Origin: Planctomycetes bacterium MalM25
GTDB lineage: Bacteria; Planctomycetota; Planctomycetia; Pirellulales; Lacipirellulaceae
Assembly (NCBI GenBank): GCA_007745835.1
Contig: CP036424.1
Coordinates: forward strand, 829,001-893,000
Reading direction: 5' to 3'
Length of the DNA: 64,000 nt
Positions 1 through 64,000 of the stretch are shown one piece after another. The notes under the pieces are model-generated. The model was not told the DNA's origin. It worked only from the letters and a program-made list of their open reading frames with translations, and ran no database searches. Each line of letters starts with the position of its first letter. Position 1 is the first letter of the stretch. Made by a program: the position numbers and the translations under genes.

Positions 1-496
1 GTGCGTGTTGGCCCCGCTCACCGCGACGCCCAAGGGGACGCCGCGGGCGTCGGTGAGCACCGAACGCTTCACGCCCAGCTTACCGCGGTCGGTGGGGTTC
101 TTGCCCGTCTTTTTCCCCGCCCAGAGGCGATTTGGTCATCGCTCCGTCGACGCTCAACCAATTCCACTGAATGCCTTTGAGCTGGTCGTACTCCACGAGC
201 GAGGCCTTCCACAGCTTGCGGAAGACGCCCGCCTCGGTCCACTCTTGGAAGTAGCGGTGCAACGTGCTGCCCGAGCCGTACTCTTGGGGGACGGCCTTCC
301 ACTGGCAGCCGGTCCGCAGGACGTAGAAGACGCCCCGGGCCACCTGCTTCAGGTCGGCCCGGGGACGACCGCCTCGGGGGCTCGCCTGGTAGCGTGGCAG
401 CAGCGGCTGCATCCGCAGCCAGAGCGTTTCGGGCAGCTGCCACGAACGACGCGACTTGCGTTTCGCCTTACGGACTCTCCGCTTCTTCTTCGACAT
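1..496 (-). CDS. IS5-family transposase, partial, split by a frameshift
   Basis: DDE transposase of an insertion sequence, cut by the left window edge. The first frame (start about 496 down to about 80) has the IS5 N-terminal region: LPETLWLRMQPLLP, GGRPRADLKQVARGVFYVLR, then the first catalytic Asp in LSVDGAMTKSPLGGEK. The continuation TGKNPTDRGKLGVKRSVLTD lies in another frame from about position 115 leftwards, so the protein needs a +1 shift at GGGGAAAAAGAC (or the gene is broken). Such two-frame organisation is known in IS5 relatives. ATG at 496 is chosen because GGAGG lies 8 bases upstream; a GTG at 505 is the alternative. The remaining catalytic residues are outside the window, so activity cannot be judged. 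Confidence 0.85.
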
Positions 497-819
497 CGAT
501 CCCACCTCCGTGCTACCAAGTGAGTTCCACTCACTCGGCTCTAAGGACGTGGATCGATCCCGGTTCGGTTACGGGATAGGCTCTAAGCCTCGGTCTAGTC
601 TAGCGAGCCGGGCCGGGGCGTGAGGCCAGACTGCACAGCATCGACGCCTCCTGTGCCGGTTAGCGGTCGGAAGGCACGGGCTCCGAATGGCGGCTCGAAT
701 ACCCCGACCGCGACGCTCCAAACTCGCCGAGGTCTGCCGGACCGACGCGGGTTGGCGTTCGGCCGTAGTTGCGGCGGTTGGTCCAACCGACCGAACTTTG
801 AGGGACCAGTAATTCGCGG
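497..819. other. Intergenic region between IS5 element and DUF4405 gene
   Basis: No convincing gene. It should contain the outer end of the IS5 element. The 9-mer GGCTCTAAG occurs at 537-545 and again at 579-587, which may mark that end, but the other terminus lies outside the window so the inverted repeat cannot be confirmed. Confidence 0.4.
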
Positions 820-1866
820 TCAGGAGGCATCCGACTCTGGCCACGCCACCTCAATCAACACCTTGTCAATCAGCTGTTTCGCCGTAGTAAGCCCACCCAG
901 ATCATAGTCGATCTCACCCGCTGAGAGGTCTCCCACGCCGCCGTGCCCAATCAACTCCATCAGGTAGAAGCGGCGTTGGTCGCTGGGGTAGATCCGCGCT
1001 TCGTAGACGACCGAGGGCTGGCCGTTGCCGATTGGCCGATCGGGCGACTCGGAGCTCTGTTGATATGATGGGTTGGGGTCTTTGGCCGCGTTGATTTCGA
1101 CGTAAAGTGCGAATGGCAAGCCACCGGTTTGTAGGTGGCCGTCCATCGAGAAGTCGCGTGTCGGAGTCGCCGAGCTGACCGCGTCGACGTCTGGCGGTAG
1201 AGCTTCGCCGAGCAGCTTCTCGTACCGTGCTTGCCAGACGGGCAAGACCTCCTTCCTTCGCACTGTGCGTCCGCCCCACGTCATCGTGCCAGACGCCGCC
1301 GACGCCTCGGACACGTAGATGGTCTCTAGCACATCGCCTTCTTCGTTCTCAGCCCAAATGGCGAGCTGCGTCTGCAAGCCGCTCAAGTCGAGCTCGTCGA
1401 CGTCTCGGCCGAATGCCGGTCCCCAGTCGAACTCGATTCGCAGACCGGTATCGGCTGTATCGCCTCGGTGAACACGCAAGCCACTCTCGACTGGCAGATA
1501 GGCGACGCGACGGTGCGGTCGGAAAATCTCTTGCGTGTGTTGAGCCTCGTAGCCTTGGCCGATCAGTTGCGACACGGGCCACGCGTTCCAGATCGCTGCG
1601 ACGAGCGTTAGCGCCCACACCCCCGCAGCGCTAGCCGCCTGGAGCCACCCAGACGAACGGCCCTGCCCGGGCGCCGCGCGCAGCAGGTTGCGGAAGTACC
1701 GCCCCCGAGAACTCAGGTGCAGGCCCACCAGGATCGCCGTCGCGAAACCGAAGGCGATGTGGACCCGCGTCACGACCAGTGAGAACGGCTGAAAGAACCG
1801 CAGCAACCCACTAGCGAGGAGCGTGAGGAAGCAGAAAAGGAGGCCAACGTTGACGACGTGCTTCAT
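820..1866 (-). CDS. DUF4405/DUF2271-like membrane protein
   Basis: Predicted inner-membrane protein of about 348 residues. Two N-terminal hydrophobic helices (about residues 4-26 and 31-52) carry histidines in RVHIAFGFA and LVGLHLSS, as in the DUF4405/cytochrome b561-like families, and a third helix lies near GVWALTLVAAIWNAWPV. The rest is a periplasmic-type domain with a DAVSSATPTRDF stretch and GLPFALYVEINAAKD that resembles DUF2271. Haem binding is an inference from the histidines. ATG at 1866 is preferred over a TTG at 1875 because it opens directly on the hydrophobic segment. It lies 66 bases downstream of the FAD oxidoreductase gene on the same strand and is probably co-transcribed with it, perhaps as an electron-transfer partner. 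Confidence 0.65.
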   Translation of the reverse strand: MKHVVNVGLLFCFLTLLASGLLRFFQPFSLVVTRVHIAFGFATAILVGLHLSSRGRYFRNLLRAAPGQGRSSGWLQAASAAGVWALTLVAAIWNAWPVSQLIGQGYEAQHTQEIFRPHRRVAYLPVESGLRVHRGDTADTGLRIEFDWGPAFGRDVDELDLSGLQTQLAIWAENEEGDVLETIYVSEASAASGTMTWGGRTVRRKEVLPVWQARYEKLLGEALPPDVDAVSSATPTRDFSMDGHLQTGGLPFALYVEINAAKDPNPSYQQSSESPDRPIGNGQPSVVYEARIYPSDQRRFYLMELIGHGGVGDLSAGEIDYDLGGLTTAKQLIDKVLIEVAWPESDAS

Positions 1867-1932
1867 GGAAGGCAAACGCGTTCCACCTACAGGGACTGGC
1901 GGCTGGGCAGCGGAATCCGGAGCGCGGGTGCG

Positions 1933-4900
1933 CTAGTTAGCGAGGCCGGCGGACGCCGCATCGCCTTCGCGATACAGCCGGACCTCATAGACGCGTGCCG
2001 AGGGATCGCCGTTGGTCTGATCGAGTAAGACCCGGAACCGAGAGGCGGTTACAGGCGCGAAGCGGTGGACCCGTCGGCGTTGGTAGTTATTCTTCTCCTC
2101 GGCGACGGTCACCCAATCGCTGCCGTCATGGTACTGCAGCCGATAGTCTCGTGCGCACTCGGGCGGCATCCGTTCGGAGTCCTTGAACTGCCAACTCGCG
2201 TACCGCTTGGTCTTCAGGTTGGTGTCAAAGGTCAGGTAGGCGCTGTCGAAGGTCTTCTCCGCCCCCAGGTCAAACTCCAGCCACTGCGGCATGGCCTGCT
2301 CCGGGTCGGAGATCCACATGTTGTTGGGGACCTTGCCGATCCACATCTCCATGTTGTCGTCCAAGGGACGGGTCAGGCCGTTGATCGCGTTGTGCGGCCC
2401 GTCCTCGGGAGTCCGGCTGCTCGAGGCAGAGACCTGGGCGGTGCGCGCCAGGTCGCCGGGGTCTTCGTTGCGCAGGTGCAGGATCGTGATGTCGTCCTTC
2501 AGGAGCTGCTGTTGTAACTCGGGCATATGGCTTTGGTAGATGTCGCGAGGGTCGATGCTCTTGCTGATGCACATGGCCGCCGCCGTGCCGACCGCCTGGC
2601 CCATCATGCCGGTCGTCCCTTGGACCCGAGCCGTGCCGAGCGCTACGTGGGTGACCGACACGTTGCGGCCTGCCATGAACAGGTTGGGGACGTCTTTCGA
2701 GTATAGGATGCGGAGTGGGATGCTCGCGGGAGAGATATTCGTCTCGAAGTCGTAAGGGCTGCCGGGTGAGAAGATGCCTAGCGGATGGTGGACGTCGAGC
2801 TTCCAGACGAAGTAGCCGACCCGGTCGGGAAACACCGTGCGATTGACGACGTCGTCCTCGGACAAGACGAGATCGCCGACGAGCCGACGCGTCTCGCGCT
2901 TAGCGTTCGTCACGGGGATGTAGGTCAACTCGTAGTTGGTCGCTTGCTCGGCCAGCGGCGAGTGGTTCTTGATCCAGTTGTAGTAGGAGAGGCTCACGCG
3001 GACGAGGTCGTCACGGGCCCACTCGGGATCCCACAGGTCATCGATGTCGCCGTGGTTTTCGGTCCACCAGTTGCCGCTGCGCACCCCGTTCTCGAATCGG
3101 GGGCGTTTCACGTAGCCTTCCTCGTTCTCTCGCAGGTCGTAGACCCAGTCAGGCGCTTCGTGCTTGACGGGCTCGCCGGCGTCGAGCGCCTGGTAGCCCA
3201 AAATCGAGTGTTGCATGAGCGAGCCGCTCATCGTGATCTTGTCAGCCTGCTCGCGGGCATTGCTTTCGCCATACGCGCCTTTCGATTCGCGTCCGAGCAT
3301 CCACTTCGCGCCGGCGTAATAGCCAAGCCAGCCGTCGCCGGTGCAGTCGGCGAAGTAATCCCCGGAGAATCGCTTCAGGTGGCCATCGACCATGTCGAAT
3401 GACGTCACCGCGGTGATGCGGTTGTCGTCGTCGGTGTCCGCCGCGAAGACGTGGGAGTTCAGGAAGACCGTGACGTTTGGCTCCGCGGCCAGTAGCACCT
3501 CGGCGCCGGCCGCCCATTTCTGGTTGTGCATAAATGCGGAGATTCGTCCGGCCTCTTCGTTGAGCCCCGCCTCGCGACCCTTGCCGCTGCTAGATCCCCC
3601 AGACACCGGCACGCCCATCTCGGAGCTGTTGTTACCGCCGACTAGGGGTCGGTTTTGCACGAGCGCTACGGTAGCCCCGCCGCGCGCCGCCGCGATGGCG
3701 GCGTTGCAGCCGGCGACGCCCGCGCCGACGACCACAACGTCGAAGTGGCCCATGTCCTTCGACGGCAGGTCGCGGACGAGTCGCTTCCGCATCGGGGCGT
3801 AGGCCCCTTGCCCGGCGGCGGGAACAAAGTCGGGGTCGCGCGAAAGGATCAACGCGTCACAACGGCCGTAGTAGCCGGTCAGGTCGTTGAGTTCGAGTTG
3901 GATCTCGCCCTGTTCAAGATCGAAGAAGCCCCCGTCCTGCCACGCCCACTCTCGCTCGTTCCCGGTCCCGAACGTGGCGTCGGAATCGGAGCCATCGATC
4001 CGTACCTTGAAGCGGCCGGGGGCGTGGCCCTCTGCGAGCCAATTCTTGTTGCGGACCCACAGCCGATAGCGGCCGGCCGTCGGGACCTCGATCGTCGTCG
4101 AGGCGTTCGACACCGGCTTCCCCGTCCCGGCCGCCATCAGGTAGGGCGAGCCCATCTGCGGCACGAACTGCGTGTCCATCCACCAGCCGCCGTAATCATC
4201 GAAGTCCTCTGCATCGATCCACAGGACGCCCGACACGAGTTCCTCCGGCTTGACCTTGAGGGACTTCTCGTAGAAGTCCGTGAACTTGTTGTCCGACCGG
4301 TAGACGTGGGCCATCGCCTCTCGGAAGGAGTTCGCGATCTGGTCCGGGCTCATCACCGACGCCGCAACGCGTATCTCGTCCAGAGTCCCGCTGATGGCGT
4401 GCCGGCCACTCATCGAGGCCAGATAGAGCGGCGAGCTGCTGGTGTCGATGCCTCGGGGCGGTCCCTCGAAGTGTCGCTCGGTGTCGAGCTTGCCGTTGAA
4501 GTACAGCCGGACCGTCTGCCCATCGAACGTCGCGGCTAGGTGCCGCCACTGACCGGCGGGGAAGTCGAGCTCGGTTGAGGAGACCGTTTCTTCCTTCCCG
4601 TCGAACCAGAGCGACACCGAAAAGCCCTTGCGGGGCCCAAGGTACAACGCGTAGGCGCCTTGCTTACGCAGGAGCGTTGGCCTCTGCGGCCAACGGGGAC
4701 TCCACGGCTTCACCCAGCCTTCAAGACTGATCTGTTCGGTGATGTTCAGGCTGTCGTCGCTCCCGCAGTCGATCCAACCACCAGGTTGAATCTGCAGTGC
4801 CGACCTGAGGGCGCCAGAAACCCATTCGGTACGCCGGGCGCGCCCATCGTTCCCAAACCCGGAGCCATCGGCCACGGTGGTGGCGACGCCATCGTCCATG

Positions 4901-5001
4901 CGCCACTGGCCGCGAACATCAACGGCCGCCTTTAGCGGCAGCGCGATCGAAACCGCAGCCACAAGAGCTAGGCATCGTAAGGCTCGAACATCCATATGCA
5001 T
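1933..5001 (-). CDS. Exported LamG / FAD-dependent oxidoreductase / discoidin protein
   Basis: Large exported flavoprotein of about 1022 residues. After a signal peptide ([20 protein letters not shown]...) comes a LamG/concanavalin-like domain (about 15-220), a carbohydrate-binding-like beta domain (about 255-395), a FAD_oxidored domain opening with the Rossmann motif [15 protein letters not shown] and followed by GGNNSSEMG, and a C-terminal F5/8 type C (discoidin) domain with [20 protein letters not shown]_oxidored proteins are numerous in planctomycetes, but their substrates are largely unknown; the two sugar-binding-type domains suggest a polysaccharide-derived substrate (inference). Start 5001 is chosen at the signal peptide; an in-frame extension reaches 5169 but has no export-like sequence. 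Confidence 0.8.
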
Positions 5002-5383
5002 CGGTGCCAGTAATGAAAGCATGGGTAAGAGGTTTGCCGCCTCCCGCTGAGACTGCTGCAGCGAAGGAGGGATGCGATGGTTGGGACGGCGAGGAGCCAG
5101 ATTGCCTACAGTATACCACATGGCAATCCTAGGCGTCGGCTCGCAGCTCCCCTTGTTCATTGACTCCACACGTAGCCGGACGGCTGTCTGGCTGCTCTCG
5201 TAAGACGGGATCGCGAAGTGTTAGCTCAGGCTTGCCTGGACCATGTGTCGCTGCGGCTAAGTGCCTAAGTCACCATCAAACGGCAGATGCCGCCGGCCTG
5301 CAATTTGCTTCTGTGAAGCACTTCGCTTGGCGAGCACGCGATCGCCGGACTTTGCCCGCCGCTGCCGGGCGGACCCGCCACGC

Positions 5384-7126
5384 TCACTCTACGATGGCGA
5401 TATCGACAGAGCTGTTTAGTCCGACCCTCAGGTACTCTGGCGACTGACCGTTGGCCCGTGGCTCCGCGTCATCCCAGGAGTAGACGGTCACGGTAACGTC
5501 ACCCGACTGGTGTGCATGCAGCACCCCGAACTTGTCTATTGACGCAACCTCAGGATCGCTTGACTCCCAAATCAGACTGTTGCGGGTCGCTCCTGGTGGC
5601 GCAATCTCGCACCTCAGTGCTCGAGTGCTGCCGGCACGCAACGGGTCATCACTCGTAATGATCTCCAAACTCTCAACTGGGACATACCTCTTGGCCTCGA
5701 GTAAGGCCCCTAAGCGTTCGTAGGCTTCCTGCTGATCTGAAGACAGCCCGTTCAAGTCGAGCCCGGCGTATCGATAGCGATTCGTTCGTCTCGGGATCCG
5801 CTTCTTCACCGGCGCACCGGACTCCTCTAGCAAGTCTTCCGCCCACTCGAAAAAACGACCGTCCGGATACATCGCGTCTGGAGCATAGCGTTTGAATCGC
5901 TTGTCGAAGGCATACTCGAGAACAATTGAATGCTCACCATCATCATTCGCGTTGAGGCTCCACGTCGTTATAGCGTCTCGTGGCGCCTGTTTCGATCTAC
6001 CTGTCAACTGCGGCCAGAAGCTTACGCCATCGAGATGGTTCCTGTTCGGGATTTCGAGGCCCGCTGCCTCGCAGAGCATCGGAAGAATATCGGTCACGTA
6101 GACGAGCTCATCGTAGGTTGTCTTCGCTGGGATCTTCCCGGGGGCGCGAATTAACAGGGGCACGTGAAGACCGCCCTCAATGTGCTTGCCTTTGTACGCC
6201 TGCCTAACGGCTCCGTCCGGGTAAGCGAAGAAATACTCAGGACGCGTTCCGTTGTCGCCCATAAGCACCACGATGGTGTTATCTGCTACGCCAGCTTCCT
6301 CAAGCTTGTCAAGGATGTTGCCGATCATCTTGTCGGCGTAGTGCAACATGTCCGGGTAGAATCTCGCGTCATCTCCTCTCCGGCTGTTGCCCACGTCATG
6401 GGTGTCATAGACAGACGCAGGCTTAGTGTCCGGAGTCGGCGTGCGCTCACTATGCATCAGGAGCATCGAGTAATAGAGAAAGAACGGCTGCGCCTTCTTG
6501 CGCTCAATAAAGTCAAGCGCGTAGCGGTTTATTAGCTGGGGGCCATACCAGCGGCGACCGGTCTCTGGGTCGATGCCGCGATAGTCTTTGGTGTCTCCGT
6601 TGAGAATAAAGTACGGCTCGATCATACGCCGGCCGACTTTGTTGGTCACATCGAAGCAGAAGAACTCGTCCCAGCAGAACTCGGAAATGTACTCCTCCGC
6701 AGGTGTGCCTTCAGTTCCTCGGGTTTGCTTCCACTTGCCGACGATGCAGGTCTCGTAGCCAGCCCGCTTAAACAAGTCGCTGAACGTGATGTCAGACGCA
6801 TGCTGCGATTTGGGGTACAAGTAGTTGCGTCGGTTGTTCTTCCCGGTCATGAGGGCCACGCGCGACGGTTCGCACAGCGGGTAAGTGTACGCCCAGTCGC
6901 AGCGGGCTCCTTCTCTTGCGAGGCTGTCCATACGAGGTGTCGAGAAAGCTACGTTCTCAAAAGGCTCTACCGGGGAGTCGCAGCTAATCTCCTCGGCTCC
7001 GTAGGTCGAGACGGAATAATGGCTTACATCATCCAGCAAGATGAGCACGACATTGGGCTGCTCGGCGATCGCCGCTGACGTGACAAGCGTGGCAGCGATA
7101 GAGACAAGTTCAATTGCTCTCTGCAT
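5384..7126 (-). CDS. Sulfatase with C-terminal Ig-like (BIG2) domain
   Basis: Exported type I sulfatase of 580 residues. It has a signal peptide (1-21), the metal-binding LILLDD near residues 28-33, and the formylglycine motif C85-E-P-S-R followed by LMTG, so Cys85 should be converted to the catalytic aldehyde by a maturase not seen here. A second metal site is VVLMGDNG. The last 80 or so residues (TSDDPLRAGSTRALRCEIAP..., VASIDKFGVLHAHQSGDVTV) resemble a bacterial Ig-like BIG2 domain, which is unusual as a sulfatase tail. ATG 7126 is chosen at the signal peptide; the frame stays open upstream to 7243. The substrate is unknown, probably a sulfated glycan. Confidence 0.85.
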   Translation of the reverse strand: MQRAIELVSIAATLVTSAAIAEQPNVVLILLDDVSHYSVSTYGAEEISCDSPVEPFENVAFSTPRMDSLAREGARCDWAYTYPLCEPSRVALMTGKNNRRNYLYPKSQHASDITFSDLFKRAGYETCIVGKWKQTRGTEGTPAEEYISEFCWDEFFCFDVTNKVGRRMIEPYFILNGDTKDYRGIDPETGRRWYGPQLINRYALDFIERKKAQPFFLYYSMLLMHSERTPTPDTKPASVYDTHDVGNSRRGDDARFYPDMLHYADKMIGNILDKLEEAGVADNTIVVLMGDNGTRPEYFFAYPDGAVRQAYKGKHIEGGLHVPLLIRAPGKIPAKTTYDELVYVTDILPMLCEAAGLEIPNRNHLDGVSFWPQLTGRSKQAPRDAITTWSLNANDDGEHSIVLEYAFDKRFKRYAPDAMYPDGRFFEWAEDLLEESGAPVKKRIPRRTNRYRYAGLDLNGLSSDQQEAYERLGALLEAKRYVPVESLEIITSDDPLRAGSTRALRCEIAPPGATRNSLIWESSDPEVASIDKFGVLHAHQSGDVTVTVYSWDDAEPRANGQSPEYLRVGLNSSVDIAIVE

Positions 7127-7479
7127 CACCTTGTCTCGGGTGGACCTCACGCACAGGGCGGATCGATGATAGTCGGTCGCTCTAATTCGGTAGAGCGATG
7201 ACGGTGAATCAAGTCGAGGATGCATCTTCATGTGGGCCTTCATTTGGTTTGCCGGTGCATGCCGGGCCTAACGCACTTGTGAGCTAACTATTGGTGGGTG
7301 AAACAAGAGCGAACCAAACGCGTCTGACGTCGCGGGAACTTGAAGGTCATCTTTGCGGCTGTAGTGCGAAGCGACGGGGTCGGTTGGCTCCGGATGCACG
7401 ATTGATACGAACCGTTAGCAGATACGGACCGACCAACGTCGGCGGTCTTGGATGCCCTGTTTGGATCAGGAACAACGCG
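7127..7479. other. Gap and leader around the sulfatase and cupin genes
   Basis: Short in-frame leader to the sulfatase (7127-7243) followed by about 235 bases without a supported gene. No clear terminator or operator was recognised. Confidence 0.3.
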
Positions 7480-8382
7480 TCAGCTACTTGGCGGACGTCC
7501 AAGGATAGGGGGGTCACTGCGTTCAATGTGGTACTCGCCACTTGCGCGGATGTAGATCACGCAGTCTGACTCCCGCCCTGATCGGAGGCGCCACCGTGAG
7601 TCGCTGGGGAGCTCAACAGCCGAGCCCGTGCTGAGCGGTTCGGTGTCGATGTTGTCCTCATCGAGGAAACGGAGACTGCCTGTAACGACGATCATCCTGA
7701 GGCGGCCCGAGGTTGGCCCGATCATGCCTTGGAAGCCCGGCGGTAGCTTCAGGAAGGTGCCGCCAGGCTTCCCTGATTTTGGGCTTCCCCAGAGCAAGGC
7801 TACCTGAGCCGTTGCGCCGTCGCTGCCGCCTTCGGGTTCCTGGCCCCACCCCGCTTTCTTCACGTCGAGCCACACCAAATTCGAGACGTCGACATTGATT
7901 GGTCGTTCGCCGTTGTCGAACGCCTCGTCGGTAGGCTGCACGAGGTAGGGCCCGCTGTCGATCTCAACGTAGGCGACGCCCGCACCACGTGATGAGGTGA
8001 TGTGCGGCTCGCCGGCGGGTTGGGTCCAAAAAGAGCCAGGGGGCATCCACATCGGTTTGGCTTCGGGGTCGTCGTTGTGGAGGTGGCCGCCGAGAACAAT
8101 CGCCCGGTAAGAGATGTTGTGGATGTGCGGTGGCGAGGAGAAGCCATCGACAAATTTCACGAGGAAACCCGAGGCTCCAGGTTGAGTCTGGTCGCCCCAA
8201 AGCGTTCCCGCTTGGGGCCCCCGTGCGCCCCGCTTTGGGTTGAGCGGCCTCCAGTGGATATCCGACGTTCGGACGACTTGAAGTTGCTCAGTCGAAGCCT
8301 CTTCCTCGGCTTGGCACACCGAGATGCAGGCGCTGAAGCCGGCTACCGCAAGCAGTTGCATTAGCCGCATGGTGCTCCCCAT
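7480..8382 (-). CDS. Exported DUF4437 double-cupin protein
   Basis: Protein of about 300 residues with a signal peptide (MRLMQLLAVAGFSACISVCQA) and two cupin-like halves. The first half has a metal-site pattern, SSPPHIHNISYRAIVLGGHLHND, and GEPHITSS; this matches DUF4437, a ChrR-like cupin family. The second half (QVALLWGSPKSGKPGGTFLKL...) repeats the fold with fewer histidines. Function is unknown; a small-molecule sensor or isomerase role is possible. It is divergent from the sulfatase at 8863 and upstream of another sulfatase gene on its own strand. Start 8382 or 8370; both precede the signal peptide. Confidence 0.7.
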   Translation of the reverse strand: MGSTMRLMQLLAVAGFSACISVCQAEEEASTEQLQVVRTSDIHWRPLNPKRGARGPQAGTLWGDQTQPGASGFLVKFVDGFSSPPHIHNISYRAIVLGGHLHNDDPEAKPMWMPPGSFWTQPAGEPHITSSRGAGVAYVEIDSGPYLVQPTDEAFDNGERPINVDVSNLVWLDVKKAGWGQEPEGGSDGATAQVALLWGSPKSGKPGGTFLKLPPGFQGMIGPTSGRLRMIVVTGSLRFLDEDNIDTEPLSTGSAVELPSDSRWRLRSGRESDCVIYIRASGEYHIERSDPPILGRPPSS

Positions 8383-8862
8383 CAGTTGTGTGTGTTCTAG
8401 GCAATCTGAAAGTCGTCCATGCACCGGCTAGCACGGAGCAAACGCGCAATCGGATATTGTATGCAAAACGATCTGCTCATACAAGAAGTCACTGCCAAGC
8501 AGTCGCTCTACGAACCGAGCTAGCCCTCGACTCGATCGCTACGGCGATCCAGCGGTGCTTGCCGCAAGGAGCAAGGGCCGAGTAGCAAGAGCAATGTGCC
8601 CACGCCATCAACGAGATCGGTCACCGGAAGAAGGGGGCCGAGTCGATCGAACCAAAATTGATGATCGTCTACAATGACTAGCTAGCGAGGCGGGTTCTTC
8701 TCAAGGCAGTTGCGACTCATCGTCGCTTCAGCAAATCACCAAGTTGGTTCAGTCCGGCTGTTTTCCCAGTCGCGTGATCTCGCAGCGAACCAAATCGGGC
8801 AACGGACAGAGTGTATGAACAAGCATATTTCGAAGACCCAACCCAAATGTCGGCTATAGATC
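8383..8862. other. Divergent intergenic region, cupin and sulfatase genes
   Basis: About 480 bases with no supported gene. It must hold the promoters of the two divergent genes. A short open stretch ending near 8682 (INEIGHRKKGAESIEPK) is not recognised and may be a gene remnant. Confidence 0.3.
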
Positions 8863-10452
8863 ATGAAAGCACACGCTCGAATTCTCGCAGCTGCCGCGAT
8901 AGCAGTCCTGGCGGTCGTGGTGGCTGAAGCAGCCGCAGCCAAGCCGAACGTAGTCATCCTTTTTGCCGACGACATCAGTCCACGAGAGCTTCCAATCTAC
9001 GGCAGCACCGTCTGGAGCAAACCGAAGGGCGGGGACACCTCCGATCCTCGATTTCGTGCAAGGACGCCGGTAATAGACCGCTTGGCTAGCGACGGCTGCT
9101 ACATCACCAACGCATGGGGCGCCACGGTCTGCATGCCAAGCCGTGCCATGATGATGACCGGCCGCTTCGCCACCCAAACGAAGTGGTGGCACAATCGTGA
9201 TCTCGGACGAGTTCAAACCGTACGAGGCAAGCGGACGTGGTATCTGTTCGAGAGTTCGCCAATCGGCATGGGCCAAGTCGCCACCATGGGCGGCTACGCC
9301 AGCGTTTGGGCCGGGAAAACCCAGATGCAGGTGCGGGGCGAGGCGTTCCAACGATTCGGCTTCAGCGAAGGGATGATCGGAACAGGCGAAGAACTCGAGA
9401 TACGACGGCATGAATACGGCTTCCGTACGTCGGTCGTTTCCGTCGGCGGCGAACGGAAAGTTAAGAATCTCGACTCAGGAAGAATCGCCCCCGGCTATCC
9501 GATGCCGCGCCGAAGTTACGGGTTCAATCCCCACCTAGTCGTTGTCAATGAGAAAGGGCAGAAAGTTGGTCTTGAGTGGTGGCCGAACACGCCGGAGGCT
9601 CAAGCCTCTTTTAGCGTCAATACCTATGGCCCGGATGTTGAGACCGACTACTGCCTCGACTTCATGGAACGCCAGCACCGCGCTGGCAAGCCCTTTCTTG
9701 TCTATCACGCTACGTTCTTAGGGCATGGCGATTTCGACTGGTTGAACCCGAACTCGGGCAGCAAGTGGCCAGGCACGCCTGTCATCGAGTGGGACGGAGA
9801 GTCGTACCATCGCACCGAACCGAATATTACGGGCAGCAACGGCCAATACGAGACAAACGGCACCGTGACCGAGAGCGGCCTTCACTCCCACGTCAACTAC
9901 ATCGACTACATCATGTGGCGCTATGTAGAGAAGGCGAAGAAACTGGGCGTCGAAGACAACACCATCTTCATCTTCTCGGCTGACAACGGCTCGTACTTGT
10001 TTGGCAAAGGGAGGGTCGACCAGCAACGGGGAACTCACGTCCCCTTGATCGTCCATGCGCCGGGCATGACCAAACGCGGCAAACAGGACGTCCTTGCTTC
10101 TCTGACGGATGTCGTCCCGACCCTTGCCGACATCATGGGCGTGGCGATTCCCGATAACTACGCTATCGACGGGAAAAGCCTTTGGCCGTATCTCAAGTCG
10201 TCAGCCACGCAGCACCGTGAGTGGACCTACGGCTACAAGAGTGGAACGCAAATAATCCGGAGCAAGAACCTGATTCGCGACGGCAAAGGCCGTTGGTGGG
10301 ATGCGTCCGAGTTGCCCCACGACCACACAAGCTTCAAAGAGATTACGGGCTGGGATCGCGTCTCCCTGGAATACAGGAATGAGCGGAAAAAACTCGAGCA
10401 GCATCTTCGGTCGAAGGACCTCTACGATACGCATTATAATGCACCGAACTGA
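8863..10452 (+). CDS. Sulfatase
   Basis: Exported type I sulfatase of 529 residues with a cleavable signal peptide (about 1-26), metal-binding VVILFADD (Asp36-Asp37), the formylglycine motif C90-M-P-S-R followed by MMMTGR, and a second metal site [11 protein letters not shown]. The length is usual for the family. It probably hydrolyses sulfate esters of algal or animal glycans outside the cytoplasm; the exact substrate cannot be read from the sequence. It is transcribed divergently from the DUF4437 gene and is not in an obvious operon. The second window sulfatase (5384-7126) is only distantly similar, so this is not a recent duplication. Confidence 0.9.
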
Positions 10453-10518
10453 TTGCCTGCGAACGGGTGTCGGCGACACACATCGATTGCATCTACTTCG
10501 CGGACTTTCGGCCTGGCA

Positions 10519-10551
10519 AACTTGCCGAGGTTGCCTCAACTTCGGCGAGTT
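10519..10551. terminator. Imperfect hairpin downstream of sulfatase
   Basis: Arms 10519-10532 and 10538-10551 (aacttgccgaggtt / aacttcggcgagtt) pair over 14 positions with two G-U type mismatches and a 5-base loop, 67 bases after the sulfatase stop. No T-tract follows, so a terminator role is only a possibility. Confidence 0.35.
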
Positions 10552-10731
10552 CGTTGAGTCGCCGAATCGCGCAGATGGCCATCCCACCAGCTAATCTGTG
10601 GGTATCTGCGAAGCTGCCGTAGATTCTCGATCTCGCCAAACACGCTTAGTTCGCTATTCGGCTTCGATCGCTGTACGATCTGGCAGTCCTGCGATCGTCC
10701 AGTCACAACCTGTCTCGGCTTTGCTGGTATC

Positions 10732-11946
10732 GTGCATAGCTTTGAGCTACGTAGATCGAATCATGAGGTCTCAGCCGATTGGTTCCGCGTTCTCGCTTGG
10801 CACCTGATCGAGACGCTTGAAGACGATTGCCTCGCATCCGGCGATGCGGCGGACATCGAAGCCCACCTCGTCTACTGCATCTACTACCTAGGCGAACAGT
10901 GCGACTCCCTCGCACCTGATCCACGCGAAGAGCGATGGCTCGATTGCCCGGTCTGGTTTGAGGCCTGGGAGGGCGAGAGAGAGCCTCTTTACTTCGGCCG
11001 CCATCCAGATTGGCAGGCCGATGCGATCGTGCAAGAGACGATCGATCGGCTGCAAGAACCGGTAGAGGATGGCTTCGACATCACTTGGGAAGGCCAGCCT
11101 TGCCGGCTGTGCGTGCGTGACGGGGGCGGGTCGAGCGGTATCAGCTACTACTCGATAAGCGACAATCGTGGCCGATGGTTCCTACTCGACTGGGCTGGCG
11201 ACGCAGTGGTGCGTGCGCTTAAGAGTGCGCTGAGTACGCCCGCGGCAAATGTCATCCGCCAAACCACTTCGGTGTCGGATAATCTGGCCCAAATCGACTA
11301 CGCCAGGTTGGCGGAGGACCTGACGTCGCTTGGAACGGTTGTAACGGAAGTGGTCCTTGGATCGGCCGACAACGCGTCCCGAGACGCGTGCTTGACTGCC
11401 ATCGATCGTCTTTGGATGCGACTAAACGACGGTAGGATCGACCGCATCGACGTGTCACGCGAACACCGCGACTGGCTTGAAAGGGTCTGGAACGACGTCC
11501 GCTGGGTTTGGCGGTTCTTTGAGCTGACCCGGTACGACTCGCGTGCGCTCTGGGACCTCTACGAAGATCATCACGCGCGCTTCATACCCTCCCTTAAGGA
11601 CCTGAGACTTCATGACCACATGGCCGCTGCGAACCAACTGGCGGGGCGATATGATGCAACGGAGCCGGTCAGTGCTTCGGGTCGCTGGCGCAGCTCGCGT
11701 GCCGGGTATCCCGACGGGCTCACCATTCTTCAGGTCATGACCCTGGAGTTTCAGAAGGATCGCGGCCTCGATGCCCTCTCCCAGCGAGCTTGGGCCGCCC
11801 GTTTAAACTGTTCAAAGGGTGGCGTCTCCGAACCGATAAAGGCTCTCTTCGGAAAACCAGAAGTGCCGACGCGGGAGAGGGTCGCCGACCTCGATGATTT
11901 CGCGTTCGAGGGTGGTCGGTTAGGCCCGAATGAGGACGACGAATAA
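10732..11946 (+). CDS. Uncharacterised 404-residue protein of the integrative element
   Basis: No family recognised. It is soluble and acidic, without signal peptide or membrane segment. The N-terminal third is rich in Trp and Cys (CIYYLGEQCDSLAP, CPVWFEAWEGE, GQPCRLCVRDGGG). The C-terminus (about 345-385) has a winged-helix or HTH-like stretch, LDALSQRAWAARLNCSKGGVSE, suggesting DNA binding. It sits upstream of the HTH, primase and integrase genes on the same strand and so may be element cargo or a regulator. The GTG at 10732 is the longest start; later in-frame GTG codons are possible. Confidence applies to it being a gene, not to a function. Confidence 0.6.
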   Translation: MHSFELRRSNHEVSADWFRVLAWHLIETLEDDCLASGDAADIEAHLVYCIYYLGEQCDSLAPDPREERWLDCPVWFEAWEGEREPLYFGRHPDWQADAIVQETIDRLQEPVEDGFDITWEGQPCRLCVRDGGGSSGISYYSISDNRGRWFLLDWAGDAVVRALKSALSTPAANVIRQTTSVSDNLAQIDYARLAEDLTSLGTVVTEVVLGSADNASRDACLTAIDRLWMRLNDGRIDRIDVSREHRDWLERVWNDVRWVWRFFELTRYDSRALWDLYEDHHARFIPSLKDLRLHDHMAAANQLAGRYDATEPVSASGRWRSSRAGYPDGLTILQVMTLEFQKDRGLDALSQRAWAARLNCSKGGVSEPIKALFGKPEVPTRERVADLDDFAFEGGRLGPNEDDE

Positions 11947-12110
11947 TCCACCCCAGAAATCCCTCGATTTCTTTTCTGGCCGTCTTTTCAAGGCTAGAAC
12001 ACGGCTACCGCTTGGCTGTCCGGGGTGGTCGATTGGCCGATTTTCCGACCGCGAGCGGAGGTTCATAGGGGCGGCGTGTGCTGCCCAGTACGAACCCGTG
12101 GAGGCCCGCG

Positions 12111-12332
12111 ATGGCCACGAACCGACCCGAGGTGCCCGACGCCTCAAGAACGACTTCCGCGCTGCTTAGGAGCCCCGAGGCGGCCGAGCGTCTCGCCATC
12201 AGCCCCCGCAAGCTGTGGGCGCTGACCGCTAGCGGCGACGTCCCCTGCGTGCGAATCGGCCGCAACGTCCGCTACGTGGACGCCCACCTGGACGACTACG
12301 TCGCCGCCCAGACCCGAGGCGGCCGGTCATGA
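12111..12332 (+). CDS. Excisionase/AlpA-like HTH protein
   Basis: Small DNA-binding protein of 73 residues. LLRSPEAAERLAISPRKLWA, GDVPCVRIGRNVRY and LDDYVAAQ form the MerR-type HTH_17 pattern of excisionases and AlpA-like regulators, covering nearly the whole protein. ATG 12111 is chosen because GGAGG lies about 8 bases upstream; an upstream in-frame ATG at 12078 lacks this. It overlaps the primase gene by 4 bases (ATGA), implying translational coupling. Likely role: directionality factor for the integrase at 14638 or regulator of element genes. Confidence 0.8.
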   Translation: MATNRPEVPDASRTTSALLRSPEAAERLAISPRKLWALTASGDVPCVRIGRNVRYVDAHLDDYVAAQTRGGRS

Positions 12333-14563
12333 CCCATCGCCCCAAACCACAAGAGGCCCCACGACGGATCGACACTGACACAACCCTCCCAACCCCGGAG
12401 AAATCGATGGAACTGTCAACCAGGGACACCGCGATCCTTTATGCGTTCGATAACGGCTACGCCGTCTTCCCCTGCAAGCCGGGCGACAAGCGACCCGCGA
12501 CGCCGCACGGCTGCAAGGACGCCACGACTTCCCCGAAAGTGATCGCCGACTTATTTGCCGAGGGAGGCAACGTGGGGATCGCCACGGGCCCCGCATCGGG
12601 ATTCTTCGTGCTCGGCATCGATGGGGAGGAGGGCGAATGCTCCCTGGCGGAGTTGATCGAGCGGCACGGTGAACTGCCGGAGACGGTGACCACCAAGACG
12701 CCCCGCGGTGGTCGGCACCTCTACTTCGATCTGCCCGGGGATGCCGACGTTCGCAACTCGGCAGGCAAACTCGGCCCCAAGCTCGACGTCCGTGGCGACG
12801 GGGGGTACGTCGTCGCCCCTCCGAGCCGGCTCCCAAACGGCGACTACAGCTGGATCAAATCCCCGGATGAGATCGAAGTGGCGAAGGCGCCCGATTGGCT
12901 GATCGAGCTAGTCACCGAGCCGAAGCGAGAGGCGACGTCGATCACGGATGGCGAGGTCCCCGAAGGGGAACGCAACCAAACGCTGGCCAGTCGGGCTGGC
13001 AGCCTGCGGCGGGTCGGGTTCTGCGCCCAAGCGATGGAGGCGGCTCTGTTGGTCGAGAACCAGAAGATCTGCAACCCACCGTTGCCCAACAACGAGGTCC
13101 GGCGGATCGCCAAGAGCGTTGGTCGGTACGCACCCGAGAACGGAGTGAGTGGGGCGCCGGCTTACAAGCCGTTCCCAACGGAGACGTTACCCAGTCCCTT
13201 CCGTGAGTTCGTCGAGCAAGGGGCCGAAGCGATCGGCTGCGACGCCAGCTACCTGGCGTTGCCACTGCTGACCGGAGCCGCCTCGGCGATCGGCAACACG
13301 CGTCGCATCGAGCTGAAGAAGGGGTGGACCGAGCCTTCGATCCTCTGGTCGGCCATCGTGGGCGACTCGGGCACGATGAAGAGCCCGGCGCTCGAGGCCG
13401 CCCTGCGTCCGGTCAAGCAGCGCCAAGAGCAAGCGTGGGACTCGCACGTCTTCGCCCTCGCGGAATGCGAGGGCCAGAAGCTGACCTACGAGAAGGAGCT
13501 GACCGCGTGGAAGAAGTCATCCGGATCGGGGGAGCCCCCCGTCGCCCCCGAGGAGCCCGTGCTGCCACGCACGTGGGCCGACGACCTGACCGTGGAGGCG
13601 TTGGCTTCTCTGCTCCAGCAGCAGCCCCGTGGGCTCCTGGTGGCGTGCGATGAGCTGGCGAGCTGGTTCGGCGGGTTCGACCGGTACGCCCAAGCGAGCG
13701 GAGGAGACGCGGCTCGTTGGCTCGAGATGCATGGCGGTCGATCGATCCAGGTTGATCGCAAGACGGGCGAACCGCGTACGATCTTCGTGAAGCGGGCCTC
13801 GGTCTCGGTGACCGGGGGGATCCAGCCGGGCGTCTTACGACGGGCGCTGAAGCCGCAGCACCGTGAGAGCGGCTTGGCCGCCCGCCTCCTGCTGGCGAAC
13901 CCACCGCGTAAGCCCAAGGTATGGACCGAGGCGGAGCTCGATGCGGATCGGACTGGGGCGGTCCAACAGGTTTTTGAGGGGCTCTACGAGCTGCAGGGGG
14001 ATCCCAACGGTGACGAGATCGTTCCAATCTCTGTCTCGCTCTCATCGGCGGCCAAGCGGGTCTGGGTCGACTTCTACAACGAGCACGCCGAGGAGTCCGC
14101 CATCGAGACGGGCGACTTGGCGGCCGCCTGGGCCAAGCTGGAGGGGATGGCCGCCAGGCTGGCGCTGGTGATCCAGTTAGTGGAGGATGTTCAGACGGGC
14201 GTTTCTGGCGGAGAGGTCTCCGTGGAATCGATGCGACGGGGCATCCGGCTGGTCGAGTGGTTCAAGCACGAAACCCGGCGGGCGTACGCCTCGTTCCGCG
14301 AGGATGCGGAAGAGCGGGGGGAGGGCGCCGTGGTCGAGAAGCTGATCCAGAAGGGAGGCTCGATGTCCGTACGGGACCTGCAGCGTTGCGGCAAGCGTTG
14401 GGAGACCAACGAAGCGGCGACCGGAGCTTTCGAACGTCTAAAGCAGGCGGGCAAAGGTCATTGGGAAGTCGTGCCCACTGGCCCCAAGGGAGGTCGACCG
14501 ACTCGGCAGTTCGTCCTCGAGCAGGAGGGCGACGACACAACCGGCTTCGATGACGGGGTTTAG
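12329..14563 (+). CDS. Prim-pol / DUF3987 replication protein of a mobile element
   Basis: Protein of 744 residues. The N-terminal part (about 29-210) is a bifunctional DNA primase/polymerase domain (YAVFPCKPGDKRPATPHGCK, NVGIATGPASGFFVLGIDGE, TPRGGRHLYF). A short primase-C-terminal-like segment follows (NNEVRRIAKSVGRYAPE), then a DUF3987 helicase-like domain with a Walker-A-type loop GDSGTMKS and a Walker-B-like LLVACDELASWF. Such fusions are typical replication proteins of integrative elements and satellites. It starts inside the stop of the HTH gene (ATGA overlap); a second ATG at 12407 in MELSTRDTAI is an alternative start. The integrase gene follows 74 bases downstream. Confidence 0.85.
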   Translation: MTHRPKPQEAPRRIDTDTTLPTPEKSMELSTRDTAILYAFDNGYAVFPCKPGDKRPATPHGCKDATTSPKVIADLFAEGGNVGIATGPASGFFVLGIDGEEGECSLAELIERHGELPETVTTKTPRGGRHLYFDLPGDADVRNSAGKLGPKLDVRGDGGYVVAPPSRLPNGDYSWIKSPDEIEVAKAPDWLIELVTEPKREATSITDGEVPEGERNQTLASRAGSLRRVGFCAQAMEAALLVENQKICNPPLPNNEVRRIAKSVGRYAPENGVSGAPAYKPFPTETLPSPFREFVEQGAEAIGCDASYLALPLLTGAASAIGNTRRIELKKGWTEPSILWSAIVGDSGTMKSPALEAALRPVKQRQEQAWDSHVFALAECEGQKLTYEKELTAWKKSSGSGEPPVAPEEPVLPRTWADDLTVEALASLLQQQPRGLLVACDELASWFGGFDRYAQASGGDAARWLEMHGGRSIQVDRKTGEPRTIFVKRASVSVTGGIQPGVLRRALKPQHRESGLAARLLLANPPRKPKVWTEAELDADRTGAVQQVFEGLYELQGDPNGDEIVPISVSLSSAAKRVWVDFYNEHAEESAIETGDLAAAWAKLEGMAARLALVIQLVEDVQTGVSGGEVSVESMRRGIRLVEWFKHETRRAYASFREDAEERGEGAVVEKLIQKGGSMSVRDLQRCGKRWETNEAATGAFERLKQAGKGHWEVVPTGPKGGRPTRQFVLEQEGDDTTGFDDGV

Positions 14564-14637
14564 GCGGTTCTGTCAGTGTCGAGGCGTCAACGGCTACGAT
14601 TACGAATAAGCATCCTCAAATAGCAAGGAGGCCAGGC

Positions 14638-16098
14638 GTGGCTTCGGTTTATAAGCGGGGCGGCAAACGCTCCAAGGGCAACTACTACTACAGCTTCGTC
14701 GACCACACCGGGAAGCGGGTCACCCGGTCGGCTAAGACGACCGATAAGGCGACCGCCGAACGGATCGCGGCCAAGCAGGAGGCCGATGCGGCGTTGCGGA
14801 AAGAGGGCGTCATTGATCCATCGGAGGATCATCGGCGGCGTCAAGCGATGGCACCGATCGACAACGCGATAACGGAGTACCAGACGCGTCTGGTCTCGGC
14901 CGGCAACACGCAGAAGCACGTGCTGAGTACGATCGGATTCATTCAACGCATATGCGCCGACGCAGAGTTTGTCACGCCTTCGGGGATCAATGCGGTCGGT
15001 GTGAGTCGATACGCCTCTCATCAGCTGGAAGCTGGTGCCGCTTGCCGTACCGTCCAGGCGCACCTGGCGGCGATGAAATCGTTCACGAAGTGGTTGCATC
15101 AAGAAGGCAAACTATCGAGCGATGTGCTCGCGTCGCTCAAGAAACCCAACCCCGAAACGGATCGTCGGCTGCTGAGGCGTTTCTTGACCCCAGCGGAGTG
15201 GTCCGCGTTGTGCGAGCATCTGCCCGATGGTCGCCCGCGTTACGGCATGACGAGGGGCGAACGCCTGCTGCTCTACCGGATGGCTATCCAAACCGGTCTG
15301 AGGGCCAATGAGATTCGATGTCTGCAGACGACCGACTTGCACCTCGAAGCGAATCCGCCCTACGTGCTGTGCAAGGCTGGCACGACCAAAAATCGCCGCG
15401 AAGCTCGCCAGTACCTGGACGTCCTACTCGCACGCTGCCTGCGAGAGCATATCGGGACTGTGCCGGCTGGGGTGCCTGTGTTCAAGTTGCCCCACGAGTC
15501 GAACGTGGCCCGGATGCTGCGGGCGGACGTCGAAACGGCGAGAGAAGCGTGGGTCGAGCGCCGCGCCAATGATCCAGAAGAGCAACGAGTTCGAGTCGAG
15601 AGTGACTTCTTGCTGGCGATCAACCACGCGGGAGAACGCCTCGACTTCCATGCTCTCCGCCATACGTGCGGCGTCTGGTTGGCACAGACGGGGGCCCATC
15701 CGAAGACCGTTCAACAAGTGATGCGGCACAGCACAATCACCCTCACCATGGATACGTACGGGCACCTCTTTCCTGGGCAAGAGGCGGATTCGATCGATCG
15801 ATTGGGGGGCATCTTCGGCGATGGGGCCTTTGGGAATCCCGCTGATCGAGGTGGGAGCGTCAAAGGGGGGAGCCCCAGAGAAGCGCAGCGCAAACTACAG
15901 CGCGCAGCACGCGATAGGGCACCATGCAGGACGAAAGGTTGCGAGAACCCGTCGAAAGCCGGGCCATTCGACCAACGGCAGGAGCCCCTAGGAAACAGGG
16001 GGCTTTGCGACAACAGGCGGCAAGAGGCCACGGGTTGCGAGAGTAGCGGCGGAGGGACTCGAACCCCCGACACGCGGATTATGATTCCGCTGCTCTAA
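14638..16098 (+). CDS. Tyrosine recombinase (integrase) running into tRNA-Met
   Basis: Site-specific integrase of 486 residues, longer than usual (about 400). A core-binding domain (about 70-165) precedes the catalytic domain: Arg in QTGLRANEIRCL (about residue 222), HALRHTCG (H..R, about 339-342), the following His in MRHSTITL and the nucleophile Tyr in TMDTYGHLF (about 374). The GTG start has AAGGAGG close upstream. The last 18 codons (ending GGGTRTPDTRIMIPLL) are antisense to the tRNA-Met gene at 16044-16117, so the reading frame was completed by the attachment site. The roughly 90-residue tail after the catalytic domain is low-complexity and may be junction sequence. Confidence 0.9.
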   Translation: MASVYKRGGKRSKGNYYYSFVDHTGKRVTRSAKTTDKATAERIAAKQEADAALRKEGVIDPSEDHRRRQAMAPIDNAITEYQTRLVSAGNTQKHVLSTIGFIQRICADAEFVTPSGINAVGVSRYASHQLEAGAACRTVQAHLAAMKSFTKWLHQEGKLSSDVLASLKKPNPETDRRLLRRFLTPAEWSALCEHLPDGRPRYGMTRGERLLLYRMAIQTGLRANEIRCLQTTDLHLEANPPYVLCKAGTTKNRREARQYLDVLLARCLREHIGTVPAGVPVFKLPHESNVARMLRADVETAREAWVERRANDPEEQRVRVESDFLLAINHAGERLDFHALRHTCGVWLAQTGAHPKTVQQVMRHSTITLTMDTYGHLFPGQEADSIDRLGGIFGDGAFGNPADRGGSVKGGSPREAQRKLQRAARDRAPCRTKGCENPSKAGPFDQRQEPLGNRGLCDNRRQEATGCESSGGGTRTPDTRIMIPLL

Positions 16099-16117
16099 CC
16101 AACTGAGCTACGCCGCC
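16044..16117 (-). tRNA. tRNA-Met (CAT), elongator type
   Basis: Complete cloverleaf on the minus strand: 5' GGCGGCG pairs with CGCCGCT (closing G-U), D-arm AGCTCAGTTGGTTAGAGC, anticodon stem GCGGA/TCCGC around loop ATCATAA, T-arm with GTTCGAGTC, discriminator A, no encoded CCA. The 3' end is overlapped by the integrase gene, marking it as the probable attachment site. CAT could also be a lysidine-modified Ile2 tRNA, but the overall sequence looks like elongator Met. Confidence 0.93.
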
Positions 16118-16126
16118 AGAAAAAGC

Positions 16127-16202
16127 GGTAGGCCATAGGCCGGGGGCGGCAGACGCGGCCAACGGGCCCATCGCCTGCTGCCGGCGGTCTACAGCCTACG
16201 GC
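16127..16202. repeat. Imperfect inverted repeat between the two tRNAs
   Basis: gtaggccataggccgg near 16127 is roughly complementary to ggtctacagcctac ending near 16200, giving an imperfect long hairpin in the 91-base spacer between tRNA-Met and tRNA-Arg. It resembles small palindromic intergenic repeats seen elsewhere in the window. Confidence 0.45.
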
Positions 16203-16206
16203 ACGC

Positions 16207-16282
<76 letters not shown>

Positions 16283-16722
16283 TCATTTGCAAGTGCTTTC
16301 TTACCAAGGACTTGCGGGGTTGGGATAGGGGTGGCGACAATGAATCCGGCAATCAACGTGCCCGATTCGCAGCCGACGACCGCCATTCCCAAGACGGGAA
16401 TTCTACTAGGCCCCGAGGAAAATGGAAGGCGTGCCCGCCGAGGATCGAGCCCTCCTAAGCTCGGGGATAGAGCAGGGATGGAGCATTGCCATCGGCACAT
16501 CACCCCTGCCGGGGGCGCGGTCTCGCCACCTCTACGGCAACCGCCGCGGTCCGGGATCCTGGAGAAAACCTCGACAAGGCCTGCCTTGATCTAGTACTCT
16601 AATTCAAGGGTCTGGCGCCAATGGGGTATTTAGAACAAGTGGTCTCCGACGCCTGCTTATTCCCGGTTGTGACGCAATCTACTCGTAGAAGTACGTATCC
16701 TCTCGTCTCATAGAGTGACCTA
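16283..16722. other. Intergenic region right of the tRNA pair
   Basis: 440 bases with no supported gene or RNA. It should contain the promoter of the tRNA-Arg/tRNA-Met pair (minus strand) and of the PEP-CTERM gene at 16723. Confidence 0.35.
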
Positions 16723-17442
16723 ATGATTCGCAACTTCTCGTTTTCTCTTGCGGCACTCGCCGCGCTGTTCGTTGCGCAGTCCGTCCACGCCTCGTTGTTG
16801 GTGGACGGCAATTTCTCGTTGGCTACCACCGGCAGCCTCACCAGCAACAGCCCGTGGTCGCTGATCGCCAACATGCCGGACGGCTCCTCCCGGGCCGCTC
16901 AGTTCCAGACCGGTTTCGCGAACGCCCAGAACACTGGCGTCGGCGGACCCGAGGCCCCGGGCACCGGCACGGGCGTTTGGTTCCGCAGCTTTGAAGGCAA
17001 CCAAGGCGGGAGCGGTGAGCCCCTGGCTGAAGCGGTGATCACACAGTCGATCATCGCCCCGAACGACGGCGACTATACGCTCGAGTTTGTTGCCGGTCGT
17101 GAGGTGAACTTCATCGCGCGGGTGTTCGAGGTCGCACTCTTAACCAGCAGTCAGTCCTCGTCCGTTGATCTGCTGACCGCCGCGATCCCTGACGGCAACC
17201 TCGGTGGCGCCGCAAGCGGCAACCCTGGCGGCACACCATTCTCGCTCTCGCTCTCAGGCGTCAGTGCGGGTGAGTTGGTGACGGTCACCGCCGTGATGCT
17301 CGATGGCCGCGACTCTCAGATCCCCGGTGGTCAGAGTGGCTTCCTGGACGGTTTTGTGCTGACAGTGGTGCCCGAACCCACGGCGGCGTCGCTGTGCGGC
17401 CTCGGTCTTGCTGCCCTAGTGGTCCGGAATCGCCGAGCCTAG
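16723..17442 (+). CDS. PEP-CTERM exported protein
   Basis: Exported protein of 239 residues: signal peptide 1-23 (SFSLAALAALFVAQSVHA), a beta-rich middle (LLVDGNFSLATTGS, YTLEFVAGREVNFIARVFEV, LVTVTAVMLDGRDSQ) resembling carbohydrate-binding or jelly-roll folds, and a C-terminal sorting signal VPEPTAASLCGLGLAALVVR followed by Arg-rich NRRA. The PEP-CTERM tail is recognised by an exosortase (not in this window) and is associated with exopolysaccharide matrix proteins. It is monocistronic and followed by a strong hairpin at 17486. The ligand is unknown. Confidence 0.85.
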   Translation: MIRNFSFSLAALAALFVAQSVHASLLVDGNFSLATTGSLTSNSPWSLIANMPDGSSRAAQFQTGFANAQNTGVGGPEAPGTGTGVWFRSFEGNQGGSGEPLAEAVITQSIIAPNDGDYTLEFVAGREVNFIARVFEVALLTSSQSSSVDLLTAAIPDGNLGGAASGNPGGTPFSLSLSGVSAGELVTVTAVMLDGRDSQIPGGQSGFLDGFVLTVVPEPTAASLCGLGLAALVVRNRRA

Positions 17443-17485
17443 ACTTCGCACGCTGCGTCCGCATTCAGGATGGGCAGATTCAACG

Positions 17486-17527
17486 GCAAGCGAGCGGCGT
17501 CCGGCGTGTCGGACGCCGCTCGCTTGC
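17486..17527 (+). terminator. Perfect 18-bp hairpin after the PEP-CTERM gene
   Basis: Arms 17486-17503 and 17510-17527 (gcaagcgagcggcgtccg and its exact complement) with a 6-base loop, 43 bases downstream of the stop and between convergent genes. There is no clear T-tract, so it may be a bidirectional terminator or a palindromic repeat. Confidence 0.6.
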
Positions 17528-17685
17528 GTTCAGACCGCCAAACGCCACCGGCGTTGCAGGAAAGCGGTTCATCAGCAAGCACGACGAGGGGGCACTCGAA
17601 CGCGACCGGGAGGCCCCGACTGTTGGAAGTTTTAGACCGGGCGGTTTATTCGTCAGAAGTAACTGGCCTGGAAACCAACTCGGTC

Positions 17686-18852
17686 CTATCGGCTCTTCGC
17701 CACCCGGCGGCGGAAGTCCGACGGGGTGGCTTGCAACTCACGCCGGAAGGCCCGGGTGAGCAACTCGGGTCGGTCAAAGCCGCATTGCGAGGCGATCCGA
17801 GTGACGGGGATGTCGGTGTCGCAGAGCAGCGCCATCGCCTTCTCGACTCGCACTCGCCGGATCTCTTCGCGGGGAGTTCGGCCGAGGTAGCGCTTGAAAC
17901 CGATCTCCAAAGCGCGGCGGCTCATCGGCACGGCGTGCAGGATGTCGCTAATGCGTAGCTCGCCCGCATGGTGGTCGCGTATGTACTGTATGGCTTGCGC
18001 GAGCATCTCGTCGGGGACGGCGACCTGGTCGGTCGATTGCCTGGTGATGATCCTCCGCGGTTGCAGCAGAACGCTTGAGGATTGGTTGGTTTCCCCCGCC
18101 ATCATGAGATCTAGCATCTTGGCCGACTGGAAGCCGACTTCCTCCGGTCCCTGATCAACGCCCGAGAGGGGGGGGCTCGAGATCCGCGAGCTGAGCTCGT
18201 CGTGCTCACCACCCAAGACGGCGAGGTGGTCCGGCACCGAGATGCCGGCCTGCACGCACGCCTCGGTGATCTGACGCCCTTGAAGGTCGTCGAACGCCAG
18301 CAGCGCGGTTGGCTTTGGGAGCTTGGCCAGCCATGCGGAGAGCTCTAGGAGCTGTTGCTCCGCGTCCAGATCGGCGAAGCGCTCCTTGTCGGGCGTGAAC
18401 CGCTGACATCCGTAGCCGAGATCCTTTAACCCAAGGACGAAGGCGTCACCGAGTCGGTCGTGGTAGCTGGGGCGGAGAGTCGATCCGCAGTAGGCGAACT
18501 GCCGGTGGCCGCTCTCGATGAAGTACCGCGCCGCCATCTCGGCGGCGGCCGCTTCATCGCAGGTGCAGCGTGGGATCAGATTCTCACCAAAGTGAAACCA
18601 CGAGACATTCACGGCCGGCAGTCGGAGCTTGATGAGCTGCTCTGCCAGGGCAGGATGGGTCACGCGCGCGATGACGCCGTCACCCTTCCACCCTTCGGGG
18701 AGCAGCATCTTCTCGTATTTCCCTCGTGGTTCGAGGGAGAAGAGCCAGGCCAGGTTGTTCTCTTTGGCGTAACTCGCGATCCCCTCGATCAGCCCGGCGC
18801 CCCAAGAGGTCGCCGTGTCGATCAGCAGGGCAATGCGTTGTTGCTTTGGCAT
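17686..18852 (-). CDS. XylR-type regulator (LacI-like sensor fused to AraC HTH)
   Basis: Transcription factor of 388 residues. Residues about 5-270 form a LacI/periplasmic-binding-type sensor (RIALLIDTATSWGAGLIEGI, ALLAFDDLQGRQITEACVQAGI, LAVLGGEHDELS). Residues about 285-385 form an AraC double-HTH domain (IRDHHAGELRISDILHAVPM, IASQCGFDRPELLTRAFRRE). This matches the XylR family, usually a carbohydrate-responsive activator. It is divergent from the PLP enzyme gene at 19008, so it may control that gene or the phosphonate cluster; the real ligand is unknown. ATG 18852 opens on the sensor fold; the longer frame to 19017 would overlap the divergent gene. Confidence 0.85.
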   Translation of the reverse strand: MPKQQRIALLIDTATSWGAGLIEGIASYAKENNLAWLFSLEPRGKYEKMLLPEGWKGDGVIARVTHPALAEQLIKLRLPAVNVSWFHFGENLIPRCTCDEAAAAEMAARYFIESGHRQFAYCGSTLRPSYHDRLGDAFVLGLKDLGYGCQRFTPDKERFADLDAEQQLLELSAWLAKLPKPTALLAFDDLQGRQITEACVQAGISVPDHLAVLGGEHDELSSRISSPPLSGVDQGPEEVGFQSAKMLDLMMAGETNQSSSVLLQPRRIITRQSTDQVAVPDEMLAQAIQYIRDHHAGELRISDILHAVPMSRRALEIGFKRYLGRTPREEIRRVRVEKAMALLCDTDIPVTRIASQCGFDRPELLTRAFRRELQATPSDFRRRVAKSR

Positions 18853-18950
18853 ATCAACATGTCGAAGATCAGCTCGTATCGGGATTGGCGGGGCACTCTG
18901 CGCAAAATCGCCGGGCGAAATGCGTTGTCGGTTCTGGGAGGCCCCCACCC

Positions 18951-18964
18951 GAAGCTCTAGCTTC
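18951..18964. promoter_or_regulatory. Candidate operator palindrome
   Basis: gaagctctagcttc is a 6-bp-arm palindrome in the 155-base spacer between the XylR-type regulator and the divergent PLP enzyme gene, in the usual place for an autoregulatory site. There is no second copy to support it. Confidence 0.35.
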
Positions 18965-19007
18965 GTCAACACCATAACGGTTTCCGGTCGTATTCCCGTG
19001 TTAAGAA

Positions 19008-20315
19008 TTGATGACAACTGATAACCGATCCTGGGGTGACCGATCCCTCGCGGCGTTCCCCGCGGGCAGCAATGGCGAGTTCAACCTCCCCAAAGAGATG
19101 GCCACCGTGATCGCTAGCGGGGAAGGTTGCCGAGTAACCACCGCCGACGGCCGCGAGATGCTGGACTTCTCGATGGGGTGGGGTTCGGTCTTGGTTGGGC
19201 ACGCCGATCCGCGGATCCTCGGTCCGGTGGGTGACCGGCTCGCCGCGGGCACGAACTTCGCTGCGGTGACCGACGCCTCACTGCGGCTGGCGGAATGCGT
19301 CATCAGGATCAGCCCCGCGTGCGAACGGGTCCGCTGCTGCGCCTCGGGTACCGAAGCGACGATGTACTGCCTGCGGCTCGCGAGGGCCGCGACCGGAAAG
19401 TCGTGCGTCATGCGGTTTGAGGGGGCTTACCATGGCGCCCACGACGTGGGCGTCACCAGCATGTTCCCCTCGCGCGGGTACGATTTCCCCGAGCCGGAGC
19501 CTTCGAGCGATGGCCTCACCGCCCACCAAGCGGGCCGCGTGCTCGTGGCGCCGTTCAACGACCCGGAGAAGACCGCCGAGTTGATCGCGTCTCACGCGGA
19601 CGACCTGGCTGCCGTGATTGTTGAGCCGCTGCAGCGCTGCTTGCCGCCTGAGCCGGGCTTCTTGGAGGCGTTACGCGAGGCAACCCGCCGGCATGGCGTG
19701 CTTTTGATCTTCGATGAGGTCGTCACTGGTTTCCGGTTGGCCCTCGGCGGAGCCCAGGAGCGATACGGCGTCGTTCCGGACTTGGTCGCTTACGGCAAAG
19801 CGCTCGGAGGCGGGTTCCCGATCGGCCTCTTCGGCGGGGCCGCGGAGCTGATGGATCTCGCTTGCGAAGACCGGCACGGCCGCGACACCTACGTCTGGAC
19901 CGCCTCGACGCTTGGCGGCAACCCGATCTCGTCGACGGCCGCCCTCGCGACGCTCGGGGTGCTCGAAGCGGAAGGCGTCTACAAGCGGCTCTTCGGTCTC
20001 GGCGAGTACCTGCGAACCGGCATGCGGCGGCATCTGGAAGAGCGTTCCCTCGACGCCCAGGTGCTTGGCGAAGGGCCGCTCGCGCAGATCGTCTTCACTT
20101 CGGAAACGCCGCGTGATTACCGAACGAGCCAGCACCGCGATAAGCAGGTTGCGAGGGACCTGATGCTGGGGCTGTTCCGTCGGGGAGTGTGGCTGAACCC
20201 GATGGGCACCAAGCTCTACCTCTCGCTCGCCCACGACGAGGCGGCGTGCGATGAGTTGCTCGACCACCTGGGCGCGGCGCTCGACGAGGTCATGCAGCCT
20301 GAGCTGATCGGCTGA
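19008..20315 (+). CDS. Class III PLP enzyme of phosphonate cluster (PbfA-like lyase or aminotransferase)
   Basis: PLP-dependent fold-type I enzyme of 435 residues, close to glutamate-1-semialdehyde aminomutase/class III aminotransferases: CCASGTEATMYCLRLARAAT (phosphate loop), FEGAYHGAHD, IFDEVVTGFRLA (PLP-binding Asp) and AYGKALGGGFPIG (Schiff-base Lys). In phosphonate clusters a class III PLP enzyme of this kind is PbfA, (R)-1-hydroxy-2-aminoethylphosphonate ammonia-lyase, which makes phosphonoacetaldehyde for PhnX. That assignment rests on the neighbouring phnX and HD genes; a 2-aminoethylphosphonate or unrelated transaminase remains possible. It is convergent with phnX across a nested palindrome. 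The ATG at 19008 is followed directly by a second ATG at 19011. Confidence 0.75.
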   Translation: MMTTDNRSWGDRSLAAFPAGSNGEFNLPKEMATVIASGEGCRVTTADGREMLDFSMGWGSVLVGHADPRILGPVGDRLAAGTNFAAVTDASLRLAECVIRISPACERVRCCASGTEATMYCLRLARAATGKSCVMRFEGAYHGAHDVGVTSMFPSRGYDFPEPEPSSDGLTAHQAGRVLVAPFNDPEKTAELIASHADDLAAVIVEPLQRCLPPEPGFLEALREATRRHGVLLIFDEVVTGFRLALGGAQERYGVVPDLVAYGKALGGGFPIGLFGGAAELMDLACEDRHGRDTYVWTASTLGGNPISSTAALATLGVLEAEGVYKRLFGLGEYLRTGMRRHLEERSLDAQVLGEGPLAQIVFTSETPRDYRTSQHRDKQVARDLMLGLFRRGVWLNPMGTKLYLSLAHDEAACDELLDHLGAALDEVMQPELIG

Positions 20316-20344
20316 CGGGTCGGCGGCTAGTCCCTCCTTCGAGG

Positions 20345-20561
20345 AATCGCTTCCGCTGTCGTCCGAAGCCTTCACCAACGGTCTTTTCTTTGTGCCTTCG
20401 CGCCTTGGCGTGAGACCGGATAAAGAAGACCTCACGCCAAGGCGCGAAGGCGCAAAGAAAAGACTGCTCGTGACCCGCTCAGCGGCTCGGCGCGAGTCAT
20501 TCGCCAGGGCGTCGCCTAAGACAAGATTCTCCCTCGGCTTCCGACCTCAGCGGAAGCGATT
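20345..20561. repeat. Nested composite palindrome (MITE- or REP-like)
   Basis: Two nested inverted repeats between convergent genes. The inner arms 20381-20414 and 20431-20464 match over 34 bases with one difference and enclose a 16-base loop. The outer arms 20345-20370 and 20536-20561 match at 23 of 26 positions. The inner arm (with cgccttggcgtgag) resembles a repeat family I recall from many planctomycete intergenic regions. Confidence 0.75.
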
Positions 20562-20655
20562 TCGAAAACGGCGCACTCGCTGCCTTATCTCGGGGATTGA
20601 ATGGAGTTGACCAGATCGTCCAAGGACGTCACGAGAAGGAAACGCAACTGTAGTA

Positions 20656-21495
20656 CTAAGGCGATTCGCCAGCAGCCAGCTTCTCGTTGATCGTCGTGAT
20701 CGCGTTCGGCAGCTCGGCGATCGTGTCGATCAGCAGGTGAGCGCCGGCCTCGGTCAAGGTCCGCCGGGCTGTGGCGAGCCGCGACTGGCGATCCGTATCG
20801 CTGAGTCCGGCGAACGCCTCGGCGCTCAAGCCGACCTCGTTGCCGCTCGCCACGACCCCCACGCTCCAGACGCCCGCGTTCCGGCCCGCTTCGATGCCCG
20901 CGGGCGTGTCGTCGAACTTCACGACCGCGGCCATTGGGAACACCCCCAACCTGTGAGCGTTCTCGTAGATGAGCCACGGAGCCGGCCGTCCGGGAGAGAC
21001 GTCATCCGCCGACAGCATCACGTCCGGCGTGTACCCTTCCGAGGCGGCCCGCTCGGCGACGGCGGCCAGCAAGGGCCGGGTGTATCCGGTGCTGGAGCCG
21101 ACCTTCACACCTTTCTCACGGCAGGAGGCGATCGCCTCGAGGCAGCCGTCGATAAGGCCTGAGTGGCTCACGACACACTCCGCTTGCAGGGTGAGGAACT
21201 CCGCGTAGAGCGTGTCGAGATCCGCCTCGGTCGGTTCGGATTGCTTGGCGGTGACCCATCGGGCGTGGAACTCGGGCTGATCGAGGATCGCTTGTAAGTG
21301 GTCGCGCTTCGCCCGCCCCATCGGCCGGCGGGCTTCGTCCTCAGCGACTGGCACGCCCGCTTGTTCGAAGGCGGCTTGGATGGCGGCGATTGGCGCGCGG
21401 CTGCCGAAGTCGACCGCGGTTCCCGCCCAGTCGAGCACCACCGCCTGGACGGACGTCGGCCTGAAGCGATTCGTTGGGGAGGCGGCTTCGATCAC
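20656..21495 (-). CDS. phnX: Phosphonoacetaldehyde hydrolase (phosphonatase)
   Basis: HAD-superfamily enzyme of 279 residues that hydrolyses phosphonoacetaldehyde to acetaldehyde and phosphate. Visible residues: nucleophile Asp22 in LDWAGTAVD, the cap motif M59-G-R-A-K63-R-D-H66 with the Schiff-base Lys63 (equivalent to Lys53 of the Bacillus cereus enzyme), SSTGYTRPLL, and KFDDTPAGIEAGRNAG for Mg binding. The start is the GTG at 21495, which overlaps the stop of the upstream FAD oxidoreductase in GTGA. Translation is therefore probably coupled, and the family length is matched. It is the third gene of the HD-FAD-phnX operon. Confidence 0.93.
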   Translation of the reverse strand: MIEAASPTNRFRPTSVQAVVLDWAGTAVDFGSRAPIAAIQAAFEQAGVPVAEDEARRPMGRAKRDHLQAILDQPEFHARWVTAKQSEPTEADLDTLYAEFLTLQAECVVSHSGLIDGCLEAIASCREKGVKVGSSTGYTRPLLAAVAERAASEGYTPDVMLSADDVSPGRPAPWLIYENAHRLGVFPMAAVVKFDDTPAGIEAGRNAGVWSVGVVASGNEVGLSAEAFAGLSDTDRQSRLATARRTLTEAGAHLLIDTIAELPNAITTINEKLAAGESP

Positions 21496-22649
21496 GCGGG
21501 GGCTCCGGTCAGGTTTGCCGAGGCGTCGAGGTGGCGTTGGGCGGCTTGCTCGGCGAGGCCGAAGGACATCGTCATCCCGCACCCCCCCGTCGCGATGACG
21601 ATCCGCACCCCTTCGGCCGGCGTGTGAACAAACTGCGGCTCGCCGTTCGCTTGGACCGCGTAGACCCCGTGCCACTGGGCAGCCAGTTCCCACGTGGGCA
21701 AGTCGATCAGCGATCGCAGCTCTCGAAGCATCAGACGCGTGATCTCTTGCCGATCAAAGGGCGTGATCGCGTCGCCGTACTCGTGCGAATCCCCAAGAAC
21801 GACCTCGCTCAAGCCGTTCTGAGCGGCCATCACGTGGATTCCGTAGCGGTCCAGCTCAGGGGTCTCCTCAGCGATGCGATCGCGCAGCGCGGGCAGATTA
21901 TCGCAGATTGCGAAGCTGTCGTAGTGTCGGAGCGTCAGCCCGCTGGCGACCATTGGGCCCATCCGCCAACCCTCGGGTTGCGGGACGGTTCGCATCATCT
22001 GGAGCTTGCAGCGCGCCAGGGAGTGCTCGACGAAGACCTCGGGATAGAGCGTCGCAAAGTCGGCACCGCTAGCGATCGTGACCCGGTCGAATGCGAGATG
22101 GCGCCCTTCGTTCGTCGTGACGACCGGTAGATCGACCTCTTGCACGGTCACGCCGTACTCGAGCTTCACGCCGAAACGCTCGGCGAGCCAGGCGGGCGCG
22201 GTGGCGATCACTTCACGCGGATCGACGCCGATCTCGGTCGGGCTGAACAACCCGCCTATCACTGGGGCGCCCGCGGCGGGGCAAGCGGCCCTGGCCTCGT
22301 CGGCGGAAAGCAAGCGGCAGTCGTAGCCGAGCGTGGGGGCTTTCTCAGCAAACTCCTCTAAGACGGCGAGCTCGTCGTGCCGCGTGGCGAGGTGGATCGA
22401 TCCTTCGGAATGGCTCCACACGCCGGTCTCGCGGAGGAACTCGGTCCACAGCGAGCGGCTTTGCAGGGCGGCTTCTCGGGTCGCCATCGGCTGACCGATC
22501 GGCCAGACCATGCCGAAGTTGCGGACCGAGGCGCCCTCGGCCCGCTGCCCCCGCTCGAACAGCGTGACTTCGGCCCCTCGGACCGCTTCGCGCCAGGCGT
22601 GAGCGATCCCAACGATGCCGCCACCGACAATCGCGACTCTTTCTGGCAT
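21492..22649 (-). CDS. FAD-dependent oxidoreductase of phosphonate cluster (TIGR03364-like)
   Basis: Cytoplasmic DAO-type flavoprotein of 385 residues. The N-terminal Rossmann motif is VAIVGGGIVGIAHAWR (Gly9-Gly14), followed by RNFGMVWPIGQ, a central FDRVTIASGADF and the C-terminal FAD-binding IVIATGGCGMTMSFGLAEQAA. Glycine-oxidase-like proteins of this type (TIGR03364) are repeatedly found beside phosphonatase genes. Characterised relatives are thought to oxidise aminoethylphosphonate or its N-methyl derivative, delivering phosphonoacetaldehyde. The exact substrate here is inferred. It is 12 bases downstream of the HD gene and overlaps phnX by 4 bases. Confidence 0.85.
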   Translation of the reverse strand: MPERVAIVGGGIVGIAHAWREAVRGAEVTLFERGQRAEGASVRNFGMVWPIGQPMATREAALQSRSLWTEFLRETGVWSHSEGSIHLATRHDELAVLEEFAEKAPTLGYDCRLLSADEARAACPAAGAPVIGGLFSPTEIGVDPREVIATAPAWLAERFGVKLEYGVTVQEVDLPVVTTNEGRHLAFDRVTIASGADFATLYPEVFVEHSLARCKLQMMRTVPQPEGWRMGPMVASGLTLRHYDSFAICDNLPALRDRIAEETPELDRYGIHVMAAQNGLSEVVLGDSHEYGDAITPFDRQEITRLMLRELRSLIDLPTWELAAQWHGVYAVQANGEPQFVHTPAEGVRIVIATGGCGMTMSFGLAEQAAQRHLDASANLTGAPA

Positions 22650-22661
22650 ATGGAATCGACT

Positions 22662-23237
22662 CTATTCGGAGCTGGAAGCGGCGTTGCGAAGATGCGACTC
22701 GTAGTGGCTCAGCGGGGGCGTCTCGAGGCCGACGAGCTTCGCCTCGTCGTCCCAACGGCGAAGCCGGATCGCGGCGTCGAAGTGCGGGCCCTCCCTGTAG
22801 GATTCGCATTCGGCCTCCGTCATCTTACCGCCTTGCAGCTCGAGGCTGACCTTCGAGGGCTCGCTCAAGCTCTCCCAGTAGCCCGGCTCAGCAGTGCAAA
22901 GATAGCGTTTCGACTCGACATGAAGCCGGACCGGCTCAAGCACCGTCTCGGGGAAACGGCTGCGGAGCCACGCGGCTCCAAGCCGTTCGTGCAAGTCGTC
23001 GATGCCCTGGTCAGGAGCGTCGTCCGGCAGATCGTGCAGCAGGTGGCCAACGTCGTGCAACAACGAAGCGACGATCAGCTCGCTGTCCGCGCCTGATTCC
23101 TCAGCGAGCATGGCGGCCTGCAAGCCGTGCTCGAGCTGAGTGACGCCCTCGCCGCCGTAGAGTGAATCCCCGCCGTGGCGGAAGAGATCGAGGACCTCTT
23201 CGACAATCGAGTCGATCGTCGCGGTGCTAGTTGGCAT
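22662..23237 (-). CDS. PhnZ-type HD-domain diiron oxygenase
   Basis: HD-domain protein of 191 residues of the phosphonate-operon HDIG type (TIGR03276), related to PhnZ, the mixed-valence diiron oxygenase that cleaves (R)-1-hydroxy-2-aminoethylphosphonate to glycine and phosphate. The PhnZ site is visible: Tyr27 and Glu30 in LYGGEGVTQLEH, metal ligands His37, His61-Asp62 (LLHDVGHLLHD), His83, His106 with Lys110 (LHVESKRYL), and Arg160..Asp163 in RLRRWDD. A redundant or branch function beside PhnX is implied. ATG 23237 fits the family N-terminus. It is first gene of a three-gene operon, divergent from the transporter at 23436. Confidence 0.85.
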   Translation of the reverse strand: MPTSTATIDSIVEEVLDLFRHGGDSLYGGEGVTQLEHGLQAAMLAEESGADSELIVASLLHDVGHLLHDLPDDAPDQGIDDLHERLGAAWLRSRFPETVLEPVRLHVESKRYLCTAEPGYWESLSEPSKVSLELQGGKMTEAECESYREGPHFDAAIRLRRWDDEAKLVGLETPPLSHYESHLRNAASSSE

Positions 23238-23435
23238 AGGAAGGTTACTAGGGTGGTGCGAGTGGGTTGTGAGGACGTTTATCGCTACGGCGTGGATCTG
23301 GTCCATGTCTCTAAGCGCATTTCGCTTGCTCGGTCCGCCGCGCGACGCAGATGCTCGCAGGCATTAACCGAGTCTTAACCCGCCGTCGTTAGGGTCCTCC
23401 GCTCCTGAGAGGCGAGCCTTACCGGAGCGGACCTG

Positions 23436-24860
23436 TTGCGCGACCAATCGAACCCAACGGCGATCTCCTCGGGATTCTTCAAGCACTGGCTCGCCAAGCG
23501 GAGTGAGCGGGTGACCACGAGCGTGGCGGTCGTGGCGGCATTCTCAGCGTATTTTTCGATGTACGCCTTCCGCAAGCCGTTCGCCGCGGCGACCTATGAG
23601 AGCGAGGGAGTTGAGTTCCTCGGCGCTCTGTTCGGCCTGAAGACCCTGTACGTTGTCTCTCAGGTTCTCGGGTACGCACTCTCCAAGTACCTCGGCATCC
23701 GTGTCTGCTCACAGACCCAACGCGGCACGCGGTTCCGATTGCTGGTCGGTTTGATCCTGGCCGCCGAAGCCGCCTTGCTGGCCTTTGCCCTGACGCCTGA
23801 GGACGCGGTTTGGCTGAAGGCGCTGGCGCTCTTCGCCAATGGCCTCCCGCTCGGGATGGTCTGGGGGACCGTCGTCCTTTATCTCGAAGGGCGAAGGGCG
23901 TCTGAGGTGTTGATGACCGGGCTCAGCTGCTCTTTCATCGTGGCGAGTGGCGTGGTGAAAGATCTCGGTCGGGCGCTGCTCGCCGGCGCCGATTTCCCGA
24001 TCCCGTTCGCCGGCGAGTTGGGCTGGGCGTTGCCGAACCCTTTCCCGGCGACCCCTGAGTACTGGATGCCGGCCGCCACCGGGGCTCTTTTCCTTGCTCC
24101 GCTGCTGGTTTCCGCTTGGGTGCTGGAACAGGTTCCCGACCCGAACGAACAAGACCGAGCGGAACGCGTTGAACGATGCCCCATGGGACGGTCGGAAAGG
24201 GCCGCTTTTCTTAGGCGATTCGCCCTGGGGGTCTTCGTCGCGATCGGGGCGTATGTCGCCCTCACCGCCTTCCGCGATTACCGGGACACCTACGCGGTCG
24301 AGCTGTTCACCGAACTTGGGTACGACTACGCGAACAACAAGACCGCGGTCTCTCAGGCTGAGCTGCTGGTCGCGTTCGGCGTTATGGGGGTCCTGTCGCA
24401 GCTCTTCCGCATCCGAGACAACCGTCGAGCGTTGTTGGCCACCTACGCCCTCATGGCCGGGGGTCTGCTGCTTGCTGGCGGGGCCACGGCCCTGTTGGAC
24501 GCTGGCCACCTCGACGGTTTCTGGTGGATGACCCTCATCGGGCTGGGGGGGTACCTTGCGTATGTTCCCTTCAACTCGGTCCTCTTCGATCGAGTCATCG
24601 CGACCACCGGGTTCTCGGGCACCGCGGTGTTTGGCATCTACCTCGCGGACGCCGCGGGCTATACGGGCACGGTCGCTCTCTTGCTCGGGAAAGACGTGTT
24701 TCTGGCGGGGTCTTCGCCCGTGGTCGTGGTCCGAGCCTTCTGCTACGCGCTGGCGACGCTAGGCGTCGCCGCACTGGCCTTGAGTTGCTTCGCTTTTGTG
24801 CGAACTCCACCCGTCAGAAATGCGCAGACGAACAACGAAGCGTCGGTGGCGTTGCGCTAG
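23436..24860 (+). CDS. DUF5690 / MFS-like transporter of phosphonate cluster
   Basis: Integral membrane protein of 474 residues with about 12 hydrophobic helices. The start of helix 1, SAYFSMYAFRKPFAAATY, is typical of DUF5690, a family related to the major facilitator superfamily. The position, divergent from the PhnZ-like/FAD/phnX operon, suggests uptake of a phosphonate, perhaps an aminophosphonate or its precursor; this is inference. The start is a TTG at 23436; no ATG occurs until within the first helix. The C-terminus (TPPVRNAQTNNEASVALR) is cytoplasmic. Confidence 0.75.
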   Translation: MRDQSNPTAISSGFFKHWLAKRSERVTTSVAVVAAFSAYFSMYAFRKPFAAATYESEGVEFLGALFGLKTLYVVSQVLGYALSKYLGIRVCSQTQRGTRFRLLVGLILAAEAALLAFALTPEDAVWLKALALFANGLPLGMVWGTVVLYLEGRRASEVLMTGLSCSFIVASGVVKDLGRALLAGADFPIPFAGELGWALPNPFPATPEYWMPAATGALFLAPLLVSAWVLEQVPDPNEQDRAERVERCPMGRSERAAFLRRFALGVFVAIGAYVALTAFRDYRDTYAVELFTELGYDYANNKTAVSQAELLVAFGVMGVLSQLFRIRDNRRALLATYALMAGGLLLAGGATALLDAGHLDGFWWMTLIGLGGYLAYVPFNSVLFDRVIATTGFSGTAVFGIYLADAAGYTGTVALLLGKDVFLAGSSPVVVVRAFCYALATLGVAALALSCFAFVRTPPVRNAQTNNEASVALR

Positions 24861-25065
24861 GCGGCAAATACTGCGTGATATTTCGGTGATGATTATCGAG
24901 TCGCTCCAAACCCGAATCTGATCCTCACGATTCCTTCACGGGAGACCTCCAGACTCCGCGGGCGTTCGAGACGTCGCCAGTCGTGGCCACGAATCGAAAC
25001 ACCCTGATTGGCGCACGAGCGTTTGTGACGCCGCAATGAAACTCGGTCTTGAGGTAATCAGTCTG

Positions 25066-26844
25066 ATGAAGCGACACCTGTGGTGGATGCCTTGCGTAGC
25101 TGTAGCGGCCGGTCTCACCGGCGTTTCCGCGAACGCTCAACTGAACACAATTGTGTTCTCAGAGAACTTTGACAGCCTCGCTGGCACGCTCGGCGATAGC
25201 GTCAACGAGCGTCAAGGATTCCCGATTGTCACGGAGCTGGCGACCGACACCGACTCGGAGCCGATCGCGAACGCCTTCAGCTCGACCGGCCCCGCCGGCT
25301 GGGTCGTCAACAATAACCTCGGCAGCTACCAAGGCTCGCCCACGCTCGGCAACGCCGGCGTCCCAGGCCAGGGGGTCGCTGATTACGGCGTCGATGAGTG
25401 GCAGGGCTGGAACTTCGCCAGCAAGGACTTCTGGTCCGAGGCGGCCGGCGACCAGGATCGCTCGCTGTTCACGAACGCCACCGGCACGATCGCCGTGGTC
25501 GATCCCGACGAGTACTTCGACCTCGGCCCGACCGACGGTTCGACCGGCGGTCCCAGCAACCCGGTTAACGGAGGGTTCTACAACTCGGGTCTCAGCACCC
25601 CGGGAATCTCGGTCGCACCGGGCACCCTCTACACCCTGAGCTTCGATTCGAGCTGGCGTCCTGAGTCGCTCGACGATGGGCACCCGAACAATGACGGGAC
25701 CCTGCTGGATGGTGACAACAACCCGATCCCCGACAGCGACAACGACCCCCTGACGAGCTTCGTCGACCTGAACAACCAGGCGGTTGAAGTGGTCGCCGTG
25801 TTCGATAACGGCGTCCGCCAGACCCGCACCGCGTGGGACTCGCTGGGCCCCGCGAACCCGGGCGACCCGATCCCCGCCAGCTTCAAGGACGACACGCCCA
25901 ACGAGCGTATCGACAACCTCAACTTCGGCGTGCCCGCGGGCGCGACGTCGGTGAAGTTCGAGTTCAACATCGCCAACGCCGGCAACGACTGGTGGTGGGC
26001 GATCGATAACCTCGCGGTCAACGAGCTCGTTGGCGGGGCCGAAGTGTGGACCGAAGACTTCGAGGGCGTCGCCCTCGGTGACAGCGTCAACGAGCGTCGC
26101 TCGCTCGTGGCCGACAAGGTGACCGCCGCCAACGACGACGCCGAGACCTTCGTCCGTCCCGATTCGTTCACGAAGGACGCCCCCGCCGGCTGGAACGTTG
26201 ATAACTCGGACACGCCCGCCGATACGCTTGGCGACAACAACGTCGGCGTCTTCGAGTGGGAGGGCTGGAGCTTCGCGACGGAAGACTTCTGGACCTTCGC
26301 CGACGGCAGCGGTCGTGGCGATTTCGATAACGCCTCGGGCGTCTTCGCCATCGCCGACGGCGACGAGTGGGACGACCTCGGCGATCCGACCGACCTGGGT
26401 GAGCTGAACACGCTGCTCGAAACCCCGGCCATCGACATCCCCGCCATCGCCGACGGTTCGCGGTTCGCGATCAAGTTCGATTCGAGCTGGCGTGACGAGG
26501 ACGATCAAGCGGCGATCCTGACGGTTTCGCTCGACGGCGGTTCGCCGACCGAGATCCTCCGTTGGGAGTCGCAGCAGACGCTCGACCCGAACAACACCCC
26601 CGGTGATCCTTCGGACGACGTCCCCAACCCGTTCTTCCACGACGACAACACGAACGAGATGGTCTTGCTGGAGATCGATACGGCCGGCGCCTCGACCGCT
26701 CAGTTCGCGTTCCGCTACATCGGCACCAACGATTGGTGGTGGGCCGTGGACAACATCCAGGTGGGCATCATCCCCGAGCCTTCGACCGGCCTCCTGCTGG
26801 TCCTCGGTGGCTTGCTCCCCTTCCTAAACGGCCGCCGCGGCTGA
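25066..26844 (+). CDS. PEP-CTERM protein with two copies of a repeated domain
   Basis: Exported protein of about 592 residues: signal peptide MKRHLWWMPCVAVAAGLTGV..., then two similar domains of about 250 residues each, and a sorting tail IPEPSTGLLLVLGGLLPFLN plus GRRG. Each repeat shows the same landmarks: GDSVNERR/Q, PAGW(N/V)V(D/N)N, GW(S/N)FA, a DPDEY or DGDEWDD box, FDSSWR, and a closing NDWWWA(I/V)DN. Two further copies lie in the next gene. I do not recognise the domain; it looks like a beta-sandwich adhesin or glycan-binding module. ATG 25066 is chosen over 25036 at the signal peptide. Separated from the next gene by 167 bases and a hairpin. Confidence 0.8.
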   Translation: MKRHLWWMPCVAVAAGLTGVSANAQLNTIVFSENFDSLAGTLGDSVNERQGFPIVTELATDTDSEPIANAFSSTGPAGWVVNNNLGSYQGSPTLGNAGVPGQGVADYGVDEWQGWNFASKDFWSEAAGDQDRSLFTNATGTIAVVDPDEYFDLGPTDGSTGGPSNPVNGGFYNSGLSTPGISVAPGTLYTLSFDSSWRPESLDDGHPNNDGTLLDGDNNPIPDSDNDPLTSFVDLNNQAVEVVAVFDNGVRQTRTAWDSLGPANPGDPIPASFKDDTPNERIDNLNFGVPAGATSVKFEFNIANAGNDWWWAIDNLAVNELVGGAEVWTEDFEGVALGDSVNERRSLVADKVTAANDDAETFVRPDSFTKDAPAGWNVDNSDTPADTLGDNNVGVFEWEGWSFATEDFWTFADGSGRGDFDNASGVFAIADGDEWDDLGDPTDLGELNTLLETPAIDIPAIADGSRFAIKFDSSWRDEDDQAAILTVSLDGGSPTEILRWESQQTLDPNNTPGDPSDDVPNPFFHDDNTNEMVLLEIDTAGASTAQFAFRYIGTNDWWWAVDNIQVGIIPEPSTGLLLVLGGLLPFLNGRRG

Positions 26845-26867
26845 GTTCGCGACGACACGACGAGCCC

Positions 26868-26895
26868 CCGCGGGCGGCGATCTCGCCGCCCGCGG
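26868..26895 (+). terminator. GC-rich hairpin between PEP-CTERM genes
   Basis: Perfect 13-bp arms 26868-26880 and 26883-26895 (ccgcgggcggcga and its complement) with a 2-base loop, 24 bases after the stop of the upstream gene. No T-tract follows. Confidence 0.5.
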
Positions 26896-27011
26896 ACCGG
26901 CTCGATCTTCCTTCCTGCCCACCGGGGCCTCCGCCCAAACACTCTCGCCGCCCGCGCGAGTCTTCGGGCCGTACGCCCATTGATCTCCCACCGAAGAGGA
27001 TCCCTCCTTCG

Positions 27012-30000
27012 ATGAATACGTTCTCCCTGAATCGTTTCGCCTTGCTGCTTGCAGCGGCTATGCAGCTCGCCCTCCCCGGCTCAGCGTTAGCGGTCGACTT
27101 CTTCACGGAAGACTTCGAAGGGCTGACCCTCGGCCAGATCGTCACCTTTGAATCGGAGATCCGGGAGCGAGAAGCGTGGACCAAGACCGGCCCCGCCGGA
27201 TGGACGATCGATGACTCGGGCGTACCGACCGTCGGTAACCCGCTGACGGGCGTCACGGAATTCGAGGGGTGGTCTTTCGTCAGCAAGGACTGGTGGCAGA
27301 CCACCGCCGGCGATCAGGGGCGAACCGAATTCCTGAACGCCCGAGGGATCGTTGCGGTTGCCGATCCCGATGAATGGGACGACTTCGGCACGCCTCAGCC
27401 GGAGGACCTCGATACGAACAACGACGAGGAGAAGAACGACTTCAGCGCACGGCTGCTCACCCCGGCCATCAATGTGGGGGGCGCCGGCGTCAACGAGCTG
27501 AAGGCTTTCCTGCATTCGTCCTGGCGCCCGGAGGACAACCAGAAGGCGACCATCAACGCCATCTACGACGGTGGCGCCCCGGTCGAAGTGCTGCGATACG
27601 AATCGGAGGAGAATCTACCGGACGAGACGCCCAACCCTTTCTACAAGGACGACGCGACCAACGAGGCGCTCACCCTCGACCTGCTCAACCCGGACGGCGC
27701 CTCCACGGTGCAACTCGAGTTCCGCCTCTTCGACGCCGGCAACGACTGGTGGTGGGCCTTCGATAACCTGCAGGTTTTCACCGGGGCTTCGCCCGCCTCG
27801 GACGCCGTCCTGCGGGTGCTGATCGACCGTGACACGCAAGAAGTGACGATCCAGAACAACACCGGCGAGGCGGTCGATCTGCGGGGCTACTCGATCACTT
27901 CGAGCGCCGGAGTGTTCGACGAAGCCAGCGCCGCGTTCCTCTCGGGGGGAGACGCGAACTGGCTGCAAGCCACCCAACTCGGGGACGAAGCCAACGACCT
28001 GAGCGAGGTGCACCTCACCAGCGACATGCTGGCCGCCGGCGAGGCGATCGCTCTCGGCGCGGTTTGGGGGCAGTACTTCGAGGACGCTTCGGACGTCGGC
28101 TTTGAGTACCTCCTTGCGAGCAGCGACGATCCCGTTTCGGGCATCATCGAGTTTATCGGGAACGATGACGAGTCGTTCGAGTTCCTCGATCTCAACTTCA
28201 ACGGGGAGATCGAGATCGGTGACTGGGAGGCCTTCAAGTCGGGATTCGGAACCGCGCTCGACGGGCTCAACGGATACGAGCGCTACACCCTCGGCGACCT
28301 GGACGACGACGGCCTGCACACCGCCGCCGACTTCATCACCTTCGAGCGACTCTACGACCAAGCCAATGGCGCGGGCGCCTTCGCCGCCGCCCTGAGCGTT
28401 CCGGAGCCTTCCGGATTCGCCATCGCCGGCTTGGCGATCCTCGGCCTCGTTGGTCGGCGTCGACTCGTTAGGGCGACACCGCTGGCGGCGGCCTTGCTGG
28501 TCGCCCTGTTTGTCTGCCACGCGGACGCCCAGCTGAAGCTGCTCGACGAGGACTTCGAATCGCTCTCGCTCCTCGATCCTGTCGAAGAGGAAGGCGCCCC
28601 GGGGGAGGATGTCGTCACCCGCATCGCGCCGGCGGGCTGGACGATCGACAATTCGGGCATCCCCGGTCTGGGGGACCCCGAGACCGACGGGATCGTCGAC
28701 TGGGCCGGGTGGTCGTTCGCCAACAAGGACTGGTGGGCCTTGGCCGCCGGCGACCAGAACCGGACGCAGTTCACCCGCGGTCAGGGAACGATCATGGTAG
28801 CCGACAACGATGAATGGGACGACGACGACAACCCGGTTGATGAAACGGATGATCTCTACGACACATTCATCAAGACGCCCGTCATCAATATCCCGGCGGG
28901 GGTTCCGGCGGGCCGACTCCAGCTGATCTTTGATTCGAGCTGGCGAGACGAGGCCGACACCGCGGGCCCCGACAGCCCCGCAAGCAACCAAACGGCCACG
29001 GTCCAGGCTTTCTACAACGGATCGAGCAACGGGCTTGAAGTGCTCCGCTGGGAGTCGGACGCGGAGTCGGATTTCTTCAAGGACGACGCCGAAGACGAAC
29101 GCGTCGTGCTCGACCTGCAATACGACGGTTCCGCGACGTCCATCGAGCTCGAGTTCGGTCTCGGCGAAGCGAACAACGACTGGTGGTGGGCGATTGATAA
29201 CCTGCTGGTCGCGGTCCCCGCGGATCCGTCGATCCTGCGGGTCAACACCTTCAACGGTCAGGGGACGCTCGTCGGTGGGGATGTGATCCCCACGCCGATC
29301 AAGTCGATCGACATCACCAGCGAGAATGGCGTGCTGACCGGCGCCGCCTCGGGGCTGACCGCCTCGGCGGGCGACAGCCTCGATGGCCCCGACGCGGGAT
29401 CGACCGCGGGCGACTCGCCTGGCGAGCAGTGGGAGATCCTGACCTCGTCAGAAGAACGCCTGTTCGAGGCCTACTTGTTCGGTGAGTCGGTGTTCGACGA
29501 GAACCGTTCGGCCAACCTTGGTTCGATTCTCGATCTCTCGGCCGACGAAGCGGACCGAGACCTCAGCTTCACTTACACAACCGACGCGGGCGACCTCATC
29601 GAGGGGGTGGTCGAGTACTTCTTTGACGACACGGTCGGCCTGCCGGGCGACTTCAATCTGGACGGTGCCGTCGATGCGGCCGACTACACGGTCTGGCGTG
29701 ACGGCCTCGGCACGACCTACGTGCAGGCCGACTACGACACCTGGAAGAACAACTACGGCGCCACGGCCTCTTCGAACGCAGCCGTCGCAGCGGTGCCCGA
29801 ACCGGGCGCCCTTGCCCTCATAGGCCTTGGCTTACTGACGGCGTTGGCCCGTCGGGTCCGCCGACCGGCGTGTGTGGCTGCCGCAACGCTCGCTGCCGCG
29901 GGGGTCACCACGACGGATGCGGAAGCCTTCACGCTCGACCGTGACTACACGTTCGGCGACTCCACCTTCAGCGAGAACGCCGTGGCGGGCGCCGAGGTTG

Positions 30001-31118
30001 GGGGGGCTTCGATTAATGGGGCGACTCGTGACAGTGCCGGACAGCCCGGCATGAATCAGATCATTGACTTGTTGCCCAACGGCAACCTGTTCATCCAACC
30101 GAAGTACATCGCGATCAACGATCGTCCCGACGGCGTGAGCGGTCTTGGCATCGACTTGAATCCGTTGGGCCTCGAAGAGCAGTACCTCGCTACCGGCTTC
30201 GAGGAGGCGCTCAACTTCCCCGAGCGTTCCGCTTCTTCGACGTTCGCTATCGGGGGCACGATCGACTACACCGTGATCAGCGATCGAGGTTTTAGCATCT
30301 GGGCCAAGCCCTCCGCTCTGCCGACAGCTGGCAACCAAGCCAACATCGTGATGGACACCAACCAACACGGTGTGTTCATCAATGACCAGGGCAACTACGC
30401 GATGCGATACGCCGATCGTGATTACGCGTCAGAGATCCCGGCGGCCGTCGGCGATTGGGCTCACCTCTCGGTGGTTCGCGCCTTCGGGCCGGGCAGCGGT
30501 TCGATCCTGTATGTGGACGGCGTCGCGGCGGCCGCGACCACGGGTCAGTACCGCATCGAGCGAGTGGTCAACGAAGATACGCCGACGAGCAACATCGCCG
30601 ACCTCGACACCAGCCCCCTCGTGGTGGGCGGCAGCACCGGGGCGATCCAATCGCTGGTCGGAAATTCCGATCACTTCAGCGGGGTTGTGGATGATCTGGA
30701 GATGTTCGTCATGGGGCTGAACGCCTCGAATGATTTCGGCGAGTACGTCTTCGAACGCGACGATCGCTACGCGGCCGCCTTCAAGCCGAGCAACCCGGTC
30801 GATCTGACCGGCGAAGGGTCGATCGATTTCGCCGACGCGATCGAGTTCGCCTCGAACTGGCGTTCCGAGAAAAGCCTCACCTGGATCGACGCAGGAGGGA
30901 CCGAGTCGAGCCTCGTGGTCGGCGACTTGGAGACGCGTGGACGCGGCGACTTCAACTTCGACGGACGCGTCGATCTGGCGGACTGGGGCATGCTCAACAA
31001 CGCCAGCCCCGCCACGGCCGCCGCGGCGATGCGTCTGATCGCGGGGGTGATCCCCGAGCCCAGCACGGGCGTCCTGGTGCTGCTAGCGATTTCCGGGCTA
31101 ACCGTCCGCCGTCGGTGA
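27012..31118 (+). CDS. Triple PEP-CTERM apparent polyprotein
   Basis: Single open frame of 1368 codons made of three complete exported proteins in tandem. Unit 1 (1 to about 485): signal peptide ending SALA, the same NDWWWA domain as the upstream gene, a lamin-tail-like segment, a dockerin-like pair (DLNFNGEIEIGDWEAF, LGDLDDDGLHTAADF), then VPEP at 463 with a hydrophobic helix and RRR. Unit 2 (about 486-950): a second hydrophobic signal-like stretch ending CHADA-Q507, another NDWWWA domain, dockerin GDFNLDGAVDAADYTVW, then VPEP at 928 with helix and RRVRR. Unit 3 (about 951-1368): signal-like helix ending DAEAF, a LamG-like domain, dockerin GDFNFDGRVDLADW, and IPEPSTGVLVLL at 1347. There is no ATG at either junction. 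Confidence 0.85.
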   Translation: MNTFSLNRFALLLAAAMQLALPGSALAVDFFTEDFEGLTLGQIVTFESEIREREAWTKTGPAGWTIDDSGVPTVGNPLTGVTEFEGWSFVSKDWWQTTAGDQGRTEFLNARGIVAVADPDEWDDFGTPQPEDLDTNNDEEKNDFSARLLTPAINVGGAGVNELKAFLHSSWRPEDNQKATINAIYDGGAPVEVLRYESEENLPDETPNPFYKDDATNEALTLDLLNPDGASTVQLEFRLFDAGNDWWWAFDNLQVFTGASPASDAVLRVLIDRDTQEVTIQNNTGEAVDLRGYSITSSAGVFDEASAAFLSGGDANWLQATQLGDEANDLSEVHLTSDMLAAGEAIALGAVWGQYFEDASDVGFEYLLASSDDPVSGIIEFIGNDDESFEFLDLNFNGEIEIGDWEAFKSGFGTALDGLNGYERYTLGDLDDDGLHTAADFITFERLYDQANGAGAFAAALSVPEPSGFAIAGLAILGLVGRRRLVRATPLAAALLVALFVCHADAQLKLLDEDFESLSLLDPVEEEGAPGEDVVTRIAPAGWTIDNSGIPGLGDPETDGIVDWAGWSFANKDWWALAAGDQNRTQFTRGQGTIMVADNDEWDDDDNPVDETDDLYDTFIKTPVINIPAGVPAGRLQLIFDSSWRDEADTAGPDSPASNQTATVQAFYNGSSNGLEVLRWESDAESDFFKDDAEDERVVLDLQYDGSATSIELEFGLGEANNDWWWAIDNLLVAVPADPSILRVNTFNGQGTLVGGDVIPTPIKSIDITSENGVLTGAASGLTASAGDSLDGPDAGSTAGDSPGEQWEILTSSEERLFEAYLFGESVFDENRSANLGSILDLSADEADRDLSFTYTTDAGDLIEGVVEYFFDDTVGLPGDFNLDGAVDAADYTVWRDGLGTTYVQADYDTWKNNYGATASSNAAVAAVPEPGALALIGLGLLTALARRVRRPACVAAATLAAAGVTTTDAEAFTLDRDYTFGDSTFSENAVAGAEVGGASINGATRDSAGQPGMNQIIDLLPNGNLFIQPKYIAINDRPDGVSGLGIDLNPLGLEEQYLATGFEEALNFPERSASSTFAIGGTIDYTVISDRGFSIWAKPSALPTAGNQANIVMDTNQHGVFINDQGNYAMRYADRDYASEIPAAVGDWAHLSVVRAFGPGSGSILYVDGVAAAATTGQYRIERVVNEDTPTSNIADLDTSPLVVGGSTGAIQSLVGNSDHFSGVVDDLEMFVMGLNASNDFGEYVFERDDRYAAAFKPSNPVDLTGEGSIDFADAIEFASNWRSEKSLTWIDAGGTESSLVVGDLETRGRGDFNFDGRVDLADWGMLNNASPATAAAAMRLIAGVIPEPSTGVLVLLAISGLTVRRR

Positions 31119-31264
31119 ACCGCGACGACGCGACTGCGCGGACAGGCAGCTTCTTTGCGCCGTGAGCCGCGTCAGGAGCAGCTCAAAACACGAAGATCGA
31201 GACTCTCGGCAGGCAGCCATACGCTGTCACCATCCGTCTCACCGTATCAAGGAATGAGAGGCAG

Positions 31265-32395
31265 ATGCTTAATCGCAAACGACAAGTCAGAACCGATCGC
31301 AACGCCATCGAGCGAAACGCATTCACTCTCGTGGAACTGCTGGTGGTGATCGCCATCATCGGCATCCTCGTGGCGCTGCTTCTGCCAGCGGTCCAGGCGG
31401 CCCGTGAAGCGGCCCGACGCACCCAGTGCAACAGCCGGCTGCACAACATCGGCATCGCAATTCAGAACTACGAATCGACTTTCGGAAAGCTCCCCCCCGG
31501 CGCCCATTTCCGCGAGGGAAGCGGCTGGGGCGCTTTCTTGCTGCCCTTCATCGAGGAGGGGGCGCAGTTCAACGACCTCCAGATCGGCGAAGACAAGTTC
31601 AACAACTTCCAATGGGCCCACAACGGCGAGTACGACAGCGTCGAAGACCTCGGCGAGAGCTTTCAGAACATCCGGGCGGCGGAGACCTCCTTCCAGATGT
31701 ACACGTGCCCCTCCTCGATCTTCATCAAGAATCAACTCGATCGCACGGCCGACCAGTGGTGGGTGATGCGTCGTGCTCCCGCTTCCTATCTGGGAGTGGC
31801 TTCGGGGATCCTTCAGGATCAGATCGAATCGTGGCGTTGGCGGGTCAAGCACCGCACTCCCCCACCAGCGAACCCGAACTGGGGCGGCGCCGATGGTGTG
31901 CTGGTCGGTATCGACCACGAGTACGACACCAAGAAGGGGCAGATACCGCTTCGGAAGATTACCGATGGGACCTCGAAAACCGGCCTGATCGGCGAGGCGG
32001 TCCACGACATCGATACGCAAGAAGACTGGGGGCAAAACCCGGAAGAACGGGAGGGCAACCGCAAGGACCACTGGGCGATCGGCAGCGACGACATCGACAC
32101 CGGCAGCGAGAACATCAGCGATGTCTCCGAATTGCTCGGATCGACCGGCGTGCCGCCCAACCTGGGGCTCGATTCCTTTGAGAACCGCGAGCTCTGCGCC
32201 AGCGGGCGCCACACGCAACCGCCTTGTCAGCAGTTGCAGATCTCGTTCAGCAGCCGGCACCCGGGCGTTGTGAACATGTGCTACGTCGACGCCCACGTGG
32301 AGTCCATCAGCGCTGACATCGAGGCGCAGGTCTGGAGCGACATCGGCACCCGCGCCAGTCAGACGTACGAGACGGGTGGAGCGGATCGACTGTGA
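31265..32395 (+). CDS. DUF1559 type II pseudopilin-like protein
   Basis: Protein of 376 residues with a prepilin N-terminus: a short basic leader, then NAFTLVELLVVIAIIGILVA and LLLPAVQAAREAARR, followed by the DUF1559 domain (NIGIAIQNYESTFGKLPPGA, TGLIGEAVHD, FSSRHPGVVNMCYVDAHV). These proteins are highly expanded in planctomycetes and are presumed to assemble in a type II secretion or pilus-like machine. It is the first gene of a tightly overlapped operon: its TGA overlaps the GTG of the phosphodiesterase gene (GTGA, 4 bases). This suggests it helps to export or position the two downstream phosphoesterases (inference). ATG at 31265 is preceded by AGAGGC. Confidence 0.9.
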   Translation: MLNRKRQVRTDRNAIERNAFTLVELLVVIAIIGILVALLLPAVQAAREAARRTQCNSRLHNIGIAIQNYESTFGKLPPGAHFREGSGWGAFLLPFIEEGAQFNDLQIGEDKFNNFQWAHNGEYDSVEDLGESFQNIRAAETSFQMYTCPSSIFIKNQLDRTADQWWVMRRAPASYLGVASGILQDQIESWRWRVKHRTPPPANPNWGGADGVLVGIDHEYDTKKGQIPLRKITDGTSKTGLIGEAVHDIDTQEDWGQNPEEREGNRKDHWAIGSDDIDTGSENISDVSELLGSTGVPPNLGLDSFENRELCASGRHTQPPCQQLQISFSSRHPGVVNMCYVDAHVESISADIEAQVWSDIGTRASQTYETGGADRL

Positions 32396-33639
32396 TTCTT
32401 GCTAAGCATCTCGTGCCGCTGCTGCTAGGGCTTTCCACGATCGCTTCGGCTCAGCCGAGCAAGCATGTCCTCATGATCGGCATCGACGGGGCGGGGGGGC
32501 GGTACGTGCAGCGTGCCAACACCCCCCACCTGGATGCACTCGCGGCTGCGGGCACGGCTCGTTACGACTTCTACAACGAGGGAGGCCTCGTCCCCAATCC
32601 GCCGAATCCGTACGGCGCCAGTGGCGTCAACTGGTCGACCATCCTGACCGGCGCGTCGGCAGCCAATCACGGTGTTTCGGACAACAGCTTCGCGGGGGCG
32701 GACTTCGAGAGCCACCCGCACTTCTTCAAGCACGTGAAGGAGTTCGATCCGGACATCTCAACGGTGTCGCTCGTCAACTGGACGCCGATCAACACGTTCA
32801 TCACGCCCGACGAATACGCCAACGTGGAGATCGGCTTTGATTTCGGCTCGATCGTTGACCAAGACAACGAAGTCAAGAATCAGACCAACCTCTTCTTGAC
32901 TCTGAGCGATCCCGACGTGATGTTCCTGCACTTCGATCAGGTCGATAGCTTCGGGCACGGGAACTCGTGGGGCAGCCCCCAGCACTTGGCGGCGATCGAA
33001 CGAGTCGATGGCTTGATCGGTGAGATCGTGACGACCCTCAACGGCCGGCCCGGCGTCGTCTCGGGCGATGAGGATTGGCTCGTCCTGATCACCGCCGACC
33101 ACGGCGCCGCCGAGGGCGCCTTCAACCACACGGCCGATCAGGGGCCCGCGAACTGGGAGGTCCCTTTCATCGCGGCCGGCCCGAGCGTGACGCCCGGCGC
33201 GCCGATGCAACCGGGAACGCTCCGAGACCTCGCGTCAACGGCGCTGTGGCACCTCGGGATCGATCCCTTCCTCGCCGGTCTCGACGGGACCGTCCGCGGG
33301 CTGACCGTTGAGCCGCCTACCGGAGTGGTGGGCGATCTCAACGGTGACGGCGTCCTGCTGGGAGACGGGACCGGCCCCGCGGCGGCCGACGATGTCACCA
33401 CCTTCCTCGACAACTGGCTCGCGACGGGCTCCGGTGGCGTCGCCGACCGTTACGCCCGGGGCGACCTGAACTTCGACGGCCGCACCGACCTCTCCGACTG
33501 GGCGTTGTTCAACCGACTGGATCCTTCGATGGGCCAAGCCGTCCTCGCCCGATTGCAAGGCGTACCGGAGCCCTCGGCATGCCTCTTGCTTTCGATCGCC
33601 GCCCTCCTCGCCCTTCATCGCCGACGAGAACCCGCATGA
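32392..33639 (+). CDS. Exported type I phosphodiesterase with dockerin and PEP-CTERM
   Basis: Alkaline-phosphatase-superfamily enzyme of 415 residues of the nucleotide pyrophosphatase/phosphodiesterase type. Signal peptide to about residue 20, metal-binding MIGIDGAGG, a Thr/Ser nucleophile region NWSTILTGASAANHGV, FDQVDSFGHG and ITADHGAAEG metal ligands. The C-terminus carries dockerin-like EF-hand loops (GDLNGDGVLLGDG, GDLNFDGRTDLSDW) and a sorting signal VPEPSACLLLSIAALLALHR with Arg-rich end. It should release phosphate from phosphodiesters outside the cell. The GTG start overlaps the upstream pseudopilin stop, and its own stop overlaps the next gene's ATG. Confidence 0.88.
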   Translation: MILAKHLVPLLLGLSTIASAQPSKHVLMIGIDGAGGRYVQRANTPHLDALAAAGTARYDFYNEGGLVPNPPNPYGASGVNWSTILTGASAANHGVSDNSFAGADFESHPHFFKHVKEFDPDISTVSLVNWTPINTFITPDEYANVEIGFDFGSIVDQDNEVKNQTNLFLTLSDPDVMFLHFDQVDSFGHGNSWGSPQHLAAIERVDGLIGEIVTTLNGRPGVVSGDEDWLVLITADHGAAEGAFNHTADQGPANWEVPFIAAGPSVTPGAPMQPGTLRDLASTALWHLGIDPFLAGLDGTVRGLTVEPPTGVVGDLNGDGVLLGDGTGPAAADDVTTFLDNWLATGSGGVADRYARGDLNFDGRTDLSDWALFNRLDPSMGQAVLARLQGVPEPSACLLLSIAALLALHRRREPA

Positions 33640-35468
33640 TGCTCGCACGACAAACCGCCCTCGTTCCCCTGATTACGGCTGTCGTGGCCAATGTGGCGGC
33701 CGCCCATCAAGGGCCCGATCCGATAGCGCATTGGAGCTTCAACTCGCGCAGCGTCTCGGATGGCGTCTGCAAGGCGCGGCTCGGCGCGGACCTGCGGCTT
33801 GAGGGGGACTACGCCCTTGCTCGCGACGCCTACGGAGAGGCGCTCGACCTCACCGGATGGAACCAGATCGCGAGCGAAGCGACCGGCTCGATCGGTTTGG
33901 AGGGCGCGGACGCGTTCACCGTTTCGGCTTGGGTGCTGATCGATGAGGCCGAGCGCTGGGGGGGGGTCGTCGGCCAGCATGGCGAGGACTCGCCGCTCTG
34001 GGTGCTCGGATACGACAGCGAGCGCTTCACCTTCTCGTTAACGACGGTCGCGTCGGATCAGCCGGTCGAAGTGCGAGGCGAAACGCCCTACGGCAAAGGC
34101 AAATGGTTCCACGTCGCCGCGGTCTATGACGGAGAGTCGGCGCGTCTGTACGTGAACGGCCAGCTCGACGCGAAGGGCGCCGCCAGCGGGAAAATCACCA
34201 CCACCGACGACTCGGTGGTCGTGCTCGGGAGCCGTCCCGATCATCCCGACAGCCACCCCATGCGGGGACGCCTCCGAGAGGTGAGTCTCTACGACTTGGC
34301 AGCGAAGCCGGCGTGGGTTGCCCACACCTTCGATCATGGTAAGCAACTCGTCTCGATGCAGCGCGACGCCCGCGCCGACGCACTGACATTGGTCGTGAAG
34401 CCTTACTTGCAGTTCGGAACGCAAACCGGAATGACCGTGATGTGGCAGACTTCGGCGCCCGGCGACTCGGTCGTCCACTACGGACCGACCGCGGATTGTG
34501 AGAAGGAGTTGGCCGCGGAGGGAGTTGGGCCGATCCACGAGGTGCGGATCGAGGGGCTCGAACCCGAGACGCAGTACTTCTATCGGACCGTGACGACCGA
34601 CACCTCGGGGCGTTCCATCGAGAGCCGTGTCTCCACGTTCTCAACCGCCGTCCACGACGACAGCCCCTTCGCCTTTGCGATCATCAGCGACACCCAGACC
34701 AACGCCGACATCGCTCATCGCGTTGCGACCCATGCGTGGGCCCAGCGCCCGAGCTTCCTGCTCCACCCGGGCGACCTGGTGGAGACCGGCACCAACGACA
34801 GCCACTGGACGCAGCACTTCTTCCCGAGCCTCGACCCGCTGATCTCGCGCGTGCCCTTCTATCCGGTGCTCGGCAACCACGAGCAGAACGCCAGCAACTA
34901 CTACGAGTACGTCTCCCTGCCCGACCCCGAGTACTACTACGAGTTCCGCTACGGCAACGCTCACTTCTTCATGATCGACACGAATCGCAATGTCGATCCG
35001 AGCTCCGAGCAACACCGGTGGCTCGACAGGGCCTTGGCCGCCTCGGACGCGACCTGGAAGTTCGTGTGCCACCACCACCCGCCCTATTCGTCGGATGAGA
35101 ACGACTACGGCGATCTCTGGCAGACGAGCCAGAGCACGCGTGGCGACCTGCGAGCCCGGCAGCTTTCCAAGCTCTACGACAAGCACAGCGTCGACATCGT
35201 CTGGAACGGGCACATCCACTCGTACGAAAGAACCTGGCCCGTTCGTGACGGTAAAGCGGTCGATGGCGAAGGCCCGATCTACATGATCGTCGGCGGCGGC
35301 GGTGGCGGGCTCGAGACGCCCGGTCCCACGCGCCCCTTCTTCCAGAACCAAGTCCGCCGGGCCCATCACTACGTGATGGTGCACATCAACGGTCCAAACC
35401 TCGAACTGCGCAGCTACGACCTGGATGACCGCCTCTTTGATACAGTGCAACTCCGAGCGAGGCGTTGA
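33636..35468 (+). CDS. LamG / purple-acid-phosphatase-type metallophosphatase
   Basis: Exported phosphatase of 610 residues. Signal peptide to about 25, LamG domain (about 30-240), a fibronectin-like N-terminal domain of purple acid phosphatases (about 250-340; VVKPYLQFGTQTGMTVMWQT, LEPETQYFYRTV), then a calcineurin-type metallophosphoesterase: FAIISDTQTN, HPGDLVETGTN, VLGNHEQNASNYYEY, VCHHHPPYSS and WNGHIHSYER supply the metal and catalytic residues. DTQ replaces the more common DxG/DxH at the first metal site. The ATG at 33636 overlaps the upstream stop (ATGA). Third gene of the operon. Role: phosphomonoester hydrolysis outside the cytoplasm, substrate unknown. Confidence 0.88.
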   Translation: MMLARQTALVPLITAVVANVAAAHQGPDPIAHWSFNSRSVSDGVCKARLGADLRLEGDYALARDAYGEALDLTGWNQIASEATGSIGLEGADAFTVSAWVLIDEAERWGGVVGQHGEDSPLWVLGYDSERFTFSLTTVASDQPVEVRGETPYGKGKWFHVAAVYDGESARLYVNGQLDAKGAASGKITTTDDSVVVLGSRPDHPDSHPMRGRLREVSLYDLAAKPAWVAHTFDHGKQLVSMQRDARADALTLVVKPYLQFGTQTGMTVMWQTSAPGDSVVHYGPTADCEKELAAEGVGPIHEVRIEGLEPETQYFYRTVTTDTSGRSIESRVSTFSTAVHDDSPFAFAIISDTQTNADIAHRVATHAWAQRPSFLLHPGDLVETGTNDSHWTQHFFPSLDPLISRVPFYPVLGNHEQNASNYYEYVSLPDPEYYYEFRYGNAHFFMIDTNRNVDPSSEQHRWLDRALAASDATWKFVCHHHPPYSSDENDYGDLWQTSQSTRGDLRARQLSKLYDKHSVDIVWNGHIHSYERTWPVRDGKAVDGEGPIYMIVGGGGGGLETPGPTRPFFQNQVRRAHHYVMVHINGPNLELRSYDLDDRLFDTVQLRARR

Positions 35469-35629
35469 TGGGAGGGTAAATCGTTTATTGCCAACCGCGT
35501 TCATGTGGACCTCGAATGGCAAGTAGTTGGCCGCAAGTCGTTATGGAGAAATGACCTACGAAGAAGGGCCCTCACTCGCCTAGATGGGAGTTGTGATGCA
35601 GCCCATTCGTGGCAAGGAGGCCCAGCAAA

Positions 35630-36040
35630 GAAGGGTTGTATTGACCGACGCTGCCGAAGCCAGATCAGCTTGCTGCGGCGGCAGTTCTTGAGGGACGACC
35701 GTCTGCCGTTCGGCGACGTGATCAACGCGAAGCCGTTATCAATAGCGCTCGCCACGATCGAGGGCGGTTGGGTCGACCGGATCGACACGCCGGTGGTAAC
35801 TCTGTGGGTGTTCCTCGGCCAGGTGCTCAGCGCGGACCACTCGTGCCGAGCGGCTGTTGCACGATTGCTTGCTCACCGGGTGGCCAATGACGAGAGCCGC
35901 TGCTCCCCCGAGACCGGTGGCAACTGCCAAGCCCGCAAGAGGTTGCCGGAGGCGCTCTCTCCGAAGCGGTTCGCGAGACGGGGCATTCGCTCGACGCCCA
36001 TCCGTGGCGTTGGCCGCAAGGCACAACTGGCGATGCCGAG
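35630..36040 (+). pseudogene. Decayed IS4-family transposase fragment
   Basis: The translation around 35690-35960 (FLRDDRLPFGDV, VVTLWVFLGQVLSADHSCRA, LLAHRVANDESRC, SPETGGNCQARKRLPEAL) matches the N-terminal third of IS4-type transposases common in planctomycetes. After RLPEAL the correct sequence continues in another frame (SEAVRETGHSLDAHPWRWPQG, to about 36030) and then stops. The catalytic Asp region and the C-terminal two thirds are missing, so it is a frameshifted, truncated relic. It lies 250 bases from the tRNA-Arg fragment, at the right end of the phosphorus-related segment. Boundaries are approximate. Confidence 0.75.
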
Positions 36041-36283
36041 GTATCTAACGGTTCGTAAAGTGCGTGTCTCTATCCAGCACCCGGGCTTCCGCACGAAGGT
36101 GTGACTGCCCAGTCCACCTGGGCGCCCAGGATCGCCATTCTCAAGTGGCAACTGATTTGGCGCATACCGGCGAGCAAAGAGCCGCAATAAACCGGCACAT
36201 AGGGGCATGAAAAGGTAACTGCCCGAATAAGATTGCGATCCCTAAATTCCTGCCTGAAAAGGCTCTAGAGAGGCGTTGGGCGG
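36041..36283. other. Non-coding stretch between IS4 relic and tRNA fragment
   Basis: No gene recognised; lower GC than its surroundings. Probably remnant mobile-element sequence. Confidence 0.35.
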
Positions 36284-36306
36284 CTATCCAGTTGAGCTAG
36301 GGGTGC
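36284..36306 (-). repeat. Duplicated 5' end of tRNA-Arg (candidate att site)
   Basis: These 23 bases are identical to 16260-16282, the first 23 bases of tRNA-Arg(ACG) (acceptor 5' strand and D-arm; minus strand begins GCACCCCTAGCTCAAC). No anticodon or T-arm follows, so it is a fragment and not a gene. The two copies are direct repeats 20,024 bases apart. Confidence 0.85.
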
Positions 36307-36354
36307 CTCGTAAATTGCCGCAGGGGGGGCCTCTCGGCACCCGGAGGCGGGAGA

Positions 36355-37053
36355 TTAAGGCAGGTCGAACAGCAGCAAGTCCACGCCCGCGCCGGCGGCA
36401 CGGATCGTGACGGTCGTCTCGTCCTCCAAGGCGACGCCGTCGCCTGTGGAGAGCGTCTCACCGGCGATTCGGGCCGAGCCGCCTAGGACTTGGACCCAGA
36501 CGCCCCGCCCGGGTTCGGGGGGGTGCTCAACGGAAACCCCGCTGGCGAGTCGCCCGAGCCAGACCTCGGCGTCCTGTTGGATGGTGAGTGAACCGTCGCG
36601 GCCGTCGGGCGAGGCCGCCAACATTAGGCGGTCCGTGGGGGCGTCGGCCAGCGAGAGCTCCTCGTAGCTCGGCGGCAGGCCGCGCTCGCGAGGCTTGATC
36701 CAGACTTGGTAGAAGTGAACCGGTTCGGCGTCGGACGGGTTAAACTCGCTGTGGTTGATCCCGGACCCGGCGGTGATGCGTTGGAACTCGCCGGGGCCGA
36801 TGACGGCGCCGTTGCCCAGGCTGTCGCGGTGTTCGAGCCGGCCTTCCAGCACGTAGGAGAGGATCTCCATGTCGCGGTGCGGGTGCGATCCGAATCCCTC
36901 GCCGGGGGCGACGCGGTCGTCGTTCATCACGCGGAGTGAGCGGAAGCCCATCTGGTTCGCGTCGCGGTAGTCGGCGAACGAGAAGGTGTGTTGGCTCCGC
37001 AGCCAGCCGTGATCGGCTTGGCCTCGTTCGTGGGCGCGGCGGACTCGGATCAT
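36355..37053 (-). CDS. Pirin-family cupin protein
   Basis: Bicupin of 232 residues of the YhhW/pirin type. The N-terminal metal site is visible as GSHPHRDMEILSYVLEGRLEHRDS, with a conserved preceding segment SQHTFSFADYRD and the later ITAGSGINHSEFNPS; the second cupin is degenerate. Family members have quercetinase activity in vitro, while the physiological role is uncertain. It is 77 bases downstream of cysQ on the same strand and probably co-transcribed. The usual family length and N-terminus (MIRVRRAHERG) support the start. Confidence 0.9.
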   Translation of the reverse strand: MIRVRRAHERGQADHGWLRSQHTFSFADYRDANQMGFRSLRVMNDDRVAPGEGFGSHPHRDMEILSYVLEGRLEHRDSLGNGAVIGPGEFQRITAGSGINHSEFNPSDAEPVHFYQVWIKPRERGLPPSYEELSLADAPTDRLMLAASPDGRDGSLTIQQDAEVWLGRLASGVSVEHPPEPGRGVWVQVLGGSARIAGETLSTGDGVALEDETTVTIRAAGAGVDLLLFDLP

Positions 37054-37130
37054 CTCGGGACGCTCCGGTGGCGATCGGTTTCAGACGATCGCTTCTACGC
37101 ACCGCGTGCCGGGCGGTTCACCCGCTCAGC

Positions 37131-38120
37131 TCAGGCCTTGATCTCGCGGAGCGCGGCGAGGGCCGCCTCGTGGAGGGCGCCGTTCGTGGCGACGACGCCC
37201 CGGTTGGTCGCCAGGGTCCGGCCGTGCGAGAAGTCGAGCGGCTTGCCGTCCAGGTCCGAGACGCGGCCGCCCGCTTCCTCGACGACGATCGAACCGGCCG
37301 CCTGGTCCCAGACTTTTTCGCGGTAGTCGGGGCGATCGGCCGACAGCAGCCGGACGAGCATCTCGCCCCCGCCGGCGGCGAGCACGGCGTACTTCGCTTG
37401 GCTGTCCATGCCGACCGGATCGACCGCGACGCCCATCGCCGTGGCGAGGTGGTCGATCGCTCCGAGGTTGGTGTGCCCCTTCTCGACCGAACGGAGCATC
37501 CGGGTCTTCGTGGCGTCGGACTCGGGCGAGGCGGCGAGGCGTGTCCAATCGCCCTCGGTACTCAAGCCGGAAGCATAAGTCCCCTCGCCGCGGATGGCGA
37601 TCAGCAACGAACCGGCGCCCCCCTTCGCGGGCTGACTAGCGCCTTCCAGCTCGGGGCAGCCGAGCACCCCAAGCTTGACTTGGCCCCCTTCGACCAGCGC
37701 GAGGGCGACCGCGTACTGATCGCCCCGGAGGAAGCCCTTGGTGCCGTCGATCGGGTCGAGGGTCCAGTAGGCGTCGCCCGCGTCGGACGCGCCGTGGTCG
37801 ATCCAGTCGCAGACCTGTTGCGGCGTGGCGTCGGGGACGACCGACCGAACGAAATGCGTGACCTGCTCAAGCGTCGCCGCGCCGTCCGCCTCGCGGAGCG
37901 CTGCGGCCGACTCCTCGCCCACGAGCACGCCACAAGCGAGCCCCGCTTCGGCGAGCCGCTTTCCGACAACGGCCTGAGCGGCAAAGTCCCCAACGGTGAC
38001 CGGCGACTTATCTCCCTTCGTGAGGGCGTCGGTGACCATCTCCGCCTGAACGCGGCGGGTCAGGAGGGCGGCTTCTCGCACCGCGTCGAGGGCAAAGCGG
38101 GCTTCGGGGGTGTCGAACAT
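37131..38120 (-). CDS. cysQ: 3'(2'),5'-bisphosphate nucleotidase
   Basis: Inositol-monophosphatase-superfamily enzyme of 329 residues that converts 3'-phosphoadenosine 5'-phosphate to AMP, recycling the by-product of sulfate assimilation. Metal-binding motifs: VGEES (about 68-72), the hallmark DPIDGTKGFLRGDQYAVALA, and the C-terminal WDQAAGSIVVEEAGG. The length fits the Hal2/plant SAL1-like bacterial branch. ATG 38120 sits directly against a long hairpin (38123-38194). Pirin follows downstream. Confidence 0.92.
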   Translation of the reverse strand: MFDTPEARFALDAVREAALLTRRVQAEMVTDALTKGDKSPVTVGDFAAQAVVGKRLAEAGLACGVLVGEESAAALREADGAATLEQVTHFVRSVVPDATPQQVCDWIDHGASDAGDAYWTLDPIDGTKGFLRGDQYAVALALVEGGQVKLGVLGCPELEGASQPAKGGAGSLLIAIRGEGTYASGLSTEGDWTRLAASPESDATKTRMLRSVEKGHTNLGAIDHLATAMGVAVDPVGMDSQAKYAVLAAGGGEMLVRLLSADRPDYREKVWDQAAGSIVVEEAGGRVSDLDGKPLDFSHGRTLATNRGVVATNGALHEAALAALREIKA

Positions 38121-38122
38121 AA

Positions 38123-38194
38123 AAAGCGGTCAGCTATCAGCTTTCAGCGATCAGCCGCGAAGCTGTGCGCTGATCGCTGAAAACTGACCGCTTT
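38123..38194. repeat. Long hairpin abutting the cysQ start
   Basis: Arm 38123-38155 (aaagcggtcag...cagcgatcagc) pairs with 38169-38194 over 26 bases, leaving a 7-base bulge (ctatcag) and a 13-base loop. A diverged relative lies immediately before the cimA ATG (about 57072-57139). Probably a mobile palindromic repeat that could form structure in the cysQ leader. Confidence 0.7.
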
Positions 38195-38256
38195 AATCAT
38201 GAGCAGACGCCAGCGAGGTCTTGGCGAAAGCCAAGACGAGCTAGCCCGGAAACAAG

Positions 38257-38327
38257 CAACCCCGCCAGGACTCGAACCTGGAATAAGGGAATCAAAATCC
38301 CTGGTGTTACCATTACACTACGGGGTT
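38257..38327 (-). tRNA. tRNA-Gln (TTG)
   Basis: Complete 71-base cloverleaf on the minus strand: acceptor AACCCCG/CGGGGTT, short D-arm GTGTAATGGTAACAC, anticodon stem AGGGA/TCCCT around TTTTGAT (anticodon TTG), T-arm CCAGG/CCTGG with TTCGAGT, discriminator G (as expected for Gln), no CCA. Confidence 0.93.
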
Positions 38328-38388
38328 CCTGGCCGCGTTAGCGACCGGGGGGACGGCCGCCGAGGCGGCCGTAGCTACGTACTCTACC

Positions 38389-39141
38389 TCACGGGGCGTC
38401 GTCCGTTAACGGGCCTTTCTCCCCCGACCCGGCCTCTTCGGCGGGCGCTGGCGGCGGGGTGTTGGCCACCGAGAAGCTGAGCTGCTCCAGCTCGGTCGCC
38501 AGATCGACCCCCACGAGGCTGACGCCCGCGGGGAGGGACAGCGTCACGGGTGCGAAGTTCAGGATGCCCACCACGCCCGCCGAAACGAGGCGATTGGCGA
38601 TATCCTGGGCCGCTTCGGCCGAGGTCGCGATCAGCCCGAGTGTCACGCCCCGGTCGCGGACGGTGCTCTCCAGGGCGCTGATCGGTTCGACGGCCACCCC
38701 GCCGAAGCTCATGCCGACCTTCGAGGAATCGCTGTCGAAGGCGGCCGCGACCCGAAACCCCTGCGGCCGGAAGCCTTTGTAGCCCAGCAACGCCCGCCCC
38801 AGGTTACCCACGCCGACGATCGCCACGACCCACTCGCGGTCGGTGCCCAGGATGCGGCGGATGGCGGCGACCAGCTCGCCGCAGCGGTAGCCGACCCCCG
38901 GATGGCCGAATTGGCCGAAGTAGGCCAAGTCCTTGCGGACCTGGGCGTCGGTGAAGCCGAGCAGCTTGCCGAGCTGGCTCGAGCTGATCGTCTCCTTGCG
39001 CTCGCGTTCCAGCCGGCCGAGCTCACGCAGGTAGAGGCTCAGACGGTTCACCACCGCTTTGGGGACCGGCTTGGACTCCTCGGCCCGATCGGGATCGGGG
39101 AGTTCGGGCGAGGCGGAGCCTTTGCTCGTGCTGTCAGCCAT
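38389..39141 (-). CDS. rex: Redox-sensing transcriptional repressor Rex
   Basis: NADH/NAD+-sensing repressor of about 250 residues. The N-terminal winged helix (about 28-95) contains RLSLYLRELGRL, ISSSQLGKLLGFTDAQVRKD and the conserved LAYFGQFGHPGVGY. The Rossmann domain opens with VVAIVGVGNLGRALLGY and includes GLIATSAEAAQDIANRLV and GILNFAPVTL. Rex binds TGTGAA-N4-TTCACA-type operators when NADH is low. A matching pair lies at 63165-63206. ATG 39141 is preferred; MSAPTEDSG at 39210 is an alternative because the N-terminal extension is low-complexity. The acidic C-terminal tail (PPPAPAEEAGSGEKG) is unusual but minor. Confidence 0.93.
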   Translation of the reverse strand: MADSTSKGSASPELPDPDRAEESKPVPKAVVNRLSLYLRELGRLERERKETISSSQLGKLLGFTDAQVRKDLAYFGQFGHPGVGYRCGELVAAIRRILGTDREWVVAIVGVGNLGRALLGYKGFRPQGFRVAAAFDSDSSKVGMSFGGVAVEPISALESTVRDRGVTLGLIATSAEAAQDIANRLVSAGVVGILNFAPVTLSLPAGVSLVGVDLATELEQLSFSVANTPPPAPAEEAGSGEKGPLTDDAP

Positions 39142-39258
39142 GTTCCGGGCGGGGGTCGGTGGCCGCGTGGGCCAGGCGGGTCTGCCCGAATCTTCGGTTG
39201 GGGCTGACATCAACTCTACGAAACGAGCTGATCGGCCGCAATTTGACCTGAGAAGCAC

Positions 39259-39559
39259 GGTTCTGCGAAGTGCGTCAGGAGAACCGGGTGAAGCGACGCT
39301 TCTGGCGCATTCGGCCCGATCGTCGCAGCGGGCGCGACCGGGGTGGCATCCGCTCTTGCGTAATCGCGCAACTCGTTTGGTTAAAAGACTTTGCGTACGG
39401 TAAGCAGCGACGATAGCGGCGCCGGCGCCGATAGCGGAATTTAGGAAGAACAGCTAAGGGGTGAGGGCGATGCCTCCCGACCTAACTACGGACGGATCTT
39501 ATCCGTTTTGACCAGACCCCCTACTTACCCCAGCTGTTTTTGAGGAGGCGAACAAAAAG
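39259..39559. other. Leader region of the YTV/cysteine-repeat gene
   Basis: About 300 bases without a gene. A small hairpin acggat-ctt-atccgt followed by TTTT occurs at 39492-39510, 50 bases before the ATG, and gatagcggcgcc repeats near 39410-39435. GAGGCG precedes the ATG. Consistent with a strong promoter and leader for an abundant protein, but no specific site is identified. Confidence 0.35.
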
Positions 39560-41059
39560 ATGAAACGTCTGTATGGCTTGCCGCTGCTGGCTGCCGTCGC
39601 TTCGCTTGCCGGTGTGCAAGCGGACGCGGCGTGTGACTGTGCGGCCCGTTACGGAAGCGCCGAAGGCGCCGTCCAAATGGACGGCGGTTGCGCTGCCGAT
39701 TCGCGCACGATCTACCGCACCGAGACGCGGCGGATCATGGAAGAGCGTTGTGAAACTCGTTACCGCACGGTCTACGACCGCGTGCCTTTCGAGAAGACGG
39801 TCAACTACACCAAGCACGTGACCGAGCAGCGCCAGAAGCAGGTCAACTACACCGTCATGAAGCCGGTGTACGAGACCAAGACCCGCACCTACACGGTCAA
39901 CCGCCCCGTGTGGGAGACGCGTCAGCGTCAGATCAACTACACCGTCATGAAGCCGGTGTACGAGACCAAGACCCGCACTTACACCGTGCACAAGCCGGTC
40001 TGGGAGACGCGTCAGCGTCAGATCAACTACACCGTTATGAAGCCGGTGTACGAGACCAAGACCCGCACCTACACCGTGCACCGCCCCGTGTGGGAGACGC
40101 GTCAGCGTCAGATCAACTACACGGTCATGAAGCCGGTCTGGGAGACCAAGACCCGCAGCTACACCGTCCACAAGCCGGTCTGGGAGACGCGCACCCGTGA
40201 GGTGACCTACCACGTCCGCAAGGCGGTTCCGTACACGAAGACCATCTCGGTCCGTGGCGGCCACTGGACGACCGAGAGCTACACGGTCCCGGGCAAGACC
40301 TACTATCGCACGGTCCGCACGCCGGGCAAGTGGGTCTACAACCCCTCGACCTGCTGCAACTGCTACTGCCCCGGTAAGTGCTGCAAGGTCGCTTGCACCA
40401 CGGCGCCGAAGACCTGCTGCAAGAAGGTCTGGGTCCCGACCTGCGAGCAGAAGGAAATCTGCTGCACCAAGTACGTGTGCGAGCCGCGTACGAAGACCTG
40501 CTGCTACAAGGTCTGCAAGATGGTTCCTGAGTGCAAGACCTGCTGCTACAAGGTCTGCCGGATGGTTCCTGAGTGCCGCACGAAGACCTGCTGCTACAAG
40601 GTCTGCAAGATGGTTCCCGAGTGCAAGACCTGCTGCTACAAGGTCTGCAAGATGGTTCCCGAGTGCCGCACGCGGACCTGCTGCTACAAGGTCTGCAAGA
40701 TGGTGCCCGAGTGCAAGACCTGCTGCTACAAGGTCTGCCGGATGGTGCCCGAGTGCCGCACGAAGACCTGCTGCTACAAGGTCTGCAAGATGGTTCCCGA
40801 GTGCAAGACCTGCACCTACCAGGTCTGCAAGATGGTTCCTGAGTGCCGCACGAAGACCGTCTGCTACAACGTCTGCGTTCCGCAGACGTGCCAACGCACG
40901 GTCACGTGCTACAAGTGCGTGTCGCGTCAGGTCCCGTACCAGGTCAAGGTCTGCGTGCCGCGTTGCGTCACGATCAAGGTCCCTTGCAAGATCGTGACCG
41001 ACTGCCCGGCCCCGGCGTGCGAAGGCGCCGCCCCGGCCGGCGATTGCGGCTGCAACTGA
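39560..41059 (+). CDS. Planctomycete YTV-repeat / cysteine-repeat wall-type protein
   Basis: Exported 499-residue protein built of repeats. Signal peptide 1-23 (ending GVQADA). Residues about 95-214 are four 30-residue units, VNYTVMKPVYETKTRTYTV then N/HRPVWETRQRQ (exact 90-bp period at 39842, 39932, 40022, 40112), matching the planctomycete YTV family. After a Tyr-rich linker, residues about 255-490 are dominated by CCYKVCKMVPECKT and CCYKVCRMVPECRT repeats, with about one residue in five a cysteine. YTV and cysteine-rich proteins were described in Rhodopirellula and linked to the proteinaceous, disulfide-linked wall; that role is an inference here. A strong terminator follows at 41177. Monocistronic. 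Confidence 0.88.
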   Translation: MKRLYGLPLLAAVASLAGVQADAACDCAARYGSAEGAVQMDGGCAADSRTIYRTETRRIMEERCETRYRTVYDRVPFEKTVNYTKHVTEQRQKQVNYTVMKPVYETKTRTYTVNRPVWETRQRQINYTVMKPVYETKTRTYTVHKPVWETRQRQINYTVMKPVYETKTRTYTVHRPVWETRQRQINYTVMKPVWETKTRSYTVHKPVWETRTREVTYHVRKAVPYTKTISVRGGHWTTESYTVPGKTYYRTVRTPGKWVYNPSTCCNCYCPGKCCKVACTTAPKTCCKKVWVPTCEQKEICCTKYVCEPRTKTCCYKVCKMVPECKTCCYKVCRMVPECRTKTCCYKVCKMVPECKTCCYKVCKMVPECRTRTCCYKVCKMVPECKTCCYKVCRMVPECRTKTCCYKVCKMVPECKTCTYQVCKMVPECRTKTVCYNVCVPQTCQRTVTCYKCVSRQVPYQVKVCVPRCVTIKVPCKIVTDCPAPACEGAAPAGDCGCN

Positions 41060-41176
41060 ATGAGGGCAGGCTCTGAGAGCCTGCATTAATCAACGACAAG
41101 GACGCCTCCTACCGGCCTCGCCCCTCGTATGGGCGGCGGAACCGACCGGCAGGCAGGTCTGGTCAAAAAGCGATAG

Positions 41177-41213
41177 AGCGGCCCGGTCCCTCGCGGATCG
41201 GGCCGCTTTTCTT
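41177..41213 (+). terminator. Intrinsic terminator after the YTV gene
   Basis: agcggcccg (41177-41185) pairs with cgggccgct (41199-41207), extended inward by four more pairs, followed by TTTCTT. It lies 118 bases downstream of the stop. Confidence 0.75.
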
Positions 41214-41300
41214 ATGCGCGTTGCTTTCCCACCCCGCGGCGTGGGATAGACTCGGGCCCATCGCCCCCGTCCGGCAGCGTCCACCACGAGACCCCTCCCC

Positions 41301-41993
41301 ATGCCTGCTGCGTTCCCCGGCTTCCCGCTCGGCATGCTGCACTTCTTGGAGCAGCTCTCGCGGAACAACAACAAAAAGTGGTTCGACGCCAACAAGCCTC
41401 GCTATGAGGCGGAGGTCCGCGAGCCGGCGCTCGCGTTCATCGCGGCGATGGAGAAGCCGCTGGGGAAGCTCTCGCCCCACTTCCTCGCCGTGCCGAAGAA
41501 GGTGGGCGGGTCGCTCATGCGGGTCCACCGCGACGTCCGGTTCGGCAAGGACAAAACACCCTACAAGACGAACGTCGGTATCCAGTTCCGGCACGAGGCG
41601 GGCAAGGACGTGCACGCCCCGGGCTTCTACCTGCACATCGCCCTGGACGAGTGCTTCCTCGGCGCTGGCGTGTGGCGGCCCGATTCGACGGCCCTGGGCG
41701 GCATCCGTGGCTGGATCGACGAGCAGCCCGCCAAGTGGAAACGGGCGAAGGGGGGCAAGCGTTTCACCGACGTCTGGTCGCAGTCGGGCGACTCGCTCAA
41801 GCGCCCCCCGCGCGGCTACGACGCCGAGCACCCGCTGGTCGACGACCTGAAACGGAAGGACCACATCGCGATCGCGCCGATCGATCACGACGAGCTCTTC
41901 TCGCCCGGCGTGGTGAAGCACGTTTCCGACGCCTTCAATCGCAGCAAGCCGTACGTCGGCTTCCTGTGCGAGGCGCTCGATCTTGATTTCTAG
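41301..41993 (+). CDS. DUF2461 (TIGR02453) family protein
   Basis: Cytoplasmic protein of 230 residues of a widespread uncharacterised family. Typical landmarks are FLEQLSRNNNKKWFDANKPRY at the N-terminus, LMRVHRDVRFGKDKTPYKTN in the middle and GFYLHIALDECFLGAGVW. Length and ends match the family. No enzymatic activity has been assigned. It is convergent with the methyltransferase gene at 42019, with 25 bases between the stops. Confidence 0.88.
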   Translation: MPAAFPGFPLGMLHFLEQLSRNNNKKWFDANKPRYEAEVREPALAFIAAMEKPLGKLSPHFLAVPKKVGGSLMRVHRDVRFGKDKTPYKTNVGIQFRHEAGKDVHAPGFYLHIALDECFLGAGVWRPDSTALGGIRGWIDEQPAKWKRAKGGKRFTDVWSQSGDSLKRPPRGYDAEHPLVDDLKRKDHIAIAPIDHDELFSPGVVKHVSDAFNRSKPYVGFLCEALDLDF

Positions 41994-42018
41994 CCGAGCG
42001 GGGCTTCGGACGCTCGGT

Positions 42019-42717
42019 TTACTTGACGAACGCTACCTGGCTGCCGGTGGTGGAGAACCAGCGGCCGCCCGACTCGGCGGCGAAGGTCTCGATCGCGCGG
42101 CCGACACCGTCGGCGTGAGCGTCGTGCGTGAGCATGATGCCGCCGGCCACCAGCCGAGGCCAGAAGTAGCGGAAGCAGGCGAGCGTGCTGTCGTGCGTAT
42201 CGACGTCGAGGTGGATGAACGAAAACTCCCGATCGGCCGCTTCGCCCGCTGACTCGGGAAAGTACCCGGGCCGGATCTCGACGTTCGGGTACGGGGCAAG
42301 GTAGCTCGTCACCTTCTCTTGGCTCGATTCGTACTGGCCGCTCTTGAAGAAGGCGAAGCCGCCGTGCGTGTCGGCGTCGCTGACGTCTTGGAGGCCGTCC
42401 TCGAAGGTGTCGAAGGCCCAGAAGGTGCGGTCCCCTTTCACGCTGCAGATCAGTTTAGCGCTCGCGCCCTGGAAGACGCCGACCTCGGCGAGGTCACCTT
42501 CCAGGGAGCTCTGCATGCGGGCGAGGGACAGGATGGTGTGGGCTTCGAGGGGCTGCAGCAGCATCCGTTTCTCACGCGCGACGGTGCGGATCAGCTGAAC
42601 GTCCTCGGGGTCCTTGTAGAACGAGAGCAGGGCGTACTGCACTCGCTTGAGGAAGAACATCAGCGTCGGCATCACCAGCGGGACGCGGTAGATGAAGAAA
42701 TGGACGAGTCGACGCAT
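42019..42717 (-). CDS. TylF/macrocin-type O-methyltransferase family protein
   Basis: SAM-dependent methyltransferase-like protein of 232 residues. The SAM-binding loop is GDLAEVGVFQGASAKLIC, followed by FWAFDTFEDGLQDVSD and the metal/substrate region FIHLDVDTHDSTLACFRYFW, then LVAGGIMLTHDAHADGVGRA. This is the TylF (macrocin O-methyltransferase) pattern, often found in glycan or lipid modification loci; the acceptor is unknown. The N-terminal hydrophobic stretch (HFFIYRVPLVMPTLMFFL) suggests membrane association. ATG 42717 is chosen; the frame stays open far upstream only because it runs antisense to ppdK. Divergent from ppdK. Confidence 0.8.
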   Translation of the reverse strand: MRRLVHFFIYRVPLVMPTLMFFLKRVQYALLSFYKDPEDVQLIRTVAREKRMLLQPLEAHTILSLARMQSSLEGDLAEVGVFQGASAKLICSVKGDRTFWAFDTFEDGLQDVSDADTHGGFAFFKSGQYESSQEKVTSYLAPYPNVEIRPGYFPESAGEAADREFSFIHLDVDTHDSTLACFRYFWPRLVAGGIMLTHDAHADGVGRAIETFAAESGGRWFSTTGSQVAFVK

Positions 42718-43014
42718 GGCGCACGGCGGGGAGGGCGGGGGGGACGGTCTCTCCAGCTTAGTTGCCGCCATGCCTAGAAGCGGGCGATTTGGGAGGTCCG
42801 AGGTGCGGCCGAGGCCTGCCCATTCCGGGGATTCGTCCCGATCGCCCCGTTGACGGCTGCCGGGGGCCGGGACTACGCTTGCCGGACTATTTTCCACCCG
42901 ATCGCCCCGCCCTAGGGCATGTGTGGCGGTCGGCGGAGTCCAAGAACCACCCCGCCAGCTCGCCTTCCGCGGCTCGCACCGACTTCCCTCCCCCGATACA
43001 GGAAACAGGCCGAC

Positions 43015-45693
43015 ATGGCTAAGAAGAAGCCCGCCGCCGGCAAGATGGTTTACTACTTCGGCAAGACGAAGACCGAAGGTGACACCTCGATGAAGCAGCT
43101 CATCGGGGGCAAGGGGGCCAACCTGGCCGACATGACCTCGATCGGCCTGCCGGTCCCGGCCGGCTTCACAATCACGACCGAGTGCTGTGGGAAGTACGGC
43201 AAGGCGGGCAAGTTCCCGAAGGGGATGATGGACGAGGTCAACGCCGCGGTGAAGACCTTGGAGAAGGAGACCAAGAAGAAGTTTGGCGACTCGAAAGACC
43301 CGCTGCTCGTCTCCGTCCGCTCGGGAGCTGCGATCAGCATGCCGGGCATGATGAACACGATCTTGAACCTCGGCCTGAACGACGAGTCGGTCGCGGGCCT
43401 GGCAAACGCCACGGGCAACGAGCGCTTCGCGTACGACGCCTACCGCCGCCTGATCAACATGTACGGCGACGTCGTCATGGAGGTGGACCACCACCACTTC
43501 GAAGAGGCCTTCAGCAAGATCAAGACCAAGTATGGCGCCAAGGAGGACAACGACGTCCCGACCGAGGGCCTGATCCAGCTCGTCGACGCCTACAAGAAGG
43601 TCTACAAGAAGTACACCAAGAGCGACTTCCCGCAGGACCCGATCGAGCAGCTCGCCCTCGCCATCGAGGCGGTCTTCAAGAGCTGGAACTCGGACAAGGC
43701 GATCACCTACCGCCGCATCGAGGGCATCACCGGCCTGGCCGGCACCGCGGTGAACGTCCAGTCGATGGTGTTCGGCAACATGGGCGACGACTCGGGCACG
43801 GGCGTCGCGTTCACGCGGAACCCGTCGACCGGCGAGAACAAGTTCTACGGCGAGTTCCTCGTCAACGCCCAGGGCGAAGACGTCGTCGCCGGCATCCGCA
43901 CGCCGCAGCCCGTGGCCGAGATGCCCAAGTGGAAGTGCGACGCCGACAAGACGATCGGCAAGAAGGTCCACGCCGAGCTGATGGCGATCAAGACCAAGCT
44001 CGAGAAGCACTACAAGGACGTCCAGGACATCGAGTTCACGATCGAGAAGGGCAAGCTCTACATGCTGCAGACCCGCACCGGCAAGCGGACCGGCATGGCC
44101 GCCGTGCGGATCGCCTGCGAGATGGTGAAGGAGCGGCTCATCACCGAGAAGCAGGGCGTCATGCGGGTGCCTGCGGGCGACCTGACTCAGCTGCTGCTCC
44201 CCTCGTTCGACCCGGCCGCGAAGAAGAAGGCCAAGGCGTTGACCGTTGGCCTGCCGGCGTCGCCCGGCGCCGCGTTCGGCAAGCTCGCCTTCACCGCCGA
44301 GGAGGCGGTCGATCGGGCCCACTCTGGCGAGCAGGTCCTGCTCGTGCGTCAGGAGACCAGCCCCGAGGACGTCGACGGCATGCACTCCGCCGCCGGCATC
44401 CTCACCAGCACCGGCGGCATGACCAGCCACGCGGCGGTGGTCGCCCGCGGCTGGGGCAAGTGCTGCGTGGCCGGCGCCGGTGAGATCCACATCGACGAGA
44501 AGGCCAAGAAGATCAAGATCGGTGGCAAGACCTACGGCAAGAACGATGTCTTGTCGATCGACGGCTCGACCGGCGAAGTCTTCACCGGCGAGATGCCGAC
44601 CGTCTCGCCCAAGCTGTCGGGCAACTTCGCCACGGTCATGGGCTGGGCGGACAAGTACCGCAAGCTCGGCGTCCGCACCAACGCCGACTCGCCCGCCGAC
44701 TCGAAGCGGGCCCGCGACTTCGGCGCCGAGGGCATCGGCCTCTGCCGCACGGAGCACATGTTCTTCGAAGGCGATCGCATCCTCGCGATGCGGGAGATGA
44801 TCCTCTCAGACAACACGGCCGACCGCGAGAAGGCCCTCAAGAAGCTGCTGCCGTTCCAACGGAAGGACTTCGAGGGCATCTTCAAGGCGATGAAGGGCCT
44901 TCCGGTCACCGTCCGGTTGCTCGACCCGCCGCTCCACGAGTTCCTGCCGCACGACAAGGCGGCCATGAAGGAGCTGTCGGAGGTCACCGGCGTGCCGGTC
45001 AAAGAGATCGCCACCCGGGTGCAGCAACTTCACGAAGCGAACCCGATGCTCGGCCACCGCGGCTGCCGCCTGTCGATCACCTACCCGGAGATCTTGGTGA
45101 TGCAGGTCACGGCGATCACCGAGGCCGCCATCAGCTGCGTGAAGAAGAAGATCGACGCCAAGCCGGAGATCATGATCCCGCTGGTCGGCACCGTGAAGGA
45201 GCTCGCTCCGCTGCGTGAGCTGGCCGAGGAGACCATCGAGAAGGTCAAGGTGGCCAAGAAGTTCTCCGGCAAGCTCGACATCCTGATCGGCACGATGATC
45301 GAGATCCCGCGTGCCGCCCTCACCGCCGACGAGGTCGCCACCGAGGCCGACTTCTTCAGCTTCGGTACCAACGACCTGACGCAGATGACCTTCGGTTACT
45401 CCCGCGACGACGTGAACGGCTTCCTGCCGGATTACCTTGGCCAGGAGATCCTCGAGAAAGACCCGTTCCAGTCGATCGACACCTCGGGCGTCGGCCAGCT
45501 GGTCGAGACCGCGGTCAAGAAGGGTCAGTCCACCAACAAGAAGATCAAGCTCGGCATCTGCGGCGAGCACGGCGGCGACCCGGCGTCGATTCAGTTCTGC
45601 CACCAGGTCGGCCTGAACTACGTCAGCTGCAGCCCGTTCCGCGTGCCCATCGCCCGCCTCGCGGCCGCCCAAGCAGCCCTGACGCAGGCCTGA
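43015..45693 (+). CDS. ppdK: Pyruvate, phosphate dikinase
   Basis: Full-length PPDK of 892 residues interconverting pyruvate, ATP and phosphate with phosphoenolpyruvate, AMP and pyrophosphate. The N-terminal nucleotide-binding domain has [20 protein letters not shown] and [20 protein letters not shown]; the central phosphohistidine domain has [20 protein letters not shown]; the C-terminal TIM barrel has [27 protein letters not shown] and [17 protein letters not shown]. The start [16 protein letters not shown] has AGGAAACAGG upstream. Monocistronic, followed by a terminator-like hairpin. PPDK supports pyrophosphate-dependent glycolysis or gluconeogenesis. Confidence 0.96.
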
Positions 45694-45730
45694 TCGAGCT
45701 TACGGGCCTGATCGGCTCGACAATCGAACG

Positions 45731-45769
45731 ACGACGGCCCGCTCCGGTTCACGCCGGGGCGGGTCGTTT
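45731..45769 (+). terminator. Terminator-like hairpin after ppdK
   Basis: cccgctccgg (45738-45747) pairs with ccggggcggg (45754-45763), with partial extension acga/tcgt and a short T run, 45 bases after the ppdK stop. Confidence 0.6.
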
Positions 45770-45916
45770 GCATGCATGATCCGTGCGGCGTCTCACGCTC
45801 GCCGGATCGGCACCGGCACGGCGAGCCCGCAAACGAACCCTCCCGCCTCCCGAACGGTACAGTACCCATGCCGCCGCGGTCCGAGGCGGCCGACCCACCC
45901 CGTGAGTTCCCGAATC

Positions 45917-47248
45917 ATGCCCTGCCCCACTGCCCGCCTGTTCGCCCTCCTCGCCGGCCTGCTGCTGGTTTCCGCCTCGGTGGTCGCCCAGCAAGTGGAC
46001 CCGGTCGAGTTGCTGAAGCGTTCCGCCGCCGCTGTTGGCGAGGCCCAGTCGGCTTCGGTCGAGTTCGCGGTGACGATCAAGCAGGTTCGGAACGCCAAGG
46101 TCGATGAGCAGACCGCCGCGTTCCTCTATCGGACGGCGCCGGGCGAGCGGTTCGAGTTCGACAGTGTTGCCCCCGAGGGCGCCGAGGGGCCCAAGTTCGG
46201 CTACCGAGTCGCCGGCAACGGCGGCGTCACGCTGACGGCGATCTATGGCGCGAGGCGTCACATGCTGCAAGATAATCAAGACGGATTCGCGGCGTTCGTT
46301 CGCTCACGCGGGGCGATGGGCATCGGCAGCGGCCTGGGCGGCATGGCGCTCGCCTTCTTGCACCCGGCCGCCATGGAAGACCTGGCCGCCAGTGTCCTCA
46401 AGAGCGAGGTCCTCGGCGAAGACGAGATCGATGGCGAACGCCTGATCCACGCCCGCTACACCGTTGAGGGCGGCATCACCAGCGACGTCTGGTTCCGCGC
46501 CGAAGGCGAGCCGCTGGTCCGGCGGATCGAGCCCGACGTGCTCAGCACCCCGGCGATCCAGGAGATGGCGAAGCAGTTCGACAAGTTCGATTACCAGGTC
46601 CGCTTCGACTTCAACGACTGGAACCCCGAGGCGGGCTTCGCCGCCGAGGACATCCGCGTCATTGAGCCGAAGGACTCGCTCCTGATGACTTCGCTGTTCG
46701 AACCCCCGGCCCCCAAGCCGTACTCGCTGCTCGGCGCCGAGGCGCCCGCGTTCGATCTCACCACGCCCGAGGGCGAGCGCGTCAGCCTCACCGAGGCGAA
46801 GGGCGAGGGCGCTGTGCTGCTCGAGTTTTGGGCGACGACCTGCCCGATCTGCGTTCAGGCGATGCCCCAGCTGGAGAGGCTCCACGAGCAGTACGCCGAG
46901 CGCGGCCTCGATTACTACGCGATCAACGTCGGCGAGGCGCCGGCGGACGTGGCGGCCTTCCTCGAGCAACGCGGCCTCACACCGACCGCTCTGATCGACC
47001 AGAGCATGGATGTCGGCACCGCGTACGACGTCGTCGCCTTGCCGCTGATCCTGCTGGTCGGCCCCGAAGGACGCGTGCAGGTCGCCCAAGAGGGCTTCCG
47101 TCCCGAGACGCCCGAGAAGCTCGCCGCCCAGATCGAAGCGATCCTTGAAGGCGAGGACCTAGCGGCCGAGCAAGTCGCGAAGCTGCGTGAGGCCGAGGAA
47201 GCGCGTCTCAAGGAACGCGAGCGGCTCCGGTCGCGTCTGGACGGTTGA
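45917..47248 (+). CDS. DUF2092-like lipoprotein-type domain fused to TlpA thioredoxin
   Basis: Exported protein of 443 residues. Signal peptide to about 23 (LFALLAGLLLVSASVVAQ), then an outer-membrane lipoprotein-sorting-like/DUF2092 domain (about 27-245; DPVELLKRSAAAVGEAQSAS..., VWFRAEGEPLVRRIEPD), then a TlpA/AhpC-type thioredoxin domain (about 265-410) with active site W-A-T-T-C309-P-I-C312. It is predicted to act as a periplasmic thiol-disulfide enzyme. The C-terminus is a charged helix (EQVAKLREAEEARLKERER). ATG 45917 opens on the signal peptide. Stops converge with lpxA 43 bases away. Confidence 0.82.
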   Translation: MPCPTARLFALLAGLLLVSASVVAQQVDPVELLKRSAAAVGEAQSASVEFAVTIKQVRNAKVDEQTAAFLYRTAPGERFEFDSVAPEGAEGPKFGYRVAGNGGVTLTAIYGARRHMLQDNQDGFAAFVRSRGAMGIGSGLGGMALAFLHPAAMEDLAASVLKSEVLGEDEIDGERLIHARYTVEGGITSDVWFRAEGEPLVRRIEPDVLSTPAIQEMAKQFDKFDYQVRFDFNDWNPEAGFAAEDIRVIEPKDSLLMTSLFEPPAPKPYSLLGAEAPAFDLTTPEGERVSLTEAKGEGAVLLEFWATTCPICVQAMPQLERLHEQYAERGLDYYAINVGEAPADVAAFLEQRGLTPTALIDQSMDVGTAYDVVALPLILLVGPEGRVQVAQEGFRPETPEKLAAQIEAILEGEDLAAEQVAKLREAEEARLKERERLRSRLDG

Positions 47249-47291
47249 TTCAGCCTTACCCGAGGCTAGCGCCTTCGGCTCACATTTCCGC

Positions 47292-48158
47292 CTAGCCCGC
47301 GCGGCGGGACTCGGCGTGGCCCGGCTTGTCGGCCGACGAGTCGAGCGCGTCCTCGATCACGCGGATCGTGCCGCCGGGCGGCGAGCGACGCTCGCGTGCG
47401 TAGCCGCGCGACGTGTCGCGGAGGAAGGGTTCGAACTCGGCCGCGGGGCCTTCCGAGAAGGACGCGACCAGCAGGGCGAGCCGGTCTTCGAACGACGCCC
47501 CGCTGCGGTAGATCAGGCGGTAGGCCTCTTTCACCTCGGCGATCTGCTGACGGCTGAAACCGTTGCGACGAAGCCCAACCCGGTTGAGCCCAACGACGGA
47601 ACCGGTATCGCCGTCGATGGTGACGAACGGCGGCACGTCCTGCGTGACGCGGGCCATGCCCCCGATCATCGCGATCCGCCCGATGCGGCAGTGCTGGTGC
47701 ACGGCGCAACCGCCGCCCAAGAAGGCCCGCTCGCCCACGGTGACGTGGCCGGCGAGCATCACGTTGTTCGTCATCACGACGCGGTCTTCGATCTCGCAGT
47801 CGTGCGCCACGTGCGAGCCGACCATCATCATGCAGTCGTCACCGAGGCGGGTGACGCCCTCCTCGTACATGGCGCGGTGGACGGTGGCGTTTTCGCGGAA
47901 CAGGTTCCGGTCGCCGACGATCACCTTGCCGGGAGGGCCGGGCGGGGTGGCGTGTTGCGGCAAACCACCGACGACGGCGCCCTCGTAGAGCACGTTCTCG
48001 GCGCCCATCTCGACGCCCGATTTCACGGTGGCGCGGGCCAGCAGCTTGCAGCGGTCTCCCAGGCGGACGCCCGCTTCGACCAGGGCGAAGGGGCCGATCT
48101 CGACGTCCACGCCGAGCTCGGCGGTGGGATCGACGACGGCGCTGGGGTGGATGCTCAT
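47292..48158 (-). CDS. lpxA: Acyl-ACP--UDP-N-acetylglucosamine O-acyltransferase
   Basis: First enzyme of lipid A synthesis, 288 residues. A left-handed beta-helix of hexapeptide repeats runs from IHPSAVVDPTAELGVDVEIG to about residue 190, with the conserved FRENATVHRA, MVGSHVAHDCEIEDRVVMTNN (catalytic His in SHVAHDC) and GGCAVHQHCRIGR, and the C-terminal NRVGLRRNGFSRQQIAEVKEAYRLIYR. About 25 residues longer than E. coli LpxA at the C-terminus. Start 48158 (MSIHPSA) fits the family; 48167 is an alternative. Its presence supports a Gram-negative envelope with lipid A-type lipids. Confidence 0.93.
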   Translation of the reverse strand: MSIHPSAVVDPTAELGVDVEIGPFALVEAGVRLGDRCKLLARATVKSGVEMGAENVLYEGAVVGGLPQHATPPGPPGKVIVGDRNLFRENATVHRAMYEEGVTRLGDDCMMMVGSHVAHDCEIEDRVVMTNNVMLAGHVTVGERAFLGGGCAVHQHCRIGRIAMIGGMARVTQDVPPFVTIDGDTGSVVGLNRVGLRRNGFSRQQIAEVKEAYRLIYRSGASFEDRLALLVASFSEGPAAEFEPFLRDTSRGYARERRSPPGGTIRVIEDALDSSADKPGHAESRRAG

Positions 48159-48389
48159 CGCGTGCATTCCGTTTGCTGGCGTGCTGGGGGGCCGTGGTGG
48201 CCGGTGTTGGGCGGCGGGTCGCCAACCGAGGATATCGGTCGTCGGCTTGGCGCCGAGTGAGCCGGAACGATCGGATCCTCCGATTGCCCCAGACCCCTGC
48301 CGCCGTCCGCCCCTCCTCCTACAATCAACGGCCTCCACGGTCCAGAGCACTGCGGTGCTAGCACCCAACCTCCCACACCACGCGCCACG

Positions 48390-48728
48390 ATGTCCGACCC
48401 CGCCAAGCTCTACGACGAAGCCGATCAACTGAAAGCCTCCGGCGACCTCGCCGGCGCGGCCGCCAAGCTGGCCGAGGCCCTCGAGGCGGACGACTCGTAC
48501 GCCCTGGGGCACGCGGCGATGGCGGTCGTCCAGCAGAAGCTGGGCGAGCACGAGAAAGCGATCGAGCACGCCAAGAAGGTCTGCGAGCTCGAGCCGACCG
48601 ACGCCTTCAGCTACACGGCGCTGAGCGTCACCTACCAACGGGCCTGGGCCGGCACCCAGAACCAGCAGTACATCCAGCTCGCCGAAGACGCCATGGCCAA
48701 GAGCCGCGAGATCGAAGCGGGGGCGTGA
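48390..48728 (+). CDS. Small TPR-repeat protein
   Basis: Cytoplasmic protein of 112 residues with about three tetratricopeptide repeats (KLYDEADQLKASGDLAGAAA, SYALGHAAMAVVQQKLGEHE, DAFSYTALSVTYQRAWAG). It presumably acts as a scaffold; partners are unknown. Its stop lies 13 bases from the stop of the convergent cysteine desulfurase gene. Confidence 0.85.
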   Translation: MSDPAKLYDEADQLKASGDLAGAAAKLAEALEADDSYALGHAAMAVVQQKLGEHEKAIEHAKKVCELEPTDAFSYTALSVTYQRAWAGTQNQQYIQLAEDAMAKSREIEAGA

Positions 48729-48741
48729 GGTTCTTTCCCGA

Positions 48742-49887
48742 TCAACTCAGCTGTTCCCACGCCGCGAGCAGGGCGTCGGCCGCGTTGTCGACTTCGTCTT
48801 CGGTAGTGTACCAGCCGACCGACAGGCGGATGGCGCCGGAGGCCTCGTGCGGGTCGGCGCCCAGCGCGGTGAGTGTCGGGCTGAGCGTCGGCGGGGCGCC
48901 GGGCCCGCCCCCCGCGCAGGGGCTCGCGCACAGTTCGGGAACCGCCGAGAGCAGGTCCGACGCGATCACGCCGGGCAACGCCACGCAGAGCGTGCCGGCG
49001 AGGCGGTGGTCGGGGTCGGCGGGGCCGTACTGGCGGGCGCCTTCGGCGCCCGCTTCGAGTCGCTCGGCGAGGCGGTTGCGCAAGCCGGCGAGGCGTCGGG
49101 TCGCGTCCTCGCGTCCCGCTTCGGCGACACCCGACGCGGCTCCAAAGCCGATCACACCCGCCACGTTCGGCGTGCCGGCCCGCTGGCCGAGTTCGGTCCC
49201 GTCTCCCCAGAGCTGGGCTTCGAGGGCGACGCCTCTTCGTACGTAGAGAGCGCCGACCCCTTTCGGGCCGTACGCTTTGTGAGCGGAGAGGCTCATCAGG
49301 TCGACGTCCAACTGCGTGACGCCGAGCGAGCGGTCGCCGAGCGTCTGGGTCGCGTCGGTATGGATCAGCACGCCTTCACGCCGGCAGAGCGCGGCGATGT
49401 CGGCGATCGGCTGCACGGCGCCGATCTCTTCGTTCGCGTGGACGACGCTGACGAGCCGCGTCGTTGGCTTGAGCGCCGCGGCGACCCCGTCGGGATCGAC
49501 CAAGCCCTGCTCATCGACCGGCACGACGGTCAGCTCGGCGCCGCAACGGGCCAGGAAGCGGGCCGGGCCTTGGACGGCCGAGTGATCGACCGCCGACACG
49601 ATCAGGTGGGGCGTCTCGCCCGCCCGGAGTGCCGGCTCGACGAGGCCCCGCAGCGCCAGGTTCGACGCCTCGGTCCCGCCCGAGGTCCAGACGATCTCGT
49701 CCGAAGCCGCCCCGAGCACGGCGGCGACGCGCGTACGGGCGTCTTCGAGCGCTTCGCTAACGGCCCGTCCCGCTAGGTGCTCGCCCGCCGGGTCGGCGTA
49801 GCGGTCGGCCAGGTAAGGGAGCATCGCCTCTTGGGCGGCCGGCGCGAGCGGCGTGGTGGCGTTGTAGTCGAGGTAGATCGATCGCAC
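48742..49887 (-). CDS. Cysteine desulfurase (NifS/IscS-like)
   Basis: PLP enzyme of 381 residues that moves sulfur from cysteine to acceptor proteins. IYLDYNATTPL opens the fold, TSGGTEASNLALRG binds the PLP phosphate, SAVDHSAVQ and VHANEEIGAVQPI surround the ring, and LSAHKAYGPKGVGALY carries the Schiff-base Lys. The flexible loop Cys is in LCASPCAGGG. The GTG start at 49887 is chosen because it precedes YLDYNATT directly and because an intrinsic terminator for the upstream gene occupies 49922-49956, which the longer frame to 49959 would have to translate. No isc/suf partners nearby. Confidence 0.9.
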   Translation of the reverse strand: MRSIYLDYNATTPLAPAAQEAMLPYLADRYADPAGEHLAGRAVSEALEDARTRVAAVLGAASDEIVWTSGGTEASNLALRGLVEPALRAGETPHLIVSAVDHSAVQGPARFLARCGAELTVVPVDEQGLVDPDGVAAALKPTTRLVSVVHANEEIGAVQPIADIAALCRREGVLIHTDATQTLGDRSLGVTQLDVDLMSLSAHKAYGPKGVGALYVRRGVALEAQLWGDGTELGQRAGTPNVAGVIGFGAASGVAEAGREDATRRLAGLRNRLAERLEAGAEGARQYGPADPDHRLAGTLCVALPGVIASDLLSAVPELCASPCAGGGPGAPPTLSPTLTALGADPHEASGAIRLSVGWYTTEDEVDNAADALLAAWEQLS

Positions 49888-49921
49888 GGCGGCGGCCCGA
49901 ATCGCGGTGACGGCATACAAA

Positions 49922-49956
49922 AAGCGGCCCGGGGTCGGAACGATCCCGGGCCGCTT
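49922..49956 (-). terminator. Intrinsic terminator for the DUF3467 gene
   Basis: aagcggcccggg (49922-49933) and cccgggccgctt (49945-49956) form a perfect 12-bp stem with an 11-base loop. On the minus strand the stem is followed by a T run (CTTTTTGT). Confidence 0.88.
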
Positions 49957-50036
49957 CAAGGTTAGGTCACGGACGCCGTGCGAGCGGTGGGCGGGCGACC
50001 GTTACGATCGCTACGCCCCGACCCGCCAGATCCGGC

Positions 50037-50396
50037 TCAGCCCGGCTGCTTGACGACGCGCTTCTGCACGTCGGTCTCCAGCACGCCGAACGCCTGCTCG
50101 TGACGCTGCACGGAGAGGTGCAACGCCTGCAGCATCCGCTTGGCGGTGTAGTAGTTCGTGACGATCCGCTGCTTCACCTGGACCGGGTCGGTCGGCATGC
50201 CGTACGGCTGCGAGTTCAGGCCGAAGTCGAGGATCAACTCCTCGGGCGTGCCGGTCACGCGGCAAAAGTTGGCGTACTGGCAGATCGCCTCTTTGTCTTC
50301 AACCTCGACCCGCTGACGCTGCGGCGCTTCACCCGCTTGGGGGGCGGCGGCTTCGGGCTTTTCGGCGGTTTCGGGCGTGGCTGGCTCGTCGGCCAT
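50037..50396 (-). CDS. DUF3467 family protein
   Basis: Small cytoplasmic protein of 119 residues. An acidic, Ala/Pro-rich N-terminus (about 1-30) precedes the DUF3467 core (ICQYANFCRVTGTPEELILDFG, PVQVKQRIVTNYYTAKRMLQ, HEQAFGVLETDVQKR). The function of the family is unknown. It is monocistronic with its own intrinsic terminator at 49922. ATG 50396 is the natural start. Confidence 0.88.
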   Translation of the reverse strand: MADEPATPETAEKPEAAAPQAGEAPQRQRVEVEDKEAICQYANFCRVTGTPEELILDFGLNSQPYGMPTDPVQVKQRIVTNYYTAKRMLQALHLSVQRHEQAFGVLETDVQKRVVKQPG

Positions 50397-50558
50397 GTCG
50401 GGATCTCCTGCGAGCGATCGATTCTGCGTGCGGATAAGCCGGCCCGGCGGGCCGAGTGACTCAACTAGAGACCTGAAGCTTACCGCAGCTTCTTTGGGCT
50501 GGCCAGCAAGCTGGCGTTGAGAATACCGCGATCGAAATAGGTGTTCTTACCCAGTCGT

Positions 50559-51254
50559 TCACTTCCTGCGGCCTCGGCCGCCCTTGGGGGCGGCGCTGCG
50601 TGTGACGCTCAGAACCGTGGTGACCGCCTCGGTGCGGGGCGTCGTGTACTCGTCGATCCGGCGGAGGTCGTAGCCCTTCATGAGTCCGCGGTGGCGCGCC
50701 TCGCCCCGCTCGTCGGTCCAGCTCGGCCCCTTGATGAGCAAGAGCCTCCCCCAACCTTCGGGGTGCGGACGCAGCCAGAACATGAACTTCCAGAGGGGCG
50801 CCACCGCGCGGGCGATCAGGGTGTCGAAGCGGGGCGCCTCCGACGCGCGATCAACCACCGCCTCCGCCCGAGCGCCGTAGAGCGAGACGGGGATCTGGAG
50901 CGTCTCGATGAGGTTGGCCAGCACGTTCGTCTTCTTGGCGACCGACTCGCAGAGCCGCAGGTCGAGGTCGGGGCGGAGGATCGCCAGCGTCAGCCCCGGC
51001 ACGCCGCCTCCCGATCCGATGTCGAGCACCCGCTCTCCCTCTTTCAGGTGCTTGGCGATCTGGACCGTATCGACTAGGTCGCGGGTGACGAACTTCTCGA
51101 TCGTCGTGTGCCGCGTCAGGTTGAGTTTCTCGTTCCACTCCCACATCAGCTGGCGGTAGGCGTCCAGCTGCTCGAGCTGCTCCGGGGTGATCTCCAGGCC
51201 GCAGGCGGCGACCGCCTCGGCGAGGGACTCTTCGGGTGGGGCGGGCTCGGACAA
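50559..51254 (-). CDS. rsmG: 16S rRNA (guanine527-N7)-methyltransferase
   Basis: SAM-dependent methyltransferase of 231 residues that modifies G527 of 16S rRNA. The N-terminal helix region (LDAYRQLMWEWNEKLNLTRH) and the binding loop VLDIGSGGGVPGLTLAILRP, followed by KKTNVLANLIETL and ARAVAPLWKFMFWLRP, are diagnostic. Family length is about 210-240. It is divergent from the O-methyltransferase at 51365 and not next to the usual gid/par genes. Confidence 0.92.
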   Translation of the reverse strand: MSEPAPPEESLAEAVAACGLEITPEQLEQLDAYRQLMWEWNEKLNLTRHTTIEKFVTRDLVDTVQIAKHLKEGERVLDIGSGGGVPGLTLAILRPDLDLRLCESVAKKTNVLANLIETLQIPVSLYGARAEAVVDRASEAPRFDTLIARAVAPLWKFMFWLRPHPEGWGRLLLIKGPSWTDERGEARHRGLMKGYDLRRIDEYTTPRTEAVTTVLSVTRSAAPKGGRGRRK

Positions 51255-51364
51255 GCGTCGTCGGGGGGTGGGGGGTGATGGGCGGCGGAGGGGGCTACCA
51301 GTTATCCTTCACGCCGGGCCAAGAGTATACGCCCCTCGCCCCTTCTCTTTCCGTCTGCAACGAC

Positions 51365-52030
51365 ATGAGCAACGAGACCTGGACCGCGGTGGACGACTAC
51401 GTGGCCTCTCGCTTGGCGCCGCACGACGAGGACCTCGACGCCGCTCTCGCCGCCAGCGAGGAGGCGGGGCTGCCCGAAATCGCCGTCTCCGCGAATCAGG
51501 GCAAGCTGCTGCACGTGCTGGCCCGCACGGTCGGCGCCAAGGCGATCCTCGAGGTCGGCACGCTCGGCGGATACAGCACGATCTGGCTCGCCCGGGCGCT
51601 TCCCGAGGGGGGGCAGGTCGTGTCGCTTGAGGCCGACCCCAAGCACGCCGAGGTCGCCGGGGCGAACCTCGAACGGGCGGGTTTGTCTGAGCAAGTCGAT
51701 GTGCGTGTCGGTCGCGCGATCGAGACCCTGCCCAAACTAGCGGAGGAGGGCGTCGGGCCGTTCGACCTGGTCTTCATCGACGCCGACAAGCCGTCGATCC
51801 CGGATTACTTCGAATGGGCTTTGAAGCTGACGCGGCCGGGCAGCCTGATCGTGGTCGACAACGTCGTCCGCCGTGGCAAGCTGGCCGACTCGGAGTGCCG
51901 CGACGAGGCCGTGCTCGGTTGCCGGCGTCTGATCGAACAGCTCGAGGGCGAGACGCGCGTCGCCGCCACCGTCGTGCAGACCGTCGGCGCCAAGGGGCAC
52001 GACGGCGTCGTCCTCGCCACCGTCTTATGA
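51365..52030 (+). CDS. Catechol/caffeoyl-CoA-type O-methyltransferase
   Basis: SAM-dependent O-methyltransferase of 221 residues. The SAM motif is ILEVGTLGGYSTIWLARALP, followed by VVSLEADPKHAEVAGANLE, and the metal-binding loop is LVFIDADKPSIPDYFEWAL, then SLIVVDNVVRRGKL. This family (O-methyltransferase 3) methylates small catechols or related metabolites; the acceptor here is unknown. Start 51365 (MSNETWTAVDDYV) matches relatives. truB begins 19 bases downstream, suggesting co-transcription. Confidence 0.88.
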   Translation: MSNETWTAVDDYVASRLAPHDEDLDAALAASEEAGLPEIAVSANQGKLLHVLARTVGAKAILEVGTLGGYSTIWLARALPEGGQVVSLEADPKHAEVAGANLERAGLSEQVDVRVGRAIETLPKLAEEGVGPFDLVFIDADKPSIPDYFEWALKLTRPGSLIVVDNVVRRGKLADSECRDEAVLGCRRLIEQLEGETRVAATVVQTVGAKGHDGVVLATVL

Positions 52031-52048
52031 CTCACCACTGAGATTACC

Positions 52049-52960
52049 GTGGTGAATCCTTTCGGACTCCTAAACGTCAACAAGCCCGCCGGCGTGACCT
52101 CGCGTGACGCGGTCAATCGCGTGCAGTGGCTGCTCCGCCAGATCGCCAAACGCGACGGCGTGAAGCCCGCCAAGGTCGGCCACGCAGGCACGCTCGACCC
52201 GATCGCCACCGGCGTGCTGGTGCTGTGCGTCGGGCAGGCGACCAAGCTCATCGAGCACGTGCAGAGGAAACCGAAGCGGTACCGCGGCGCGTTCCTCCTC
52301 GGACGTCGCAGCCCGAGCGATGACATCGAGCTGGAGGCCGAACTGCTGCCCGACGCGCCACGGCCGACACGCGAGCAGATCGAAGCCGCCCTGCCGGCGT
52401 TCACCGGACCGATCGAGCAGGTCCCGCCCGCCTACTCGGCGATCAAGATTGGCGGCGTCAAGGCGTACGACTTGGCCCGCGCGGGCGAAGCGCCCGAGAT
52501 GAAACCCCGTACGGTGGTGATCCACGAGTTGGCGGTCGTGTCGTACGACTTCCCCGAGCTCGTCCTCGACATCCGCTGCGGCGGCGGCACCTACATCCGC
52601 GCCCTCGGCCGCGACCTCGCCGAGTCGCTCGGCACGGGGGCGGTGATGTCGGCGTTGGAGCGGACGGAGATCGGAGCGTTCCGCGTCGAGGAGGGGGTCG
52701 ACACGCAGGCGCTCGACGAGGAGTCGCTCCTCACGACGCTGCTCCCCGCCGGCTTGGCGGTCGGCGGCCTGGCCCGTTTCGACGTGACCGACGAGGAGGT
52801 CGAGGAACTCCGCAACGGCCGCTTCCTGACCCGAGCCGACGCCCCCGCGGGCGACGAGCTGGCCGTCTTCGATCCGACGGGCCACTTGGTCGCGCTGATG
52901 AAGCCGCGCGGCGGGGGGCGTTTTCAGCCGACGCGACTCTTCGTGCCGGCGGCGCAGTGA
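52049..52960 (+). CDS. truB: tRNA pseudouridine-55 synthase
   Basis: Enzyme of 303 residues that makes pseudouridine 55 in the T loop of tRNAs. N-terminal GLLNVNKPAGVTSRDAV, the catalytic-Asp motif GHAGTLDPIATGVLVLCVG, AYSAIKIGGVKAYDLAR and CGGGTYIRALGRDLAE are all present. The start is one of two adjacent GTG codons (52049 or 52052). It sits downstream of the O-methyltransferase rather than in the common nusA-infB-rbfA-truB order. Confidence 0.94.
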   Translation: MVNPFGLLNVNKPAGVTSRDAVNRVQWLLRQIAKRDGVKPAKVGHAGTLDPIATGVLVLCVGQATKLIEHVQRKPKRYRGAFLLGRRSPSDDIELEAELLPDAPRPTREQIEAALPAFTGPIEQVPPAYSAIKIGGVKAYDLARAGEAPEMKPRTVVIHELAVVSYDFPELVLDIRCGGGTYIRALGRDLAESLGTGAVMSALERTEIGAFRVEEGVDTQALDEESLLTTLLPAGLAVGGLARFDVTDEEVEELRNGRFLTRADAPAGDELAVFDPTGHLVALMKPRGGGRFQPTRLFVPAAQ

Positions 52961-53201
52961 AGCTAGGTGGCGTCTCTGATCTAAGCGAAAGGAGTTCACG
53001 ACGCCCACCACAGCGTGCGTGAACGAACGCCCCATCGGATCGTGCTAGTCGCGCTGACTGCGCCGGTTAGGCGGGCGAAGCTTTTGGACCCGGTGCTAGC
53101 GGCGCCGGCGATGCGCCTCGCGTAGTGACCTACGCCGCGCCGATGCCCAGCGATGCGGCGCCGTTGCGCGCGCCTCCCGCCCTTAGCCTCAGGACGCGCC
53201 C

Positions 53202-56213
<3,012 letters not shown>

Positions 56214-56288
56214 AGTCGCCAGGCCGCCCAGAGGCTGCTATGCTTGGGGATGTTCACACCCCCCTTGGACTCACCGATCTTCCGAGCC

Positions 56289-57002
56289 ATGACCCGCACG
56301 ATCGCCCCGCTGGCCGCCCTGCTGGCCGCCGTCTCCGTTGCCATCGCCCAGACGCCCGAGTTGGCCGAACCGGCCGCCGAAGGCCCGGTCGAAGCCGCCG
56401 TTGACACGGCCGCCGAGGCCGTCGCCGAAGTGGCGGAAAAGGTCGAAGAGGCCGCCGTGGCGACTGTTGACGCCGTTGAAGAGGTCGCCGAGGCGACGGA
56501 GGATGCCGTCGAAGAGGCGGTCGAGGAGACCGCGGATGCGGTGGAGGAAGCCGTCGAAGAGGCCACCCCGGAGCCGTCGGTTAACGAGCCGATCCTGCTC
56601 GAGCCCTCGGTGGAAGAGGCCCCGTCGGTCGATACGGTGATCGCCGCCTCGCCGGTGGTTGTTAGCCCCACTCCCGTCAGCCCGGTCGCCGCTGGCCCGG
56701 TCTGCTGCCCGATCCGCATCGTGGCCAGCCGGGCCACCCTGTCGGCCAAGCGGGCGTACCGCTGTGCTGGTGGTCAGGTCACGACGATGGTTTGCGTCGA
56801 CAGCCCGGCCGACTGCACTTGCACGCACTACCAGATCCCGCTATGCGTCCCCCGTTGCTGTGTCGGCGAGCCGCGCGTCTGCAACACCCGCCGGGGCCTG
56901 TTGGGCCGCGGCCATGTCGACCTGGTTTGGCCATGCGGTTTCACCGCGAAGGTCGTCTTCTTGGTGCACGGCGGGGCGAAGATTATTTACTTGGCGGGCT
57001 GA
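56289..57002 (+). CDS. Exported Glu/Ala/Val-repeat and cysteine-rich protein
   Basis: Predicted secreted protein of 237 residues, no family recognised. Signal peptide to about 20 (IAPLAALLAAVSVAIAQ), then a long helical low-complexity stretch (about 25-100) of repeated VEEAVEE/ADAVEE units, like phasin- or LEA-type amphipathic coils. A Pro/Val linker follows, then a C-terminal domain with 12 cysteines (VCCPIRIVA, CTCTHYQIPLCVPRCCVGEP). The Cys pattern recalls, loosely, the YTV/Cys wall protein at 39560. ATG 56289 is chosen at the signal peptide. A strong terminator follows at 57034. Confidence 0.7.
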   Translation: MTRTIAPLAALLAAVSVAIAQTPELAEPAAEGPVEAAVDTAAEAVAEVAEKVEEAAVATVDAVEEVAEATEDAVEEAVEETADAVEEAVEEATPEPSVNEPILLEPSVEEAPSVDTVIAASPVVVSPTPVSPVAAGPVCCPIRIVASRATLSAKRAYRCAGGQVTTMVCVDSPADCTCTHYQIPLCVPRCCVGEPRVCNTRRGLLGRGHVDLVWPCGFTAKVVFLVHGGAKIIYLAG

Positions 57003-57033
57003 GCCCACGGCTCCCACACGGGTAGAATCACGA

Positions 57034-57066
57034 CCCCGGGGCCGGCAGCGGCCCCGGGGTTTTTCT
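57034..57066 (+). terminator. Intrinsic terminator
   Basis: ccccggggcc (57034-57043) and ggccccgggg (57050-57059) form a perfect 10-bp stem with a 6-base loop, followed directly by TTTTTCT, 31 bases after the stop of the Glu/Ala/Val-repeat gene. Confidence 0.9.
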
Positions 57067-57071
57067 ATTGT

Positions 57072-57139
57072 TGGCCATCAGCTTTCGGCATTCGGCTGTC
57101 GGCTGATTCTCAAGAGCTGATCGTTGAAAGCTGAACGCT
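57072..57139. repeat. Repeat abutting the cimA start, relative of the cysQ hairpin
   Basis: catcagctttcgg and gctgatcgttgaaagctgaa share the agctttc/gctgatcg/gctgaa words of the 38123-38194 hairpin, in a more diverged form, and end exactly at the ATG of cimA. Pairing is partial. Confidence 0.45.
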
Positions 57140-58723
57140 ATGAACAAGATCGAACTCTACGACACGACCCTCCGCGACGGCGCCCAGGGCGAGGGCGTCA
57201 ACTTCTCGCTCGAGGACAAGCTGCTGATCGCCCGCCGGCTTGACGAGATGGGCTTCGACTTCATCGAAGGGGGCTTCCCCGGCTCGAACCCGAAGGACGC
57301 CGAGTTCTTCCAACGCCTCGCCAAGGAGCCGCTCAAGAGCGCCAAGGCGTGCGCGTTCGGCATGACGCGCCGCAAGGGCGTGAAGGCGGCTGACGACCCG
57401 GGACTGATCTCGCTGGTCGAGAGCCAGGCGCCGGTCATCACCGTCGTCGGCAAGACGAGCGACTTCCACGTCGCCGAGGTGCTGCGGGTCTCTGAGCAGG
57501 AGAACCTCGACATGATCGCCGAGACCGTCGCGCACTTCGTGTCGCTCGGCCGCGAGGTGATCTACGACTGCGAGCACTTCTTCGACGGCTGGAAATCGAA
57601 CCCGGAGTACGCCGCCAAGACGATCCAGGCCGCCGCCCAGGCGGGGGCCATGCGGATCGTCATGTGCGACACCAACGGCGGAAGCCTCCCCGAGGAGATC
57701 GCCGACCTCACGCGCCAGGCCGCCGCGGCGGTCGACGTCCCCCTGGGCATCCACACGCACAACGACAGCGACCTCGCCGTGGCGAACACGCTCGCCTCGG
57801 TCGATGCGGGCGCGACGCACGTGCAGGGGACGATCAACGGCCTCGGCGAGCGCTGCGGCAACGCCGACCTGATCTCGGTCGCCGCGAACCTCGCTCTCAA
57901 GAAGAAAGGCTACGAGATCCTCGACCCCGATCAGGTCCGCCACCTCGCCGAGCTGTCGGGCTACGTCTACGAGATCGGCAACCTGCTGCGGCGGAACAAC
58001 CAGCCGTTCGTCGGCCCGAGCGCGTTCGCTCACAAAGGGGGCATGCACGTGGCGGCCGTGAACCGGGTAGCGCACAGCTACGAGCACATCCCGCCCGAGA
58101 GCGTCGGCAACGAACGCCGGGTGCTGGTCAGCGAGCTGTCGGGCCGGTCGAACATCATCGCCACCACGACCAAGATGGGCCTCGCCGAGGACAAGGAGCT
58201 GATGGCCCGCGTGCTGGAAGAGGTCGTCAACCGCGAGAACGCCGGCTACCAGTACGAGGCGGCCGAGGCCTCGTTCGCCCTCCTGGTGAAACGCCTCGCC
58301 GGCACATACACGCCGCACTTCGAGCTGGTGAAGTACCACGTCGACACCGAGAGCCGCGGCGGCGAGCCGCTCACTGAAGCGACCGTCAAGCTGCTCATGC
58401 ACAGCGCTGGGGGCGACGACTCGAGCGAGCACCATGTCGCCGAGGGGGACGGCCCGATCAACGCCCTCGACGGCGCTCTCCGCAAGGCGCTGGTGGACCG
58501 CTTCCCGTCGCTCGGCCAGATGTCGCTGGTCGACTACAAGGTGCGGGTCATCAACAGCGAGGCCGCCACCGCCGCCAGTGTGCGGGTCGTCATCGAGTCG
58601 CGCGACGAATCGGACGGCGAGACCTGGGGCACCGTCGGCGTGAACGAGAACGTCATCCAGGCCAGCTGGGAGGCGCTCGTCGACTCGATCGAGTACAAGC
58701 TCTGCAAGGACGAGGGCGCCTGA
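57140..58723 (+). CDS. cimA: Citramalate synthase
   Basis: Enzyme of 527 residues condensing pyruvate and acetyl-CoA to (R)-citramalate, the threonine-independent entry to isoleucine synthesis. IELYDTTLRDGAQGEGVNFS is the HMGL-like active-site signature; VIYDCEHFFDGWKSNPEYA, CDTNGGSLPEEI, GIHTHNDSDLAVANTL (metal His pair) and GTINGLGERCGNADL follow, with the LeuA-type regulatory domain at about 400-527. The EHFFDG motif favours CimA over 2-isopropylmalate synthase, though the families are close. DUF1697 follows after 2 bases and valS 107 bases later. Confidence 0.9.
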   Translation: MNKIELYDTTLRDGAQGEGVNFSLEDKLLIARRLDEMGFDFIEGGFPGSNPKDAEFFQRLAKEPLKSAKACAFGMTRRKGVKAADDPGLISLVESQAPVITVVGKTSDFHVAEVLRVSEQENLDMIAETVAHFVSLGREVIYDCEHFFDGWKSNPEYAAKTIQAAAQAGAMRIVMCDTNGGSLPEEIADLTRQAAAAVDVPLGIHTHNDSDLAVANTLASVDAGATHVQGTINGLGERCGNADLISVAANLALKKKGYEILDPDQVRHLAELSGYVYEIGNLLRRNNQPFVGPSAFAHKGGMHVAAVNRVAHSYEHIPPESVGNERRVLVSELSGRSNIIATTTKMGLAEDKELMARVLEEVVNRENAGYQYEAAEASFALLVKRLAGTYTPHFELVKYHVDTESRGGEPLTEATVKLLMHSAGGDDSSEHHVAEGDGPINALDGALRKALVDRFPSLGQMSLVDYKVRVINSEAATAASVRVVIESRDESDGETWGTVGVNENVIQASWEALVDSIEYKLCKDEGA

Positions 58724-58725
58724 GC

Positions 58726-59259
58726 ATGCCCTCCTGGATCGTCCTGCTCCGCGGCGTGAACGTCGGGGGCAAGAACAAGCTGCCCATGAAGGCCTTCGCC
58801 GCCGATCTAGAATCGCTCGGCTGCGAAGCGGTGCAGACCTACATCCAGAGCGGCAACGCCGTCGCCCGGTCGAGCCAGCGCTCGGCCGGCCGGTTCCAGG
58901 CGGCGATCGCCGAGCGGATCGAGGCGGAGCACGGCTTCACGCCGGGCGTGCAGACGCTCACCTCGGCGCAGCTCGCCGCCGCGATCGAAGCGAACCCGTA
59001 CCCGGACGCCGTGTCCGAACCAAAGACCCTGCACGCTTACTTCCTGGCGGCGAAGCCGAAGGGGGCCGACCTGGACGGCCTCGCCCGGTTGCAAGCCGCC
59101 AGCGAGCGGTTCGCTCTGGCCGATCGGGTTTTCTACCTGCACGCCCCCGACGGCGTCGGCCGATCCAAACTGGCGGCCAGCGTCGAACGGCTCGTGGGCG
59201 TCGAGACGACCGCTCGCAACTGGCGGACCGTTCTGGCGTTGGCCGAGATGGCCGGCTAG
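58726..59259 (+). CDS. DUF1697 family protein
   Basis: Cytoplasmic protein of 177 residues. The N-terminus WIVLLRGVNVGGKNKLPMKA and QTYIQSGNAVARSS are the DUF1697 signature; the family has no assigned function. Starts 2 bases after the cimA stop, so translation is probably coupled, although a functional link to isoleucine synthesis is not implied. Confidence 0.9.
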   Translation: MPSWIVLLRGVNVGGKNKLPMKAFAADLESLGCEAVQTYIQSGNAVARSSQRSAGRFQAAIAERIEAEHGFTPGVQTLTSAQLAAAIEANPYPDAVSEPKTLHAYFLAAKPKGADLDGLARLQAASERFALADRVFYLHAPDGVGRSKLAASVERLVGVETTARNWRTVLALAEMAG

Positions 59260-59365
59260 TCCTGACCCGCCGGCCGTCGCCACGCCGGGTGGCCGATCCG
59301 GCTCCAATCGACGATCCTGTGGGTCCGTCGATCCCGTCAAAATCTCCCCGCGCTCGCGCTGCCCG

Positions 59366-62300
59366 ATGCCCAAGACCGATCTCAAGAGCCTCCCCTCCGC
59401 CTACGACCACCAGGCGGCCCAGTCGAAGTGGTACGCCTTCTGGGAACAGCAGGGCTACTTCCACGCCGACCCGGCGCCGGTCCTCGCGGGCGAGAAGCAG
59501 CCGTACTCGGTCGTCATCCCCCCGCCGAACGTGACTGGGGCTCTGCACCTCGGGCACGCGCTAAACAACACGCTGCAGGATATCCTCTGCCGCCGCAAGC
59601 GGATGCAGGGCTTTGAGGTCCTGTGGATGCCCGGTACGGACCACGCGGGGATCGCCACCCAGGCGGTCGTCGAGCGGCGGCTGCTGGCCGAGGAGGGCAA
59701 GTCGCGGCACGACTTAGCTACTAAGGAGAAATCAGCGCGTGAGGTCCTGGTTGATCGCATCTGGGAGTGGAAGAAGCAGTACGAGGAGCGGATCACCGGC
59801 CAGCTGAAGCAGCTTGGCGCGTCGTGCGACTGGCAGCGGCAGCGTTTCACGCTCGACGAGCAGTGCGCCACGGCCGTACGCGAGACCTTTTTCAAGCTGT
59901 TCAGCGACGGCAAGGTCTACCGCGGCAAGCGGCTGGTGAACTGGGACACCTTCCTCCAGACGGCGGTCAGCGACGACGAGGTCTTCCACGAGGAGAAGAA
60001 GGGCCACTTCTGGTCGTTTCACTACCCGGTCGTGAACCCCCAGCCGGGCGAGCCGACGCGGGTCACCATCGCCACCACCCGCCCCGAGACGATGCTCGGC
60101 GACACGGCGGTCGCGGTGCACCCCGACCCGGCGAAGCAGCTCGACAAGGTCGAGGCCGAGCTGCGCGAGAAGCTGGCCGCCGCCAACGACAAGGAACGGC
60201 CGGCGATCGAGAAGCAGATCGAGGCCCTCGACGAACGTCGCAAGACGCACCTGCCGACGCTCGAAAAGCTCCGCGACATGGCGGCCCGCGGCGTGATGCT
60301 CGAGCTGCCCCTCACCGACCGGCAGATCCCGCTGATCGCCGACGAGTGGGCGAAACCCGAGCTCGGCTCGGGGTTCGTGAAGATCACTCCGGCGCACGAC
60401 CCGAATGACTACGAGGTCGGCGGGCGGCACCCTGAGATCGGCGCGATCAACCTCATGAACACCGACGGCACGCTCAACGAGAGCGTGCCGGAGAAGTACC
60501 GCGGCCTGTCGATGAAGGAGGCCCGGAAGGCCGTCATCGCCGACTTGGCCGAGTGTGGCTGTCACGACCCGGAGACCGACGTCGAAGACCGGCTGATCGA
60601 CCTCGCCCACAGCGACCGCAGCAAGACGCCGATCGAGCCGTACCTGGCCGACCAGTGGTTCGTGAAGATGGACGAGCTGGCGCAATCCGCCATGGACGCC
60701 GTCACCGAGGGCAAGACGAAGATCATCCCGGAGCGGTACGGCAAGACCTATCTCGATTGGCTAAGCGAGAAGCGTGATTGGCCGGTTGGCCGGCAGTTGT
60801 GGTGGGGGCACCGGATTCCGGTGTGGACCCAACCATACTCAACGAATGGAGAAAGGGATTCTTTACTGCAAGCCTCGTCGAAGATCGACGCAAAGGCTGA
60901 TTCGGGTTGGACTGAGGCTGATTCACGAAGTGGAAGGTCAGAGTCGTTTACATCGATTCAAGCCGGCAACGGGATCGTCTATCTGGGCATCCGAGATCAA
61001 AACGAAGATGTCGAGCAACTTGCTACGTCCGAGGGCTACGCCCGCGACGAAGAAGTCCTCGACACCTGGTTCAGCTCCGCCCTCTGGCCCTTCTCGACGA
61101 TGGGCTGGCCGGAGGAGACCGACCTGCTGAAGGCGTTCTACCCGACGAGCACGCTCGTCACGTCGCGCGACATCATCACGCTGTGGGTCGCCCGGATGGT
61201 CCTCATGGGGCAGTACCTGCTCGATGAGGTGCCGTTCCCTGAGGTCTACATCCACCCGAAGATCCTCGACGGCTTCGGCGAGACGATGTCCAAGTCGAAG
61301 GGGAACGGCGTCGACCCGCTCGACGTGATCGAGCAGTTCGGCGCCGACGCCCTGCGGTTCGGCATCGCCTACCTCACCACCGAGACGCAAGACGTCCGCA
61401 TGCCGGTCGAATTCGTCTGCCCGAACTGCAACGCGACCATCAAGCAGACCAAGAAGAACCGCGTGCTGCCGCGGATCGACTGCCCCGAGTGCAGCGAGCC
61501 GTTCCGCACCCAGTGGGCGGAGAAGGACGACGACCTCGGGTTGCCCCGCGGCGCCGTGACGAGCGAGCGCTTCGAGCTCGGCCGCAATTTTTGTAACAAG
61601 CTGTGGAACGCGTCGCGCTTCGCGCTGACCAACCTGGAGGGCTACGAGCCCCGTGAGATCGCCGACAGTGAGCTGAAGACCGAGGACCGCTGGCTGCTCA
61701 GCCGGCTGGAGACGGTCACCGACGAGGCTTCGTCGGCGCTCGATGAGTACCGCTTCGCCGACGCCGCCCGGGCGCTGTACGACTTCGCATGGAACGAGTT
61801 CTGCTCGTTCTACGTGGAGATGACCAAGGCGCGGTTTGCGGAGGAGGGTAAGGATAAGCAGGTCGCCCAGGCCGTGCTGGCCCACGCGCTTGACACTCTG
61901 CTGCGGCTGCTGCACCCGATGACGCCGTTCCTGACCGAGGAGGTCTGGAGCCTGCTCGGGGAAGTGGCTCCGGTCCGTGGCCTTCCGGCCCCGGCTGAGG
62001 CGGGGGAGTCGGTTTGCGTGGCGCCGTGGCCTGGGTCGGAAACCGAACAAGGGCGAACCGACGACGCGAGTCGTCGGAGTGACAAGCAGATTGAGGACCA
62101 GTTCGCCAAGTTCCAGGCCGTGCTTGGCGCGATCCGCGAGGTCCGGCAGGCGCAGAAGATCCCGCCGAAGGAGCCGATCGAGTTCGCCGTGAAGTGCGAC
62201 GCGGCGACGGCCGAGCTGCTCGCGCCGATGCAGCCGTACTTCACGCAGATGGCTCGGGCGACCGCCACGGCGCTCGGCCCCGACGCGGCGGCGCCCGAGG

Positions 62301-62569
62301 TGGCGGCGAGCAAGCCGATCGCGGGCTTTGACGCCCCGATCGAGGCCCACGTCGACATCGCCGCGTTCATCGACGTCGAGGCGGAGAAGAAGCGGCTCGG
62401 CAAGGAGCGGGACCAGCTCACCAAGTACGTGGGCGGGGTGAAGGGCAAGCTGTCGAACGAGAAGTTCGTCGCCAACGCCCCAGCCGAGGTCGTCGAGGGC
62501 GAGAAGAAACGCCTCGCCGAGGCTGAGGCGCAGCTCGCCGCGATCGAGGCGGCGTTGGCGAAGCTGTAG
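59366..62569 (+). CDS. valS: Valine--tRNA ligase
   Basis: Class I aminoacyl-tRNA synthetase of 1067 residues. HIGH-type motif PPPNVTGALHLGHALN (61-64 HLGH), editing domain with TIATTRPETMLGDTAVAVHP, WWGHRIPVW, EEVLDTWFSSALWPFSTMGW and the KMSKS-type TMSKSKGNGVDP (about 640-645). A Cys4 zinc-type insert C685-P-N-C688 ... C706-P-E-C709 follows KMSKS. The C-terminus is a coiled-coil arm (EKKRLGKERDQLTKYVGGVK). About 100 residues longer than E. coli ValS; part of the excess is a compositionally odd stretch at about 487-555. A DUF4440 gene starts 27 bases downstream. Confidence 0.95.
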   Translation: MPKTDLKSLPSAYDHQAAQSKWYAFWEQQGYFHADPAPVLAGEKQPYSVVIPPPNVTGALHLGHALNNTLQDILCRRKRMQGFEVLWMPGTDHAGIATQAVVERRLLAEEGKSRHDLATKEKSAREVLVDRIWEWKKQYEERITGQLKQLGASCDWQRQRFTLDEQCATAVRETFFKLFSDGKVYRGKRLVNWDTFLQTAVSDDEVFHEEKKGHFWSFHYPVVNPQPGEPTRVTIATTRPETMLGDTAVAVHPDPAKQLDKVEAELREKLAAANDKERPAIEKQIEALDERRKTHLPTLEKLRDMAARGVMLELPLTDRQIPLIADEWAKPELGSGFVKITPAHDPNDYEVGGRHPEIGAINLMNTDGTLNESVPEKYRGLSMKEARKAVIADLAECGCHDPETDVEDRLIDLAHSDRSKTPIEPYLADQWFVKMDELAQSAMDAVTEGKTKIIPERYGKTYLDWLSEKRDWPVGRQLWWGHRIPVWTQPYSTNGERDSLLQASSKIDAKADSGWTEADSRSGRSESFTSIQAGNGIVYLGIRDQNEDVEQLATSEGYARDEEVLDTWFSSALWPFSTMGWPEETDLLKAFYPTSTLVTSRDIITLWVARMVLMGQYLLDEVPFPEVYIHPKILDGFGETMSKSKGNGVDPLDVIEQFGADALRFGIAYLTTETQDVRMPVEFVCPNCNATIKQTKKNRVLPRIDCPECSEPFRTQWAEKDDDLGLPRGAVTSERFELGRNFCNKLWNASRFALTNLEGYEPREIADSELKTEDRWLLSRLETVTDEASSALDEYRFADAARALYDFAWNEFCSFYVEMTKARFAEEGKDKQVAQAVLAHALDTLLRLLHPMTPFLTEEVWSLLGEVAPVRGLPAPAEAGESVCVAPWPGSETEQGRTDDASRRSDKQIEDQFAKFQAVLGAIREVRQAQKIPPKEPIEFAVKCDAATAELLAPMQPYFTQMARATATALGPDAAAPEVAASKPIAGFDAPIEAHVDIAAFIDVEAEKKRLGKERDQLTKYVGGVKGKLSNEKFVANAPAEVVEGEKKRLAEAEAQLAAIEAALAKL

Positions 62570-62596
62570 CAGCCCCCTCCCTCCCGGCTCGAAACA

Positions 62597-63109
62597 ATGC
62601 CCACCCCTGCGAAGACCTTCACGAGGCGGTTGGCCCTGGCTGCCGCGATCACGCTAGGTCCCATGTGCCGGGCGGCGCCCCCGACGGCCTCGGAGACGCC
62701 CGAGGAGGCGATCCCCCGCGTCCTCATGAGGCAACAGCGGCACTGGAACGCGGGCGATCTGGAGGCCTTCCTCGACGACTACTGGCGATCGCCTGACCTG
62801 ACGTTCAGCTCAGGCGGAGTCGTGCGTCGCGGCTTCCGCGAGACGCGCGAACGGTACCTGGCGGCATACCCGACCCCCGAGCGGATGGGGCGGCTCGCGT
62901 TCAGCGGCCTGGAGATCACGCCGCTCGGCGGCCCGGGGCACGATGTCGAGGCGGCGATGGTCCTCGGCAAGTGGCGGTTGCGGCGGGCGGACGAGCCGGC
63001 CGGGGGCGTGTTCACCTTGGTCATGCGGCGGATCGACGGCCGGTGGCTGATCGTCCACGACCACACGTCGAAGAGCCCTGCCGAAGCGGCTCCCGCTACG
63101 CCCGAGTAG
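62597..63109 (+). CDS. Exported DUF4440/SnoaL-like protein
   Basis: Protein of 170 residues with a signal peptide (RRLALAAAITLGPMCRA) and an NTF2-like fold of the DUF4440 type: LMRQQRHWNAGDLEAFLDDY, FSSGGVVRRGFRETRERYLA, and the closing GGVFTLVMRRIDGRWLIVHDHTS. Such pockets bind small molecules or act as mild isomerases; no activity can be assigned. Close spacing suggests read-through from valS. Confidence 0.85.
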   Translation: MPTPAKTFTRRLALAAAITLGPMCRAAPPTASETPEEAIPRVLMRQQRHWNAGDLEAFLDDYWRSPDLTFSSGGVVRRGFRETRERYLAAYPTPERMGRLAFSGLEITPLGGPGHDVEAAMVLGKWRLRRADEPAGGVFTLVMRRIDGRWLIVHDHTSKSPAEAAPATPE

Positions 63110-63164
63110 CGTCGTCGTTGCTGCAGCTCGGCCCACAGTCCCCAGGCTGCCTGACCCGGCCCTT

Positions 63165-63180
63165 TGTGAATCCTTTCACA
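63165..63180. promoter_or_regulatory. Rex-type operator, site 1
   Basis: TGTGAATCCTTTCACA is an exact match to the half-sites of the Rex operator form TGTGAA-N4-TTCACA. The cognate repressor gene rex is at 38389-39141. It lies 242 bases before the CBS-pair gene start. Confidence 0.7.
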
Positions 63181-63190
63181 GCCCGAGGTT

Positions 63191-63206
63191 CGTGACGGCT
63201 TTCACA
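63191..63206. promoter_or_regulatory. Rex-type operator, site 2 (degenerate)
   Basis: CGTGACGGCTTTCACA keeps the same 16-base geometry with one perfect half-site and two changes in the other. Centre-to-centre distance to site 1 is 26 bases. Confidence 0.5.
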
Positions 63207-63421
63207 AGGTGGCGAGGGAAAGGGGCGATTCGGATCGCTTTCAGACCGGGGCGACGACTACGCTGAGAATCCAGCCGGCGACCGTGTGGTCCCGGTTGAA
63301 CTCTTCTCTGCTGACATTCGTCTGAGGGTCCATCGACGCGGTGCGAACCGTTTCGCCCCGCGGTATTGCGTGCGACGTGAAAGGGAGTCGTCAGCCCTTC
63401 CTGGTCCTGGGAGCGAAAGAC

Positions 63422-63898
63422 ATGATGCATACCACCACCGCCCGCGAGTTCATGACGACGCGGCTGACCACCCTCCACCCGGAGATGGAAGTCCACGAGG
63501 CGATCCGCCTGCTGCTCAAACATCAGATCTCGGGCGCCCCTGTGGTTGGTCCACAGGGCGAGTACCTGGGCGTCTTCTCCGAGCGGTGCAGCATGCAGGT
63601 GCTGCTCGACGCGGCCTACGAGCAGCTCCCCACGAGCCACGTCGGCGCCTTCATGGATCACGAGGCGATGACCATCGAGCCGGAGACGCAGCTCCTCTCG
63701 ATCGCTCAGGCGTTCCTGCTGACCAACTACCGTCGGCTGCCCGTCATCGACGAAGAGGACAAGCTGGTCGGTTTGGTAAGCCGTCGCGACGTGCTTCGGG
63801 CGGCCGTGGATTGCCTAGAGTCGAGCCCCCCCGTCCGTGAGAAGTCGCTGCTCTACCTCAGCGCCCTCATGTCGAGGGACGAAGCCCCAATGGCTTGA
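63422..63898 (+). CDS. CBS-domain pair protein
   Basis: Cytoplasmic protein of 158 residues made of a tandem CBS (Bateman) module: REFMTTRLTTLHPEMEVHEA, LLLKHQISGAPVVGPQGEYL and HEAMTIEPETQLLSIAQAF, NYRRLPVIDEEDKLVGLVSR. CBS pairs bind adenine nucleotides and act as energy or redox-state sensors, usually with a partner protein. ATG 63422 is chosen (second ATG follows directly). The upstream Rex-type sites suggest induction when NADH is high. The partner is unknown. Confidence 0.88.
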   Translation: MMHTTTAREFMTTRLTTLHPEMEVHEAIRLLLKHQISGAPVVGPQGEYLGVFSERCSMQVLLDAAYEQLPTSHVGAFMDHEAMTIEPETQLLSIAQAFLLTNYRRLPVIDEEDKLVGLVSRRDVLRAAVDCLESSPPVREKSLLYLSALMSRDEAPMA

Positions 63899-64000
63899 GA
63901 CTAACGATGTGAACTCGGTCGAGCCGTTGAGGCATGGCGGTCCGTGGGGCCTTGCTCTCTACCGACAAGCTGCTCACGGCAACAAGAAGCCGGCAACCTA

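Follow-up and report, generated by a model that had tools for sequence, protein, structure and literature searches.

A single open reading frame of Planctomycetes bacterium MalM25 joins three consecutive units, each with its own PEP-CTERM signal, and related genomes keep the two internal junctions open and in frame. From the architecture of the encoded chain, we think it probable that the product is a polyprotein which exosortase and signal peptidase divide into three surface or matrix proteins.

Three PEP-CTERM signals in one open frame

All coordinates given here are positions within the window, the whole 64,000-nt stretch of DNA that was analysed. As the earlier note had claimed, one frame (27012-31118) holds all three units, with PEP-CTERM signals at residues 464, 929 and 1348; a P-E-P motif, a hydrophobic helix and an Arg-rich cluster are present at all three sites. 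The third signal alone occupies the extreme C-terminus, while the chain runs on for 902 residues beyond the first PEP and for 437 beyond the second. These first two signals lead through a basic loop into a signal-peptide-like helix ending in A-x-A, with neither a stop codon nor an ATG on the way. Both junctions combine a positive n-region, a hydrophobic core and an A-x-A c-region, and are thus predicted signal peptidase I sites. Because signals 1 and 2 are internal, we filed the ORF as a polyprotein variant and not as an ordinary PEP-CTERM member. Its parts are as follows (a slash marks a predicted cut).

27012..31118, + strand: putative three-unit PEP-CTERM polyprotein ORF, 1,368 aa, ATG 27012, TGA 31118, backed by orthologous open frames
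27012..27092, + strand: N-terminal signal peptide, residues 1-27, ending GSALA/V, identified by inspection
27093..28400, + strand: unit 1, with a jelly-roll-like domain, a middle domain and a dockerin-like region (the last by inspection)
28401..28529, + strand: predicted hairpin 1, residues 464-506, with PEP, helix, RRRLVR loop, second helix and CHADA/Q site
28494..28496, + strand: TTG, the sole ATG/GTG/TTG that junction 1 has in its loop or early helix, lacking an SD-like site
28530..29795, + strand: unit 2, a paralogue of unit 1, and a dockerin-like region
29796..29927, + strand: predicted hairpin 2, residues 929-972, with PEP, helix, RRVRR loop, second helix and TTDAEA/F site
29874..29876, + strand: GTG, the sole ATG/GTG/TTG that junction 2 has in its loop or early helix, 3' of the arginines and lacking an SD-like site
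29928..31052, + strand: unit 3, with a LamG-type (PF13385) domain and a dockerin-like region
31053..31118, + strand: terminal PEP-CTERM signal and stop

PF07589 matched the whole ORF protein with an E-value of 2.8e-12, two stretches passing individually, and TIGR02595 matched the second PEP-CTERM site. Unit 2 shares 34% identity with unit 1 over 412 columns, and the PF00404 match to its dockerin-like region lies below the cut-off. In the alignment set of unit 1 (A2), PF00404 was found in three of the five members and LTD in one; in that of unit 3 (A3), all six sequences carried PF13385 and four carried PF00404. A PDB sequence search with P0001 gave no match at E<=0.01. Two AF2 models, one built from 5 sequences (mean pLDDT 48.5) and one from 6 (41.7), were of poor quality and uninformative on topology. 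In a PDB fold search, the first of these low-confidence models matched jelly-roll folds of a generic kind (MAM, cleaved adhesin, CBM61), mixed with further low-TM hits, a lead at most. Separately, five records of a plasmid collection matched the domain region of units 1 and 2 at 29-33% identity: two carry the annotation phospholipase C, one metallophosphoesterase, one record is unannotated and one is featureless under the match. They hint at a possible phosphoester theme.

Internal signals of this kind are rare in the genome itself. Among the 150 PF07589 sites scored from 240 candidates, counts that are lower bounds, the motif lay at most 10 residues from the end in 138 and within 60 codons of it in 146. 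Four of the 150 matches were internal, two of them in the window ORF. As a control, we read through in frame 0 past all 150 sites; a second helix and an A-x-A reached with no stop were seen in 3/150, namely the two window junctions and one other fusion. The window junctions therefore exceed chance. One further fusion, at position 2304866 of the genome and outside the 150 scored sites, was found with a junction profile. The same genome encodes an exosortase (PF09721, E 3.7e-44; TIGR04178 above the cut-off), whose sequence has Cys, Arg and His at what we take to be the positions of the catalytic triad.

Conservation, split states and other fused frames

A search of relatives, which the earlier note had proposed, revealed the same three-unit frame in at least 11 other assemblies, one copy being ended by a contig end. 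The twelve frames are the window's own, those of G007, G017, G021, G028, G033, G013, G005, G018 and G023, that of the MAG L031 and that of G004 (cut by the contig end); 10 candidates were scored per genome, so that counts of distribution are lower bounds. These frames come from seven genera and one MAG, with about 49-57% identity to the window ORF, and include the named records Lacipirellula limnantheis (L033) and Aeoliella straminimaris (L035). In a tree of unit 3 they form one clade (support 100/98). The rows of this tree, L079 (a cut of the window ORF) and L177 (fused) among them, derive from a set of 25, from which L173 (fused) and L230 (alone) were left out as very long and to which G001 was added.

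Across the 12 frames, all 24 junctions keep the PEP, a helix, a loop with 3-6 R/K and then another helix (KD mean over 12 residues >=2.0), in agreement with the earlier argument that each junction is a predicted hairpin of helix, basic loop and helix. A strict A-x-A is present at 21 of them; the exact motif is absent at 3. Mean identity is 0.36 at the junctions, 0.23 in the N-terminal signal peptide, 0.41 in the terminal PEP-CTERM signal and 0.42-0.60 in the other segments. Junction dN/dS was 0.28-0.76 in the 4 of 5 pairs that allowed a computation. It is a rough estimate, since dS is near saturation and, in one pair of the five, infinite at each of the two junctions; it covers the whole junction in the upstream frame, with the parts before and after the candidate starts unsplit. 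Every computable segment gave dN/dS <1, and coding constraint runs through the junctions, in frame.

Relatives also hold the units apart. At the syntenic locus of G001, of the same genus, unit 1 is separate and units 2 and 3 are fused; the genes of units 1 and 2 overlap, unit 2 opening with a GTG start that has AAAGGAG upstream. Separate, overlapping units in this genome imply that the fusion is not essential. Three separate tandem genes are found in both G014 and G015, the first two only partly like units 1 and 2, and each of these six free-standing genes begins with an ATG and a signal peptide-like segment and ends with a PEP-CTERM signal and a stop. The earlier note had taken separate genes in relatives as evidence against a genuine fusion. 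Such genes do exist in these three genomes, but the 12-member clade keeps both fusions, and this shows that fused and separate states interconvert and that separate genes are no sign of error. The surroundings of the window ORF are these:

25036..26844, + strand: PEP-CTERM protein carrying a pair of unit-1-like domains and a single terminal signal, adjoining the 5' side in 10/10 orthologous loci checked
31265..32395, + strand: DUF1559 prepilin-like protein, adjoining the 3' side in 10/10 orthologous loci checked
32392..33639, + strand: PEP-CTERM protein of the phosphodiesterase/nucleotide pyrophosphatase type (PF01663)
33579..35468, + strand: protein with LamG and a purple-acid-phosphatase-type phosphoesterase

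The junction profile, searched within Planctomycetota, found similar joints between other cargo: 45 full-length, stop-free matches among the 54 listed, in 17 of the 43 genomes of the family. Full length here means an end at profile position 48 or later, some matches are the profile's own source rows, and, with up to 150 candidates scored in the family search and 16-22 per genome elsewhere, the counts are lower bounds. Hairpins were present in 78 frames; a PEP-CTERM signal closes 72 of these as well, 5 run off the end of the retrieved sequence and 1 has no such signal at its end. The longest series came from draft assemblies: a 2,427-aa frame with 7 PEP-CTERM and 6 FGE-sulfatase stretches (G376) and a 2,531-aa frame with 10 PEP-CTERM stretches (G359). 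The second-helix cut-off was passed by 130/137 internal sites, a ratio that is not a prevalence, the sites having been gathered by homology and the junction profile. The seven below it include L168 (KD 1.7), seemingly a real hairpin, L247, whose helix lies further on, and several chance frames; leaving out the chance matches L034 (170 aa) and L052 reduced the frame set from 60 to 58. Joining through PEP-CTERM signals is a general architecture, a point beyond the earlier note, with up to 10 signals per frame elsewhere in the order.

Proposed processing and its alternatives

If the ORF is a polyprotein, the whole of it would be translated as a single chain, and the first signal peptide would direct unit 1 through Sec. 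The PEP-CTERM helix of this unit would then halt transfer, leaving its arginine cluster in the cytoplasm. The same arginines would provide the n-region for the signal peptide that follows, and the helix of the latter would re-insert so that export of unit 2 begins, and this stop-transfer and re-insertion would be repeated ahead of unit 3. The predicted product is a chain of three exported units, joined to one another by two hairpins in the membrane whose basic loops face the cytoplasm. Signal peptidase I, cutting after A-x-A, would free the N-termini of units 2 and 3, and exosortase, cutting at each PEP, the C-termini of units 1, 2 and 3. One start codon and one stop codon would thus yield three separate surface or matrix proteins in equal amounts, at the cost of two hairpin peptides.

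The chain might stay uncut, as a membrane-tethered array linked by transmembrane hairpins, or be cut at one kind of site, exosortase freeing C-termini while an uncut signal anchor holds the next unit. Sequence alone gives no proof of cleavage, and the exact A-x-A is absent from 36/130 junctions of the wider set as well as from the 3 of the 24 orthologous ones. We nevertheless consider such tethering improbable: A-x-A is kept at 21/24 orthologous junctions despite the poor conservation of junction sequence, related units occur as free-standing genes whose two ends carry ordinary signals, and an exosortase gene is present. Slightly less probable still is separate translation, with units 2 and 3 starting at non-ATG codons inside the junctions and the missing stops incidental. 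The earlier note had found no ATG at either junction, only a TTG and a GTG with no obvious ribosome site, and this was borne out: TTG 28494 and GTG 29874 do exist, neither with an SD-like sequence. However, both lie downstream of the arginines, so a start there would make a signal peptide devoid of a basic n-region. Among the 24 orthologous junctions, an ATG occurs in the loop or early helix of four, no two sharing an alignment column, six have no ATG, GTG or TTG there, and no possible start is preceded by an SD-like site. A slightly wider search span adds a fifth ATG (G013 J2), and in G021 and G023 the ATGs that lie far inside helix 2 of junction 2 fall in one column. The dN/dS below 1 where computable, taken over the whole junction in the upstream frame, also argues against separate translation. 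On the other side, the GTG of G001 can evidently open unit 2 at a syntenic locus, and the wider set has an in-frame ATG at 33/130 junctions and a possible start with an SD-like site at 9/130, which makes internal initiation possible for those. We thus regard internal starts as improbable at the 24 orthologous junctions, where the loop and early helix hold no conserved start and SD-like sites are absent, and as possible in a minority elsewhere.

An assembly or sequencing error, or a decaying fusion, both raised by the earlier note, can be dismissed with near certainty. Nothing favors them except the oddity itself, and they are ruled out by conservation in the family: the orthologous frames come from independent assemblies, those of L. 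limnantheis and A. straminimaris included, and dN/dS is <1 in all computable segments. A further possibility concerns origin and not mechanism: the chain may be processed as proposed with the fusion itself neutral; in this genome, where PEP-CTERM sites number about 150 or more, the loss of stop and start between tandem PEP-CTERM genes would be costless because the hairpin is cut anyway. Fused, overlapping and separate states at related loci and the joining of different cargoes in the same way are both consistent with this. Against it, the fused state is found in 12/12 clade members despite their divergence, and the two nearest neighbor genes are kept at all 10 loci checked. We regard a neutral origin as a serious possibility, somewhat short of even.

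Known systems and significance

Processing of bacterial polyproteins at an internal signal peptide has a precedent in FbcH of Bradyrhizobium japonicum, a cytochrome b/c1 polyprotein that signal peptidase splits at an internal signal sequence. Unlike the window ORF, FbcH has one junction, between a respiratory membrane protein and a cytochrome, and is not known to involve a C-terminal sorting signal or an exosortase. Gingipain/haemagglutinin proteins with "cleaved adhesin" domains are long precursors cut outside the cell by cysteine proteases, with no known membrane hairpins between units. The window ORF may share with them adhesin-type jelly-roll domains within a long, cut precursor (4itc, TM 0.64 when normalized to the target, for a model of low confidence), whereas its units are joined by predicted membrane hairpins. 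In the bunyavirus Gn/Gc polyprotein, according to PMC5113920, the internal Gc signal peptide is required for processing; there too exported units share a single chain with an internal signal peptide, but the virus is processed in eukaryotic cells, and no second protease is known to act at a PEP-type motif on the upstream C-terminus.

Passages of Haft et al. 2006 (PMC1569441) describe PEP-CTERM/EpsH sorting, place the PEP where periplasm and membrane meet and the basic cluster on the inside, and name an outer membrane and exopolysaccharide genes as a genome feature. There, PEP-CTERM is a C-terminal signal, followed by <10 residues in 87% of proteins, and the very few cases with much longer tails may be non-functional. 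The window units resemble this system in their signal peptide-like starts, their PEP-CTERM tails and the exosortase gene of the genome; they differ in that the first two signals are internal; both are conserved, and each also forms the beginning of the signal peptide that follows. The earlier note knew of no described PEP-CTERM polyprotein, and our search of 5.39 million papers in PMC, preprints outside its scope, likewise found none, the passages of PMC12078418 and PMC12188702 included.

Sorting signals such as PEP-CTERM are treated as C-terminal by definition, and for the rare internal ones a lack of function has been considered possible. The conserved family described here, where an internal sorting signal also opens the protein that follows, suggests that a pair of proteases could replace stop and start codons. 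The hairpins, candidate exosortase substrates whose two predicted cuts lie about 40 residues from each other, would be useful for a direct demonstration of exosortase cleavage. Whether the PEP-CTERM/signal-peptide hairpin acts throughout Pirellulales as protein-level punctuation in place of stop and start codons, with 2-10 units per frame cut by exosortase and signal peptidase and a set of matrix proteins made and exported as one chain, is in our view evenly balanced. If so, annotation would change, since a frame some 700-2,500 aa long may represent 2-10 separate proteins.

Three units in one open frame

27012-31118, + strand: three-unit PEP-CTERM open reading frame, ATG to stop, 1,368 aa

The earlier note had described three units in one open frame, each with a PEP-CTERM end, and this description held. 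PEP-CTERM signals close all three units (residues 464, 929 and 1348), the whole product matches PF07589 (E 2.8e-12), and no stop follows the first two signals. As also claimed, both run into a new signal-peptide-like helix with a cleavage-type end: RRRLVR leads through a second hydrophobic helix to CHADA-Q at junction 1, and RRVRR likewise to TTDAEA-F at junction 2. Units 1 and 2 are paralogous, at 34% across 412 aligned columns, and unit 3 contains a LamG-type domain, with PF13385 in all six sequences of the unit-3 alignment. Dockerin-like regions lie N-terminal of the signals, with PF00404 detected in 3 of 5 unit-1/2-type and 4 of 6 unit-3 sequences; in the window's own product PF00404 fell below the cut-off, and the unit 1 region was called by inspection. 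The AF2 models were poor.

No description of a PEP-CTERM polyprotein was found in the accessible portions of the 5.39 million open-access papers searched. PEP-CTERM, exosortase and polyprotein together gave nothing in the open-access literature searched, and the available open-access text on Lacipirellula with PEP-CTERM held no such polyprotein. Phrases such as internal, tandem or multiple PEP-CTERM denote, in the passages available, protein counts rather than polyproteins.

A check of 59 relatives recovered the same architecture in Lacipirellulaceae, including Lacipirellula limnantheis (L033) and Aeoliella straminimaris (L035), at 49-57% identity over the best stretches. We aligned 12 three-unit frames, the window's included, from seven genera and one MAG. 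All 24 junctions keep the PEP motif, the first helix, 3-6 R/K in the loop and the second helix; an exact A-x-A is present at 21. The earlier note had reported no ATG at either junction of the window's frame. Across the 12 frames, start codons in the loop or early helix are not conserved, ATG occurring there at four of the 24 junctions and never twice in one alignment column, six junctions having no ATG, GTG or TTG in that region, and no SD-like sequence preceding any candidate start (0/24). Looking slightly further along added a fifth ATG (junction 2 of G013), and far into the second helix of junction 2 the ATGs of two genomes (G021, G023) fall in one column. Mean identity was 0.36 for junctions, 0.23 for the N-terminal signal peptide, 0.41 for the terminal PEP-CTERM signal and 0.42-0.60 for the remaining segments. 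Four pairs gave junction dN/dS values of 0.28-0.76, the fifth being undefined through saturated dS; for the units, dN/dS was 0.09-0.41 in five pairs. The junction identity and dN/dS values argue that the joints, like signal sequences, are translated and under in-frame constraint.

Split and fused states among relatives

L160, about 13200-13290: stop-start overlap of units 1 and 2 in a same-genus relative (G001), AAAGGAG upstream; GTGGTTAA

At the syntenic locus of this relative, with DUF1559, phosphodiesterase and purple-acid-phosphatase genes downstream, unit 1 is its own gene ending RRRKESVCG-TAA, and units 2 and 3 are fused. Unit 2 apparently starts at an overlapping GTG in a different frame, with AAAGGAG seven bases upstream, an arrangement that suggests translational coupling of the two genes. 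Two further genomes (G014, G015) carry three separate tandem genes, each with an ATG, its own PEP-CTERM signal and a stop. Their third genes resemble unit 3 along most of its length; in G014, only the second halves of genes 1 and 2 match units 1 and 2, and in G015 the first two genes are in reversed order. A DUF1559 gene follows the G015 cluster, and none of the window's neighbour genes was found around that of G014.

In the unit-3 LamG tree, all 12 fused orthologues fall into a single clade (support 100/98). Unit 3 of G014 and of G031, which stands alone in both, is next to it, and together they make a group of 14 (86/93). Two state changes are needed in all, with G001 outside the fused clade. 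The tree and the split loci indicate that split and fused states interconvert, and that fusion has persisted throughout the 12-member clade. The earlier note had named three separate genes in close relatives as evidence against its reading; the split loci go part of the way towards this, but they do not make the fusion an error.

Fused frames within and beyond the genome

In the window's own genome, 150 PF07589 matches were scored out of 240 candidates. The motif lies at most 10 residues from the protein end in 138 and at most 60 codons in 146; the four internal sites comprise the two in the window's frame and those at 2867087 and 3011165. A further fused frame, at 2304866, lies outside these four.

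L164 (G000:C1:2863500-2871500), + strand from 1881: site 2867087, two PEP-CTERM proteins joined in frame
L163 (G000:C1:3008000-3013500), minus strand from 4266: site 3011165, PEP-CTERM protein, trypsin-like by inspection
L210 (G000:C1:2302000-2307500), + strand from 1742: site 2304866, two units, 771-aa frame

The L164 joint has two in-frame ATGs and is possibly two genes without a stop between them. The L163 frame continues beyond a hairpin into a short segment resembling a second copy and stops 114 residues past the motif, and the L210 joint has no ATG, making this the second such fused frame in the genome. As a control, frame 0 translation was continued past all 150 scored sites: 21 gave a second helix, 29 an A-x-A and five no stop, and the three sites with all features were fusions already among the internal sites. 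Against these 150 scored matches (240 candidates) stands a single exosortase locus at E<=0.001.

Whole genomes were scanned with a profile built from 30 junctions. At E<=1e-8 it gave 54 matches in 43 genomes of the family, among the candidates scored; 45, in 17 genomes, reach at least profile position 48 without a stop, some being rows used to build the profile. Across 294 phylum-wide genomes (E<=1e-6), only the window's genome (three) and G129 (one, with an ATG in the joint) gave such matches among the candidates scored. More fused families appeared in 396 genomes of the order, among the matches listed, and in 297 genomes of G129's class.

L246 (G376:C14), 10874-3594, minus strand: 2,427-aa frame, seven PEP-CTERM and six FGE-sulfatase (PF03781) stretches
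L247 (G359:C91), 3-7595, + strand: 2,531-aa frame, ten PEP-CTERM stretches, LamG and F5/8-type domains

The L246 units share 27-83% identity. The L247 open frame runs off the contig start, and five more contigs of this draft genome (L248-L252) hold frames with 3 to 6 signals. All fetched stretches together contain 137 distinct internal sites. Of these, 130 pass the cut-off for a second helix, and they are spread over 78 frames in 35 genome sources; these counts are not prevalences, because sites were sought by homology or profile and candidates only partly scored. Of the 78 frames, 72 have a PEP-CTERM end, five are cut by the stretch end and one is without a terminal signal. Strict A-x-A occurs in 94 of the 130 junctions. 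The loop and early helix have no ATG in 97; an ATG is present in 33 and a possible start with an SD-like site in nine, so internal initiation is possible in a minority of junctions outside the orthologue set.

Possible processing and role

The genome encodes an exosortase (PF09721, E 3.7e-44) with Cys, Arg and His at what we take to be the triad positions. Signal peptides enter the membrane with their basic n-region on the inner side, and cleavage follows A-x-A on the outer side. In PEP-CTERM tails, PEP is placed on the outer face of the membrane and the basic residues on the inner side (PMC1569441). From the architecture, conservation, constraint, lack of conserved starts and exosortase gene, we infer that one arginine cluster would serve both the PEP-CTERM helix and the next signal-peptide helix, the chain re-entering the translocon at every hairpin; exosortase would cut one side of the hairpin and signal peptidase the other, yielding three proteins in equal amounts. 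Counting against this, Haft et al. 2006 (PMC1569441) stated that the very few PEP-CTERM proteins with far longer tails may be non-functional.

23436-35468: cluster around the putative polyprotein, with DUF5690, PEP-CTERM proteins, DUF1559, phosphodiesterase-type and purple-acid-phosphatase-type genes

The cluster, partly conserved in relatives, includes in order a two-domain PEP-CTERM protein, the polyprotein, DUF1559, a PEP-CTERM phosphodiesterase and a purple-acid-phosphatase-type enzyme. At each of the 10 orthologous loci checked, the polyprotein has the PEP-CTERM gene directly upstream and DUF1559 directly downstream. DUF1559 is followed by the phosphodiesterase in four of them, two others carrying this gene elsewhere in the stretch, and by the purple-acid-phosphatase-type gene in one; several of the stretches end too early to show these genes. 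At about 30% identity, the unit-1/2 domain matches genes for phospholipase C and metallophosphoesterase; with the neighbours, this leads us to guess at a surface role in phosphoester use. The fused state may be neutral, costless because the joint would be cut, or it may be selected, for co-production of the three proteins.
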